From assembly GCF_958298935.1 (NCBI RefSeq), contig NC_084935.1, positions 8,566,001 to 8,630,000 of the forward strand: a stretch of DNA of 64,000 nt. Reading direction: 5' to 3'. The stretch comes from Phragmites australis (taxonomy: Eukaryota > Streptophyta > Magnoliopsida > Poales > Poaceae). Below the pieces are notes generated by a model, which had not been told where the DNA came from, ran no database searches, and saw nothing but the letters and a program-made list of their open reading frames with translations. Below are positions 1 through 64,000 of this stretch, piece by piece; position 1 is the first letter of the stretch; the number at the start of each line of letters is the position of its first letter. A program made the translations under genes and the position numbers.

Positions 1-398
1 TGTAGATGTGCATGAACTATTTATGATACATATGTATATATCTTCGTGTGATGAATGTCTACATATATTTTAATACAAATTTGAGATGGGATTTCGAATG
101 TTGTATTATTGAATTCATAATTTATTTGTGTCTACAAAAATATCAATGACAGCTTGTCATACTAGCCAACACTGATACTCAGACTATCAGTACCGATTCA
201 TTCTTACGGACCGACACTGATAGTCTCAGCATCAATGTCAGTTCTTTGTTATAGACCGGTACTGATAGTCATTATCAGTGCCGGTTCATAAAACAACAAA
301 AATAGTCTGTGACTATCAGTACGAGAAATCAGTACCGGTTCAAAGATCACTACTCATAGCATTTTTAACCAACACTAATAACTATTTTTATAGTAGTG
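1..398. mobile_element. CACTA-type DNA transposon, right terminal part
   Basis: The right edge at 398, read on the minus strand, starts CACTACTATAAAAATAG, a typical CACTA terminus. From about 150 to 360 there are many direct and inverted copies of short motifs of the type ACTGATAGTC and AGTACCGGTT, the subterminal repeat array expected for transposase binding. The other end lies left of the window or is lost, and no transposase is visible here. On the minus strand it sits downstream of the CRK exon at 1367-2168, so it may lie inside that gene's first intron. Confidence 0.6.
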
Positions 399-430
399 AA
401 TACTCCCGTATGATGGACAAACCACATCCA

Positions 431-790
431 AAGTTTCACTTTAAATTTTAGGATTCCATCCAAATAAAAATTCTTTGTTAGGGGGCACCCCCAATCCCGT
501 AAGGATGTGCATGAACCGCTAGAGAAAGCAAGTACATGAAAAAAAAAAACCAATGGTTAATGCCTACTTACCTCTGGTTGTTCATCTATTTACCCCCCTA
601 AAAGATGATCTATTGGGACCTCCGATCCTGTGGTAGATTAGAGGTGGTTTTCTCTATCACAGAGAATGATGTGGACAATATTTGTTTTTCGCTAGTGGTT
701 CAGGCACATCCTTACGGGCCATAGGTATTGGGGGTGCCACCTAACAAAGAATTTTTATTTGGATGGAGTCCTAAATTTAAAATGAAACTT
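431..790. repeat. Foldback inverted repeat (arms 431-522 and 692-790)
   Basis: The left arm 431-522 and the right arm 692-790 are near-perfect reverse complements, for example the stretch around CTAACAAAGAATTTTTATTT in both, with a roughly 170-bp loop. The right arm carries a small insertion near 720. It resembles a foldback or MITE-type element. No transposase is present and no clear target duplication was found. Confidence 0.6.
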
Positions 791-1283
791 TTCAATCAGA
801 TTGTAATTCTTATTTACATCGGAACCCTTAATTTTGGCGTTGTCTATGACTCACTCGGGCAAAAAATTGCCTCCCCTCACACGAATTCCTTACCGTTGGA
901 TCTTGTGATCAGATGATTCGACATCATCTTCAACCTCCGAACAACCCCCGCCTCCCGCCGTTTGCGCTTGCCCGCTTCCCCGCCTCCCACCCTCCTTCGA
1001 CCGGTCCTGACGCTGTCCCCGCCGCCGGGTCCGCCTCCACCGCCCCCGCCGCGCTAACCCGTGGGCTCATACACCCTCGCTCCGACCTAGTCCACCGGTT
1101 GTCTCCCGCCACCCACGACCGTCTCTCCCGCCGCCACCGCCTGGCCTAGTTCCCTCCTCCAAACCCCTTTTCTAAGCCCGTCGGACACCGAAGCTCCAGC
1201 AACCCCGATCAACCCTAACGTCGGCATGTTCACATGGTTGAGTGAGAGAATCGTGCGATCTGAGTGAGAAATCACCGGGCAAG
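791..1283. other. GC-rich non-coding stretch
   Basis: About 910-1150 is strongly GC-rich, proline/alanine/arginine-like in every frame, with short overlapping ORFs on both strands. No recognisable domain is seen. It could be a captured gene or promoter fragment, or intron sequence of the CRK to its right; nothing decides this. Confidence 0.3.
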
Positions 1284-2168
1284 TTATAGCAATACCGTTA
1301 ATTTTTCCCACATGAGATGACCCTTTGTTATTGGAAGTTGCTTTTCTCGTTGAATCTTGAACTCACCTCCGTCCACCGATGGTGTGACAACCGGGCCCGG
1401 GGCTGGGAGGTGCAGAATCGGACTGCCGGAGAAGGGAGGATATAGCTCAAACCGGTAGTTGCATCGCAACCCCAGAATCCTCCCTCCCTGCCTGCCGCTG
1501 AAATGCTTCGGCATCACCTTCACTATTTGATCGAGGCAGGCCCGGCAGTCGTCCGGCGACATGTCCGGCGTGCACTGTGCTAGCGCATAGATGCTTGGGT
1601 TGCTCTTGTCGAAGTCCTCCACTCCGGTGCCGAACCGCGAGGACGAGTTCAGCACCGCGTAATCCACCACAGCGTTTAGAAGAACACCCACGGCGGAGTC
1701 GAACGCGGCCGCGGGTGAGGTCGCGTTCTCCCCGTTGGGCATGATGTGCTGCTTGCTGTTGATGACGGAGGCCATGAAATTCTGGTTGGAGAAGCGGAGG
1801 TAGCAGGGGTCGTAGTAGACGGTCACGTCCATGCTGTACGCGCACACCTGCTGCGCGTCCTGGAAGGCGTTGGTAACGCAGGCGGCGCAGATCGAGGCGT
1901 TGGCATCACCACGGCAGAGCGTGAGAGCGTAGACGGTGTCCGGGACAGTGCCGGCAGAGTCCGTGGCGAAGAGTGTGGGAGATGAGGAAGCCTTCTTTGG
2001 GAGGGTGGTGGAGAGGTGCTTTAGATTGGATTGGTAGGTGCTGTTCACCGTGTAGTTCCAGTTATCCACACAGTCTTGCCATAACATGTCGCAAGAGGCG
2101 AGCGGCGCAAGGAAGAAGCAAATGAGTATGGTGACGGAGAGGTAGGAGGAGAGCTTGTGAGAGATCAT
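1284..2168 (-). CDS. CRK ectodomain: two-DUF26 (Gnk2) secreted protein or first exon of a cysteine-rich receptor-like kinase
   Basis: The 294-residue ORF starts with a hydrophobic signal peptide (about residues 1-26, ending LAPLASC) and carries two DUF26/Gnk2 domains, each with the diagnostic C-x8-C-x2-C motif (CRGDANASICAAC and CTPDMSPDDCRAC). Such domains form the apoplastic part of plant CRKs or stand alone as antifungal/plasmodesmal proteins. A canonical donor (GGAG followed by GTGAGT) ends the exon at 1367 in phase 1, exactly as in exon 1 of the intact CRK at 44429-51010; the residues after it look like intron read-through. The kinase exons would lie left of position 1 in this window, since the paralogue's first intron is about 4 kb. 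So it is either the 5' exon of a complete CRK or a truncated DUF26-only gene. The start is the first Met before the signal peptide. Confidence 0.85.
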   Translation of the reverse strand: MISHKLSSYLSVTILICFFLAPLASCDMLWQDCVDNWNYTVNSTYQSNLKHLSTTLPKKASSSPTLFATDSAGTVPDTVYALTLCRGDANASICAACVTNAFQDAQQVCAYSMDVTVYYDPCYLRFSNQNFMASVINSKQHIMPNGENATSPAAAFDSAVGVLLNAVVDYAVLNSSSRFGTGVEDFDKSNPSIYALAQCTPDMSPDDCRACLDQIVKVMPKHFSGRQGGRILGLRCNYRFELYPPFSGSPILHLPAPGPVVTPSVDGGEFKIQREKQLPITKGHLMWEKLTVLL

Positions 2169-2347
2169 GAACGCGCCAGTGTGTGGAACTGCAGAATAGG
2201 AAACAAGAGCGTTTTGGCCTTTTATGATGGCTTGGCAGGCACTGAAAACGCGTTTCCTTTTTTTTTTTGGTAACCTGACCTTGTCAACTTGTTAGTAGTG
2301 TTTAATGATACTAGGAGATCATTCATTTCAAAATAAAAGAAAACTAA

Positions 2348-2666
2348 GGGCTCGTTTGATAGGACTCTAGATTCTCTTAGAAATGTTTTTGATCCGGTTT
2401 CTCTTTGGAAACGTTTCTCTGGTGATTCTTCCTTACTTTTTTGAAAATGTTTGGCAGGGATTCTAGATTCTGATTCTTGAAGAAAAATGAGAAGAAAGTG
2501 AATCGAAACGAGTGAAACACCCTTTTGAGTGATTCTGCTCGTAGTGTTAAAAATTAGAAACGTTTCAGGTGATTCAAGATGAAACGTTTCATGTTTTAGC
2601 ATGTTTGGCAGAGATTCTGGAGAATCACCAGAGAATCAGAAACGTTTCTTGCATCCAAACGGCCCC
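2348..2666. mobile_element. Tourist-like (PIF/Harbinger) MITE in CRK promoter
   Basis: The element has terminal inverted repeats beginning GGGCTCGTTTGAT at the left and ending ATCCAAACGGCCCC at the right. It is flanked by TAA on both sides (2345-2347 and 2667-2669), the target duplication of Tourist/PIF-Harbinger MITEs. It is 319 bp long, AT-rich and non-coding. It lies about 180 bp upstream of the start codon of the CRK exon at 2168, so it is inside or next to that promoter. Confidence 0.8.
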
Positions 2667-2669
2667 TAA

Positions 2670-3729
2670 GAGATCTTCTGTGTTTCTGTGAGAAAAGGAG
2701 ACCCGGCGCCTGACCGGGACCGGGACAATGTTGACTAGTACTCATTTTACTCACGTATTAAAAAAAACTCCAACCTGAAAAAATTAGGTGACAGTACTGT
2801 GAAAAAAATAATTATCTAAATTTAAGTTGAAGATGACTTGAACTTAGTGCTAGCTCAGTTCCTTCTAATCACGAATAAGTGAGCACCTGGGTTTACAGGT
2901 TGAATCTAAAAATTACTAGAGAAAAAAAGAAACAAAAGTGTTCCTATACATACTTATAAATTATCTATCATTACAGTTACAAAAACTAAACCCAAAATAT
3001 CTCTATATTTGCTTCTCTATTATCTGCATCTGCCATTATTAGAAAATGAAGCCAAAAGTCTGCAAAAGAGATAATATAATTTGATTAATGTATAAGTTCG
3101 TTGCACTTTGTATACATTTAATAGTTTAAAGTTGTAATTCAAATGATCATTTTATGTAAAATGTAATAGAAGACGGAGAGTTCAGGGAGGAGGAGGAGGA
3201 GCTGGGAACACGGGACTTCAAACAGAACCAGCGGAGGCAAGCTTCAATCCATTCTCTCATTGATCATATTGAACCTAAATTTTATCACCACAATCCATAG
3301 TAGCTATCTTCTAAAAAATAATTGCATGATATTGGCATAATTTGATTGTTGATTTAGTTATGTTCTATTTCAGATTAGCCAGCCTGAATGCTTTTGACTT
3401 CAGTATAACCTGGGTAACCCTAAGATATTCATCTTGACAAATTTAATTACGCTAAGACAAACATCCTGTTACTAGTATGCTTAGGACTGTGTACTTCACT
3501 GCCATTTCATGTTTAATCATAATTAGTTTTACAAAACGTGCATTGATGTTGTGTGAGTTATCAGGATGGGAAGACTTATCGGATAGTTCAGAACCGAAGA
3601 GAACCTGATAGAGCGTGGGCAAATTAGGGTTCCCGTCGATAATGCATTGGGAGTCTAAGTGATGCCTATGTGGCAGGCTTATTGTCAAGATACTTGCCTT
3701 GGCTCGATTAAGGACCAAGTTGATGTGAC
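2670..3729. other. Intergenic, no gene recognised
   Basis: AT-rich sequence with scattered short ORFs on both strands and no recognisable domain, terminal repeat or RNA gene. The right part (from about 3450) may already belong to the decayed LTR that follows. Confidence 0.4.
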
Positions 3730-5930
3730 ATCTTTTCTAGTCTTCACAAAATAGTCACTTGATCCTGTATGTGGCAGGGCTTAGTCTAAACCCCATCGGC
3801 TAGTCCACTGGTCGTCCGGAGGTAGGAGTGTAACGGGAGACCATGGAGTAGGTGCAAGTAGGTGCAGGCTTATCGACCCAGTTGAAGGCCTAGTATAGGT
3901 TTGGAACCCCTGATTAACACTCGTAGGCGACTACTGGGATGATGCTCAGATGGGTAATGGCTTTGTTGAGTCGCACTACCATGATGATGGTATATTGCCA
4001 AACTCAGGTTGTGGGTGAAGTGTACCACTCTGCAGAGGTAAAACTATTCGAATAGCCATGATCACAGTCACGGACGAACTAGGTTCGGTCACAACAACTA
4101 GCATGGGTTGCGTGCTTCTTGGAGTGCGAGTGGGCAAGGTGTGCCCATTTTTGGAAAATAGGTCTGGCAGTATGTCGTGGGTTGTTGTGGATAGAGTGTC
4201 CGGCAACATTAAAACTTGGGCCCTGGTGACCTTCTACCACGGTCGAACTCCTCCTTCATTTAATATTGATGATATGGTGTTTCACAAAAGCCGTCTTAGA
4301 AAATAAATCCTTGCACATGTAAACTTAGTATTTCCATAAAATTGAACTTATAGTCGTATCCTTGTCAATACTATATGTATGTATTTATACCTCGTGATGT
4401 AGGGAAAGGGTAGAGACTTGTTGAGTACGTCTATACTCACCCTTGCTTATGTTTTCAGAGAAAGACCCAGAGTTCATCGACACAGACGGTGAGGCTAATG
4501 ATTAAGTCTTGGTCGCGTCCACACCTAAGTTGCCTATGGAGTAGCATGTTCCCATGCTGATCCTGCTATGCCCTCTAGTGTTGTGGACTATGTTGGTCAC
4601 GAGCCTTTGCGGATCCCTTTATATATTACAAGCTTGGTGGATTTATTTCACCACTCCCTTTATTGTATGATTATGGTATCACATGTTGTAAGACTTGTAT
4701 TTACCAGTGACTGATCCAGAGACTAATATAATAAAGTTTTAAGCACCAAGGAGAAATCACATACGACACCTATGCCAAATCTACGAGAAGCCCATTGGCT
4801 GTATGACAATGAGATTCTTTCCCCTGATGGAGAGAAATCACCCCACTTGGGTGGCACTGATAATGACTTTAAAGGGCCTAGGGATGCGAGAAAGTGATCC
4901 GACTGTGGTGGCCATGACGCAATACCGGTTAGCTGTGGATGAGCTGTATGACCTGTAGGCGGCAGAGTTAAGAGGATGCATATGTCGTGCCAAAGAAGTA
5001 GAGACACGTGGGAGGTCCCTACATGTCCAACTCACTGAAGCCAGAGCCCAAGCTGTAGAAGCCGAAAGCCACATCGTAGCAGCTGAAGAAGCAGTGAAGG
5101 TAGAAGAAGAACGCCACAATAGGTTGATCGGTGAAGCCTACCTCACTTGTCGTGCCAATAGGAGGACCCTCCACATCCCTGGAGTAGGAGGATGCCTGGT
5201 ACTTGAAGGAATCCCTATCTGCCACATGGGAAGCATCAAAAGGAAGATCTCGAAGGTTGCTCATGTAGTAACCGCCAGTGCTGTACCCTTCCCTCCATTG
5301 CAATGAGCTTGTTGTGCTAGTATTTTTGTGTGGTTTGATTTGAGTGAATTTCCCCTTATGTGCAAGCAAGGCTTAAAGCCTTGTGATATTTCTTTAAAAG
5401 AATAACAAACCAAAACACCCTAGTCTCTGCTCTCAGCTTATGCTTCTCCTCTCCTCTCTTAAAGCAGATGGCGCCCAAATGCTCCATCAGGATCCGGCAA
5501 CGTTGCCAGCATCAAGCAGAGATTCATAGCGAAGAAGGGGAGAATTAGGGAGAAAGTGAAGCAAAAAACCAAGGAGGAGCTGAGAATGATCAAGAATTAC
5601 CTGACTCCCCTGCTAATGACTTGGTGGCAGTTATGGCACAATAGACTCATCTGTTGGCTGCCTTGGCATGAGGAATCAACCAACCTCGATAACAAGCACC
5701 AGGACTAACCAACAAGATGGTTTAGTTTGTCAGGATCAAACCACCCATCTTTGAAGGGTTAGATGACTCCATGGATGGCGGTGATTGGTTAAGGGACATC
5801 CAAAGGAACTTTGATGCTATCAACTGCGTAGGAGGGGATAGAGTTCGCCTAGCATCTCATAAGCTCTCTGGTACAGTCTTAGTTTGGTGGGATAACTACT
5901 GTGAAGCCACAAACAACTCTCTGGTACAAC
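3730..5930 (+). mobile_element. Ty3/gypsy chromovirus fragment (partial LTR, accessory ORF, gag N-terminus)
   Basis: Order and wording match the better-preserved gypsy at 55381-64000. An LTR-like section (about 3730-4740) carries the same landmark (CTCTGCAGAG followed by the CATGATCACAGTCACG segment, compare 57800-57860). Then come a coiled-coil accessory ORF remnant and the start of gag. The LTR 3' end, primer site, and all of pol are missing, so it is a deletion-truncated copy. The boundaries are approximate. Confidence 0.55.
4741..5306 (+). pseudogene. Retrotransposon accessory ORF remnant with coiled coil
   Basis: Broken reading frame between the LTR remnant and gag. The best-preserved part (about 5000-5200) reads as a charged, alanine/glutamate-rich helix (around LHVQLTEARAQAVEAESH), resembling the heptad-rich C-terminal half of the accessory ORF at 58655-59452 and holding the same place before gag. 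Several stops interrupt the upstream half. The histone-H3-like N-terminus seen in the other element is not visible here. Confidence 0.4.
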
Positions 5931-5933
5931 TCT
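5469..5933 (+). pseudogene. Ty3/gypsy gag N-terminal fragment
   Basis: After a start around ATGGCGCCC and several breaks, 5715-5925 reads in one frame as the beginning of the retrotransposon gag domain: IKPPIFEGLDD, then DWLRDIQRNFDAINC and LVWWDNYCEA, matching the KPPVF...DADDWLKATEK...WWDAY positions of the gag at 59.9-60.1 kb. The capsid domain stops abruptly near 5930 and unrelated sequence follows. Confidence 0.6.
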
Positions 5934-6450
5934 TTGGGTGCGGTGACAGAGGTTTTAGGATACGACTTCATCGTGATTCAAATTTTGGTGGTACTTACAT
6001 GCACATATACAAGTGATTTTAGTGATTTTATTTATAGGCGTGTGATAGAAGTGGTATGGTGAGTGTACTGTGCATGTGGTCCTGTGCGCGACGTGGTCCA
6101 TTTAATCTAAACAAAGGAATGAGATTTGTAATTTGTGGTTGACCATTACAAAGCTCTGTAATTTGCGACCCCAACAACAGGGTTTCAATTAGATTTGAAC
6201 TTCCAACTCAAGATTCTAACTGCCCATGTCTTTTCGAGTCTAAACTTCCCACTTGTAATTAATTTTGACTCAAAAGTAATGAACCTTAAACCCAATCCAA
6301 TATTTTTTAACTCGAAAATTCAAGAACCTGAACTAAATACAGGAACTTTGAACTAAAAACCGCCACCTTTAACTCGAAAAGAAAACTAAAGCGGCCAGAG
6401 TGGCAGATCCAGTCAAATGCTTGCCTCGCATGCTGTAGCTTGCTTCATCA

Positions 6451-6809
6451 AAATTCAGAGGCCCCATATGTATATGTATATTATGTATAATGGCCTAAAA
6501 GCAAACTGAAAAAATTAGATTTGAACGATTTATATTTAATAATGGAGCCTCATTTTTAATCTTGCTCCGGGCCACCGAAATGTCAGGATCGGGCTTGAGT
6601 GAGCTCAGGGCCGGTCCGGTGGGGTCGAGCAGGGTGACCGTCCCAAGCTCCCAAAATTTAAAGGCCCCATATGTATATGTATACTATGTATATCGGTTTA
6701 AAAGCAAACTGCAAAATTAGATTCGAACGATTTATATTTAATAATAGGATCTCATTTTTAATCTCGTTCCGAACCACCGAAATATCAGGACCGAGCCTAG
6801 GTGAGCTAA
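6451..6809. repeat. Diverged direct repeat, two copies about 203 bp apart
   Basis: Copy one (about 6451-6608) and copy two (about 6653-6809) share the order AGGCCCCATATGTATATGTA, then AAAAGCAAACTG, then TTAGATT..GAACGATTTATA, then CACCGAAAT.TCAGGA, with point differences. The segment between them (AGGGCCGGTCCGG) resembles grass hAT-type terminal sequence. No coding potential. The rest of 5934-7330 shows nothing recognisable. Confidence 0.6.
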
Positions 6810-7330
6810 TAATAGAAGAGAAACCGGTCGAGCAGTTTGGTTGCAGATCGGGCATTCCTGCCAAGAAGTAACGGTTGACAGGGCACCCACAGCTATCTGT
6901 AAATTAGTTAGTTCGTAAAAGCAAAATATTGTCTATTTGCCTCTACCATTCCCACTTTTTACAAAATGCTGTTCACCTTTCTTCATTTTCCTCTTCCTTT
7001 CCTGCTACCTTCAGTTCCGTTCCCTTCTCTCCCGTCTTTGAATTTAAGCTCTGTATCTCAAGACGTCAAGGTGGTGGCGACATGGCTGCTCCGAACGGCA
7101 CCCTACTACCTGCAACCCGATCGAGGAAAGTTGAGGTTTAAAAAAAAAAAAATATTAATTTAATAGAAAATTGCAAAAATAGTATGCATTTTTGGAAAAT
7201 TGGAAAATTAGTATCATGTCAACTTTTCGCCTACTAACAGGACCCTATCAGTAGCTCGTCTGCCGACAGAGATTGTGTCGGCAATTGGCATGGGTTTTTA
7301 GATATGTACAGATTTTGTGTATAAATAGAA

Positions 7331-7964
7331 GTGCATGATGCCACTTGTAGAACAAATCCAATCGCAAGTTCTACTCCCCTTAAAATGGCCTTTGATCCCC
7401 TCCTAAAGAAATATTTGTCAGTTCCTATGCCTGTTAGAGTGAAAGTGCCGATGTGCTTGTGTGAAGATTTTTGTAGGCTGAAGAAGTATAACAACTTCTT
7501 AGACACCTTTGGAAAGAGGTTCTTCATGTGTCCGAACTGCGAGTATGACCCATCGAAAGGCGGAATTCATGGTGGCTACCACTTAATAAATACTTGTGGA
7601 CAAACTACATTATAACTGTCGGTCAATTATCACTAACCATTCTTATCTCTGTTGGTAGTCTCCTTCACCTCTCTGTGAGTTCATACCATGGATGGATATC
7701 GAGCAGTCGCAAGCAGATGTATTCCTCCTACGCAATGAGAATCATGCGGCATTGAGATGATGCAATCAAATGGAAGCAAATGTGAGTAGTGAGGCTGAGT
7801 GGAAATGCATGAAGGAGGAGCAGAGGAAGCTAAGAGAGGAGCAGGCATGCTGGGATGATGAGGCACATGAGGCGGAGAGGGAGAGGAAGCACGAGAGGTC
7901 ACATTGGGCGTGGGAAGCTAGACCAAATGCTGCGAGGAAGAGAAAGTACCCATATTGCACTTAG
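7331..7964 (+). pseudogene. GRF-type zinc-finger protein, transposon-associated, broken
   Basis: The first exon (7331 to about 7580) contains a GRF-like zinc finger: VKVPMCLCEDFCRLKKY, then FFMCPNCEYDP, with the cysteine spacing of that family. An intron of about 80-100 bp appears to end at an AG near 7660, and the second exon reads SPSPLCEFIPWMDIEQSQAD, followed by a long glutamate/arginine-rich coiled coil ending KRKYPYCT. This two-part layout (GRF finger plus charged helix) recurs in grass transposon-associated genes (from memory of the family). An in-frame TGA at 7758-7760 splits the second exon, so the copy is probably dead. No flanking transposon ends were identified, so its parent element is unknown. 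Confidence 0.55.
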
Positions 7965-9261
7965 TAGAGTAGCAATTGTAATCGTGTTCTTTATATTCCC
8001 TAAGACATGTTAGGTTTAGAGGCAGTACCTTGCTTGGTTAGTTGGGAAGTGTACCATACAAGCCATCGTAACTGTTGGTTGTTTAAAAAAGTTACGATTG
8101 TTGTGTGGAACCCATGGTGTGTTGAGGTCTAGTACCAAGTCATAAATGAAAAGGGAATCACAAATGAATTAGTGGAAATGCATAGACAAAGAAGGAGAGT
8201 ATCATGCAAATAACACAATAATAGTATGGAGTACAAGTTCTAAACCGTAGCGATACAAATATATGTCTAAGTACAAAAATATCAAAGCGCACCTCCTCTA
8301 CCTCAGTGACATATTTGGTCCATTAGATACATCAAGTGGTCTATCTAGGGTGAGCCACATACTCCAGGGTGATCGTGTCCTCCTGAGTAGGCTGCGTAGG
8401 ATGCGGCAATTCAGGCATGTGAGAGAAGCCCTGAGTGATTGGAGGCACCAGGCATTTGGACTGTAGCCATAGGTCCACGACGAAGGAGAAAGAGAAGGTA
8501 AGAAGGTCCCCGACTGCCACTATACACCTGTAATTACAAATGCTAATTTTAAGAGCCAAAAACATGAAAACAAGGTAAGTATTTTTTTTTTTGAAATGAT
8601 AGAACATACCTAGCACAGATCCCGAGTTGGCACCACCAGTCTCGCGAATGGTAGCAACTCATGAGCTCTCAACCTGTGGTGAAACTAATTAATAACTAGT
8701 ACTTATATCACTAATTCTATGGAACACATGTAACAATTATTTGCATGGATATCCACCGTGGGTCTAAGGGTCAGTAGTGGTCCATTGTTCGGAGTTGAAG
8801 AATGGGAGATAAGGCGCCATCTCGTAGATGCTATTGATGCTTACCATCGATCACTAGATTAATCAGCTATAGGTCTACCATACCTGCGATGAATGATTAA
8901 CAAAGTAATAACATGAGATCTTACAAAATGCAACAATACAAGATGAATCATGGCAAAATCGCGAATCACTCATAAAAGCATACATAGTCCAACAAATATC
9001 ATATAGTCCCACACATAAAACAAACATAGTCCAACACATACTATTATAGTTCAACACATATTATTACAATCTAACATATAAAAATATACATAGTCTAACA
9101 CATATTATTATAGTCCGATACATAAAAACAAATATTGTTTGAATATAACAATGAAAACATAATCTATATTGGAAAGGTACAAATCAAGTGCTCAAACCAG
9201 TTTGCTTGTTCTTGTCAGGCTTGCGCATTGGAACACGACGCATGGACTCTCATCTTCTACA
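7965..9261. other. No gene; AT-rich repeats
   Basis: No recognisable gene. About 8990-9130 holds imperfect repeats of a unit like TAGTCCAACACATATTATTA. The right edge abuts the 5S rDNA spacer fragment at about 9262. Confidence 0.4.
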
Positions 9262-9376
9262 GGAAGCGGGGTGACACCCCGCAGGACGTGGGGCCCACAC
9301 GCTCCGGGAAGCAGGCGGGGGCGGGGGAGGCGGCACGAAAGGCGTGCATAAGGGGGAGGAGGAGGCAGAGTATGTC

Positions 9377-9495
9377 GGATGCCATCATACCAGCACTAAA
9401 GCACCGGATCTCATTAGAACTCCGAAGTTAAGCATGTTTGGACAAGAGTAGTACTAGGATAGGTGACCTCTTAGGAAGTCCTCGTATTGCATTCC
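9377..9495 (+). rRNA. 5S rRNA gene, degenerate copy (unit 1)
   Basis: Matches the plant 5S rRNA over its whole 119-nt length, including CATACCAGCACTAAAGCACC and the GAGAGTAGTACTAGGAT part of the internal promoter. It differs from unit 2 at about 13 positions, ten of which are C-to-T or G-to-A in this copy, including box A and the internal element. It is followed by CCCCTTTTTT. Such a pattern indicates an unselected, probably methylated copy, so it is likely a pseudogene. Confidence 0.88.
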
Positions 9496-9712
9496 CCTTT
9501 TTTCTTAATTTTTCCTCACGTTCATCCGTTTCGTCGTGTTTATTTTATTTTTATTTTTTTGCACAACCGAATCGCGGCGAGACTTCGGCGGTGCACCGGG
9601 AAGCTGGGCGACACCCCGCAGGATGTGGGGCCCATGCACACTGGGAAGCGGGCAGGGGCGGGGGAGGCGGCGCGAAAGGCGTGCATAAGGGGGAGGAGGA
9701 GGTGGAGTATGT

Positions 9713-9831
9713 GGATGCTATCATACCAGCACTAAAGCACCGGATCCCATCAGAACTCTGAAGTTAAGCGTGCTTGGGCGAGAGTAGTACTACGATGGGT
9801 GACCTCCTGGGAAGTCCTCGTGTTGCATTCC
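9713..9831 (+). rRNA. 5S rRNA gene (unit 2)
   Basis: A 119-nt match to plant 5S rRNA: GGATGC start, AAGTTAAGCGTGCTTGGGC (box A region), GATGGGTGACCTCCTGGGAA (internal element/box C), ending TGTTGCATTCC and followed by CCCTTTT as an RNA polymerase III stop. It carries few apparent changes from the consensus I know (for example GCTATC for GCGATC, CTCTGAAG, and TACGAT for TAGGAT). It could be functional, but its isolation from a long array argues that it is a dispersed relic. Confidence 0.92.
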
Positions 9832-10134
9832 CCTTTTGCTTAATTTTTCCTCGTGTTCATCCGTTTCGTTGTGTTTTTTTTTTGTGCAACCGAATCACAG
9901 CGAGACTTCGGCGGTGCACCGGAAGCGGGGTGACACCCCGCAAGACGTGGGGCCCACACGAGTCGGGAAGCGGGCGGGGGCGGGGGAGGTGGCGCGAAAG
10001 GCGTGCCACTATGTAAAGCTTGCAATCCCTCCTTGAATGGTCTTCGCTGCACAACATTACATTTTTTTTTACCTCTTGCCTCCGATTCGTCAATGGCGTT
10101 CCTGTTTCACCTAGTCTTACATCGTCCCTTGCCA

Positions 10135-10277
10135 TCCTAAGAATAGTCTTGGAAAGGTTAAGAGCCCATGAGCTTTATACTAAATTCAGCAAGTGTAAAT
10201 TTTGGTTAAAGGAAGTTGCTTTTCTTAGACATACAATAACAGAAGGAGTAGCAATGGATCATGCTAAAGTCAAAGCA
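10135..10277 (+). pseudogene. Ty3/gypsy reverse transcriptase fragment
   Basis: Reads RLRAHELYTKFSKCKFW followed by a degenerate FLGHxIT-type segment, the C-terminal end of Ty3/gypsy reverse transcriptase. It is very similar to the minus-strand copy at about 34170-34310. It stops at 10277, where CACTA sequence begins with no spacer. The stretch 10014-10134 before it shows nothing recognisable. Confidence 0.7.
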
Positions 10278-11654
10278 CGGCATTGGCGTTCCCATGTGGC
10301 GGGAAATAGAAGATCCATGGACTTCCGCTAAAGCCTGATTACGCTAGGGTGTCAGTGAACATGGTATATAGGAATTGCACGTTCCTCCCACTTCCTATTC
10401 CCCTAGACGACAACATCAGGACACTTGGGGAGGCCGTCCACTCCTTCATCCAATGGTCGAAGAAGTTTATAACACTAGTTGCCCCTACACCGTCCCCGCA
10501 GCCTCTATCTCCAGTACGCGACGGCAGCGACTTCTCTTCTCATCGTACTCCGCTGAAGGTCAAATCTCCTTCTATACTACATGAGCAACAACAATTGTCT
10601 AGCAAAACTGGCTAATAGTCCACCAAAATGGCACCTCTCGGAAAGCGCAAAGCCAACAAACAGAAGGATAAGGGCAAGCAGGTAGAAGAAAAATCTCTAT
10701 CAAACATCTACGTGGCAGGCCAACCATTACTAAGCAAGAAAGCATTGGAGCAATTGGGCTGGGCAAGTATGATTCTGCATGACCTATACATGAAGCGATT
10801 CCATGAGGAGAAACAACTTTCTCCTTGTTTCAGCGCCAAGTACAAGCGGCAACATTTTCTAAAACCAGTTGGATCCTTCCTCGTGACCTTCGAGGATTTA
10901 TTCCTCCTCTACTGTCTTGATAAGCTGGACGTCGGTCTAGTGAGATGATGGACACTTTAAGTGTTATTAATCACAGTCTATGCTTAATGAACCACCTAAC
11001 TCATTGATACGTTCATTCATCTATATTACTCTTATGTGTAGACTTATGATTCAAGAAGCCAGGAGAGAGAATCCGAGAATTGGATTCCTCAACCCACAGG
11101 TCGTATGTGGGTCAACGATCACTTGGTCTCCGGGAGAGGTCAAAAAATACATCGCGATGGACATAGTCTTTCTATGTGGATCAACAGACCTTATTATTCT
11201 ACCGTACAACTACCGAGACCATTGGATGCTAGTTAGTTTGTATCTATACACATAATCAACACTGCATATATGTCGACTCGATGTACTACGACCCAGATAG
11301 GTATTCAGATTTGACATATTTGTTGACAAGGGTGTTCACGAAGTATATTTTGATGGGCGGATTGTACAGAGAGATAAACCCTCAGCGACCCACCAACATA
11401 AGTTCTCGGTAATAATTTCTCCGTCGTACATCAATTTATCGTTATAATAAGCATTCCATAGAACTAAATGTACCGTGCACAAATTTCTACAGTTTCATAG
11501 GCTGCCGCAGGGCACTAATCTCTGTGGGTTCTATGTTGCACAGTGTTGGGGGTCTTTATTAAGGACCCCCGACGACCCCTTGGCTTAACCAGCCCGGCCT
11601 CCCAAAGGCTCGGCCTCTCAATGCCTCCTCCTCCTGATGCCTCGGCCTTCCGGA

Positions 11655-11891
11655 GTCCTGCCTCCCGAAGGCTCAGCCTCCCAAAGGCTCGGTCTCCCAA
11701 AGCCTCGGCCTCCCGAAGCCCCAGCCTTCCGAGGTCCTGCCTCCCGAAGGCTCAGCCTCCTAAAGGCTCGATCTCCCGAGGCCTCGGCCTCCTGAAACCC
11801 CAGCCTTTTGGAATCCTGCCTCCTGGAGGCTCAGCCTCCCAAAGGCTCGGTCTCCTGAAGCCTCGGCCTTCCGCTGCTTGGGCCGGCTTCC
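11655..11891 (+). repeat. 79-bp tandem repeat, about three copies, in the solo LTR
   Basis: The phrase TCCTGCCTCC recurs at 11656, 11735 and 11814, giving a 79-bp period. Each unit is built of shorter diverged blocks of the type CCTCCCGAAGGCTC. It lies in the U3-like part upstream of the TATA box, the usual place for retrotransposon enhancer repeats (inference). Confidence 0.75.
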
Positions 11892-12200
11892 CGGAGGCTA
11901 CTGGGTGAGTCATCAGGCCTCAGGAAAGATCTGCCAAAAAGGAAGCGCCAGTCGTACTTTGCCTGCGCGGAGGTGACCGACATTAAATACCTAAGCTAGC
12001 AGATGCCGCTCTGACACCCCGGCATGATAGAGGCTATCCTGACACCCCTTCAGGGGGTAGGCACCATGATATTTACCACGGTGGATATTTATCTCCCTGA
12101 TAGGGTAGAAGGTAATTATCCGGGATAAAGCCTAGTAATTCGGTCAAATCTCGGATATTTGTACATTATAATAACTTGTACGCCAAACTACGCACGATCC

Positions 12201-12210
12201 TATAAATAGG
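12201..12210 (+). promoter_or_regulatory. TATA box of the solo LTR
   Basis: TATAAATAGG lies about 235 bp before the LTR end, the expected position for the U3/R promoter. An isolated LTR promoter on the + strand could still drive transcription to the right. Confidence 0.6.
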
Positions 12211-13315
12211 AGGCCATGGTCCTCTAGGCAAAGGACGGGCAAGACAGCAAAAAAGATACAAAGGTGAAAACATACCAAATCACGTTGTGATATTCCTCCC
12301 ACAGTGATCCATTTTTTTTACCATCAATACATTCGTGGTGTTCTTTCCTCTTAAATTTCATCTCCAAGCTTAAGTCTCCTCCTTAGAAGAAACTCTCGCC
12401 GTACTTTCTAGGACAAGACGAACTCTTGCACCAACACACAATATATGCTGCAAATCCACCGGTTAGTGTAATTATAGTATATCAAAATGCATTTTTCATC
12501 GTTGTGCCTAACTATTTTAATTTTTATCTACAGATATATAAAGTTCCTACAAATAATCTCATGAAGAACAGTCTCATATATATTCAAAAACTGCTCGTCC
12601 ATTTCATACTTGCGGATATCGTAAAGGAGATTGGCAAATTTTATGAGCGACAACTTTAGAAGCTATGGTTTGTAATCTCAACAGAATATATTGAAAATGA
12701 TTGCATCTTGTAGTCTATCGATGTATTATACCTTTATGACTAAAGATATAGAAAATAAAGCAAATAAACTCATTACTTTCTTTTAATTTAGTGTGCTAAA
12801 GCTAATTTGTTGGTTTATTGTCAGGTATGGGGTTGACTCAAGAATGAAGAATGAATGCTTTGCAATGTTGTGAGGATTTCTGATATTGATATTTTACTTC
12901 TGTTTATGTGTATGACTTTGAGATATTGGATAAAGATGTTCGATTGATATGTGTATGTCGTTCGATCTGTTGTTGTTTGAATGTAAATAATCCATGAATG
13001 ATTTATTATTGATATGTCAGTTTATATTTAGTAATATATGAATACAGTACTGTATAAATACACAGTAATAGATGGTTCTACACCTACAATAGTATATACA
13101 AATGAACGGTATAGACGGCTCGAAACTGGAGCCGTCTGTACTAAATCGTGATAATCTATAATACAGACAGCTTTAGTCACGAGTCATCTGTATAAATTTT
13201 TGTACAAACGATTTAAAACATGTTTATACAAATCTGATTTATAAATATTTTTTTCACAAACAATTAAAAAACGTCTCGCACAGATATTTCGATACAAATA
13301 AATTCTGTAGTAGTA

Positions 13316-16213
13316 GGACCTGATGCCCCGAGACCCATGGCAAAGGGAGGTGAGGTGCAGTAGCGCGAGGCGCAGCCGCGTCCAACTCGTGCAGTCGTAC
13401 CCCGCAACCGACGGCAACAGGAAGAGGACGGGCTGGTTCAAGGCGGCAAGGCAGGTGGCGGCAGGCTGCAGGCGCCAGGCGGCGTGCCCGTCCACGGTGC
13501 AACTCGTGCCGTGTATCCGACGCAGCAGCTTAGTCGTTAGGAGAGACTAAGTACTTATTTCTTAGCACAGATGTGTAAGTAGACACGCATGTGTAATCGA
13601 TATATATATATATATATATGCATATAATTATGTTTAACTTATAGAGAACATACACTTTTAAGTATCCGCTTGTTCTATTATCTAGAAAAAATTAAGTATC
13701 TACAGAGAAGATAAATCTTTTGTGTACTTGATGTTGTGCTCCATTAAGCACCTTTATACAGCATCTTGCATTGCGTATATGCAAATCACCCCAAATCCGC
13801 CTATCAATATCTTTATTGTAGTGGGAATACATACAAAATCAAGACATATTAGTGGCACATATGCAAATCACGCCAAATCCTCTTATCAATATCTTCATGA
13901 GGTTCGATCCCAAACATGAAAAACCATATCAACAGGTTAGAACACAGTACAACTCTCTTATTTTTAAGGAAAAACACAAAGTGCAACTTGAAGAAACAAC
14001 AGAGCACTCCGAATGAATGTTACAACGCAAGAATTTTATAGAATTTTGCCAGAAACAACTCAATTTCTGTAGTATTCAGAAGAAATTATCGCGTTTCAAT
14101 GCGACCCCAAAGGAGAAAAGAGTGAAAATCTTGATATCGATGTGACCGTACGACACCAACAAGCCAGTAGCTAAAGTAGGACTTGTCATTTCAGGGTTTT
14201 TTTTTTTCTGCTGCAAGTCATGGATGAAAGTTCAGTATGCGATATGTATCATGAAAATTCAAACAGGATTAGTCTTCGTGGTCAGGAATGACCATTTCTT
14301 GATAACTCGGTCTATCTGTATTGAGGGGAACAACCACATTCTTAAATTTAAAATAGAAATTTAAAAGAGTACCGGTCAAATTTTCCGATGTCATGCACGC
14401 AAGTGCAGCGACTAGGAGGCCGTCCGGCCTGTCAAATTTTCTAAAGGAATTGAAAGCGGCTGTTTTGCCCGAGTGATACGGACTTTTTTTTTAAACCTCG
14501 GTACAATATATAGACACAAGTATACACTCATACCATCATATGCACATACTCACATATCGTTTACTGAAGATAAGAGATACAAAGTTTAGAGATTAACGAA
14601 GTCTCCACAAACGACTCGATGCTGACGGGTATATCACCTCTATCACTAAAAGAAAATTCTGACTTGGTAAGATATACAAGAAGCAAATCTGTGATTTAAT
14701 TGCTTGTGAATGGAGGTAAAACCACATTCACTAACCACACAAACCAAGGCTTTGTTCTCCAAGTGATTCGGACTATGTAGTCTGTGCAAGGAAAGATGGT
14801 TACGTTTTTAACTTTTAAAACAACTAGAACGGATTGCACAGTTATTTCATATAATTCCATAGCTAACCAAGATTGTTAATCGCTGTTCTTATGGCTTCCC
14901 ATGGAGTCCCAGAAGAGCTATAGCACCGCCATAGCTATTTATTTTGGATTTTCAGGGTTGCCACGTTATGGTCCAAAAAATCTATAATACATATAGCTAG
15001 CTATTTAGAACCATGTGGCTAACAGACCAATTGATCTTTGTAGACGTTTCGGAATGCCTTAGGAAGTCTGGAAAAAAAACTGCTTCAATAACTTCTTCAG
15101 TTACTTTCAGGATGCTAGGAATAGTAGCACGTCCTTTGATGTGTTATCCATAAATGCTTCAAAAGCTGCCTTCAGATTGCTTGAAGATAAGGTTGCCTTC
15201 AGATTGCTTCAATTTGTGACGTATTTCAAAATCACCTACTTATGTAACACACCCAAAATTGCTTCTATGTCAATAAAATTTCAATAAGTTCTTGCTAATA
15301 ATATTATCGAGCACTCCCAGGCAGAGAATTTGGAACCAAGAGTCCAACATCATATCTACAATTCCACTAGTACAACAAGCAACTGAGAATATACAGTTCA
15401 TCAATTTCAAGTTTTACAACCAACCACAAACATGTGAATAATCTTCACGACATTTTCACACCACAAACTCCATTGGCTTCTTGCCATTGTTGAACATTCC
15501 CATCGTGATTTTTACAACTGGCAAATCAACCCAGTACTAATAACCATACACGTGTCACACATATGTGCAATCAATAATATTATAATAGGAGCAAAAGAAT
15601 TTTAAGTGCGTTTAAAAAATTATCAAAGACTGCACACGCAATACACGTTTCCTGATAGATCTCATGCAAAATATAACATTTTATTGATTAAAAAATAAAT
15701 TTTATCCAAATCAAAGAAAAAATTTATACTTAGAATTTTCCAGTCCACATGTTCTTTGATATGCAAAGAGTTACATATCTACATGATGCTCGGGCATTTT
15801 CTGGCCCAAACATTCCTTGTTTGAGTTGTTTTATCTTGGATCCGACAGCTCATGTGCTTTCTTCCGCCTCGATTTTTCCTTTTTTGCTTCTGTCCAACGC
15901 TCCTCCACCACTGTTGCCTGAAATCCTTAATGTCTCTGATTCAGGACAATAAAAGATGAAAAAAACCTGAAAATTCTCTCAGAACAGACACTCTACAGGT
16001 ACACACTAATCAGAACAATATACTCATACATTCATATATTAGCAAAGGGTCATAAAAATTGTAATAATCACTTTTTTCTGTTGCCAATCTACTGTAATCA
16101 TTAGAGATACATGATCTTTCTATCCTGGTTAAAGTAGATGGCATAAGTACTAGCAAATCATTACCCTTTAGACACCTTTAGCAACATGATGACAACAACT
16201 TTAATTATGACAT
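13316..16213. other. Intergenic between two transposons, no gene recognised
   Basis: 13316-13550 is a short GC-rich block with no recognised domain, perhaps a host fragment next to the CACTA insertion. A (TA)n microsatellite sits at about 13601-13618. Two diverged copies of GCAAATCAC.CCAAATCC lie at about 13780 and 13862. Around 14870-15010 there is hAT-MITE-like sequence (CTATAGCTAGCTATTTAGAACC) resembling the element at 46.4-46.9 kb. The rest is AT-rich with only random-looking ORFs. Confidence 0.4.
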
Positions 16214-18478
16214 TGTCGGACCCTCCTTTGGGTTACCTTACATAACTCATACCAATACCTGGATTAGTAGCTGGTACGCATGCTTTTCCAACAGAAGTGG
16301 ACATCACTGGCATACGTCAATTGAAGTATGGCATTAGGGTAGATCACATAGTTCATTACAACAAGGCCCGTAGGCTTAAATAAACAGTCTTACAACATAA
16401 CAGGATTAACGCAAAAGCGACACAAGCCCTATAGGCAACTTAAGTGCGAACAAAACCTAACTCTTTTACTCTTCATCTTCATCTTCATCTTTAACGAAGT
16501 CAATGTATGGGTCTTCATCTGAATCAAAATGTAGCAAGAGTGAGTACATAAGGTACTCAACAAGTTCTACCTCAAGGGGAAAAAAATAGATGCATAAGGG
16601 TTGAACAAGGGTAAAGCTATAGAGTCTTTAGGTTTTACGAAAAAACCAAATTTGATGTAGGGGTTTAGTTTTCAAAGCTTTTTTTCAAAACAGTTGAGAA
16701 AAACAAGGTTGAGTTTAAGATTATGAGGCTATTGGCCCTGTGGGAGATGCAATCCATCCCACCAGCTTCCAAGTTTTATAGTTGGTAGATACCGCATTCC
16801 TGCCAAGTCAAGGCTCAAAGCATGTATTTCCAAAATACGGGCACACTGCCCACTCACACATCAAGGGATACTCACACCACAGAGCTAGTCAATAAGAGAC
16901 CACACCATAGCATTGTCCATGACCATAGACACGACTATTCAAATAAATTAAACACTCTGCAAACGTGTACAACTTTACCCACATGATATGTCCGACCTCC
17001 AACTGCGATCAGCAATGGAGCGGCATAATGAGGCTACTCACCAATTGAACCAGGGGCTTTTTTCTTTCAAGTCAGCCACTCAGGTCTAGGGCCTCTCAGG
17101 GCTCATCTGGAATGTAACAGCCTCCAGCTGGACCTCGAGCCTCCCAATGGATGACTCGAGTCTTCTCCTGACTCCCGTTGCAATGCCTGCCTTCAGTTAG
17201 TCCTTCGCAAAAGCTAAAAGGTGAGTTGCCAACTTAAGCATGCATATTACTATAGATTGAAACAACGGCTCTATTGGTTGTGTTTGAAACTCTGGGTCAA
17301 CGGTGTAGGACTTACCTTTATTGAAGTTCTCATCCACTTCTTCTTCAAACTCTGGGTCCTCCGGATCCTTCTTGAATGTTCCCTCCTCTAACATATGCAA
17401 CGAATGACAATAAGCACTCACTCAAACAATCAAGCAATTAAATTATTAAAAAAATGAAATTACAAAAATTATGATATTAACATGGTTGGGTGAATCTCGG
17501 ATTTAGATGAACATTGGTGGAAGAATCATAAAAAACGGAGTTAGAATGGAGGAGAAACGGGCTTCGATAGATTTGTCAGAAGGTTAATTCAGGAAAAAGA
17601 AAGGGGGAGAATGTTCCTAGAATCCTCTTCGAAAATGGAATTTTGGATAAATATTTTGGAAATAGTATTGTGTTATGGACTGGGTCTATCGAATAGTGTA
17701 TCTAGGGTTTACTGTGCACAGTCTACGATGGACTAGGTCCACGAAACAATGGCGGTTCGGGCCAGGTTTGAGCTCGGCTCGGCTCGACTTAGTTGGTTGG
17801 CTTAGGTTTTGGTGGGGCTAGCTCAGCTCAGTTGAAAGGCAGCTTGGACAGGTGGCTCGAGTAAAGGGTGGGGCACACAAGTCAGGCGGGGGAGAGGAGA
17901 TAAGGGTAGGCAACATCCAGCTTTTGGCCTGGGTGGATTAGGCAAAAGAGAGAATAGAGGGAGAGAGAGAGAAGGTGGGCGGTGGCGGCGGAGGGCTCCG
18001 GCGACCAGTGGAAGGAGGAGGTTGTGATCGGATCCGGCTAAGGTGGCAATGGATCTGGGCTGGCAATGGCAACGACGAGGGTGGCTGGCGACGACGACAA
18101 AGGAGGCGACCGGTGACGGCGTGACTAAGGTATGTGAGTAGGGTTATGGTTCTTAGGGGGCTTCAGGCTCGGCCTCCTTTTATAGGCGTCTAGGAAGGAG
18201 AGAAGTGGCGGCTAGGGCTTGGGCGCAGCATGGCGCTGCAGTGGCCCTACCGCGAATCATAGGACGTGTGTGCTGCACATGATGGAACAAGATTACCGAG
18301 TGGTTGGTGATGACGGCGACGTAGGTGTGGCTATAGTGGCACGGAGGATGGCATTGACGTGAGCCACGGCGAGGATAGGGTGACATGCGGCACAATGCAA
18401 TGGTACATGATGGAGTATGGAGGTGATAGAGAGATGATTTTTTTTTTTGTTTTGGTCGAGGAAAAGCTGGGTGTGACA
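16214..18478 (-). repeat. 3' LTR of minus-strand Ty3/gypsy chromovirus
   Basis: Read on the minus strand it starts TGTCACACCC (ending at 18478) and finishes GGGTCCGACA (at 16214), 2265 bp. Immediately upstream on that strand is a purine-rich tract GGGGTAGGTTTG (18479-18490), the polypurine tract that primes plus-strand synthesis. A TATA box (18176-18185) precedes a pyrimidine-rich, GC-rich leader. The flank beyond its end is GACAT (16209-16213); the matching copy at the other end of the element is lost. Confidence 0.75.
18176..18185 (-). promoter_or_regulatory. TATA box of the minus-strand gypsy LTR
   Basis: Minus strand CTATAAAAGG, about 300 bp inside the LTR from its 5' end, followed by a GC-rich leader. 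Typical of the U3/R boundary in large chromovirus LTRs. Confidence 0.55.
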
Positions 18479-18485
18479 AACCTAC

Positions 18486-20276
18486 CCCAATTAGGAAAAT
18501 CTCATCCTTGAGATTTGGTAGTCTTCCTCGAAGAGGTAAGGGAACTACTTCTTGATTTCATCTTCACGCTCCCAGGTAGCTTCGGCTTCGGTGTGGTTGC
18601 ACCACTGCACCTAATAGAACCTGACCATCGATCTCCTGGTCTACCATTTTGCTAGGTCCAATATTTTTATTGGCCTCTCTTGGTACCGAAGATTGGGTTG
18701 ATAGTCCACCACTTCTATCGTTACTTGTTCCTCAGGAACCCTTAAACACTTTTTCAATTGCAAGACATGGAAGACATTGTGAATGTCTGACATTTCTTTA
18801 GAGAAGTTTGAGATGGTATGCCATTGAACCTATTCAGTTCAGTATCTTGTAGGGTCCAATGTACCGAGGTGCTAATTTACCTCCAATTTGAATTATCTGT
18901 CTGCCTCTTATCGGTGACACCTTCAGGTATGCATGATCTCCCACTCAAAACTCGAGATTCCTTCTTCGAGTGTCGGCATCGCTCTTTTAACTGCTTTGAA
19001 CTGCCTTTAGATTTTCTCTTACTCTAGTTACATGCTCTTTGGCTTCCTTTATTATGGTTGGTCGATAGAGAGAGTGTTCTCCAACTTCTGACCAAATACG
19101 AGGGGTTCTATATTTCCTCCCATATTATGCCTTGAAGGGTGATATCTTCAGACTAGTCTGATAACTGTTGTTATAGGAAAACTCTGCATAGGCTAAACTT
19201 TTCTTCTAATGTTTTCCATATGTGAGCACACATTCTCTTATTGTATCATTCAGGATTGGGTTTACTCTTTCTATCTAACCATCGGTATGTGGGTGATAGG
19301 CGGAGCTATAGTCAAGCTTGGTTCCCAAGGTGGCATGTAGGCTTTTTCATAATCTTGCGGTGAACTGAGGATTGTACTTTGACATCATGTAGTTTGAGTA
19401 TGTTATCGGCATAAAGTTGTGCCAGCTTATCCCCCCTATAGGTTGTTTTCACTTGTATGAAATGTGCTACCTTGGTTAGACAATCCACAATAACCAATAT
19501 GGAGTCATGTCCTCTTTGAGTTTGGGGTAATCCAACAATAAAGTCCATCCATGTTTCGTCCCATTTCGATACTCTAATAGGGAGTGGTTGTAGCAGTCCT
19601 ACTGGCCTATGATGTTTTGCCTTAACTCTCTGATATATGTCACAGCATGCGATGAATTAAGCAATATCCTTCTTTATTCTAGACCACCAATATTTCTCTT
19701 TTAGGTCTAGAAACATTTTTGTAGATCCTAAGTGGATGGAATAGGCAGAATTGTGAGCTTCATCCATGATAAGTTTCTGAAGCTCTTCCTTCTCAGGGAC
19801 ACATATTCTATCCTTGTGCCATGAAGTTCCTTTATCATCCACTCGGAATCCAGGTGCTTTATATTCCCTAGTTTGTGTCTTGATTTTTTGTAGTTCTTCA
19901 TCCTTTCTAGGGCTTCCCAGATCTGGTATTCTAAGGTTGGCTGGACACTTAAGGTATGGATACAACCTTCATTAACGAACTAGAGGTTCAGTCATTGAAT
20001 TTCCTTATGTAGTTCTGGACTTTGTTTCTGGATTATAAGGTTGTAGCAATGAGCTTTCCTACTAAGGGCATCTGCTACGACATTGGCCTTGCCAAGGTGA
20101 TATTGGATACCTATATTATAGTTCTTTATAAGTTCCAACCATCTTCTCTGTCTTAGATTCAAATCCAGTTGCATGAAGATTTACTTCAGGCTCTTGTGGT
20201 TGGTAAATATCTCGCACTTGTTTCCTATTAGGTAGTGCCTCCAAATCCAAAGTTTAAGTGCATGTACTAATGCTGC
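18486..20276 (-). pseudogene. Ty3/gypsy pol, 3' part: RNase H end, integrase, chromodomain
   Basis: Reading leftwards: RNase H C-terminus (HYLIGNKCEIFTNHKSLK at about 20200; [16 protein letters not shown] and ADALSRKAH at 19992-20174), the integrase zinc-binding region (MDEAHNSAYSIHLGSTKMF, 19657-19965), the catalytic core start (MDFIVGLPQTQ, 19312-19548), then a chromodomain remnant near 18520-18650 (VQWCNHTEAEATWERED). The chromodomain places it among plant chromoviruses. Many stops and frameshifts make it inactive. It is the continuation of 33796-35313, separated by the CACTA insertion. Confidence 0.85.
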
Positions 20277-20289
20277 CAACATTACTAGA

Positions 20290-20690
20290 GAATTCATTTG
20301 TACAGACGGTTCATAACACCCGTGCAGGACACCTTTTTGAACCGTCTGTGAAAAAGAGTCTATACAAATCAAATTTATACATATGGGTTTTGAACTATAT
20401 ACAAAGATTTGTACAGATAGCTCATGACTAGAGCCATCTGTACTATAGATTATCACAAACGGCTCCAAGTTTTGAGCCATCTGCGATATAGGAGTAGTAC
20501 AGACAGCTCCAATGACGAGCCATCTGTACTAGAGATTATCACATACGGCTCTAAGTTTCGAGTTGTTTGTGAACATGGTTCAGTACAGACAGCTCCAGAT
20601 TCGAGTCGTCTGTATTGTGCATTTGTATAGACTGTTGTAGGCATAGAACCGTCTGTACTATGCATTTATACAGTACTGCATTCATATATT
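20290..20690. repeat. CACTA left subterminal repeat array
   Basis: About a dozen direct and inverted copies of motifs like ACAGACGGTTC and GAGCCATCTG/GAGCCGTCTG, spaced tens of bases apart. These are the presumed binding sites of the transposition complex at this end. Confidence 0.75.
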
Positions 20691-21089
20691 ACTGAATAAC
20701 TGACATATCAATAACAAACCATTCACGGATCATTTGCATTCAAACAACAACAAATCGAACGACATACACATATCATACACACCTCAATCGTACATCTTCA
20801 TTCAATGTCACAAAGTCATACACATAAATAGAAGTAAAATATCAATATTACAAATCCTCACAACATTGCAAAGCATTCTTCATTCTTCATTTTTGAGTCA
20901 ACCCTGTGACTGACAATAAACCAACAAATTAGCTTTACACACTAAATTAAAAGGAAGTAATGAGTTCATTTGCTTCATTTTCTATATCATTAGCTATAAA
21001 GGTATAATACATAAATAGACTGCAAGATGCAAATATTTTTAGTATATTAAAATGACTAGCTTCTGTTGACATTACAAACCATAGCTCTT

Positions 21090-23930
21090 AAAGTTGTCGC
21101 GATCATAAAATTCTCCACTATCCTTTATGATCTCCGCAAGTATGAAATGGATGAACAGTTTTTGAATATATGAGACTGTCCTCACGAGATTATTTGTAGG
21201 AATATGTCTGTAGAAGAAAATTAAAATAGTTAGGCACAACTATGAAAAATGCATTTTAATATACTATAATTACACTAATCGGTGGATATACTGGTGGACA
21301 AAAGCGAACGATTTGCAGCATATACCGGGCAATATAGAACCCACAGAGGTTGGTGCCTTGCGGTTGCCTGTGACACTACAGAAATTTGTGCACATTACAT
21401 TTAGTTATATGAAATGCGTATTATAATGGTAAATTGATGTGTGACGGAGGAATTATTACCGGGAACTTATGTTGGTGGGTCGTTGAGGGTTTATCTACCC
21501 GTACAATCCCGCCCATCAATACATACTTCACGAATGCCCTTCTCAACAAATCTGTCATATCTGAATACCTATCTAGGTCATGGTACATCAAGTCAAAGTA
21601 TATGCAGTGTTGATTGTGTGTACAGATATAAACTAGCATTCAATGGTCTTGTAGTTGTACGGTAGAAGAATAAGGTCCTTCGATCCACATGGAGCGACCA
21701 TGGCCTCCGTGACGTATTTTTTGACCTCCCCCGGAGACCAAGTGATTGTTGACCCACATACGACATGTGGGTCGAGGAATCCAATTCTCAAATTCGCTCT
21801 CCTGGCTTCTTGAATCATAAGTCTACACATAAGAGTAATATAGATGAATGAGCATATCAATGAGTTAGGCGGTTCAATAAGCATAGACCATGATTAGTAA
21901 CACTTACAAAGTTCAGCATCTCACTAGACCAACGTCCAGCTTGTTAAGATGGTAGAGGAGGAATAAATCCTCTAAGGTCACGAGGAAGGCTCCAGCTGGT
22001 TTCAGGAAATGTTGCCGCTTGTGCTTGGCGCTGAAAAAGGGAGAAAGATGTTTTTCCTCATGAAACCTCTTCATGTATAGGTCATGCAGAATCATACTTT
22101 CCCAGCCCAATTGCTCTAACACTTTCTTGCTCAGTAACAGCTGGCCTACCACGTAGGTGTTTGATAGAGGTTCTTCTTCTACCTCCTTGCTCTTGTCCTT
22201 CTGTTTGCTAGCTCTGGACTTTCCGGGAGGTGCCATTTTGGCACACTGTTGGCTAGTTTTGCTGGACAATTGTTGTTGCTCATGTGGTGCAGAAGGAGAT
22301 TTGACCTTCGATGGAGCACGACGAAAAGAGAATTCTCCGCCATTGCGTACTGGAGACAGAAGCTGCAGAGGTGGTGGAGGGGCAATCAGTGTTATGAACT
22401 TCTTTGGCCACTGGATAAAGGAGTGGATGGCCTCCCCAAGTGTCCTGACGTCGTCTTCTAGGGGAATAGGAAGTGTGAGGGATGTACAATTTTTGTATAC
22501 CATGTTCACTGACACCCTAGCGTAACCAGACTCTAGCGGGAGTCCGTGGATCATCTGTTCCCTGCTACATGTGAACGCCAAGCCCGTGCCAACCTCAATG
22601 ATGTTATCGGAGCCAACTATTGTGGGTAGTAAGAGCTTACACTTGGTAGCGACCTCTATGTCGTCGACGGGGTATCTCTCGCTATGGACCTCTTTTGGAA
22701 TGTCGTTGCACGGGGGGGGGGGGGGCGTCACCTTCAAATCTGTCGATAGTGAAGTCATATTGATCGAGTATGTTATCTGGATCGTTATCTGGTGCAGATG
22801 TGCAGCTGCTCCGGTCCCAAGCCAGTGGAAATTCAAGTGTTGTGGCTGCATTCTGCTACCTCATTGCTCGTACTCGCTCCTCGACCCATTGTTCCATCCT
22901 TTCTGCAAGCATATCCAGCTATTCTTTCATCCTTGCTTCGAATTCAGCGACAATATCCATTCTTATCTGTTCACGTTCAGTTGCATCTTACTCAGTTTTG
23001 TTTCTTCTTCGGCTCCTATATGAATCGACGTCGTCAGGAATCCCAACTTCCATGGAATGAAAACAACTATGCCACACATGCGACCCAGGTGCTCTTTGTT
23101 CCCCAGAGCTGAGGTCAGTATGTCTTTTTCCTGAGATGGCTAGAATGATCCTTGAGTGGATTCTTCTGAAACTTGTAGGATTCTTTGAGCCACTTGCTCG
23201 GTTTATGGTTTCCTAAAGGTGACAGAACCATCGGCGGAGTGTACGGCCCTTCCTCGGAACCAGTTCTAGGCCCGCCTCTCCGGGATCTATGAACATGATA
23301 TGGAGCGGTTCTCCCGAGCTACCTGCTCATCCTCCTTTTTCTAGTACAACTCCTTGCACGTGTACCCACTGATGCCGAGCCTCTGGGGTGCGTGTACCCA
23401 CCGATGCCAAGCCTCTGGCGCGCCTTGTTAGCCTAACTCTACTGCTAAAATCCTCAGATTTGCACCTTGCCAAAAACTCTACCTATTGATCCGCCAAGTA
23501 GCCATAAGCAATATTATTGGGAACGAGATCCTGCTTCACATATGTATTATACAGCTCGCTCTTGAAGGTCTTCCACACCTTGCCCATCTTGTCTATTGCC
23601 TGTCTTTCCATGTCCTCCAAGGAGCATCATTTAGGAAAGTCAAATTGGGCTTCAATTGTTTCCCATAAGAAGCTTTTCTTGCTCTGCGGCATGGCCTTCC
23701 AGTTTGGGTAGGTTATCCTGACCATTGTCCGTCCAAGTGAGGCGCATGCTCTACGAAATACCACCCGAGCTTGCTGAGGCTGTGTTGGCATGCCTGCCTC
23801 GTTAGCGTGAGTTATGGTGTAGTGACCCATGGGCATTTGGTTTTTGCCCCAGCCACCTCGCTTTCGCTTCAGCACCTGAGTTTCTTATATTTGCTCTTGT
23901 TGTTGAGGAGAAGAGGTCGGAGGTAGTTCG
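21090..23930 (-). pseudogene. CACTA-associated Ptta-like/C48 protease-like protein, broken
   Basis: Reading leftwards: an N-terminal Ptta/En-Spm-like region (GHYTITHANEAG, SFLWETIEAQFDFPK; 23440-23880), the conserved region of the 313-codon ORF 21913-22851 (YARVSVNMVYKNC, TLGEAIHSFIQWPKKF, ILHDLYMKRFHEEK), then the peptidase core: DHW-type His site near 21650, CIYFDLMYHD (about 21590), PQGTNLCGFYIARYM (about 21320-21360), and a C-terminal exon near 21100-21205. The His site is destroyed: a one-base deletion shifts the frame and the Trp codon is a stop. A run of 14 G at about 22712-22725 lies in the 5' part. Confidence 0.75.
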
Positions 23931-26743
23931 CGTTCATCTCCAGACACCAGCTTGAAAATAGGAAGTCACTTAGCTCAAGCTAACTATCACTTAGCTCAAG
24001 AATGGGGAAAATTCTGCTAACTATCACTTAGTTCAAGTTAGTTTCAAAGAAGAACATCATGGGGAAGTATCCTGAGAACAGCAGGCAAGTTGTAATATGT
24101 GCGATTATGAGAGCATGAATAACCATATTCCATAAAAATTATAACAAGAACAGAACTAATCAAAATTGATATACATGAACTTGAAAGAAAGAGCCATCAA
24201 AGCATAATCAAAGATGCCAACCATCATGTATATAAAATAGTACTGAAAAACAAGCTGAAGAATTAAAATGTGCTCTCAGATAGTTCTAAACAGCTAGCCC
24301 CAGAAATATAAAATTATACTCCCCAGCTGATCATAATACACATCACAGCTGGGCATTTAGCTAAGATCACACCTAGAAAAAGAACATGCCATCCATTCTT
24401 TGAAACTAAACAAACTTACTAGACAGAGCTACTAAACAGGTTCAGAAAAGCAGAATGTAAGAAAAACTGCAAAAACTCACCTTTAGAGCAATAGATGGAA
24501 TTGAACAAACCAACACTTCTACAACTCCACCAATCTAGTAGTAATGTATCCAGAATTTTAGATTACCAGAAAGTGCACAGAGAAGCAACTGAGCTGCAAA
24601 ACTCGGTATATAGGGGTTACTCAGAGATTCCCAAGTCACAATTGTCACAACTAGCTTGAGCAAAATAGTAACAGAGAAGTTTACAGGCTCAATCTATTGT
24701 ACTTAGCCTAAATGCCCAATTTCAGTAAACATTATCATCATCGAGCATACAGACGCAGACAACCATGCTATTCTGGACAAAGAGATTAAAAACAAACAGT
24801 GAAAATTGATGAAAGGAGCGGGTGAGAGAGGCAAGGCAAGCAGGTAAACTAAAAATAAAGCAATTTGGTGTCTATATCTTATTGAAATCAGCTAACTAGA
24901 CCTGACATACACTAGATGGCAAAATCATCTTTCTCATAGCAAAAAAAAAAAGCATAAGTGTTAGAGAAGGATAATGTGTTATCATCTAACCAAATATTTA
25001 CAGAGTGAGTTGCTAGAAATTTTAGAGGATGAGGAATTATATTAGATTAAAAGGACCATTAGACTCCTCCACAATAGTCTTTGACAAAGCTTAAAGCCAA
25101 TCTCATATAAACTATACAATTTAGTAATTATAAATGCTTCGTTATGTGTACTACTTAATTATCAAAAACTCAAAGTGGCCATTTATTTGAATATTCAAAC
25201 TTAGAAATGTAGACACCATAGAGAAAGGAACCGATAACCTGTATGATCCAAAACTGCCAAACTGCATGAAAGTTTGATAAGGCAAAAAAAAAAAGTGCAA
25301 GGGATGCAATTTTGGCAGTAAGAAACAATTAGCCCAAGGACTTTAAAAGTCATACTCCCTAATTGTCCTAGCGAACACAGTCGCCAAGGGGGGAGGGAGG
25401 TCACCGAGAGGAACACAGCCGCCAAGGGGAGGGAGGTCATCGGGAGGAGCATGGTCGTCGAGATGAGCATGTTCATCGGTGAGGAGCACGAGAGGTGGCT
25501 AGTGCTTTTAGGAGAACTTGTGTGGCACAAGTTGGACGAAATGGTATATATAGCGGCATTTGTACAAACAGGTCGTAACTTCGAACCATCTGTACTAATA
25601 TAATAAGTATAGATGGCTTTTTATAAAATAACTGTCTTTTCAAATAGTATAGACTTGTTATAACTCTGAGCCGTCTATACTAATATATTAATACAGATGG
25701 CTTTTATTATAGAACCGTCTGTAGTACTTATTTTCTAGAATCATTAAAACTTGCAAAATTCATAAATAATTCATACAAACTCCAAATGGGACAAAAAAAT
25801 TATGTAAATTTATGATTAAATCTGTACTATCACATGGTGTAGGTATCAGTCTTGTTATTGTAACTAAAAAATTAACTTGAACATTAAACCTAAATATTAA
25901 ATTGAACTAAAAACTAGCAAAATTCATAAATAGTTCACGCTCGTCTTGATGTTGCCTTGCTTTGCACGCTCGTCTTCTGCACCCAGAGCTTCGATGATCT
26001 ATAGCAGACTTTCTATATTCTGAGTCATGCCTTGAAGGATCTAAGTCTGCGTCTCCAAAAATTGTTCCTTGTGGCATCTACTGGATGTTGTTGGTACCTT
26101 GACCGTGCTGACTTTCCTTCGAGTTCACCATCTGATCAGGATTGCGGAGGAAGGTTGGGGCAAGAAGGGAAAGGGCTAGAAGGAGAAAACCCAACTATAC
26201 TATTAACTATAGATATATAAGGAACGTCGATGTTAGCAAATGCTAAAGCATCCCACAACGCACTCCAGCACTCAAACTGAAAAAAACAAATCACATAGGG
26301 CATACAACACAAACACAACTACTACCAGCGCTCTAACGTTTACGAAGATTAGGGAAAATCCTCCTATAACTCGAAGAATTAAAACTGGGAGTGACGCAGA
26401 GGTAGTCTTTAGTGTTGTCGTAGATGAATCTTTCTTGTTGTGATGGATCTTCATCTTTATCATATAAATATTCACACAAGGTAGGAGCTCCAAGAGAGAT
26501 CTTCAAGTGCATCCTCCTCGAACAGAGTAACTAGGATAGTTCAATAACTAATAGTTTGAAAGGAGGAGTGTTGGAAATTCATTTTGCTCAAAAGAGTGAA
26601 ATATGTAAGTAGAGAGAGAAACTGAGAGGTCAGAAAAGCACGGAGATGGGTTTTTCAAAATAGGCTTTTAAAATATGACCTTATGGCACGACCATTCTAT
26701 CTAGGCTTGCGTCCTACGGTCAGTATGTCTCTTATACCACCTC
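23931..26743. other. Non-coding interior of the CACTA element
   Basis: Between the protease-like ORF and the nested LTR there is AT-rich sequence with no recognised domain. 25555-25745 holds an unexpected second cluster of subterminal-type repeats (listed separately). Confidence 0.45.
25555..25745. repeat. Internal cluster of CACTA subterminal-type motifs
   Basis: Several motifs of the type GAACCATCTGTACTAATAT, ATAGATGGCTTTTTAT and GAACCGTCTGTAGTA occur here, far from both ends of the 20280-33792 element. No CACTA terminus borders them. They may be a relic of a nested, end-deleted element or a regulatory repeat near the protease-like gene's 5' side. Confidence 0.55.
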
Positions 26744-29700
26744 TGTCATACCCGGTTTTAACGGCTAAAACTAGATGTGGCTTATGTGTGCCTAGGATGT
26801 TCAACACACATAAGGACGTCACAGGTGAAGTAATAAAAGCAATACTTTTATAGAATAAACATTAAACTCTTACAGCAATTGACATATATTGTCTTCTATG
26901 AAGATATCTGCAGCGGAACAGAAGCACTGGTGCCCAACAACACCGCAGGCAACCAATCGGGAGACACGCGCCTAGAATGTCACAACCTCGTCTTGATAAT
27001 CTTCAACATCTTCACTCACTGAGCAGCAGCACACATGTCGCATGGTGTAGGGAAAATAGCAAGTGTGAGCACATGACGCGCTCAGCAAGTGTGGAAAAAA
27101 TAATGATATGCAGGCTTGTATGAAGAATAGGTTAACACATGGTATATTTGCGTAAATGCGAGTAATGAAAAATATTTGGACTCAAAAGCATTAAGCAATT
27201 ATTAAGTGAATATAACCCATACAGTCTAACACCCAGCATACAAGGCTCCTCACCTTGCATACCATAACCGTCTAGTACTCTCTATATTATAACTAAAACC
27301 ACAACTATCTAGTACTCCCTGTACCAGAACCAGAACCACAACCAAACTCATAATCACAACCATCTAGTACTCCCTATACCAGAACCATAACGACAACTAA
27401 ACCCATAACCAAAACCAACTAATCATGTGAGGATCCAAGTCTCCCATAACCGTGAGCATGACTGTTATAATAGTTTTACACTCTGCAGAGGTTGTCCAGC
27501 TTTCTCCACGAGTCAGTAAATTCCATGTTACTGTGTTCGCAAACCACTTAACACACGCCAGTGGTGTGCCGCCAAGAATCACTGAATGACATTTTCCACT
27601 AACCAGAGACTAATCCAGTATGTGTCTGTCCACTAAGTTTCACCGCCAGGCTTTACACAAGCTAAACTCCTACCCAGAAGCCCCCTTTTATGCTGACACA
27701 ACACACACTGGATAGACTCTAATTAGTATATCACGTCTTACCCATATCAGCCTCGTGGTTGGTACGTTACTTCTTGGGTTGTCGCTCCATGAACCAGTCC
27801 TTACTTAGGTTACTTGAGCAAACACTAAACCAACATCATAACCATGATAACCATCGAAACCACTTTACTCAAGGCCTACGGTTCCATGTTGCTAGACCAT
27901 TAACACATTAACGACCATTGTTGCATATGTTCATTAGTCAAGATTATGACACTTCTCAACATCCCAAAAGCATGAATAAGCAATCTACCATAAAAGACAC
28001 TTAACAATAAACCATCTAGGTTCCAAGGGAGGATAAGGGAAAATCTAGGAAAAACCCTAACATAGGTGAATACCCATCATATTGACACTGCATGCAATTT
28101 TGTAAAACAAAACAGTTTAAAAACATAGGTTCAATATGATCAAGGACACTTGTCTTTTACCCAATGCTGCTCAGTGTTGTCGAAATCTTAGTCTTGAAGT
28201 CCCTCAAATTGCTCCGAAACATTATCGACTAATCGCGAGAACTAACGACAAACAACACAAAGCAAACACTAAGAACAACATACCAAACATCATCAAAACA
28301 CTTTAAAAACACTATTGTTGGATAGAGATGATTTTAAAAACATTTAGACGTAAGAATCGCCTAAATCGGAGTTAAGATGAAAAGAGAACAGCTTTCGAGA
28401 GATGGATTAGACTGAAAAGAAAATGCTGATTTTCTGGAACTATGTTCCTATGGGAAAGGTTTTATTCCATAATCACTGTGTTAGGTTTGACAACATTATT
28501 ACGTAAGATTCTAGAAGTGTAGGGCCTACCAGTCTTCGCTGACTAGGCTAAGGAGAATGATGTGACGCTGACTTGGCATGCTAGGCAAGTACCATCTTAG
28601 ATTAAAGAAGGGATACACTGAGATCTAGTATTGACCACCTATGATGGATCAAAAAGGCCGAAGGTTGTGCTTCTAGGTTAAGGATACTACTAGTGACTCT
28701 ATGTAGCAGTGGTGGTTCGGATTTCGTCAAAGACAGCGATCGGGCGCATGGCCACAAATATCAATGTCGGCTTCAGTGGTGTTTCAGTGAAACGAGGGAA
28801 GCATGGCGTAGAATGCGGAAAGACTAATTCAGCGGTATGGTTGCTTTTGGAAGGGGTCACCTGAGGTAGCGGAAAAACAGCGATGACTGCTTCTAGGTTT
28901 GGTGGTGACCGCGAACAGATTCAGGAACAAAGACGCTAGCGTTCCCATAGATTGGCTATAAAATTTGAGAAACCGTTTGAACAAAGATGTTCATATATCC
29001 CAGGAACACAATTCTACGGGATAGTTTTGGGTAGACCATTCACTGAGAGAAAGAATGATCAACGGAGATGAGATGGGTGATGGTTGCGACATGTTGTGGT
29101 TGGCAATGGCGTCCTGGTCGTGTCGCTGTACAAACGGGGATGGGCTCCTAGGGTCACGTACAAGACTCCATGGGACATGCCATGACATGGTTGGTGCATC
29201 CATACGGCTTTTGGATTGACGGGAACACGAATGTAAAATCTGGTGCGCGCGCAGAATGCATCCAGAAACCAGACAGCGGGTGTGTCGATCTTGATTGCGG
29301 TGGTTTGGCTGCTCTACTGGCCGACCTGGTTGGTGAGGGCGTGGGGAACATCATGGGACAAGCACCGGTGAAAGGTCTTGGTGATTTGACCTCTGGTCGG
29401 TCGGGAACGTCAATGCCAATCGGCTACAGCGCGGCTGTCTGCGATGGCGACGACCGTGGTGGCGTAGATCGGACTTTGACCGAGGCTAGGGCTTGGCTAA
29501 AGATTTAGTATGATGCTAAAACAGTAGTAAGGGAGGAGAATAAGGGGTGCTCACCTTGCTCTGATGATCGAGGAAGGAGGATTCACGGAGAAGACAACGT
29601 AACGCATCACGGACGGCGGCGGCTCCGGCGAACGGCGGCGCTCCGGCGACGCACGGACATGGTAGCAATGACTTCTAGGGCTTGGGGAGTGCAACTCATA

Positions 29701-30796
29701 TTTATAGGGCTAGGGGCGGCTGGTTGAGGCGGAGTCCAAACCGAACACGAATCGGATTCGAGTTCGAGTCGGTTACGGTTTCCTTTTTCGCAACTCTGTA
29801 TTCCGAGGATGATATCTCCATCGTCCGGACTCCAAATTGGACGTTTCTTGATTCTAAATTATAGTAGTCGAAAAGATCTACAACTTTTGTAGTCATTGGA
29901 ACTTCTGGAAAAGTCATATTGATTTCCAAAAATACACCACAAGATAAACTTTTTAAACTTGGACTTATCTGCGCAGCACTGATTTTGGGGGTCATAACTC
30001 CTATCTCCATTATCCAAAAAGGGACTTCCATAGGTTCAAATCGAATCTCTCGATGAGACCTACAACTTTGGTATTGTCAAGATTTGCATTTGAGGCCGTT
30101 TTGAACTCCGAAACGTCATGCGAAGAGAAGGCTGTCTAGGACTCCGTGAAAATTTGCAGATTTCGTGGATCCTTTGTGTTGTGCCTTCTAGATGACTTGG
30201 CTAAGGGTTTTGACTTGAGCAAGATGGAGCCTAAAGACACTTTAGGTATATCTAGGGTTTAGAAAAGAAACTTTTTACAGAGAAATTTGAATAGGGTTTG
30301 AATTTGAATTGAACTCAGAGTGAATTTAAGAGAAACAAAAAAGATGTGGTTGAACAAGAATAGGACTAGATAAGGAATTTGAATTTGGATTTGGGTAGAA
30401 TTTTGAGAAAGAGGAGAGATCGGTTTTAAAGAAGGATTTAGATAAGATTTGAATTGAACTAGAGAAGGATCAGGTATGATCAAGGATTGAATAGATGATG
30501 AATTCAAAGATTTTAAATTCCAACCATTAAGATCCTTAACTTATTCACTATTGAGTTTTGTAAAAACCTTTTCAAAATCTTTTTCACTTAAAACACTAAA
30601 GATAAAGAAAATAAAAAGAACTCTAATGCATTTACCTAGCTCCTAGCAAAACTCAGCATGCAATGCACACAAAATAATAACATATATTGATTGATTGATT
30701 AAGAAAATAGGTTTTAAACCTATACTACTGGTGAAGCTATTCAATAATCTTGAAAAAATTTAAAAAGTTGTAAATTCTAAAAATCAGGGTGTTACA
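26744..30796 (-). mobile_element. Solo LTR of a chromovirus, about 4.05 kb, inside the CACTA transposase gene
   Basis: On the minus strand it begins TGTAACACCC (30796) and ends AACCGGGTATGACA (26744), matching the ends of the LTR at 55381-58482 (TGTAACACCC...AACCGGGTGTGACA). It shares internal landmarks with that LTR, including a TGCTCACGGTTATG segment followed by CCTCACATGATTAG (near 27425-27470). A TATA box (TATAAATA) lies on the minus strand at 29699-29706. No gag-pol is present. The flanks CCTCT and CCTAT may be an imperfect 5-bp duplication, but this overlaps the LTR end by one base and is uncertain. Confidence 0.75.
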
Positions 30797-32666
30797 CCTA
30801 TGTACCTCTCAAACGGGTACATCTGACGTAGGAATATTAGGCCGCATATCATTATCTCTCTCAAGAGGTGAACGATAACATGTACCATGATATCGAAAAA
30901 CGACGGAGGAAAGTACATCTCAAGATGACATAATGTCTTCATCATATCGGCTTGTAAAATATCAAGTACTTCGGGATCGATGACCTTCTGAGAAATTGTG
31001 TTGAAGAAGTAACATAGCTTGGTGATTGTGTCTCGGAGATAGGTCGGTTGGATATTTTAGATTGCAACAAGAAGCATCTGTGTCATCAACACATGGTAAT
31101 CATGAAACTTCATACCAACTAATTTCAAATCTTGCATCGAAACAAGTTTCGAGATATTGGTGGAGTAACTGGATGGAACTTTCATAGCATACAAGCACCA
31201 GCACAGTTCAGTTCTCCCAGCCTCGTTCTACATTTTTTGGAGGGCTCATGTGCCCACTCGGGCCTGATCTTCAAATCAACCAAGTGAAGTCTTGCGTTGA
31301 GGTCATCCTTCGTCTTGCCTGGAATATTAAGTAAAAGATCAACAAAGCTTTCGCACACGTTCTTCTCTACATGCATGACGTCGATGTAGTGGAGAACTTC
31401 AAGGTGCTTCCAATACAGTAGCTCCCACAATATCGATCTCTTCCACATGCCACCGGTATTATCCTTAGATTTTTTACTCCCCTTTCCAAACACAACATCG
31501 AGGTCTTTAACCATATTGTGCGCCTCTTGACCACTGTAGTGCCTTGCACATAAATCTCTCTCCCTCGTTCCGTCGAATTGTTCCTTCAGGTTGCGGTACG
31601 GGTGATACCTGTTAAGGAACCAACGGTAGCGCATGAACACCGTTTTATGCGAGTAGGGTAGCCATATACTCACGGTACCATCTAAGCAATGAGGGCACGC
31701 CGTGTCTACTTGTTTCCTCTGGCCTAAAAGGTTACATAGTGATGGCAAATCATTTATCATGCAGAATAACATGGCATGTAGCGTGACATTCTCTCTTTTG
31801 TACTCATCCCATACTTGCATCCCTTTGTTCCATAATGTTTTTAGATCTTCTACTAATGGTCTTAGGTATACATCAATATCATTCTCAGGTTGTTTTGGGT
31901 CTTGGATAAGTAGTGACATCATCAAGTACTTCCGCTTCATACACAGCCAACGAGGTAGGTTATAAATACTGAGAATAACTGGCCAAGTCTTGTGCCTACT
32001 TCTCATATTTCCAAAAGGATTCATCCCGTCCAAGCTCAAAGCAAACCTTATATTCTTTGGTTCTGCACCAAAGTCATCAAAGATCATGTTAATGTTTCTC
32101 CACTAGGGGGAATCGGCAGGGTGCCTTAGCTTTCCATCTTGCTTGCGGCCCTTCGAGTGCCAGCACAACAATTTGGCCTCTTTTCGATTCGCAAGCAAAC
32201 GCTTAAGACGAGGAATAATAGGCAGATACCACACCACCTTAGCAGGAATACCTTTCTTCACCTCGTCATCGTTTGATTGACTCTTATGCTTGTATCGAGA
32301 TACTTTGCGCACTGGATATGAATGCAAGCCTGATAGATCTTTATGGTAAAAGATACAGTCGTTCGAGCATGCATATATCCTTTCTACATCCATCCCCAAT
32401 GGACAAAGAATATGCTTTGCTTCGTATGTGCTTTTGGGCAGCTCATTTCCATCTGGAAGCATGTCCGATAAGAATTCTAATAGCACCCTAAAACTCTTGT
32501 CCTACCAACCATCGATTGCTTTCAATTTAAGTAGTTCAAGCGCAGATGACAACTTTGTGTATTCCAGTTTGCATCCAAGGAACAACGGCTTCTCCGAGTC
32601 CTCAATCAAGCACAACTTTGTGTACTCTTGGTTTGTACGAGAACCGTACATCCAGCCACGATCCAT
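30797..32666 (-). pseudogene. CACTA TNP2-type transposase (Transposase_21), broken
   Basis: Starts MDRGWMYGSRTNQEY (32666), the transposase-associated domain, which is shortened: the cysteine-rich middle is missing and the frame jumps to the ALELLKLKA segment. The middle (32103-32486) and core (31182-32087) carry family signatures: LSLDGMNPFGN, WPVILSIYNLPRWLCMKRKY, IDVMHVEKNVCESF. An in-frame TAG lies after IDGW (about 32500) and another replaces Gln in the ADxxQWR position near 32105. A frameshift follows near 31200. The C-terminal part (FFDIMVHVIVHL region, about 30900) is cut at 30797 by the solo LTR. Confidence 0.85.
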
Positions 32667-33354
32667 CTACAATATACGAAGTAAATTAATATCAAATCAA
32701 CCTAATAAAAGAAAGCAACCAAGCTTTTCGTCAAAAAAATGGAGCTACCATGTTTCCATACTTGAATGAACCATACAAATGACAATTAATTCAAAAATAA
32801 TTAATAATTACCATTATATTATATACATGAATACCTAAAAATAAGGGCAAACATTAATTCAAAACTTGTCGTTAAATACTATAGTTACTGATAATTTTAT
32901 GTTTATATACCAAAAATTCAAAATTTATCTACAACACTAGATTAAAGCTAGCCATTTATAGTAACACATAATTAAACCTTCATCTATACTTTGAGCTTCA
33001 TATATACCTAGAACAGCTAATATATTCTAGATCATCAACTAAAAAAATCTAAGTCTAGATATAGGTATAGTTGATCTCTCAAGACTAAATTAGAACATAA
33101 ATCTACATCATCTAATGAATAGAACAAACGATGTCATTATTGAAAAAAATCTAGATCTAGATCTAGATCTAGCTAGCTCTCTTAAACAAAATCTAGACCA
33201 ACTAAATCAAGATAGAACATAATGCTTACCTTGGTGTAACAGATGCCAATAAATCTTCAAGTTTTCACCGAAATCGCCCTCTCCCTCCAAAAGCTAGGCA
33301 TGTTCGGTCATCATTGTTTTGCTTTGATCCGGATGTAGGGGATGATGTACTATT

Positions 33355-33780
33355 CTAATAGTACAGACAGTTTCATGTTTGGAGCCGTCTGTTCTAAAGT
33401 GTCATACCTCTCTCCGGCTATGTTCTCAGATGACTCATGTTTGAAGTCGTCTGTATTAACTTTACGGATGGCTCGTGTTTGGAGCCATCTGTGATATTCG
33501 TTTTGTTATAGATGGCTCCAAATACGAGCCGTCTGTATTAATATTATAGATGGCTCATATTTGGAGCCATCTGTGATATTGGTCTTATTACAGATAGATC
33601 TAAATATGAGGCATATTACAAACGGTTTCCAATAAGAATCGTCTGTAGTAAAAGCATCCCTCCACCTCTAGAGGGGTCTCATCATTATCATAGATGGTCC
33701 TTATTTAGAGTCATCTATGATAATTTTTACACAGATGGCTCCACATACCCGTCTATACAAGAGCGTCCCACTAAATCATT
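33355..33780. repeat. CACTA right subterminal repeat array
   Basis: Dense direct and inverted copies of GATGGCTC.AAAT..GAGCC.TCTGT-type motifs up to the right terminus. A short (GATCTA)n tract lies just inside, at about 33148-33172. Confidence 0.75.
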
Positions 33781-33795
33781 TCTGTAGTAGTGCAA

Positions 33796-35313
33796 ATCCA
33801 AATCATGCATGGGTAATTCTTCTCATGCACTTTTAACTATTTGGATGCGTAGGAGACCACTTTGCCATCTTGCATTAGGACACATCATAATCATTGCCTA
33901 GAGGCATCATAGAATACCGTAAAGTCCTTGTAGATATGTAGCAAGGTTAGCACTGGGGCTGTGGTTAGTCTTTTCTTTAGTTCTTGGAAGCTCTTTTTAC
34001 AAGCTTCTATCCATTGAAATGTCTTTTCCTTTCGGGTTAGTTCAGTCATAGGCCTTGCTATTTTAAAAGAAAAATCCTTCTATGAATTGCGATAGTATCC
34101 TGCTAGTCCAAGAAAACTTCTGATTTTTGTCACATTAGTCAACGGATTTCAATCCGTGACTGCTTTGACTTTAGCAGGATCAACTACTACTCCTTCTTCT
34201 GTTATCGTATGTCCAAGGAATGCAACTTCCCTTAGCCAAAATTCATACTTGCTGAATTTAGTATAAAGCTCATGGGCTCTTAACCTTTCCAAGACTATTC
34301 TTAGGTGTTATTCGTGCTCTTCGGAACTCTTAGAGTAGATGCATATGTTGTCAATAAAGACTATGAAAAACTTATCTAACTCTTCAATGAATACTTTATT
34401 CATCAAGTTCATAAAGTAAGCATGAGCATTGATTAATCTAAAGGACATCACTGTGAACTCGTATATCAATACTGAGTCACAAAGGTTGTTTTAGTTATGT
34501 CACTTTCTCGAACTTTCAGCTGGTAATACCTTGATCTTAGGTCAATTTTAGAGAAGAATTTGGCTCCTTGTAGCTGATAGAAAAGGTCATCGATCCTGGA
34601 CAATGGGTATTTATTTTTTATGGTCACTTCATTCAAGGCTCGATAATCTACACACATTCTAAGGCTGTCATCTTTCTTCTTTACAAATAAGACTGTTGAT
34701 CCCCATAAAGATAAACTAGGTCTGATATATCCCTTCTCTTTCAATTCTCCTATTTGCTTATTTAACTATGCTAGTTCATTGGATGTCATCCGATAGGGTC
34801 TTTGATTATCGGAGTGGTTCCAAGGATAAGATCTATGATGAACTCTATTACCCGGTTAGGTGGCATTCTCGTTAGTTCCTCAGGGAACACATCTGAGTAT
34901 TCACTTACTATGGGCACCTCTTTCAGAGTTGTGGCTTCCAAGTTACACAACATGAGCTTGTGTTTAGGTCATTTGGGCTGATATTTCACTCTAATGTCAT
35001 GGTGATTAACTAGGCTGACATTTCAGTGCCACAAGCTATGTTGCCTTGATGCTTGGCTAACCAGACAATTCCAAGAATGACATCTATTCCTTCAAAATGG
35101 AGAACTACTAAGTTCGCTAGGAACTCTACCTCACTTATTATGATTTTAACCCGGGGAAATCCTAATAGGCACTTAATTTTTGCTCTGGGACAGTATATCA
35201 TAAGGGGGGTTTTAAGCAGAATTGCTAGGATTCTATGCTTAGCAACAAACATTGATGATATAAATGAATGTGAAGCTCCAAAATTAAATAATATTGTTCT
35301 AGGGTTAAGTTGA
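33796..35313 (-). pseudogene. Ty3/gypsy pol, 5' part: protease, reverse transcriptase, RNase H start
   Basis: Reading leftwards: aspartic protease region (about 35010-35313) with FNFGASHSF where DSGA is expected, so the catalytic Asp is lost, and FEGIDVILG further on. Next is the RT N-terminal half (34466-34744: [34 protein letters not shown], here named by its VDYRALN and FSKIDLRS landmarks), then degenerate RT with the FSKYEFWLREVAFLGHTI-type segment near 34250, and the RNase H start (FYDASRQ, then KVHEKNYP) ending at 33796 where the CACTA element begins. Gag and the 5' LTR are missing beyond 35313, so the element is truncated. Confidence 0.85.
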
Positions 35314-35814
35314 CAATGAATTCACATTATAAAACGTCTGGTGCTTCCTGGCTATTAACAAATCACAATTAACCAAATCACCTAAAGTAATTATTACTTG
35401 TAGATTGGCTAAATACTCACAAATCATAATTAACCAAATCACAGCTATACATAAAGTATAATAGGTCCAGGTTTATGAATTCAATCTGGATATCGTTGGA
35501 AACCAACAAACAATACTCTATGGGATGTCAGCCAAACATATAAATAGTCATTAAATTCAACACACCGAGTTTAAAATTTATGTTCAGAAATCTTGCATAT
35601 TTGCAGAAAATGTTCGTGTGCAAACATCTAGGCCAGCCATGGAAAGGAAAAATCCACACAAAGAGAAAGGGAAATACTTGGAAGTTGATGTGTATATAGG
35701 CCAATAACTCAATTTAAGCATCGATAAACAAAAGGGAAATTATTTTAGCTTAGTAACAGAAACCAAACCAGTGGTTGTCCCTATCTTCATGGATAAACAA
35801 ATTGCCCACGTCTT
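35314..35814. other. No gene recognised
   Basis: AT-rich sequence between the truncated gypsy and the next CACTA element, with a repeated phrase AATTAACCAAATCAC at about 35366 and 35427. Nothing else is recognisable. Confidence 0.4.
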
Positions 35815-36692
35815 TACTACTACAAAACCTATTTTTCGAGACACCTAGGTTTCATTTCTACAGGCGGTTCATAGGACAAACCGCCTGATAAAGTGGCTGC
35901 AGCCCCGTGCAGCTGAGGACCGCATGTGAAAACTAATTTCCACAGGCGGTTCACATAAGGAACCGCCTGTGGAAATGGAGCATTTACACAGGCGGTTTCT
36001 TATGTGGACCGCCTGTGAAAACTAATTTCCACAGGCGGTTTCTTATGTCAACCGCCTGTGGAAATAGTCCATAAATACTTCATCGTCTCAGCCAGCTCCA
36101 TTCAGACAGGCTTACTGTTTCGAACAGTAAGCATTTACTATGGCGGCGGATTTGGAAAATAGGTGGGAAAGGTTTTGTTTTTGATTTCCTTGGAGGAGCC
36201 AAATAAGGTATGTATATCTCATCCCTAGCTTGCATTTTTTTAAGTTTAGATTTAGATTTAAGGCTAAATTAGAGTTTAAATGTGATCTAGAGATGCTCAT
36301 GGTTCTTGCCATTTAGATCATCAAATTAGCTCAAATTTGTTGCAATATTGATTTAATTGTGTAGATTCACATGATTCTAGTATTATATTTTAAAAATGTA
36401 GCTAGAATGTGATGTTTTTTAGCCATAGGAGGTTTCATCATGAATGGGGATTTTTTTCTCTAGATCTAGATCTAGATCTAGGGAGAGGGAGAGGGAGAGG
36501 GAGAGGAAGAGAGAGAGTAATGAATTCACATTATTTTGAGCCATAAATTTACGTCAATGTAGATTCAATTGCGTAGACATATTATAATCATAACAGGCCC
36601 ATATTTTCCTTTTAAAAAAATCTTTTTAATTCTGATTTTTAAATTAATTAATTAATTAATTAATGTATCTAATTTTGTGGTTGAAGTTAAAG

Positions 36693-39186
36693 ATGGACAG
36701 AGCATGGATGTATGACGCGTCAAGACATGGAGAAATATACATCAAAGGACTCTCTGTTTTTATTGAAGCCGCAGAGAAGGACGCTTTAACTAAGAAAACA
36801 AAGGAAATATATTGTCCATGTTCTGACTGCAAGAACCAGAAATTATGGTACAAATCAAGTATAATCAAATCACACTTGATCTTGAGAGGTTTTGTTGAGG
36901 ATTACAAATGTTGGTCCAATCACGGAGAACAACGTACAAGCGAACCAAACCAGGACATCGCTGCTGATCAAGTAGATGGTGATGATGAGGGAGCAGTTGA
37001 AGGCGACACTGATGTTATGATGGATGATGATGCCGATTTTGATCTGGATGATGATGCTGATTTTGATCTGGAGGAAATGTTGTGCCACGCAGAACCGCAT
37101 GTTTTAAGGAACACGAGAGGTTTAGATAATTTTGAGGCGTTACAAAAGGCATCAAAGAAACTTTTGTATGAGGAATCTAAGGGCTGTGATAAGGACTTTA
37201 CGGTGTTGCATTCGGTGCTTGAACTTCTAAGGTTGAAGGCCAGCAATGGATGGTCCGACAAGAGTTTCTCGGATCTGTTGAATCTCTTGGCAAACATGCT
37301 TTCGAAGCCTAACTCCTTGCCCACCACCACTTATCTGGCGAAGAAGCTTATCTGCCCGTTGTCATTGGATGTGCAAAAAATACACGCGTGTCCGAACCAC
37401 TATATCCTCTACCGTAAAGAGTACGAAGCCTTGGATAGATATCCAGTGTGCAATGCGAGTCGGTACAAGAGGAATGATGATTGTGAGGACGAAGATGCTT
37501 CCGCCAACGCGAAGAAGAAAAAGAGTAATGCTGGTCGTGACGAAGAAGACACTTCTTCCAACACGGAGAAGAAGAGAAGAAGTCCTGCGATGGTGATGTG
37601 GTACCTACCAGTGATCCCCCGCTTGCAGCGACTGTACTCGAACCCTAGGGACTCTGAACTGTTGTGTTGCATTTCGATAAGCGCAAGAAGGATGGAACTA
37701 AGCTTCGACACCCCGCTGATGCTAGGCAATGGAGAAAGTTCAATGCCATGTATCCAGAGTTCGCTGAAGAACCAAGGAATGTAAGGTTCATGTTGAGTAC
37801 CGACGGAATGAATCCTTTCGGTGACATGAGCACCTCACATAGCACATGGCCAGTGGTCCTGGCCATCTACAACCTTCCTCCATGGCTATGCATGAAGTGG
37901 AAGTACCTTATGCTGTCCATTCTTATCCAAGGACCGAAACAACTGGGCAACGATATAGATGTGTTTCTGGAACCACTAATGGAAGATATGGCGAAACTGT
38001 GGAACGAGAGGGTCCGGGTGTGGGATGAGTTCCGACGACAGTACTTCACGCTGAAAGCAATGATTTTCGTTACCATCAATGATTATCCCGTCCTTTTTAA
38101 CCTATCAGGACAGGTTAAAGGGAAGTAAGGATGTGCAGTGTGCTTGGATGAAACCGCGTCTGTGTACCTTCCGTACTCATAGAAGGTAGTGTACACGCGA
38201 CACCGAAGGTTCTTACTCAGAACTCGCAGATGCCGCAATATGAAGAAACATTTTGACAACACGGTTGAGGAAGATACTGGCCCGAAACCTCGCAGCGGGG
38301 CACGAGTGTTTCAAATGGTCAGTAGAATCAAGGTTGTTTTTGGGAAACCGCCGAAGGGTAAAAAGAGGAAGAAAAGTGAGACGCTGACCAGCACGCTGTG
38401 GAAGAAGATGCCAATTTTCTTTAAGTATTTGCCCTACTGGAAGGACTTGGACGTCCGTCACAGCATCGATGTCATGCACGTTGAGAAGAATGTGTGTGAT
38501 AGCATCCTTGGCCTCTTACTGGACATACCGGGTAAGACAAAGGATGGAATCAAGTCACGTAAGGACTTGGTGCATTTTGAAATCAGGCCAGAGCTACACC
38601 CTGAAGACAAACCAAATGGGAAACATTATCTTCCACCGGCTAGCTACTCTCTGACACCTGAGGAGAAAAAGGCACTGTGCAAGTGCTTACGTGGGATGAG
38701 AGTCCCGACTGGCTACTCATCCAATATTAAGAATCTAGTCTCGATGAAAGATTTGAAGCTAATCGGCATGAAGTCTCACGATTGTCATGATGATAACGCA
38801 GATGCTCCCTATTGCAATCAGGGGTATCAAGTCAAGATACATAAAGGTGGTCATCACACGGTTGTGTCACTTCTTTAACGCAATTGCTCAGAAGGTGATC
38901 GATGCTGAAAAACTGGGTGCTCTACATAGTTACTTGGTAGAGACTTTGTGCCAACTTGAGATGTGCTTCTCTCCATCCTTTTTCGATATCATGGTACACT
39001 TCTTGGTTCACATCGTGAATGAGATGTATGCGTTTGAGCAGTATATGGGCATTCTCAAGGGCTATGTACAGAATCGTGCTCACCCAGAGGGGTTCCATGA
39101 TCGAGGGCTACAGTACCGAAGAAGTCGTTGAGTGTTGCATCGATTATATAAAAGATTCTAATCCGATTGGTCGATCAAGAATCTAA
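36693..39186 (+). pseudogene. CACTA TNP2-type transposase, frameshifted
   Basis: Starts MDRAWMYDASRHGE (36693): a complete transposase-associated domain with IYCPCSDCKNQK, then an acidic DDDADFDL repeat. The Transposase_21 core follows: TDGMNPFGDM, YNLPPWLCMKWKY, IDVMHVEKNVCDSI, FFDIMVHFLVHIV. Damage: a one-base deletion near 37669, a TAA at 38126-38128 and a TAG near 38180, a small deletion near 38785, and a one-base insertion near 39091. The final frame ends at a stop near 39185. It is the best-preserved TNP2 in the window over its first 325 codons. Confidence 0.85.
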
Positions 39187-39189
39187 CAT

Positions 39190-39920
39190 AAGTATTCATG
39201 TAGCGATCACTATATTTGTATAATGTTGATGCCGAAGTCGAGCAGACTCGTGGTCCTTGACTTTGTCGATTTCCAACAAAAATCCTACCAAGATTTCATT
39301 GTCGTTATACAGAGGTAAAGGAAATCCCCCGTACTTAAAATTCTTATAAATTATTTATGAATTGATAATTACTCATTGGCATTCGAATAGGGCCTACAAG
39401 TGGTACGTAACGAAAGGTGGGATACACGATACGGACAAACCGAATGCGATGACGGTCCGTACACACTTTCCGGTAATAACACACTTCTAATTCTTGTATC
39501 CCACTATTAATGACGAAGAGTCTTATTGAACTAACGAATACATTGTGTTTTTATTTGTAGTGCCACAAGCAAGGTTTCAATAGCGTTCTTTGTGGATACT
39601 ATGTTTGCCAATTTCTTAGGGTAAACGGGAGGTACACAACGAACCCTGAGGACGTAAGTCATCATTGCGCCTGTATATTTTTATTTGGTTATGTTTCCGT
39701 TGTCAGTAGTATTTTAACTCTTTTAGTTGTGTTTTCAATCCAGGCAAGGATGATCCAATGTGCCAACCAAGCTCTCACCGACAAAGAAATCCAAAACGTC
39801 CAACGTGACATGTGCCGATTTATTATGCACGAAGTTATCCACAAGAACGTCAGATTCTTTGATCGCGGAGGCGAATTAGCTAGCCATCCGAAGCTTTGTG
39901 TGTGGGAGAGCGACTCTTAG
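39190..39920 (+). pseudogene. Ulp1/C48-type protease-like C-terminus (CACTA-associated)
   Basis: Exon-like pieces: a His-containing DHYICIMLMPKSSRLVVLD segment (39205-39290), WYVTKGGIHDTDKPN (39400-39440), CHKQGFNSVLCGYYVCQFL (39560-39620, the Gln/Cys site), and MIQCANQALTDKEIQ to the stop at 39920. Introns with GT/AG-like borders separate them. The N-terminal half of this gene is missing, so the internal deletion of the element fused the end of TNP2 to the end of the protease gene. Confidence 0.7.
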
Positions 39921-40388
39921 CTATATAGGCTTGTGATGTTGTGAATATTATTGTACTTGTGTTAAATATTGAAATCTATGATACTATGTGATGCTATTCA
40001 TATTGTTATTGAAACTGTGTGAAATCTGGATGGAATAAAATATATTCTAAGGCGGAACCGCCTGTGGAAATCTTTATATCTAAGGCGACAGCTAATGTGG
40101 GCCGCCTGTGGAAATCAATTTTCACAGGCGGTTGGCATAAGGAACCGCCTGTGAAAATCTATTTTTACAGGCGGTTTCTTAAGCCAACCGCCTGTGAAAA
40201 TCGATTTCTATAGGCAGTTGCATGTGAAAATCGATTTTCACAGGCGGTTCCTTATGCTAACCGCCTGTGGAAATAGATTTCCACAGGCACGCCTGTGGAA
40301 ATCAACGGCCTTCGATCTCAAACGGGTGTGCTAAATGCCTGTGAAAAAGCGTTTTCATCCGTCTGTACAGTATCGTTCTGTAGTAGTA

Positions 40389-41159
40389 CTGCATACAAGT
40401 GGGCATAGAGAATTCTCTCATTAATTAATGTGTATCAATAATAATTCTTACAGCAGGCCTAACAGTTACAATATGCATTACGCTTGCTAATGCTTAAGCT
40501 GATCAAACAATTATGTAGCTATCGGTGGTCGATAAACAAGCACTGGTTGCTGACTACGTAACGTACTAGTTCGAAAAAAAAAATTAGCAAGTATACTACA
40601 TACGTACGTAACCATGCGTAGTGCATATACACGCGAAAAGCACATCAATTAGCTTGCATTTAACAAGACGACGAGACTCTCGAGCCAGCTAAGCGCATCC
40701 AAATTTTTTAGTTCATGAAATAAGATATGTGCCCATGCAGACCTAGGAAGTCTTGTCTGCTCAGCACCAGTTGATCAGATTGCTATCATCTATCTTGAAT
40801 TCCTGATCTGCGGCTTTAATTTCTTGCTCTAGTACAAATTTAATTTTAGGATTACTGAAGTAAAGACATGAATAATTGGAAGGTCCACAGCATTTGTTCA
40901 TCACACAACGTTGGGGTTGCAACAATAAAGCCCAAATTAAAAACAAACCTTGACCTAAGAAGAGATTAATACAAGAATACAAGAATATTGTCCAATATGT
41001 CTGTTTAATGTTAACTTTAAAATATTTACTAAAGTTGTCACTAACAGAATAAGTGGGGTGGCAGAACATGTGATCTGTCCAACACAGATTGCATTCATGT
41101 CTGATCGAAACATTATGGAAGGAGTTATAATCATACACGAGACCATCCATGAGTTGCAT
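40389..41159. other. No gene recognised; one 135-codon ORF of unknown standing
   Basis: AT-rich. A minus-strand ORF at 40761-41168 (135 codons) has a hydrophobic patch and no family I recognise; its composition is what AT-rich random sequence gives, so I do not call it a gene. Confidence 0.4.
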
Positions 41160-43118
41160 AAGAAACATCTAAATGGAGTAATATTTGAAGATTGACTTTA
41201 AGAAGGCCTATAAGAAACATCTAAACAGAGTAATATTTGAAGATTGACTTTAAGAAGGTCTATGATAAAGTCAAATGGCCATTTTTTTCAACACACTCTA
41301 AGAATGAAGTGATTTTTAGAAAAGTGGTGCCAATGGATCAAAAAATTTGTATCTGGCGGGAGTGTAGGTATCAACATCAATAATGACATTAGAACTTACT
41401 TTCAAACCTACAAAGCTTTACGACAAGGTGACCCCCTTTCTCCCATCCTCTTTAATATTATGGCGGATATGTTGGCAATTATGATAGCCATAGCCAAAGA
41501 GGATGGACAGATCACAAGAGTTATACCATATTTGGTGAATGACGGGTTGTCAATTCTATAATATGCGGATGACACTATCATCTTCATGGAACATAACTTG
41601 GAGCTAGCCCGAAATACGAAGCTTCTGTAATGTGTTTTCGAACAACTATCTGATCTTAAGATTAACTTTCACAAAAGTGAAATATTCTGTTATGGGGATG
41701 CAAAGGAGATGGAAGATCAGTATACATAGCTGTGATGTGATACTGGATCATATCCTTTCAGATATCTTAGCATTCTCATGCACCATCAAAAGCTTCACAA
41801 TAGTAATTGGAGAAAGGTTGAGGAAAGATTTGAGCAATGTTTGAGCAGTTAGAAGGGTAAACACTTGTCAACGGGAAGCCGATTAGTATTGATTAATTCG
41901 GTTCTCTCTAGTCTGCCAATATTCATGATGTCTTTCTTTGAAATTCCACGAGGTGTGCTCAAAAGACTAGATTAATTATGATCCAAGTTTTTTTGGTAAT
42001 ATGATAGTCACAAAAGAAAATATAGATTTGCCAGGTGGAATATATTGTGCCAACCTAGAGATCAAGGAGGGTTGGGAATACTTGACCTTTCAATCCAAAA
42101 TAAATGCCTCATCAGTAAATGGTTATTTAAGTTATTGTATGAGGATGGGGTATGGCAATAATTGCTCAAAAACAAATACCTTGGGAGTAAATCCCTCACA
42201 CAGGTTGAAGGAAAACCTGGATATTCACATTTCTAGAATGGACTAATGAAAGTCAAAGAAGAATTTTTAAAATGGGGCACATTCAATATAAAGGATGGCA
42301 CCCAGATAAGACTTTGGGAAGATAGGTGGCTAGAAAATACACCTCTTAAAGAATAATATATGTCGCTCTTTAATATAGTGAGCCATAGAAGTGCTACGAT
42401 GGCTGATGTGATGAGTACTATACAGCTTAATATATCATTTCTCAGACCAATTATTGGAGACAGATTAATAGCTTGGCATAATCTAGTACTCAAGTTAGTT
42501 AACATATGATTGACATAGGAAAGAGATGCTTTTATATGGAACCTTGATAATAGTGGACACTTTACAGTCCAGCCCATGTATAGGCAAATGGCAAACATAG
42601 ATATTTTCTTCCCTAATAATTTTTTGTGGCGTTTAAAACTCCCCTTGAAGATAAAGATCTTCATGTGGTATGTAGGACGAGGGGTCATATTGACTAAAGA
42701 TAATTTAGCGAAATGCAACTGGAATGGGGATCTTAAATGTAGCTTTTGTAATCAAAATGAAAGCATACATCACTTTTTCTTTGGTTGTCATTTTGTTAAA
42801 TCAATTTGGCGTGTTATTAAAATTGCCCTTGGGATTGACACACCAAGAAACATCAGTCATATGCTGGGCGGATGGGTTACAGGTGTTAGGCAACTTAATA
42901 AGAATAAGATCTTTGTTGGTGTAGCAATATTATGTTGGGCTATATGGTTATGTCGTAATGATATTATTTTTGACAAAAAAATCAATCACAACTTTCATGC
43001 AGGCACTTTTTATGGGCATGTATTGGCTACGGTACTGGAGTATGTTGCAGAAGTAGAAGGACAGGGGTGTCGTTCACAAGGCTTGCCAAGCTTTAGTAAT
43101 AGATATGCTGGTAGTTGA
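41160..43118 (+). mobile_element. L1-type LINE fragment (reverse transcriptase and zf-RVT), decayed
   Basis: The RT part carries ALRQGDPLSPILFNIMADML (about 41410-41470) and YADDTIIFMEHN (about 41565-41600), the polymerase motifs of plant L1 elements, with a stop just before YADD. After many stops, 42240-42360 reads WGTFNIKDGTQIRLWEDRW. The ORF at 42576-43118 (180 codons) is the zf-RVT domain: LKIKIFMWYVGRGVILTKDNL, then CSFCNQNESIHHFFFGC. The endonuclease N-terminus is absent, as expected of 5'-truncated LINEs. A 52-bp tandem duplication lies at its start (41160-41263). Confidence 0.8.
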
Positions 43119-44428
43119 TTGGTTTATTATGGAGCTTATGAACTATATTTTGGTACCATTCCGAATGCTCACAGTTTGCAGCATTATTGTAATAAAAAAC
43201 CATGTTGTGTGCACCAGGCAGTACAAATGCTGAATTTTTTTTCCATTATCTAAAAAAAGAAGAGATGAAACTGCAATACAGAAACGATATGATAGATGGA
43301 TATAATTTCTTCAATCCATTCATTTTATCACTTGCCCAAGGAACAACAGTCAAAGCAAAGAAGTGGCAGCGGTAGCGATATGAGGAGAGGTATAGGTTCG
43401 TACAATGAATCCTAATATGATCATTTTTGCTACACCTGTCTAGATGGGACGTGTTTTCCCAATGAAAAACGAGTGGGTCGGAACAGAGACCCTCGTGAAG
43501 CGGACTTCCAAATGTGTTGGTTTGTTGGACCATGGAAATCTTTCGCACGGGCTTCCTCCCCAGGGAAAAGGCTAGAAACTGAGCGGGGTTGTGGGCTTCC
43601 AAACAAGGCATCATTGTCTTCTCTAGATTTTTCTTGGGCTCTTTGTTTTGTTTTTTATCTTTTTTTTTCTTATTTGCTTTCCAGGTTTTTTGTTCTGAAT
43701 TTTGTGTTTCTTTTGATGTCTCACAAATTTGTTAGTTTTTAGGACTCTTAATTCGGTCGTTGTAATCTAAACATTATAGAAACAAGTGTAGTTTTCCAAG
43801 AAATCTTGAATAACAAATATCGAACCTAGAAAACCAATAAGAAAAATGTATTGTGTGCAAGAAATCTTGAATAACAAATATAGAACATAGAAAAAAATAA
43901 GAATAAAGATGAGGGCTAAAGTGGTGAAGAAAGTTGAAATCAACGAGCGTGAATTACAGAAGGTTATATTTATGTAAGTAACAGGCTTGTCGTTGTTGAG
44001 TGGGCAGTGTTCCATAACTAAAATACGTTTTCACACTAATTTATAGCCAGTGTTCCGCTAGTTAAAATATGTTGTTCCACTAGATAAGATATGTTGTTCC
44101 ACTAGTTAACTGATATAGAACTGTAATTAAGCGTACAATAAAAACGTTTGCAGTTACAGCATTACCGGCACTTATTTAAGTGTGCGCAAGCTTAGCAAAC
44201 CACTGAGGTCACTTCAAAATGGACCCAGAATTACGAGAGCTGGTTAAGAAGATCAGCTAGTTAACATTTTGATGGGCGTGGGCATCTCTTGCATCAACTA
44301 TGCTAACCTATTCTGCTCGTTTCGTTTTTCTTGTCCGAATGCTGATCACATAACAATCCTGTACAGTTACCAATCTACAAAGTCTGGGATCACCACGTTC
44401 CTACGTCTGTGCCAGCCCTGCTAATCTG
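43119..44428. other. Intergenic, downstream of the CRK gene
   Basis: No gene recognised. 43795-43905 carries two diverged tandem copies of an AAGAAATCTTGAATAACAAA-type unit about 60 bp apart. 44035-44110 has a small repeat of TTCCACTAG.TAA. The left part contains the presumed 3' flank of the LINE. Confidence 0.4.
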
Positions 44429-47400
44429 CTACCTGCCTTCTTCGTCGGCCAGGGTGATATTGCTGATCCGGCACGACGACTCGCCGAAGGAGCCCGACGG
44501 CATGGCGAGGCTGGAGATCCTGACGTTGTAGTAGGCCGGCTGCCTGGGCTCCGGCATCGTCAGCCCCTCGCTGCTGAGCATAGCAACGACGTCGGACATG
44601 TTGGGCCGGTCGTCGGCGCTGTCTTGCACGCACAGCAGCGACACCTGGACGCACTTCATCACCTCGGACACCGGGAAGTCTTCTCCCAGCGCCGGGTCAA
44701 CAAGCTCGTGCCATTTCCCGTCCTGCCACATCTGGTACGCCTGAAAGAATCGATCAAACGTTGTTTCAGTGATCAAATCAACCGTGCTCTGTCAGTCTAG
44801 CTGCTCAACTCTGAATCTTCGTTGCAGGTAACTTTACTTACATATCCTGTGAGGTTGAAGAATTTTCCGTACTGGTAGAACCCGGCAGTCCTCTTCCCGG
44901 TGATGATCTCGAGGAGCAAGACGCCGAAGCTGAAAACATCAGATTTGATGGAGAAGAGGCCCTCGGAAGCGTACTCCGGAGCGATGTAACCACTGATCAC
45001 AAGAAACGCAAAATTAAGCTACTAACATTGTGACACGATCACCAACAAAAACTAGTCCTGAATCTTCGTTCACACACTGCAAGAATGTAATGATGTATGG
45101 AGTAGTTTGATCAGTGCTTCTAATACTACTTACTGTGTGCCGACGACCCTGGTGGTGTTGGCCTCCGTGACATTGGAGCAGAATATCCTGGCCATGCCGA
45201 AGTCGGAGATCTTGGGGTTCATGTCGCGGTCCAGGAGGATGTTGCTGGCTTTGAGGTCCCGGTGTATGACCCGCAGCCGCGAGTGCTTGTGCAGGTAGAG
45301 CAGCCCCTGGGCGATCCCGTCGATGATTCGGAACCGCCGCTCCCAGGTCAGTATCGCCCCTTTGACACTGTCTGCAAACCGACCGCAAGACTTGGCATCA
45401 GCAGACAAGTTACAGCAATGGCTGAAGCAATACGGGGACTCGTGGTTGGGTCAGGTACCGAAGATGAAGAAGTCGAGGCTCTTGTTGTGCATGTACTCGT
45501 AGATGAGCATCTTCTCGTCGGCCTGCACGCAGCAGCCCAGCAAGCGGACAAGATTGGTGTGCTGCAGCTTGGCGATCAGCTGGATCTCCGTCTTGAACTC
45601 TATCAGCCCCTGCACCGAGCACGACGAGAGCCGCTTGATCGCGATCTCCAGCCCACCGGGCAACTCACCCTGAAACACAAACGTATAGTCTGTTAAACAC
45701 TGAAGTCTGAAGAGTCAATGAGTTCATCTGCATATGTGACTGAATATTTCTGGAGTACCCTATAAACAGGGCCGAAGCCTCCCTGGCCGAGCTTGTTGTC
45801 GTCGTCGAAGTTGTTGGTGGCGTCGGCGATCTGGTCGAAGTCGTAGAGCGAGAACTCGGAGTCGCTCTCCTCGTTCTTCCAGAGCTTGAGCACCTGCTCC
45901 ATCTCCATGGACATGGTCGGCATGCTCACCGTCCCTGACATGTTGATCACTGATGAAGCCATGCCGTTAGTCACAAGCGCACGCAGCTGCACGAGCATCG
46001 AGCAGGCGAATAACTGTCGTAGTGGCACTGAATAGAGCTGCAAGTTTATACCTCTTCTTCTCCGCTTCCTGATCCATAGGAAGCATGCGAAGAGGCAGAT
46101 CAGAAGCACTGATACGGGGACGACGGTTGCGACGATCACAAGTGTACTGCTGTTGCTCCCTGGACATGATGCAAAGTGGGTGTGTCATTTCGAGCAAATA
46201 ATTAGAAGAGAGATCAAGGTAAGATACATGCAAAAGTCAGGTATAGTACAAGCGATCTTTGCCAGTAATGAAGTGCTAAGATTTTTTCTTTCTTCTGAAA
46301 AAAAAAAGTGCTACGAAGAATTTTTTTTCCTTCAGAAAAAATGTCCTACTATACTTTTTCTTCAAAATTAGCATGTAAGTGGCAATTAGTCTGGTAGGTA
46401 CAGGCTTTTAAATCGCGATTTTCGCGGCACAGTCCTAGAAAAGCTATAAGCTATCGCATGAGCTATCCCTCTTTGCGTTTTAATATTAATAAATATGAAA
46501 TATTTAAAAATTTATATAATGTAGTTAATGTTTGAAAATTTATTAAATCATAGTACATAAGAAAGTACTAAATATAATATAAAAAGACATAGATATTGTT
46601 AACATATGTACTAAATTTTATATAATATTGTTATTAGCATATGTACTTAATCAGTGACAAATATAATAAGTGTTGGAGTATTGAAAAAAGAGCAAGATAC
46701 GGTGTCTTGCTAGGTTTTTTTAATAGATCCAAGCTTATAAGAAATGTTTCTATGATTTCTAGCAAAGTGAGATATCAAAATTGACTTTGTTTTTGGACAT
46801 TTTAGTATAGCGGAACTATCTCTAGCTACCAGCTATGACAAATAGCGCAGCTATTTAGGGCAATGGCACGTTGCTTCGTGTTTGATGTCTAAAACAGACA
46901 TAGTGCAGCTATAGCTAGCTATTTACAACCTTGGATAGCTAGTGCTGGTCAACGTGAGTTGCGTGACAAAGTGACAAGCAGTTGAGACATCGCAATATGA
47001 ATGATGAAGCCATCGATCTCGCTGGGGCCACAGCGGCAGCAGCGTGTGACTGATCCTTAAGCAAAATCCATGGTTGGTGTGAAAAAGGAATCTACACTCT
47101 TGAGACGAACATCCAGGCTGCCTCTGTGGCGGGGCCCGTTCACCGACCAGAGCTAGCAACGACGACCCGGGTGCCGAAACCAAGCGAGTCAAACTCAAAC
47201 ACCGGGAGTATCGTCTCTCCGGCGGCTAAAGCGCAGGTCGCCGTGGGTGGGGACGAGAGTCACGAGACTCCGTCGAGGCAAATCAGCACAAGGAAGAAGC
47301 AGGAGGTCGTGCACCAATTGCCCTGCATGCACAGTGACGGACGCGAAGTCATGGAAAGAGACCAAATCTTCTTTTCCTCCTCCTTCACTTATGCATATGT

Positions 47401-50400
47401 GCCGCGCCGCGCGACAAGACAGTCGGGTCTAGTGTCTCGGCAGGGAAAGCGAGCGTCCCGTGACGCACGTGGCTCCTGCTTCCGAGTGCTGGATCCTCGT
47501 AAAGACATCTCCAATAGATATAAATAGCTATTATCTTTTAGCTTAGAGAATATTTTTTTAAAATTTTATATGAATCTTATCGTTCATAATTAATTCTTAA
47601 TACCTCATATAAAAAAAATATGTTGAGATGATTTGTAAGTATTAGCTTTTTATTTCTTATCTTTAAGAGCTAGTATTTGTTTCTCTTTCTTTCGTGAGAT
47701 ATATAAAATCGTATTAATCATAATATTAAAAATATATTCTCAATTAAAAATTAATAATTATCTCTGACCATTAAAGATGCACTAACAGGACAAGTGTACA
47801 GGCTTAGTTTATCCGTCTGGTCTGATACGGTTGGCCTAGTTGTGACTTGTGTCGGCCAGAGGGAGCTTCAAGTTCACACGCGAATCGAGAGGAGTGAAAA
47901 TAGGTAGCACTTGCGATTAATTGGTGAACTCGAGCTCGTGTTGGTGCAAGCTTTAGACGTACGGAATACCGCTATATATACATTAGCGTCTCTAGGCAGA
48001 TACTAGGGCTTGGGATGTACTACTTGTTTTTTCGATAAATTTTTTTATTATCCCTTACAATAATAATAAGAGATATAATTATATGCGAACGGGCGTAGAG
48101 ACCGATTGGCAAAGTCATAAGGAAGTAGCCGAGCCAGCCGTTGTTTGAAACCCCTAGGTCACACACCCCTATTAAAAATAGCCTTCAATAAAAAATTCAG
48201 ATTAGAGAGGTTCGATTTTTTTGAAAAAATATATAATTATATAAGAATTTACTTTTAAATTTTGTATCACCGAGATACACTAGCTCGAAATAAGTAGAAC
48301 AACACAAAACAAAACCAAAATCTCATTTGACAGGGGAAAACTCTCTCTACTGCTTCTGTTTCACCAAAACACCAAATTTGTTTCTTGCACCATTTTTTAT
48401 TCCAGTACGTACGTTTGATTCCGGCCTTCACAGAGCTTGGCAAGATGCAATAAAAAGAATGACAGGGAGAGTCCTACCAAGTGTTTGGATCTTGTGTTCT
48501 TGCAAATTAGAGGAGAAAAAAGGTGTCTGGATTGAGGAAATATGTATCAAGGTTGATTTGATCGTTGATTTGAAAGGCAAGACGACCTGAACTCGGCCGG
48601 ACCGATACAGTCGTACTCGTGGCGCACGAATGATATATTCGCTGCCGGGGAATGTTCCTAATCCTATAGGCTGGTGTGCACCGGTGTGATCTTTCTAGGA
48701 AGATTTGGGGCAAAGTCAAGCGCGCCCTACTTGAAGATAAGCATGTAGTAGTAGTATACATATTGATGCAAGCATATTTTAACTTTAATGCGTACGTCAA
48801 GCATGCATGAAGAACAAAAGTTGAAGCTTGCTACATGCCGATGTTACAGTGCGACTACTGTTACATCTATAAGAAACTAGCAAGTAGTTTATTTTAATAG
48901 CTTGACTTGTTTCATCATAATATTTTGTTATGATAATATTTTATTAATTGTATTTTACATTGACTTTTTATTTGTGTATTTTATTTTTATAATATTTTGA
49001 TTTTTAAGACTATTTGATATGGATTTTTCTTTTTTTCTATTATAACCCTAATTTGAATTATTATTTATTATTTATTTTATTTGGAATCTTTATTTAGATA
49101 TTTTATTTCCAAACAATGTGAAAATCAAACCGCTAATTTTTCATAATTTTTAATTCTGAATTTTATCTATTTATTAATAATATTTAATATGGACTCTTTA
49201 GTTTAATCTAGACTATTAGATATTTATAATAATGAGTGGTCTAGATTCTTTTTTTAATTCGTGATAATTTTGTGATTTTTAGAGTAAATATGGTAGCTTC
49301 TTTTAACCTTAAATAATAATATAATAGATAGATGGTGCCATGCATAACCAAATTATATTTTTTCGCCGTTGGATCTTGGACATTGTTTGACATTAGATAT
49401 TTGTATTCTAGATAGACCACGCATTGAAAAACTAGACCCTATCTGCTAATTATATGTATCAACTGCTTGAATACAAAGTTTAAAATATCAGCACAACAGG
49501 TGTATAGTTCAGTGGAACATCGCAACGTTGTTTTGGTGTGTTTAGGGGTTCTTATTTAGTTATTTCACACATCCCATGACTTTTGCGAACGACAAATAGG
49601 TTTAAAACTTCTACAAATTCTAGAAATGATTGGAGCTATCAAATCAACATTTGCGCTATCTTATTCGGCATCAAAATACATAATTTTAATTTAGCACATG
49701 CCTTGGTTTCGGAACAAAAAACTGGTAGTTTAGATAGTTACTTGTGCATTCTTTTTTTTTTTTTGCTAACGAAATAAGTATATTATTCTTGCACATTTGT
49801 GTACAATGAAATATCTCAAACAACAGAAAAACATGTAATGCAGGAAAAGCATAAGTTATTGAATTAAAGCAGCTACATCGTGTTAAAAAGAATGGATTTT
49901 TTTTCAAGAACAACAAAAATGGATATGCATTTCGGGAAGCAAACCAATGCACAACTGACCTTGTAAATTATTTTTTACCAGATCCCAACCTCGCAAGACT
50001 AATTTTCCCCTAAAAAACCAAAACCTTGCAACACTAATGGCAATGCACGTCAATTAACTCTCTCTCAAAGACGCATAAAAATTGGGGGAAAAACTAATTA
50101 TACTGATTAAGAAGGAGAATGAATTCGTCGGTAAAATTGCGTCAAATTTACGAATTGGGACTATCTTAAAAAAGAGATTAATGGATTGGGACTAACCTTT
50201 GGAGGAATTCACAACCAGGGGCGTGAGCGTCACCGTGTCGGGGGTTGTAGCGAAGAAGAGATCCTTCTCGTACCTGATGTCGCAGCGCACCCCAAGAAGC
50301 CTCCCACCCACCCTCCCGGCGAACCACTTGGGCATCTGGCCGATGAGGTCGTCGAAGCACCCCCGGCACTGCGCCGGCGCCAGGTCGGGCGTGCACTGCG

Positions 50401-51010
50401 CGAGCGCGTACACGTTCATGTCCTCCGGCGGGAACCCGGCCAGGCCTGTGGCGTACCTCCTGGTCGCGTTGCTGGCCGCGTCGGTCACCACGCCCACGAG
50501 CCGCGTGACCAGGGCGTCGAACGCGGCGACGTTCCCGTCGGACACGTTGTTCATGTTCGTCGCGACTCTCTCTGGCAAGTTGGAGGCGCCGGCGAGGAAG
50601 TCCTGGTCGGAGAACCGGAGCTGGCACTGGTCGTAGTACATGGTCGCGTCCTTGCTGTCGCTGCAGTACTTCAACGCCTGGCGGAACCCCGCCTGGAGGC
50701 AAGCGACGCACTGCCCGCCGGTGAAGTCCCCGCGGCAGAGCACGAGCCCGTATGCCGTGTCCGGCGCGGCACCGAAGGCCCCCGCCGAGAATCCCGACGC
50801 CGAGGCGTTCCTTGGAAGCACATCGGAGAGGGTGGCGAGGTTTGCCGCGAACGTACTGTTGGGCAGGTACGTCCGCCGGACGCTCGTGGTCGTGGGGTCG
50901 CAGGAGTAGTCGATGGGGTTCGCCACCGGCACGGCCCCGCCGTCACCCGTCGCCGGAGCCGCCGGCGAGGAGGCGGTGGCCAGGAGGAGGAGGGGCAAGA
51001 GGACAAGCAT
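44429..51010 (-). CDS. Cysteine-rich receptor-like protein kinase (CRK, DUF26-RLK), complete, 7 exons
   Basis: Exons: 51010-50197, 46159-46052, 45934-45759, 45669-45459, 45371-45134, 44992-44842, 44740-44429. All introns have GT/AG borders, phases agree, and the sum is 2010 nt (669 residues), the usual CRK length and exon plan. The protein has a signal peptide, two DUF26 domains (C-x8-C-x2-C in [13 protein letters not shown] and [13 protein letters not shown]), one transmembrane helix (about 277-300) followed by RKRRRR, then a Ser/Thr kinase. Kinase features: GQGGFG (about 357), Lys in IAIKRL (about 378), HRDLKASN (about 473), DFG (about 493), [11 protein letters not shown], so an active RD-type kinase is predicted. 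CRKs sit in the plasma membrane and signal in immunity and oxidative stress. Intron 1 is about 4 kb. No lesion was found. Confidence 0.93.
46160..50196 (-). other. Intron 1 of the CRK gene, about 4.0 kb
   Basis: The donor AAAG/GTTAGT at 50196 and the acceptor TGTCCAG at 46160 are in matching phase (1). It holds a hAT-like MITE (46401-46934), a GC-rich block with an ORF at 47126-47527 that matches nothing I know, long AT-rich stretches (48870-49500), and no other gene. CRK first introns are normally short, so insertions account for the length. Confidence 0.8.
46401..46934. mobile_element. Possible hAT-like MITE in CRK intron 1
   Basis: The left edge CAGGCTTTTAAATCGCG and the right edge GCTAGCTATTTACAACCTTG are imperfect inverted repeats. 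The interior is AT-rich with motifs like AGCTATAGCTAGCTATTT also seen near 14920-15010. No clear 8-bp target duplication was found, so the class is tentative. Confidence 0.45.
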
Positions 51011-51300
51011 GGCAGCTAGCTAGAGGAGTTTAGAGGACAGTCGGGAGCTAATGCTGGAGACACAAAAGCTAGCTGTGCTCAATTATACTAATAGGCATCA
51101 GGATTAAGACAACCTGAGTGAGATATAATAGTAACTTGGGTTTGGTTAATGGCGTGGTTAATTTGAGCTGCATGTCAGTGACAGTGGGAGTATGTTAGCT
51201 TAAGCTAGCTGGAGAGGGTTGACCTGGAACACCAGCTGCTGCGATCACTGATGGAGATCGGAGGCCATGAATCATGAGAAAAATTCGCGTCCAATTCGTT
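51011..51300 (-). promoter_or_regulatory. CRK promoter region with W-box and weak TATA
   Basis: Upstream of the start codon (51010, minus strand) a TATA-like GTATAATT lies at 51081-51088. TTGACC, a W-box (WRKY site) common in CRK promoters, is at 51219-51224, about 210 bp upstream. Functional regulation is inference from the motif. Confidence 0.4.
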
Positions 51301-51521
51301 GGACTGTGCCTATGGCTCTATCTGCTCATGGTTTCATTTCCGAGTAGTTTACAGGGGACGATGCCCGCAGGGATGAGTGAGTCTGACGTGTCACGGGTTT
51401 TTTTTTCCAAAGGATTTGGTGGGCCTGTAGCTTATCAGATCTGGTTCTCTATTTAGAGGGAATCTATTGTGAGACAGACAGTTTGTTCGCACAAGCTACT
51501 AGCCAATTTTGTAGCTGGACT

Positions 51522-51930
51522 CACTACGGAAAAACATATATCAGTAACAGTGATAATTGTCATTAGTAACAGGCATACGGTAACCGTCATTAATAACACG
51601 TAACACACATGTTATTCGGAATACGTTATTAATGAGAGGTCATTAGTAACAGGTCATAATAGTGATCCGTCATGACGTGCGTCTCTCATACGTTGGGGAG
51701 AAACACATCAGTGACGGGTTACACATTAGTGACAGATGACAAGGTTACTCATCACTTGTGTGTAGGTCATAAGTGACAGTTAATGGTCTTCACGTGTCAT
51801 TGATGTGCGTCTTCCATATGCTAAGGGAAACACATTAGTGATAGATGACGAGGTTATTCGTCATTTATGTATTGGTCATAAGTGATAGGTAATAGTCTTG
51901 ATTCGTCACTATTGACCTCACCTTCAAGTA
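51522..51930. repeat. CACTA subterminal repeats (third class)
   Basis: Multiple direct and inverted copies of motifs such as CATTAGTAACAGG, GTCATTAATAAC and CATTAGTGACAGATGAC(AA)GG. This motif class is unlike those of the other CACTA elements here, so it marks a separate family. Confidence 0.65.
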
Positions 51931-52384
51931 GGTTTCTCCTATTTCCATATTGCATCCTAGAGCGTCGCTAGGATTTGGCAGTCATCTTCTCCATATAAAC
52001 AACAGCAATGCATCCATATCCATATCGACAAATACACTTATATAAGAACTTACTTCATCACAGAATCGTAATGGTTACAAAGTTTCAACCAATTCATTAC
52101 AGAATCACAAGTTATAAAGTTATAATCACTTCATATTATATAAGACCTCATGACCTAGGGTTTCTATAGTGAAACTCACCGTGTGGATTGGTAACTTCAG
52201 ACATTATGAACTCAGCGATCTATTGTCGAATTCCAGGGAGTGCACCATCATCGAAAAAACAAGCTTCATAATCTTGCATAATTTGACGCGTAACCAATGT
52301 CATATTATCATAGAATTAAACTAATTATTGAAATTAATTATAAATAATCTTGTATTGAACTTATATCGGGGATTTGACATCCTT

Positions 52385-54330
52385 TGCTCAGATCATGAGT
52401 AGGAGCATATTGTACGCAACATAGAATCCGTAGGCTTTGTCCGATGGTTGTTGGTAGTACTGCGGAAAAGAAATTTACTATTAGATCAAAAGAAAAAAAA
52501 ATAACAATAGAGAGCATTTGGTAATATGTTTGATAGCATTTATTGCGAACTCGGTCTTGTGTGTCAGTATGCGGCCGTCTTTCGCGTTGTAGTCAAGATC
52601 AGCTTTAAGGTACTTGCGAAAAGTCTTGCATAAAGAGGGGTCGATTAGGAAATATTTGAATGTTAGAAAAATTAAATATGTAAACTAAGCCAAGCAGAAC
52701 TTACGCGTCAAGAAATCCTTTTACAGCGTTGTAATCACGCTCTCCAAGTTTGCCTTTTGGTCCTATTGGTCTTGATGAGTCGAGGTACAACACCAAGTTC
52801 CACTTGAGGTAAATGAATATTAATCTCCAATGGCCACTGGTGTTGTGGGTGCTTAACAAATAATCCATTTTAGAATAGTGTTGCATTGTCCTGGCCACAT
52901 AGTCCACAGCGTAGTCACCATGCACTTTGATTACCGAGACTGAAATGGCCTCAGGGTCCAGAAATCCGATGAGCTCCTTTTTCTTTGTTTTTTTGACCAA
53001 ATGTCTACAGATAAGAAAATAGTTAGATTCAAGATTTAGTGGTATTAATTAATGAACGTCCAGTATCAAGGGACTTCTAATGTGAAGATCCGTAATAACG
53101 ATACGTCCATAGCATCAATGTTGAAGTAGTCATATAAGTCATTGAAACCCATAAGAAAGTAGTCATTGTCAATTAAGAAGTAATATCGTTTATATTGTAC
53201 GACTATGAATTGAGTATTGATGTCTCTACAAGTCTGCATGTAGTAACTATACAGGTCCACATATGCTTGTCCCACCCTTTTTAGATCACCTACCGTCATC
53301 AAGGGCTTCCCATATTGGAATTTTGTGTGGGCACTAGTCCAAATTTCTCCAATGTTTGTGGACTTCTTTGTCGGTACAATGGTCTTCGACTTCTTTGGCC
53401 AGTGCTTCTTAGAGACTTTCTTCCTAGCTTCTTTTTCCTTCTTCTTAGGGCTCTTTGGGGGAGACAGAATTGGCGCTCGAAGCGAGGCTATCAGATGTGG
53501 AGGAGATGGTGAAGCCGACTTTTCTAGAGGAGGAGAAGGCGGTGAAGCTGTTTTCTCTGGAAGTGAGGGCCGTGGTGGCGGTGCACTTGAAGCTCGTCCA
53601 GACTAAGATGCACAGGAGAGCACGAGATCGCCCCTCTTCCACTAGATCTTTTGGTGAAGAGCTTCACCCAGAGTTGTGACTTCATCATTAGGGGGAAGCT
53701 CCAACACGTGACGGGTGACATTGCTATGTATCATGTCCACCGTAACCACGGCATAGCCAACACGTATTAGGACCGTATGTAAGATATGGACATCTGGAAG
53801 CACCTGATCCTTGCAACCTCCATTTGATACCCATCAGGCCTGATTACAAGGCTGCATGGTGTGGACCCTTCTAGTAGGTCCATTGTATCTAGCTCAGCCA
53901 CGTCAGCTACTAATTGATTGACCTCCTTGGAGGTGTAGTTACTCTTCCATGCAATTTCAAGGCTAGCTGCCACTGGGATGGAAATATCTATTCCCTGAGC
54001 TACAAGCGTTTGCATGATGTTTGCATAAACTTTCTGGGTGATATCTTGTATCAATGCATCCACTGCACCCAACCTCTTTCTCTGCTTTTACATTTTGAGG
54101 TCTTCGGGAAAGCCATATTTCCATCCCTAGGAACTAGATACACCTCGCACTCGACCTGGGTGCTCCAGGGCTCCCAGCGCCACTGAGAGAGCATCATGTT
54201 CCCTAACCCTGGTGAAAGAACCTTGACTAGCTTTGGCTGCCTTTTCTTTTACTTTTTCTATAATCGACTGGGTTTCACTATTTCTAAATGTGATTTCTTC
54301 ACTTTTGGACAGCTCACCCCCTTCACACAA
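52385..54330 (-). pseudogene. CACTA-associated Ulp1/C48 protease-like protein with mutated active site
   Basis: Reading leftwards: an N-terminal region (53767-54072: LEGSTPCSLVIRPDGYQMEVA), a conserved segment near 53640-53760 (VTVDMIHSNVTRHVL, TLGEALHQ, the same block as in the other CACTA proteases), a lysine-rich linker (53300-53460), MTVGDLKRVGQAYVDLYS (53302), the His/Asp core (SGHWRLIFIYLKWN, LYLDSSRP; 52701-53000), DLDYNAKDGRILTHKTEFA (about 52550-52600), and YQQPSDKAYGFYVAYNML (about 52390-52450). In the last block Tyr stands where the catalytic Cys is expected (compare NLCGFY), so the protease is inactive. Confidence 0.7.
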
Positions 54331-54489
54331 ATATGACTACGATCATCCCTGAAATTGCAACCAAGGATTATCATGACCTTCTTTGGCTAACTTCTCATCC
54401 TCTACCTACCATTTTGCCCTTTTCCCCACGTACCTGGTTGGGCCGGTCCTGTGGTGCCATCTAATATTTCTCAATTCTTTAGCAAACTA

Positions 54490-55380
54490 ACCAAATATGG
54501 AATCGATGGTTGCCACTAAGCGTAATTCCCTGGGTGCCATATCATTGCCTCATTCTTACAACCCTCCTTATATCAACACACCAATTGGGCTCCTTTCTGT
54601 TTGCATGCAATTGCTTCAAATGGGGAATTATAAGAAAATACCACACCACCTTCATAGGAGGCAGTTTAATTTTTTTTGCCTTCATCCTCACCACCACCGT
54701 CATTTCTACGCTTATATCGATGGGTTTCACAAACAGAGCATTGATCCAGCTCTGCATACTCTCCATGAAACAAGATACAATACTGCTTAAATGCATGTAT
54801 TTTTTCTATTTCCAGTTCTAAAAGATAAATTATCTTCTTCACGTCGTAGATACCCTAGGGCACGAAGTTCCCCTCTGGCTTCGAAACTCTTATCAGTCCA
54901 ACCATGGGTTGCCTTTAGCTGTAGAAGATTTAGGTCCCAAATAGCCACATGTACTTCTTACAGTTAGGATAAAGGGACGCCTTGGAATCTCGTATTGTGT
55001 TCCTAGAATTTAGCAAACTCATCATTATTATACTCATCATGCCACTCAACATCCCGCACCATCTAGTCCACATTCTCCACAAAATTAACGAGATCACTAT
55101 CATTGAAACCTAATATGTCCTCATTCCTGAGATCATGATCCATATCACCAGGTATAAGTCATTGATCCACACTATTGACATGGAGGTCCTAATCCATCTC
55201 TCCTTCGTTAAGGCATTCCTCGCCATGTTTGTTCGAACATGTATAATTCTCTTTAAATCCACACATGACCAAGCGTGCTTGGACATTATTTGGTTTCGTG
55301 AACTTCTTATCATTCCTGCAATCGCGACATATACAATACATTGCTATTTTACCTTGATCTTTCATATCAGCCAAGGCAGC
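54490..55380 (-). pseudogene. CACTA TNP2 N-terminal fragment (transposase-associated domain)
   Basis: Reading leftwards from the LTR junction: GKIAMYCICRDCRNDKKFTKP and LVMCGFKENYTCSNKHGEE (55189-55375), the Cys-rich transposase-associated domain, then degenerate sequence, then KVVWYFLIIPHLKQLHANRKE (about 54560-54650), which precedes the Transposase_21 core. The core itself is missing to the left. Stops and frameshifts are common. Confidence 0.75.
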
Positions 55381-58300
55381 TGTAACACCCAAATTTCAAT
55401 ATTTGCAACAATTTAAAATTTTGCTAGAAATTAACTTAGGTGTTGCAACTTAGCTCAATAGGAAATTAATTTCTAAAATTAACTTGGCCTAGGATAATTG
55501 TTTGAATGCATTCATGCCATTGTAGATGCAATAAGGTTTTATTGGGTGGAAAAAGTTTGCAAAATTTCGCTAGGTTTCGCCACTTTAAAACCTCATTGGA
55601 AAATATGCTGAAATTCAATTGGAAAAAGGTTTTGAAAATAAAGAAATTCATTTGGGCCGAATCCCTTTTTCCGGCCCAGCTTTCCCCTCTCCCCCTCCCC
55701 TCTTCCCCTCCCGCGTGTGCCGGAATTCCTCTCAGCGCCGGCCCAAGCCAGCGCCGAGCCGACCCGCCTCCCACTCCAGCCGGCCCGTCACCCCGCTCTC
55801 GCTGACGTGTGGACCCGCCGAGCCCCGAGCCGAAGCCACGCACCGAGCCTCGAAGCCGTCGGCTTGCCTTCTTCCTCCTCCCGACGCCTGACGCCAGAGC
55901 TCTCTTTTGCCGCCGTCGTTTCAAATCGAAGCCGCCCCGCGCATTGAATCGCGAAATCAATCGCATGGCCGTGATCCTCCCGCTCCCCACTCTTGATTCC
56001 GACCGTTTCCCCTTCGTTTCCCCTTCCCCTTGCATGGAAACCATAGTTGGAATAAAATTTGGGGCCGCCGGCCAATCCTCTCGAATCCGGCCGCCTCCAT
56101 TCCCCTTTCGGCTATTTAAGCCCTCCATCGGCATTGTTGCTTCATTCCCCACCTGAACTGACCTTTTTCCCCTCGATTTGTGTTCGGGTTTAAGCCAGCG
56201 CTGAGTCCTCCATTGCTGACGGTAAGGAGCACGGCCGCTGCCCGTTTCTTCCATGGCCGAGCCTCAATTGACCTTGTTCCTCGCTCAAACGGTTCTATAG
56301 GGTCTCGGTCTTCATCCCTCGGCGCTTTTTGGAGTGTCTCTCGTGACCGGACTCCACTTCCGTCGAAGACCGATGCGCCGCCGGCCTCCCTCACCGTCGC
56401 CAGCCATCTCCGGTACTCCTCTGCCGCCGTCGAACCCGTGGTGAGATTCCCTTTCTCCCCCTTTCTCTTTTCCGCCGCTCATCGTTGAGTATCATGGCCG
56501 GATGCACCGTTTGGCGCATCGCCAGCGAGCTCGCCGCCGCCCCTACCGCTGCTGGCCGTCGCCCCCTCCGTTGGAAGCCGCCGGCACCGCTGTTTCAAAC
56601 CCCAGCTATCGGATCTCCGATCTATGGCTCGGATTAGACCGGCTGGGGGCATTCCCCTTCGGTCCACCATGGACCGGTGGACCGGTGTGTCCTCCGTGGT
56701 CCACAAGCCCCGTGAACCTTTTCTACGCCTTTTCCTTTTAAGAATTAAATCTGTTTTGCTTTATGACGTCATAAATCGAATTTTCCAGTATAAAAACAAT
56801 TCGGATTTTCTCTAATAATAAGGAAATTATGCAGAAACACCCCTGGAACTTCAAATAATCATAACTTTTTGTTCGTAGCTCCGATTTAGGCGATTTTCGC
56901 GCTCAAATGATCGTAGCGTCGCATAGAATCTGTTTATAGGATTTTTATCTAGTTTTAGGAATATTTGGTGTACTGTTCTTATGTTAGATTGTGTGCTCAT
57001 GTAGACGATTCAGTCCAGGAGTTCGGCAACCTTCAGGAGGAAGATTTTGAAGGACCTGTGCAACACTTCGACGAAGGCAAGTGTCTTGACCATGTTGCAA
57101 ACCCAGTTTTTACATAAAGTGAGTCTTTGTCAAATATGCATGTTGTTTTACAAAAATGGGTAGTATAGCAAATACTAGTGTTAGATATAGATGCTTTATC
57201 CATACAAGATCATCATGTTTATGCTTAGCCATGCTTTAGATGAACATGTAGCGTGTAGGTGATGAATCTTGAGTTATAAACTAAAAATTGATATAGGAAG
57301 AATATCATGGAAACTGATATTGTTAAGGGAGTTAACAACAAAGATAATTGGGGTTTTGGGCAAGAAAGGGCTACTTTTCCCAACATGGTTGGTTGTTTGG
57401 AAATATTTGGTAATATACCCTTATGGGGTTATTGGAGGTCTTGCCCAAACCATTTTAAGGACCGGTTCGTGGAGCGAACATCCATGGCAAACAGAGCAAC
57501 CACGAGACCAATATGGTACGGCTTGGCCTAGTAACTAGATGTTCTCCCAGTGTTGTATGAGCCAATCGGATGTGTAGAAAAGGAAGGGTTACTTCCCGAT
57601 TCTACCCGGCACAAGAGGGGGCTTCTGGGGTGGAGGGTTACTGCACTTATGTACAGAGGTGAAACCTCAGTGGGCAAAGTGCATACTGAGAGGCTCTTTG
57701 GAAAATCCTCGTAGTGATCTCTTGGCGCACACCCCGGAAGTGTGTAAGGTACCATCAGGTGCCGACAACAGAGAAGATCACGACTCATGGGTAAAGTGCA
57801 CAAACTCTGCAGAGTGTCAAACTGAATATTCAGCCGTGCTCACGATTATGAGCAGCATGGACCCTCACATGATTAGTCGGGTGGGTGTTTCTCTTGGTTT
57901 GGGAATTGGGTTGAATTCCCGGAGGTTAAAGAAAATCTTTGGGTATTGGGTTGAATTCCTGGAGGTTAAAGAAAATCTTTGGGAATTGGGTTGAATTCTC
58001 AGAGGATAAAGAAAATCTTTGCTACATCTTTTCCTGGTTAAAATAAAAATTTGTTTTCCATAGTTCAGGGCTAAAAATCGGCTTTTATGCAAATAAAACC
58101 CTAGAATAGGAAACCTTGTTTCAAGCCACCATATCAAATTCATTTTTCCAACACTTGTTGAGTATTGGAAATACTCACGCTTGCTGTTTCAGAAGGTGAA
58201 ACCTTTGAAGAATTTCCTGAGGACGACTTCCCCGAGGATGATGCTGAGTTCTAGGCTTGTGGAACTCTCAGTCGGCTGCCTGTTGGCTTGGAGCTGCGCC

Positions 58301-58482
58301 GTTCCTTTTTCCGCTGTGGTGTTCTTTTCTTTAGACCCATGTGTGGTCATTTTGTAATAATTTAGCGTTGTAATAAGAAGCATTGTGTCTGTTACACTAA
58401 TGAAGTCGCTATATGTATGAATAACTGATCCTGGCATACATATAGTTTACATCTGGTTTTGGTCTTAAAACCGGGTGTGACA
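55381..58482 (+). repeat. 5' LTR of the Ty3/gypsy element, 3.1 kb
   Basis: Begins TGTAACACCC and ends AACCGGGTGTGACA; the ends are the inverted TGTxACACCC/GGGTGTGACA typical of this group. A TATA-like CTATTTAAG sits at about 56112-56120 after a very GC-rich stretch (55680-56110). The long part downstream of it is AT-richer and holds a 40-bp triplicate repeat. Long minus- and plus-strand ORFs in 55466-56740 are products of the GC-rich composition. Confidence 0.9.
57904..58021 (+). repeat. 40-bp tandem repeat, three copies, in the LTR
   Basis: Units at 57904-57943, 57944-57983 and 57984-58021 share AATTGGGTTGAATTC followed by GAGGTTAAAGAAAATCTTTG. The third is the most diverged. Confidence 0.85.
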
Positions 58483-58486
58483 GAAG

Positions 58487-58499
58487 TGATATCAGAGCC
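58487..58499 (+). promoter_or_regulatory. Primer binding site (initiator tRNA-Met type)
   Basis: TGATATCAGAGCC starts four bases after the LTR end. It matches the plant initiator tRNA-Met complement TGGTATCAGAGC with one mismatch. This is the start of minus-strand DNA synthesis. Confidence 0.85.
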
Positions 58500-58654
58500 G
58501 TGTTGACCGTAGGTCGCAACCCTAGCTAGAAATGGTCCGTAATAAGGATTAATTTATAAAAACTATATTTGCAAAAACTTCATTTACCCTTGAGCTTCAT
58601 TTTACTGCTTTATTAAAAATGTTTTACTGATTCTCTCTTGTTTCCAAACTGTAG

Positions 58655-59452
58655 ATGGCCCGCATCAAGAAGACTGCCCGCAAGACCACCGGCGGCTATG
58701 TTCCTCCTCGTGCCCCGGCCACCTTTGCACCCAACGCCTCTGCTGGACCCAGCCGTGGAGTCACCATTCCTAAGAACGGAAGCAAGAAGTTGTACCATTC
58801 CAAGGGATTCGAAGCAGGGAAGGCACCAATGATACTGGTGGAAATGCTGCAGCGTCTAGGGTACACCAAGGCGCCTGTCTACCACAGTCTTCGCCAGATT
58901 CGTCCAGGACGTGAGGAGTGGACAATGGAGGTGTGCATCTACGGCTCTCCAGAAGGCGATGACAATTATGAGATCGTGGGCATCCACAAAGCAATGGCCG
59001 TCCGTGCAAGCTTCGAAGCAGGGATCCGAGATGCAGCAAGGCAGGCACTGGCTCGTGTCTGTGAGCGCCACAGGAGTACTCTGAGGGGGACTTCCTATGA
59101 CTACTTCCCTCATCGAGAGCGTGGAAGCCGGGACATCAAGGTGAAGGCAACCACCCACGAGCACAGCGGTGTGGCTCGAGAGCAGGTGCTGCTGGCCACC
59201 ACACTGCACGAGGACTTGGATGAATCTTTGGACGAGCTTCAGGACACCCGCAAGCGCCTTCGTGATGCCGAAGCACAAATCAGGGAGCTGCAGAAGAGCC
59301 TCAATGGGATGTCTAGCTCTTCCAACTCAAAGGAACAGTCCGTTCGCTCGCCCTCTCCCAAGAAGCCACGCCGCAGTTATCCTTCTAGTGAGGAGTCTTC
59401 GGAGGACGACGACCAGTCAACTGCCAAACCATCTGTCGGGTCGCAAGCTTAG
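58655..59452 (+). CDS. Accessory ORF of the Ty3/gypsy element with a histone-H3-tail-like N-terminus
   Basis: An intact 265-codon ORF lying between the primer site and gag. The N-terminus MARIKKTARKTTGG matches the histone H3 tail start (ARTKQTARKSTGG) at 10 of 13 positions after Met, including the R2, K4, R8 and K9 equivalents; weaker ungapped identity goes on to about residue 38 (P16, A21, T22, A24, S28, A29, G34, V35, P38). No histone fold follows. The middle (residues 45-150) is an unrecognised, probably folded region (WTMEVCIYGSPEGDDNYEIV). Residues about 185-215 form a predicted coiled coil (EDLDESLDELQDTRKRLRD), and the tail is a serine/acidic stretch with a PKKPRR basic patch that could be a nuclear signal. 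Two short upstream ATGs (about 58531 and 58619) precede the start. The function is unknown; a chromatin-mimic role is inference. Confidence 0.75.
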   Translation: MARIKKTARKTTGGYVPPRAPATFAPNASAGPSRGVTIPKNGSKKLYHSKGFEAGKAPMILVEMLQRLGYTKAPVYHSLRQIRPGREEWTMEVCIYGSPEGDDNYEIVGIHKAMAVRASFEAGIRDAARQALARVCERHRSTLRGTSYDYFPHRERGSRDIKVKATTHEHSGVAREQVLLATTLHEDLDESLDELQDTRKRLRDAEAQIRELQKSLNGMSSSSNSKEQSVRSPSPKKPRRSYPSSEESSEDDDQSTAKPSVGSQA

Positions 59453-59723
59453 GAGAGTATCTGAAGCCAGTTTAATAAGTCGTCTAGACCGTTTATGTTG
59501 TCTAGTCCTGGTGTCTCCATGTCTGTTTTGTGATCATGTTATGAGTTGGATCTTTGCGTGATTGTCGATGTAAGGTGGATGCTCTTTCTCCACATTGCAT
59601 CAGTTATCTTATAATATAATAAATAGTTGGGAGTCTTTTTGCTCTTGTTCTTCCTGTCTCAATCATATCTTGTCATCTTTGCTTTTTCCCTCTGTTCTCC
59701 GCTCATACCTTGGCAACCAGCAG

Positions 59724-60862
59724 ATGGTGAACACCAGGAGAAACCCCCGCACCGACAACAACGAAGTCAACAACAACCAGCAACTACCGCCTCCTCCTCC
59801 ACCACCTCAATTCAACATGGAGCAAATGATGGCCATGCAAACGCAAATCCTTCAGGGACTAGCTCAAACTATGGCAAATATGCAGCAGGCCCCCGTGCGC
59901 ATGCAAGCCCCTCCTCCTCCACCGCAGAATAAGTTGGGAGAGTTTATGAGCACCAAACCCCCAGTGTTCTCACAGCCTGTGGAACCAATGGATGCTGACG
60001 ACTGGTTGAAAGCCACAGAGAAGAAACTCCGGATAGCTCAGTGCAACAACAGGAAAAGGTCTTGTTTGCTTCACATCAGCTTTCTGGGCCCGCGGCAGAT
60101 TGGTGGGACGCATACGTCAATGGCCATGAAGACGCACAAGCCATTACATGGGCGGAGTTTCAGACCAGTTTCCGCACTCACCATATACCAGCTGGGGCAA
60201 TGAAACTCAAAAAGAAGGAATTTCATGAGCTTAAGCAGGGAGCTATGTCTGTAAGTGAATATGTGGCAAAGTTCACACAACTATCAAGGTATGCCCCCGA
60301 GGATGTCGATACAGATGAGAAAAAGCAGGAGCACTTCCTAGAGGGCCTGAATGATGGTATCCAATATGCATTGCTTCCCCAAGACTTCGCAAGCTTCCAG
60401 GCTATGGTAAATAAAGCCCTGGTGGTGGAACACAAACGCCGCCAGATGGATCATAAGAGAAAGATGTCTTCTCAAGGTCAAGGATCAAGCAGTCACTCCT
60501 GACCCCGCTATAACCCACCTCAACAAGGACCCATATTCCGCCAACAGAACCAGCACCAGAATCAGAACCAGCATCAGAATCAGAACAAGCTACAGATGCA
60601 AGCTCAGTGCTCAAACTTCCAAGCCCCTCGTCAGACCCAACCCCCGACGCCTCAACAGAAGTTTGGTGATCAGGCACCTTCCACGGGAAAGGCATGTTTC
60701 GTCTGTGGTGAAGTAGGGTATTATGCCAATAAATGCCCAAGGAAGAAACCCAACAACTCTCCCGTGCAGTATGGCAATGGGAATGCTCCAAAGCAAGGAC
60801 AGCATCAAGCTCCGGGCCGCAATGGGAACCCGGCACCAGCTCCAACCAACCGGGCTCAATAG
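59724..60862 (+). pseudogene. gag (capsid and zinc knuckle), frameshifted
   Basis: Starts MVNTRRNPRTDN (59724) with a proline-rich linker, then the capsid domain (TKPPVFSQPVEPMDADDWLK; WWDAYVNGHEDAQ; EFQTSFRTHHIP; KKEFHELKQG). A one-base deletion near 60048 moves the frame. A TGA at 60500-60502 (probably from CGA) and a TAG at 60860-60862 (probably from CAG) interrupt it. The zinc knuckle CFVCGEVGYYANKC (about 60692-60733) has Tyr instead of the ligand His. Confidence 0.9.
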
Positions 60863-62264
60863 AATTACGCGCGTGGGCGAATCAACCATGTCACTGCTGA
60901 AGAAGTCCAAGAAGCGCAAGATGTGGTGCTTGGTATGTTCCTTGTCAACTCAAACCCAGCATCGGTTTTATTTGATTCAGGAGCATCGCATTCATTCATC
61001 ACTACAAGATATGTTGCAAAGTATAATCTGCCAATTGTACATATGAAGCAGCAAATGATTATTAGCTCTCCTGGAGGAGAGATGAGGGCAAAGTATATAT
61101 GCTCAAAGCTAAGCCTTTATATAAGGGGGGGTAGATTTCTTAGCCAACCTTGTAGTTCTGGAATCCAATGGAATTGATGTCATTTTGGGTATGGACTGGC
61201 TGGCAAAATATAAGGGAATCATAGACTGCGCCAGAAGAGCAGTTCAACTGACTAATAGAGAAGGCACGCAGGTTGAGTTTGTTGCAGCTATACCCTCGAC
61301 AGAGGAAAGCTCACTAAATCAAATGAAGGGTATTCCTATAGAAGAGATCAATGTGGTGAACGAGTTCCCGGACGTTTTCCCCGATGATCTTCCAGGTATG
61401 CCGCCAGATCGTGAAATAGAATTTGTGATTGAGTTAGTGCCAGGAATTGCACCTATATATAAGAGACCTTATAGAATGGATGCCAATCAGCTGGCAGAGC
61501 TCAAGGAGCAAATCCAAGAGCTGTTAGACAAAGGGTTTATCCGCCCTAGTTCTTCACCCTGGGGAGCTCCGGTCATCTTTGTACCCAAGAAAGATGGAAC
61601 TTAAAGGATGTGCATAGACTATCGGGCCCTCAATGAAGTGACTATCAAGAACAAATACCCACTGCCTCACATTGATGGTCTGTTTAATCAGTTGAAAGGA
61701 GCGTGTATTTTCTCCAAGATTGATCTTCGGTCCGGATACCACCAGTTGAAGATTCGCGCTTCGGATATTCCAAAGACCGCATTCGTCACCCGATATGGCC
61801 TTTATGAGTTCACGGTAATGTCTTTTGGCTTGACAAATGCGCCAGCATACTTCATGTACCTAATGAATAAGGTCTTCATGGAGTTTCTGGACAAGTTTGT
61901 CGTAATGTTTATTGATGATATCCTGGTCTTCTCCAAGGACAAGGAAGAACACAAGGAACACTTAAGGATGGTATTACAGAAACTCAGAGAGAACCAGCTT
62001 TATGCCAAATTGAGTAAGTGTAAGTTCTGGTTGACAGAAGTACCCTTCCTTGGTCATATTATTTCATCAGGAGGTGTGTCCGTAGATCCATCCAAAGTAA
62101 GGGATGTCCTAAACTGGAAAACCCCGCAGAATGTTTCAGAGATTCGCAGTTTCTTGGGTTTAGCAGGGTATTACCGCTGATTTATAGAAGGTTTTTCCAA
62201 GATAGCGAAACCAATGACAGAACTACTGGGAAAAGGAGCAGAATTCAAATGGACAGCCGCTTGA
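60863..62264 (+). pseudogene. pol: aspartic protease and reverse transcriptase, interrupted
   Basis: The protease is VLFDSGASHSFIT (about 60968-61005) with the DSGA active site kept, then IDVILGMDWLAKYKG (about 61165-61210). One extra G in the G-run near 61126 shifts the frame. The RT carries RPSSSPWGAPVIFVPKKDGT, a TAA at 61602-61604, then VDYRALN-type [25 protein letters not shown], the polymerase motif [12 protein letters not shown] (FIDD, about 61905-61940) and [13 protein letters not shown] codons at 62178-62180 (expected Arg) and 62262-62264 end the frame before RNase H. Confidence 0.92.
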
Positions 62265-64000
62265 GAAGCCAGTTTCAACGAATTGAAGAAAAAGTTGACC
62301 ACCGCGCCAGTTCTTATCATGCCAGACACCCAGAAATCGTTCTCTGTGTATTGTGACGCGTCTCGACATGGGTTGGGATGTGTGCTTATGCAGGAAGGTC
62401 ATGTGGTAGCATATGCATCTAGGCAGTTAAGAAAACATGAGGAAAATTATCCGACCCACGATTTGGAATTAGCTGCAGTGGTTCACGCCCTAAAGATTTG
62501 GAGGTACTACCTCATTGGCAACCGATGTGAAATATATACGGATCATAAAAGCCTAAAATATATTTTCACCCAACCGGATCTTAATCTGCGGCAACGTAGA
62601 TGGTTGGAACTAATCAAGGATTACGATGTGGGAATACATTACCACCCTGGGAAAGCAAATGTTGTGGCAGATGCCCTGAGTAGGAAGGGATATTGCAATA
62701 TGACTATGTTGCGAGGGAGTCAGCCGGAATTATGCAAGGAGTTTGAGAGATTAAATTTAGGATTTGTTGCCGACATGGATGCAACAGTAATAGAAATGAA
62801 GTCACAATTGGAACAAAACATCCAAAAAGGACAATGGGAAGATGAGAAAATAAAGGAGATCAAAGAACTCATAAAAACAAATAAGGCACCGGGATTCTCA
62901 GAAGATAATCAAGGAACAGTGTGGTTTGGGAAAAGGATTTGTGTGCCCAACCAAAAAGTTTTGAAGGATTTGATTTTGCGAGAAGCACACGATTCTGTAC
63001 ATTCCATTCACCCCGGGAGCACTAAAATGTATCAGGATCTGAAAGAGTATTATTGGTGGTATGGTATGATGAGAGATGTTGCAGAATATGTGGCTTTGTG
63101 CGATACCTGTCAGAGAGTAAAGGCAGAACATCAAAGGCCAGCAGGATTATTGCAACCCTTGAAAGTTCCAGAGTGGAAGTGGGAAGAAATTGGTATGGAT
63201 TTCATCGTCAGGTTACCCTGCACTCAAGCAGGCTACGATTCTATCTGGGTAGTGGTGGATCGCTTAACGAAAGTTGCGCATTTTATCCCAGTCAAGACAA
63301 CATATTCAAGTGCGAAACTTGCTGAGTTGTATAGGTCAAGGATTGTGTGTCTACATGGAGTACCCAAAAAGATCATGTCGGACAGAGGTACCCAATTTAC
63401 CTCTCGCTTCTGGCAGAAACTACACGAATCCTTGGACACTAAACTGAACTTCAGTTCCGCATATCACCCCCAAACCGATGGACAGATAGAGAGGACCAAC
63501 CAAGTGTTGGAAGACATGTTAAGAGCCTGCACCTTGAAGTACAAGCAGAGTTGGGATAGAAGCTTACCATATGCAGAGTTTTCTTACAATAACAGCTACC
63601 AAGCCAGCCTCAAAATGTCTCCATATGAAGCTTTGTATGGTAGAAAGTGCAGAACTCCGCTGTATTGGAACGAAACTGGAGAAAGCCAAGTGTTTGGGCC
63701 AAAAGTTCTTAGAAGAGCAGAAGAGCAGGTTCAGGCCATACGGGAAAACTTGAAGGCCGCACAGTCCCGACAAAAGAGTTATGCGGATAATCGACGGAGA
63801 GGATTGACCTTTGAAGCGGGGGATATGGTGTATTTGAAAGTCTCACCTATCAGAGGTCTCCGCAGGTTTAAGGTTAAAGGAAAATTGGCACCCAGGTACA
63901 TTGGACCATTCAGGATAATCGCTAGACGTAGAGAGGTAGCCTATCAGCTGGAACTGCCATCTACACTGGCTGACGTGCATGATGTATTTCATGTATCTCA
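62265..64000 (+). pseudogene. pol: RNase H and integrase, open to the window end
   Basis: One frame stays open for at least 578 codons. RNase [59 protein letters not shown]. Integrase: zinc-binding [13 protein letters not shown]...CDTCQRVK, catalytic core Asp in GMDFIVRLP (about 63196), Asp in SDRGTQFTS (about 63380) and Glu in [16 protein letters not shown] (about 63500), then a GPF-type C-terminal module ([11 protein letters not shown]). The expected chromodomain lies beyond 64000. The domains look intact, but the ORF depends on a gag-pol broken upstream. Confidence 0.93.

Follow-up and report, generated by a model that had tools for sequence, protein, structure and literature searches.

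The accessory open reading frames of grass Tekay (Del) retrotransposons are the closest described counterparts of the gene reported here. In the accessible text of PMC3485330 and PMC11728184, an ORF0 or 5' aORF is placed between the primer-binding site (PBS) and gag in RIRE3, RIRE8, Retrosat2, FRetro3, maize Tekay and sorghum Sb7; the elements have LTRs of about 3 kb with TGT...ACA-type ends, the encoded proteins diverge rapidly and have no known function, and those of maize Tekay and sorghum Sb7 have a DRBM-like predicted structure. The accessible part of PMC3485330 assigns no clear role in transposition to the ORF0 of Retrosat2, RIRE3 and RIRE8, and surveys, as far as their accessible sections go, list extra 5' ORFs (PMC6317226; PMC7264820). 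All of these traits recur in an element at the end of the 64,000-nucleotide stretch of Phragmites australis DNA analysed here (the window), whose resemblance to RIRE8 and Retrosat2 in long LTRs and a 5' ORF was judged by description only (PMC3485330, accessible text).

The element is a Ty3/gypsy LTR retrotransposon with an LTR pair, a PBS and the order reverse transcriptase (RT), RNase H, integrase (Table 1). Its partner LTR starts 281 bp beyond the window end and differs over its first 620 bp from 55381-56012 by 21 mismatches and one gap. The PBS-like sequence resembles the initiator-Met tRNA type. ORF0 lies between this site and gag, as a preliminary description of the window had proposed, and is open in a copy whose gag-pol frame is interrupted; no Pfam match at E up to 0.01 was found for the gag start. 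The same description had placed a chromodomain in related elements. The ORF0 element itself proved to carry one at the C terminus of its integrase, as chromoviruses do, with a PF00385 score 1.5 bits under the curated cut-off of 25.1; four of the five weak PDB matches of this domain are named chromodomain-type proteins.

Table 1. Features of the ORF0 element at the end of the window
Feature	Position	Strand	Remarks
5' LTR	55381..58482	+	3102 bp, ends TGTAACACCC...GGGTGTGACA
PBS-like sequence	58487..58499	+	TGATATCAGAGCC, by eye
Pyrimidine-rich stretch	58631..58654	+	putative splice-acceptor-like, TAG at its end, abuts ORF0 ATG
ORF0	58655..59452	+	accessory protein, 265 aa, open in this copy
H3-tail-like start of ORF0	58655..58696	+	MARIKKTARKTTGG, 14 codons
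dsRNA-binding-type fold, ORF0 residues 56-138	58820..59068	+	predicted; helix, three strands, helix
Long helix, coiled-coil-like, ORF0 residues 172-219	59168..59311	+	predicted
gag start	59724..60203	+	159-aa open stretch, directly after CAG
RT fragment	61608..62180	+	PF00078, E 7.5e-35
RNase H and integrase	62319..64000	+	run past the window into an SH3-like domain, then the chromodomain
Integrase chromodomain (L101)	about 137-232 bp past window end		PF00385, E 5e-5, 23.6 bits

The window holds several other features. On the minus strand, 18494-20279 and 33810-34657 hold an older gypsy element broken up by insertions, with pieces of RT, RNase H and integrase; its chromodomain remnant (18778-18494) has three stops and is 52.6% identical to the chromodomain of the ORF0 element. 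With 17 relatives as queries, no second ORF0 was found in the 64-kb window, either for the older gypsy element or elsewhere. Stress-antifung domains (PF01657) are present in two separate minus-strand ORFs at 1287-2168 (E 3.4e-35) and 50195-51010 (E 4.4e-29), and transposase pieces at 31185-32087 on the minus strand (Transposase_21/tnp2, PF02992, E 1.1e-64) and 36663-37781 on the plus strand (Transpos_assoc, PF13963, E 1.7e-23). Tandem-like direct repeats with units near 16, 47 and 322-337 bp were seen at 9262-11873 and 21324-22589, and long inverted arms, 86% complementary, at 10275-11213 and 21651-22589.

The H3-like start of ORF0 and its conservation

Aligned without gaps, the start of ORF0 agrees with plant H3 (MARTKQTARKSTGG) at 11 of 14 positions when Met is included, and at 10 of 13 with H3 residues 1-13 in exact N-terminal register, the count that had been given before. 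The probability of at least 10 of 13 at this register is about 1e-9 from the composition of ORF0, and 200,000 composition shuffles of the protein reached a maximum of 7 identities of 13. When the 127,924 twelve-residue words from a six-frame scan of the window were compared with MARTKQTARKST, the ORF0 start scored 9 of 12 and the next best word 6. The equivalents of K4 and K9 are kept in this copy and those of K14, K18, K23, K27, K36 and K37 are lost; the preliminary description had listed the same pattern short of K18 and K37. It had also traced a weaker identity to about residue 38. That holds for this copy, in which residues 15-39 match plant H3 at 9 of 25 positions (shuffle mean 2.6; at least 9 in a fraction 0.0001 of 20,000 shuffles), but beyond residue 14 the relative P0002 matches at only 5 of 20, and we do not count H3 homology out to residue 38 among the conserved features.

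When the whole of ORF0 was compared with PDB sequences by phmmer, the best E value was 0.019, so the database significance of the single copy is weak; the best 60 of the 109 matches at E up to 10 were all H3 or H3 chimeras and variants. A profile of the ORF0 family also had H3 as its best match (E 0.0021), and the same profile without the tail had no H3 among its 39 matches. ORF0 is thus a non-histone protein whose start resembles the H3 tail more closely than chance would give. It is not a histone H3 protein: no histone family was found among its Pfam matches, and the predicted core behind the tail is helix, three strands, helix in place of a histone fold.

A search with the whole 265-residue protein returned three relatives, two of which start MARVKQTARKTTGG and MARTKNTARKSTGG, while the third (P0003) has no H3-like start and looks chimeric (PF00521). 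A profile of three sequences yielded eleven proteins, 10 of them with an H3-like start, and eight of these ten are 31-40% identical to the query in local alignment. Named relatives come from Urochloa humidicola and Miscanthus floridulus; no relative was found in a viral-contig collection. As a guard against search bias, 23-120 residues were removed from each of nine query sequences. This tail-less search scored 7999 candidates and returned 76 proteins, a set that does not contain P0004, P0005, P0006 and P0008 from the profile search. The tail stands at the first residue in 14 of the 76, and it is present in 11 of the 15 proteins of at least 240 aa. The other 62, without a tail at residue 1, are mostly short fragments. 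Four of them are long: P0012 and P0013 are N-terminally cut, their alignments to P0010 beginning at its residues 38 and 48, and P0015 and P0053 match relatives only past their own first 30-100 residues. Many of the tailed relatives recovered in this way have a core identity of only 30-45%. Family members without the H3-like start had been named in the preliminary description as the sign of a chance match; the tail-less searches instead recover the same start in divergent relatives.

Searches of the 848-Mb assembly (28 contigs) gave at least 145 matches to ORF0, and the core of a distant relative, used as query, hit at least 150 places. Fifty of the latter were examined, 30 extracted automatically and 20 hand-picked, and a recognisable tail (at least 6 of 12 in any frame) was found in 48, with 45 at 7 of 12 or better. 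Over all 100 own-genome loci, among them some recovered with tail-bearing queries, 97 reach at least 6 of 12, the exceptions being L058, L073 and L094. The start of locus L089, MARTKQTARKVTGG, has 13 of 14 residues of H3, which makes H3 1-13 itself the simplest ancestor; in L009 the K9 equivalent is lost and replaced by N. At L068 (G000:C4:752500-754500) the ORF0 frame has an H3-like start, LTRTRRTARKQVGG, which follows TTTAG and lacks an ATG at its first codon; this may be either a lost or a non-AUG start.

Since many own-genome loci are copies of a few subfamilies, a set of representatives gives the fairer count. Twenty-one were picked by hand, namely 13 of the 17 alignment rows, P0072 and seven own-genome subfamilies; the near-duplicates P0001, P0011 and P0065 and degraded copies were omitted, and P0008 was counted with a gap at T3. 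All 21 have Met, R2 and K9, and A1 is kept in 19, T3 in 16, T6 in 20 and R8 in 19. Position 4 is K in 14, R in six and L in one (K/R in 20), and position 7 is A in 12, P in eight and T in one. Conservation is lower at Q5 (5), S10 (6), T11 (11), G12 (8) and G13 (13). The first ten residues of ORF0 are thus the H3 tail, A-R-T-K/R-x-T-A/P-R-K, placed exactly at the N terminus and conserved across subfamilies otherwise diverged to about 30% identity, and the H3-tail mimic first noticed in one copy is a real property of the family. In pairwise comparisons of 13 representatives, residues 2-10 have a mean identity of 0.72, the linker 0.20, the core 0.35 and the C-terminal part 0.27; the only nine-column windows kept better than the tail are those over the DAARQA helix.

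Close copies were used to estimate selection. Of 34 loci, 25 have an open frame of 262-268 aa, and 24 were retained after one (266 aa) was dropped for length. Their pN/pS is 0.30, and ORF0 is under purifying selection as a constrained accessory protein. In the same copies the tail codons (the first 14; pN/pS 0.41) show no constraint beyond that of the remaining codons; codons 2-10 compared across 13 divergent copies give 0.33.

Predicted fold, putative splice sites and possible origin

The core of ORF0 is predicted to adopt a dsRNA-binding-type fold followed by a long helix. The modelled order of elements is the alpha-beta-beta-beta-alpha of dsRNA-binding domains, and the predicted fold of about residues 52-141 is closest to the plant DRB proteins DRB7.2, DRB4, DRB3 and HYL1, from which the core differs in having only 14-18% identity to them. 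An initial model built from three sequences was poor (mean pLDDT 42) and was replaced by the later one. No Pfam domain scores above its cut-off in ORF0, and no dsRNA-binding family is among the best 25 of the 42 Pfam families listed. Lysines of the KKxAK type are usual at the second helix of dsRNA-binding domains. The second helix of the core in this copy, located by eye, reads FEAGIRDAARQAL; such lysines are not evident in it, so RNA binding should not be assumed.

The ATG of ORF0 is directly preceded by AG in 95 of 97 copies, and by TAG likewise in 95 of 97; the stretch before it has a pyrimidine fraction of 0.71 against a background of 0.51. A similar splice-acceptor-like, pyrimidine-rich stretch with CAG precedes the gag start (59700-59723). 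The arrangement suggests that ORF0 and gag may be carried on separate, alternatively spliced messages by way of these putative acceptors.

Eleven uninterrupted full-length H3 matches were found in the same genome, others being in pieces. Nine H3 gene starts were read, and in the seven interrupted genes the first coding exon ends after K23, with GT next (by eye). In three of these seven TAG stands directly before the ATG, as it would if the putative ORF0 acceptor had been inherited from such a gene, but acceptor-like AGs are also seen further upstream (by eye). The first 42 nt of ORF0 match a host H3 gene (L104) at 36 positions at best and the next 24 nt at 8, so that similarity drops after codon 14. 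This does not prove at codon level that the tail descends from H3, since the shared amino acids force most of the 36 matches. Capture of the first exon of an H3 gene by the element, as judged from these patterns, is plausible, not proven.

Candidate readers and rival explanations

Published contacts of plant H3-tail readers can be set beside the residues kept in ORF0. According to the accessible text of the respective reports, AGDP1 contacts A1, R2, K4, A7, R8 and K9me2 of H3 and does not contact T3, Q5, T6 or S10 (PMC6208443); ADCP1 uses R2, K4 and K9me2, does not contact A7 or R8, and is weakened by phosphorylation of S10 (PMC6318295); and SHH1, which is tied to Pol IV, reads methylated K9 together with unmethylated K4 (PMC7617993). 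For the AGDP1 positions, 17 of 210 position sets of equal size are conserved as well or better, and for ADCP1 18 of 120, a weaker result; the fit of the kept residues to AGDP1 contacts is only suggestive. Chromodomains grip H3 positions 5-10. Conservation at these positions is equalled or exceeded by 173 of the 210 sets, and a chromodomain footprint is not favoured. Moreover, the accessible part of PMC6317226 describes the chromodomains of plant type II retroelements as lacking aromatic-cage residues, with their partner unknown. The preliminary description had envisaged an element encoding both an H3-K9-like peptide and its reader. Tail and chromodomain do occur in one element, but the idea that the element's own chromodomain is the reader is not supported, given the weak conservation of positions 5-10, the P at position 7 in eight representatives and the lack of a cage reported for type II chromodomains, and this version is less supported than one with host partners.

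The reading that we favour, while granting it a little less than an even chance, is that a captured H3 tail has been retained for its action on H3-tail readers or silencing writers of the host. We infer every step of it beyond the presence and conservation of the tail. The tail would descend from a host H3 gene, removal of Met would expose A1 as in H3, and host K9 methyltransferases of the SUVH type would methylate the K9 equivalent. The methylated tail would then compete with nucleosomal H3 for readers of R2/K4me0 and K9me (AGDP1/ADCP1, SHH1), or might alternatively occupy the silencing writers themselves. The long helix could make ORF0 multivalent, and the effect would be to blunt the loop, made up of H3K9me and RNA-directed DNA methylation, by which long LTR elements are silenced. 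The strict N-terminal place and the residues kept argue for partners that would hold the free H3 N terminus and K9 together, and the predicted DRB-like fold points to small-RNA pathways. Persistence of the tail in relatives from tail-less searches, its exact register and the 10 of 13 identities lend this reading support from sequence comparison. Against it stand the retention of T6, which AGDP1 does not contact, the frequent P at position 7, the R or L at position 4 in seven representatives (six and one), the lack of extra constraint on the tail codons within the 24 close copies (0.41 against 0.30) and the loss of the K9 equivalent in L009. A fuller version, which we consider doubtful, is that a grass LTR-retrotransposon lineage took an H3 gene's first coding exon from its host and joined it to a dsRNA-binding-type domain, giving a spliced, multivalent decoy with a free N terminus that is K9-methylated by the host and soaks up AGDP1/SHH1-type readers. 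If true, this would be a transposon decoy built from the silencing mark's own substrate, at the point where histone-based and siRNA-based silencing meet.

Other explanations account for part of these observations. That a basic start rich in Ala and Thr resembles H3 by chance would fit the weak single-copy E value, but the composition estimate and the window scan speak strongly against it and the family-wide conservation, with the same start in 21 divergent representatives and 13 of 14 H3 residues in L089, refutes it; we give it practically no weight. It is unlikely, in our judgement, that the tail is a once-captured H3 fragment kept merely as a basic start for nuclear import or nucleic-acid binding, with no reading of marks. 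Tolerance of R at position 4 in six representatives and the common change of A7 to P would agree with such a role, yet it leaves the retention of the non-basic T6 (20 of 21) and A1 (19 of 21) unaccounted for, and the block stays at the very N terminus while the linker behind it is not kept. K14 and K23 of H3 are contacts of import receptors, and their equivalents are absent in this copy. On the other side, published 5' aORFs are predicted to be nuclear in the accessible text of PMC11728184.

We regard as rather improbable a role in the element's own life cycle, in which the K9-methylated tail would be a docking peptide that either occupies the integrase chromodomain until heterochromatin is reached or recruits host K9me readers carrying the pre-integration complex. 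The chromodomain in the same element and the K9 present in every representative are what such self-tethering would call for. It is opposed by the conservation of positions 5-10, worse than that of most position sets, with Q5 and S10 variable and A7 often P, and by the missing cage residues reported for type II chromodomains (PMC6317226, accessible part), and it leaves the conservation of A1 and R2 unexplained.

Comparison with described histone mimics

Both the accessory ORF and the DRB-like fold of its product have been published, and the H3 tail was not found in print; the word "histone" does not occur in the accessible text of PMC3485330 and PMC11728184, and no report of H3-tail mimicry in a transposable element was found in a literature search that reached subscription journals and bioRxiv only in small part. 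A tail kept at the N terminus amid divergence makes the function of ORF0 approachable by peptide binding, and ORF0 becomes a specific candidate for the way in which abundant plant elements confront H3K9 methylation and RNA-directed DNA methylation. The persistence of a near-copy of the H3 tail across very divergent relatives suggests that these elements may imitate the tail by which the host marks them for silencing.

Histone mimics have been described from viruses and among host enzymes. In the accessible part of PMC12937675, influenza A NS1 is a foreign protein with a short H3-tail sequence visible to the host H3-tail machinery, as ORF0 may be; its mimic is C-terminal and resembles the H3 tail around K4. 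G9a/GLP, automethylated and bound by HP1, likewise has an H3K9-like motif in a non-histone protein, which in the accessible part of PMC9768651 is internal and belongs to a host enzyme. The ORF0 motif differs from both in lying at a free N terminus, where it spans K4 to K9, and in belonging to a family of retrotransposons; it would extend histone mimicry to a transposable element.
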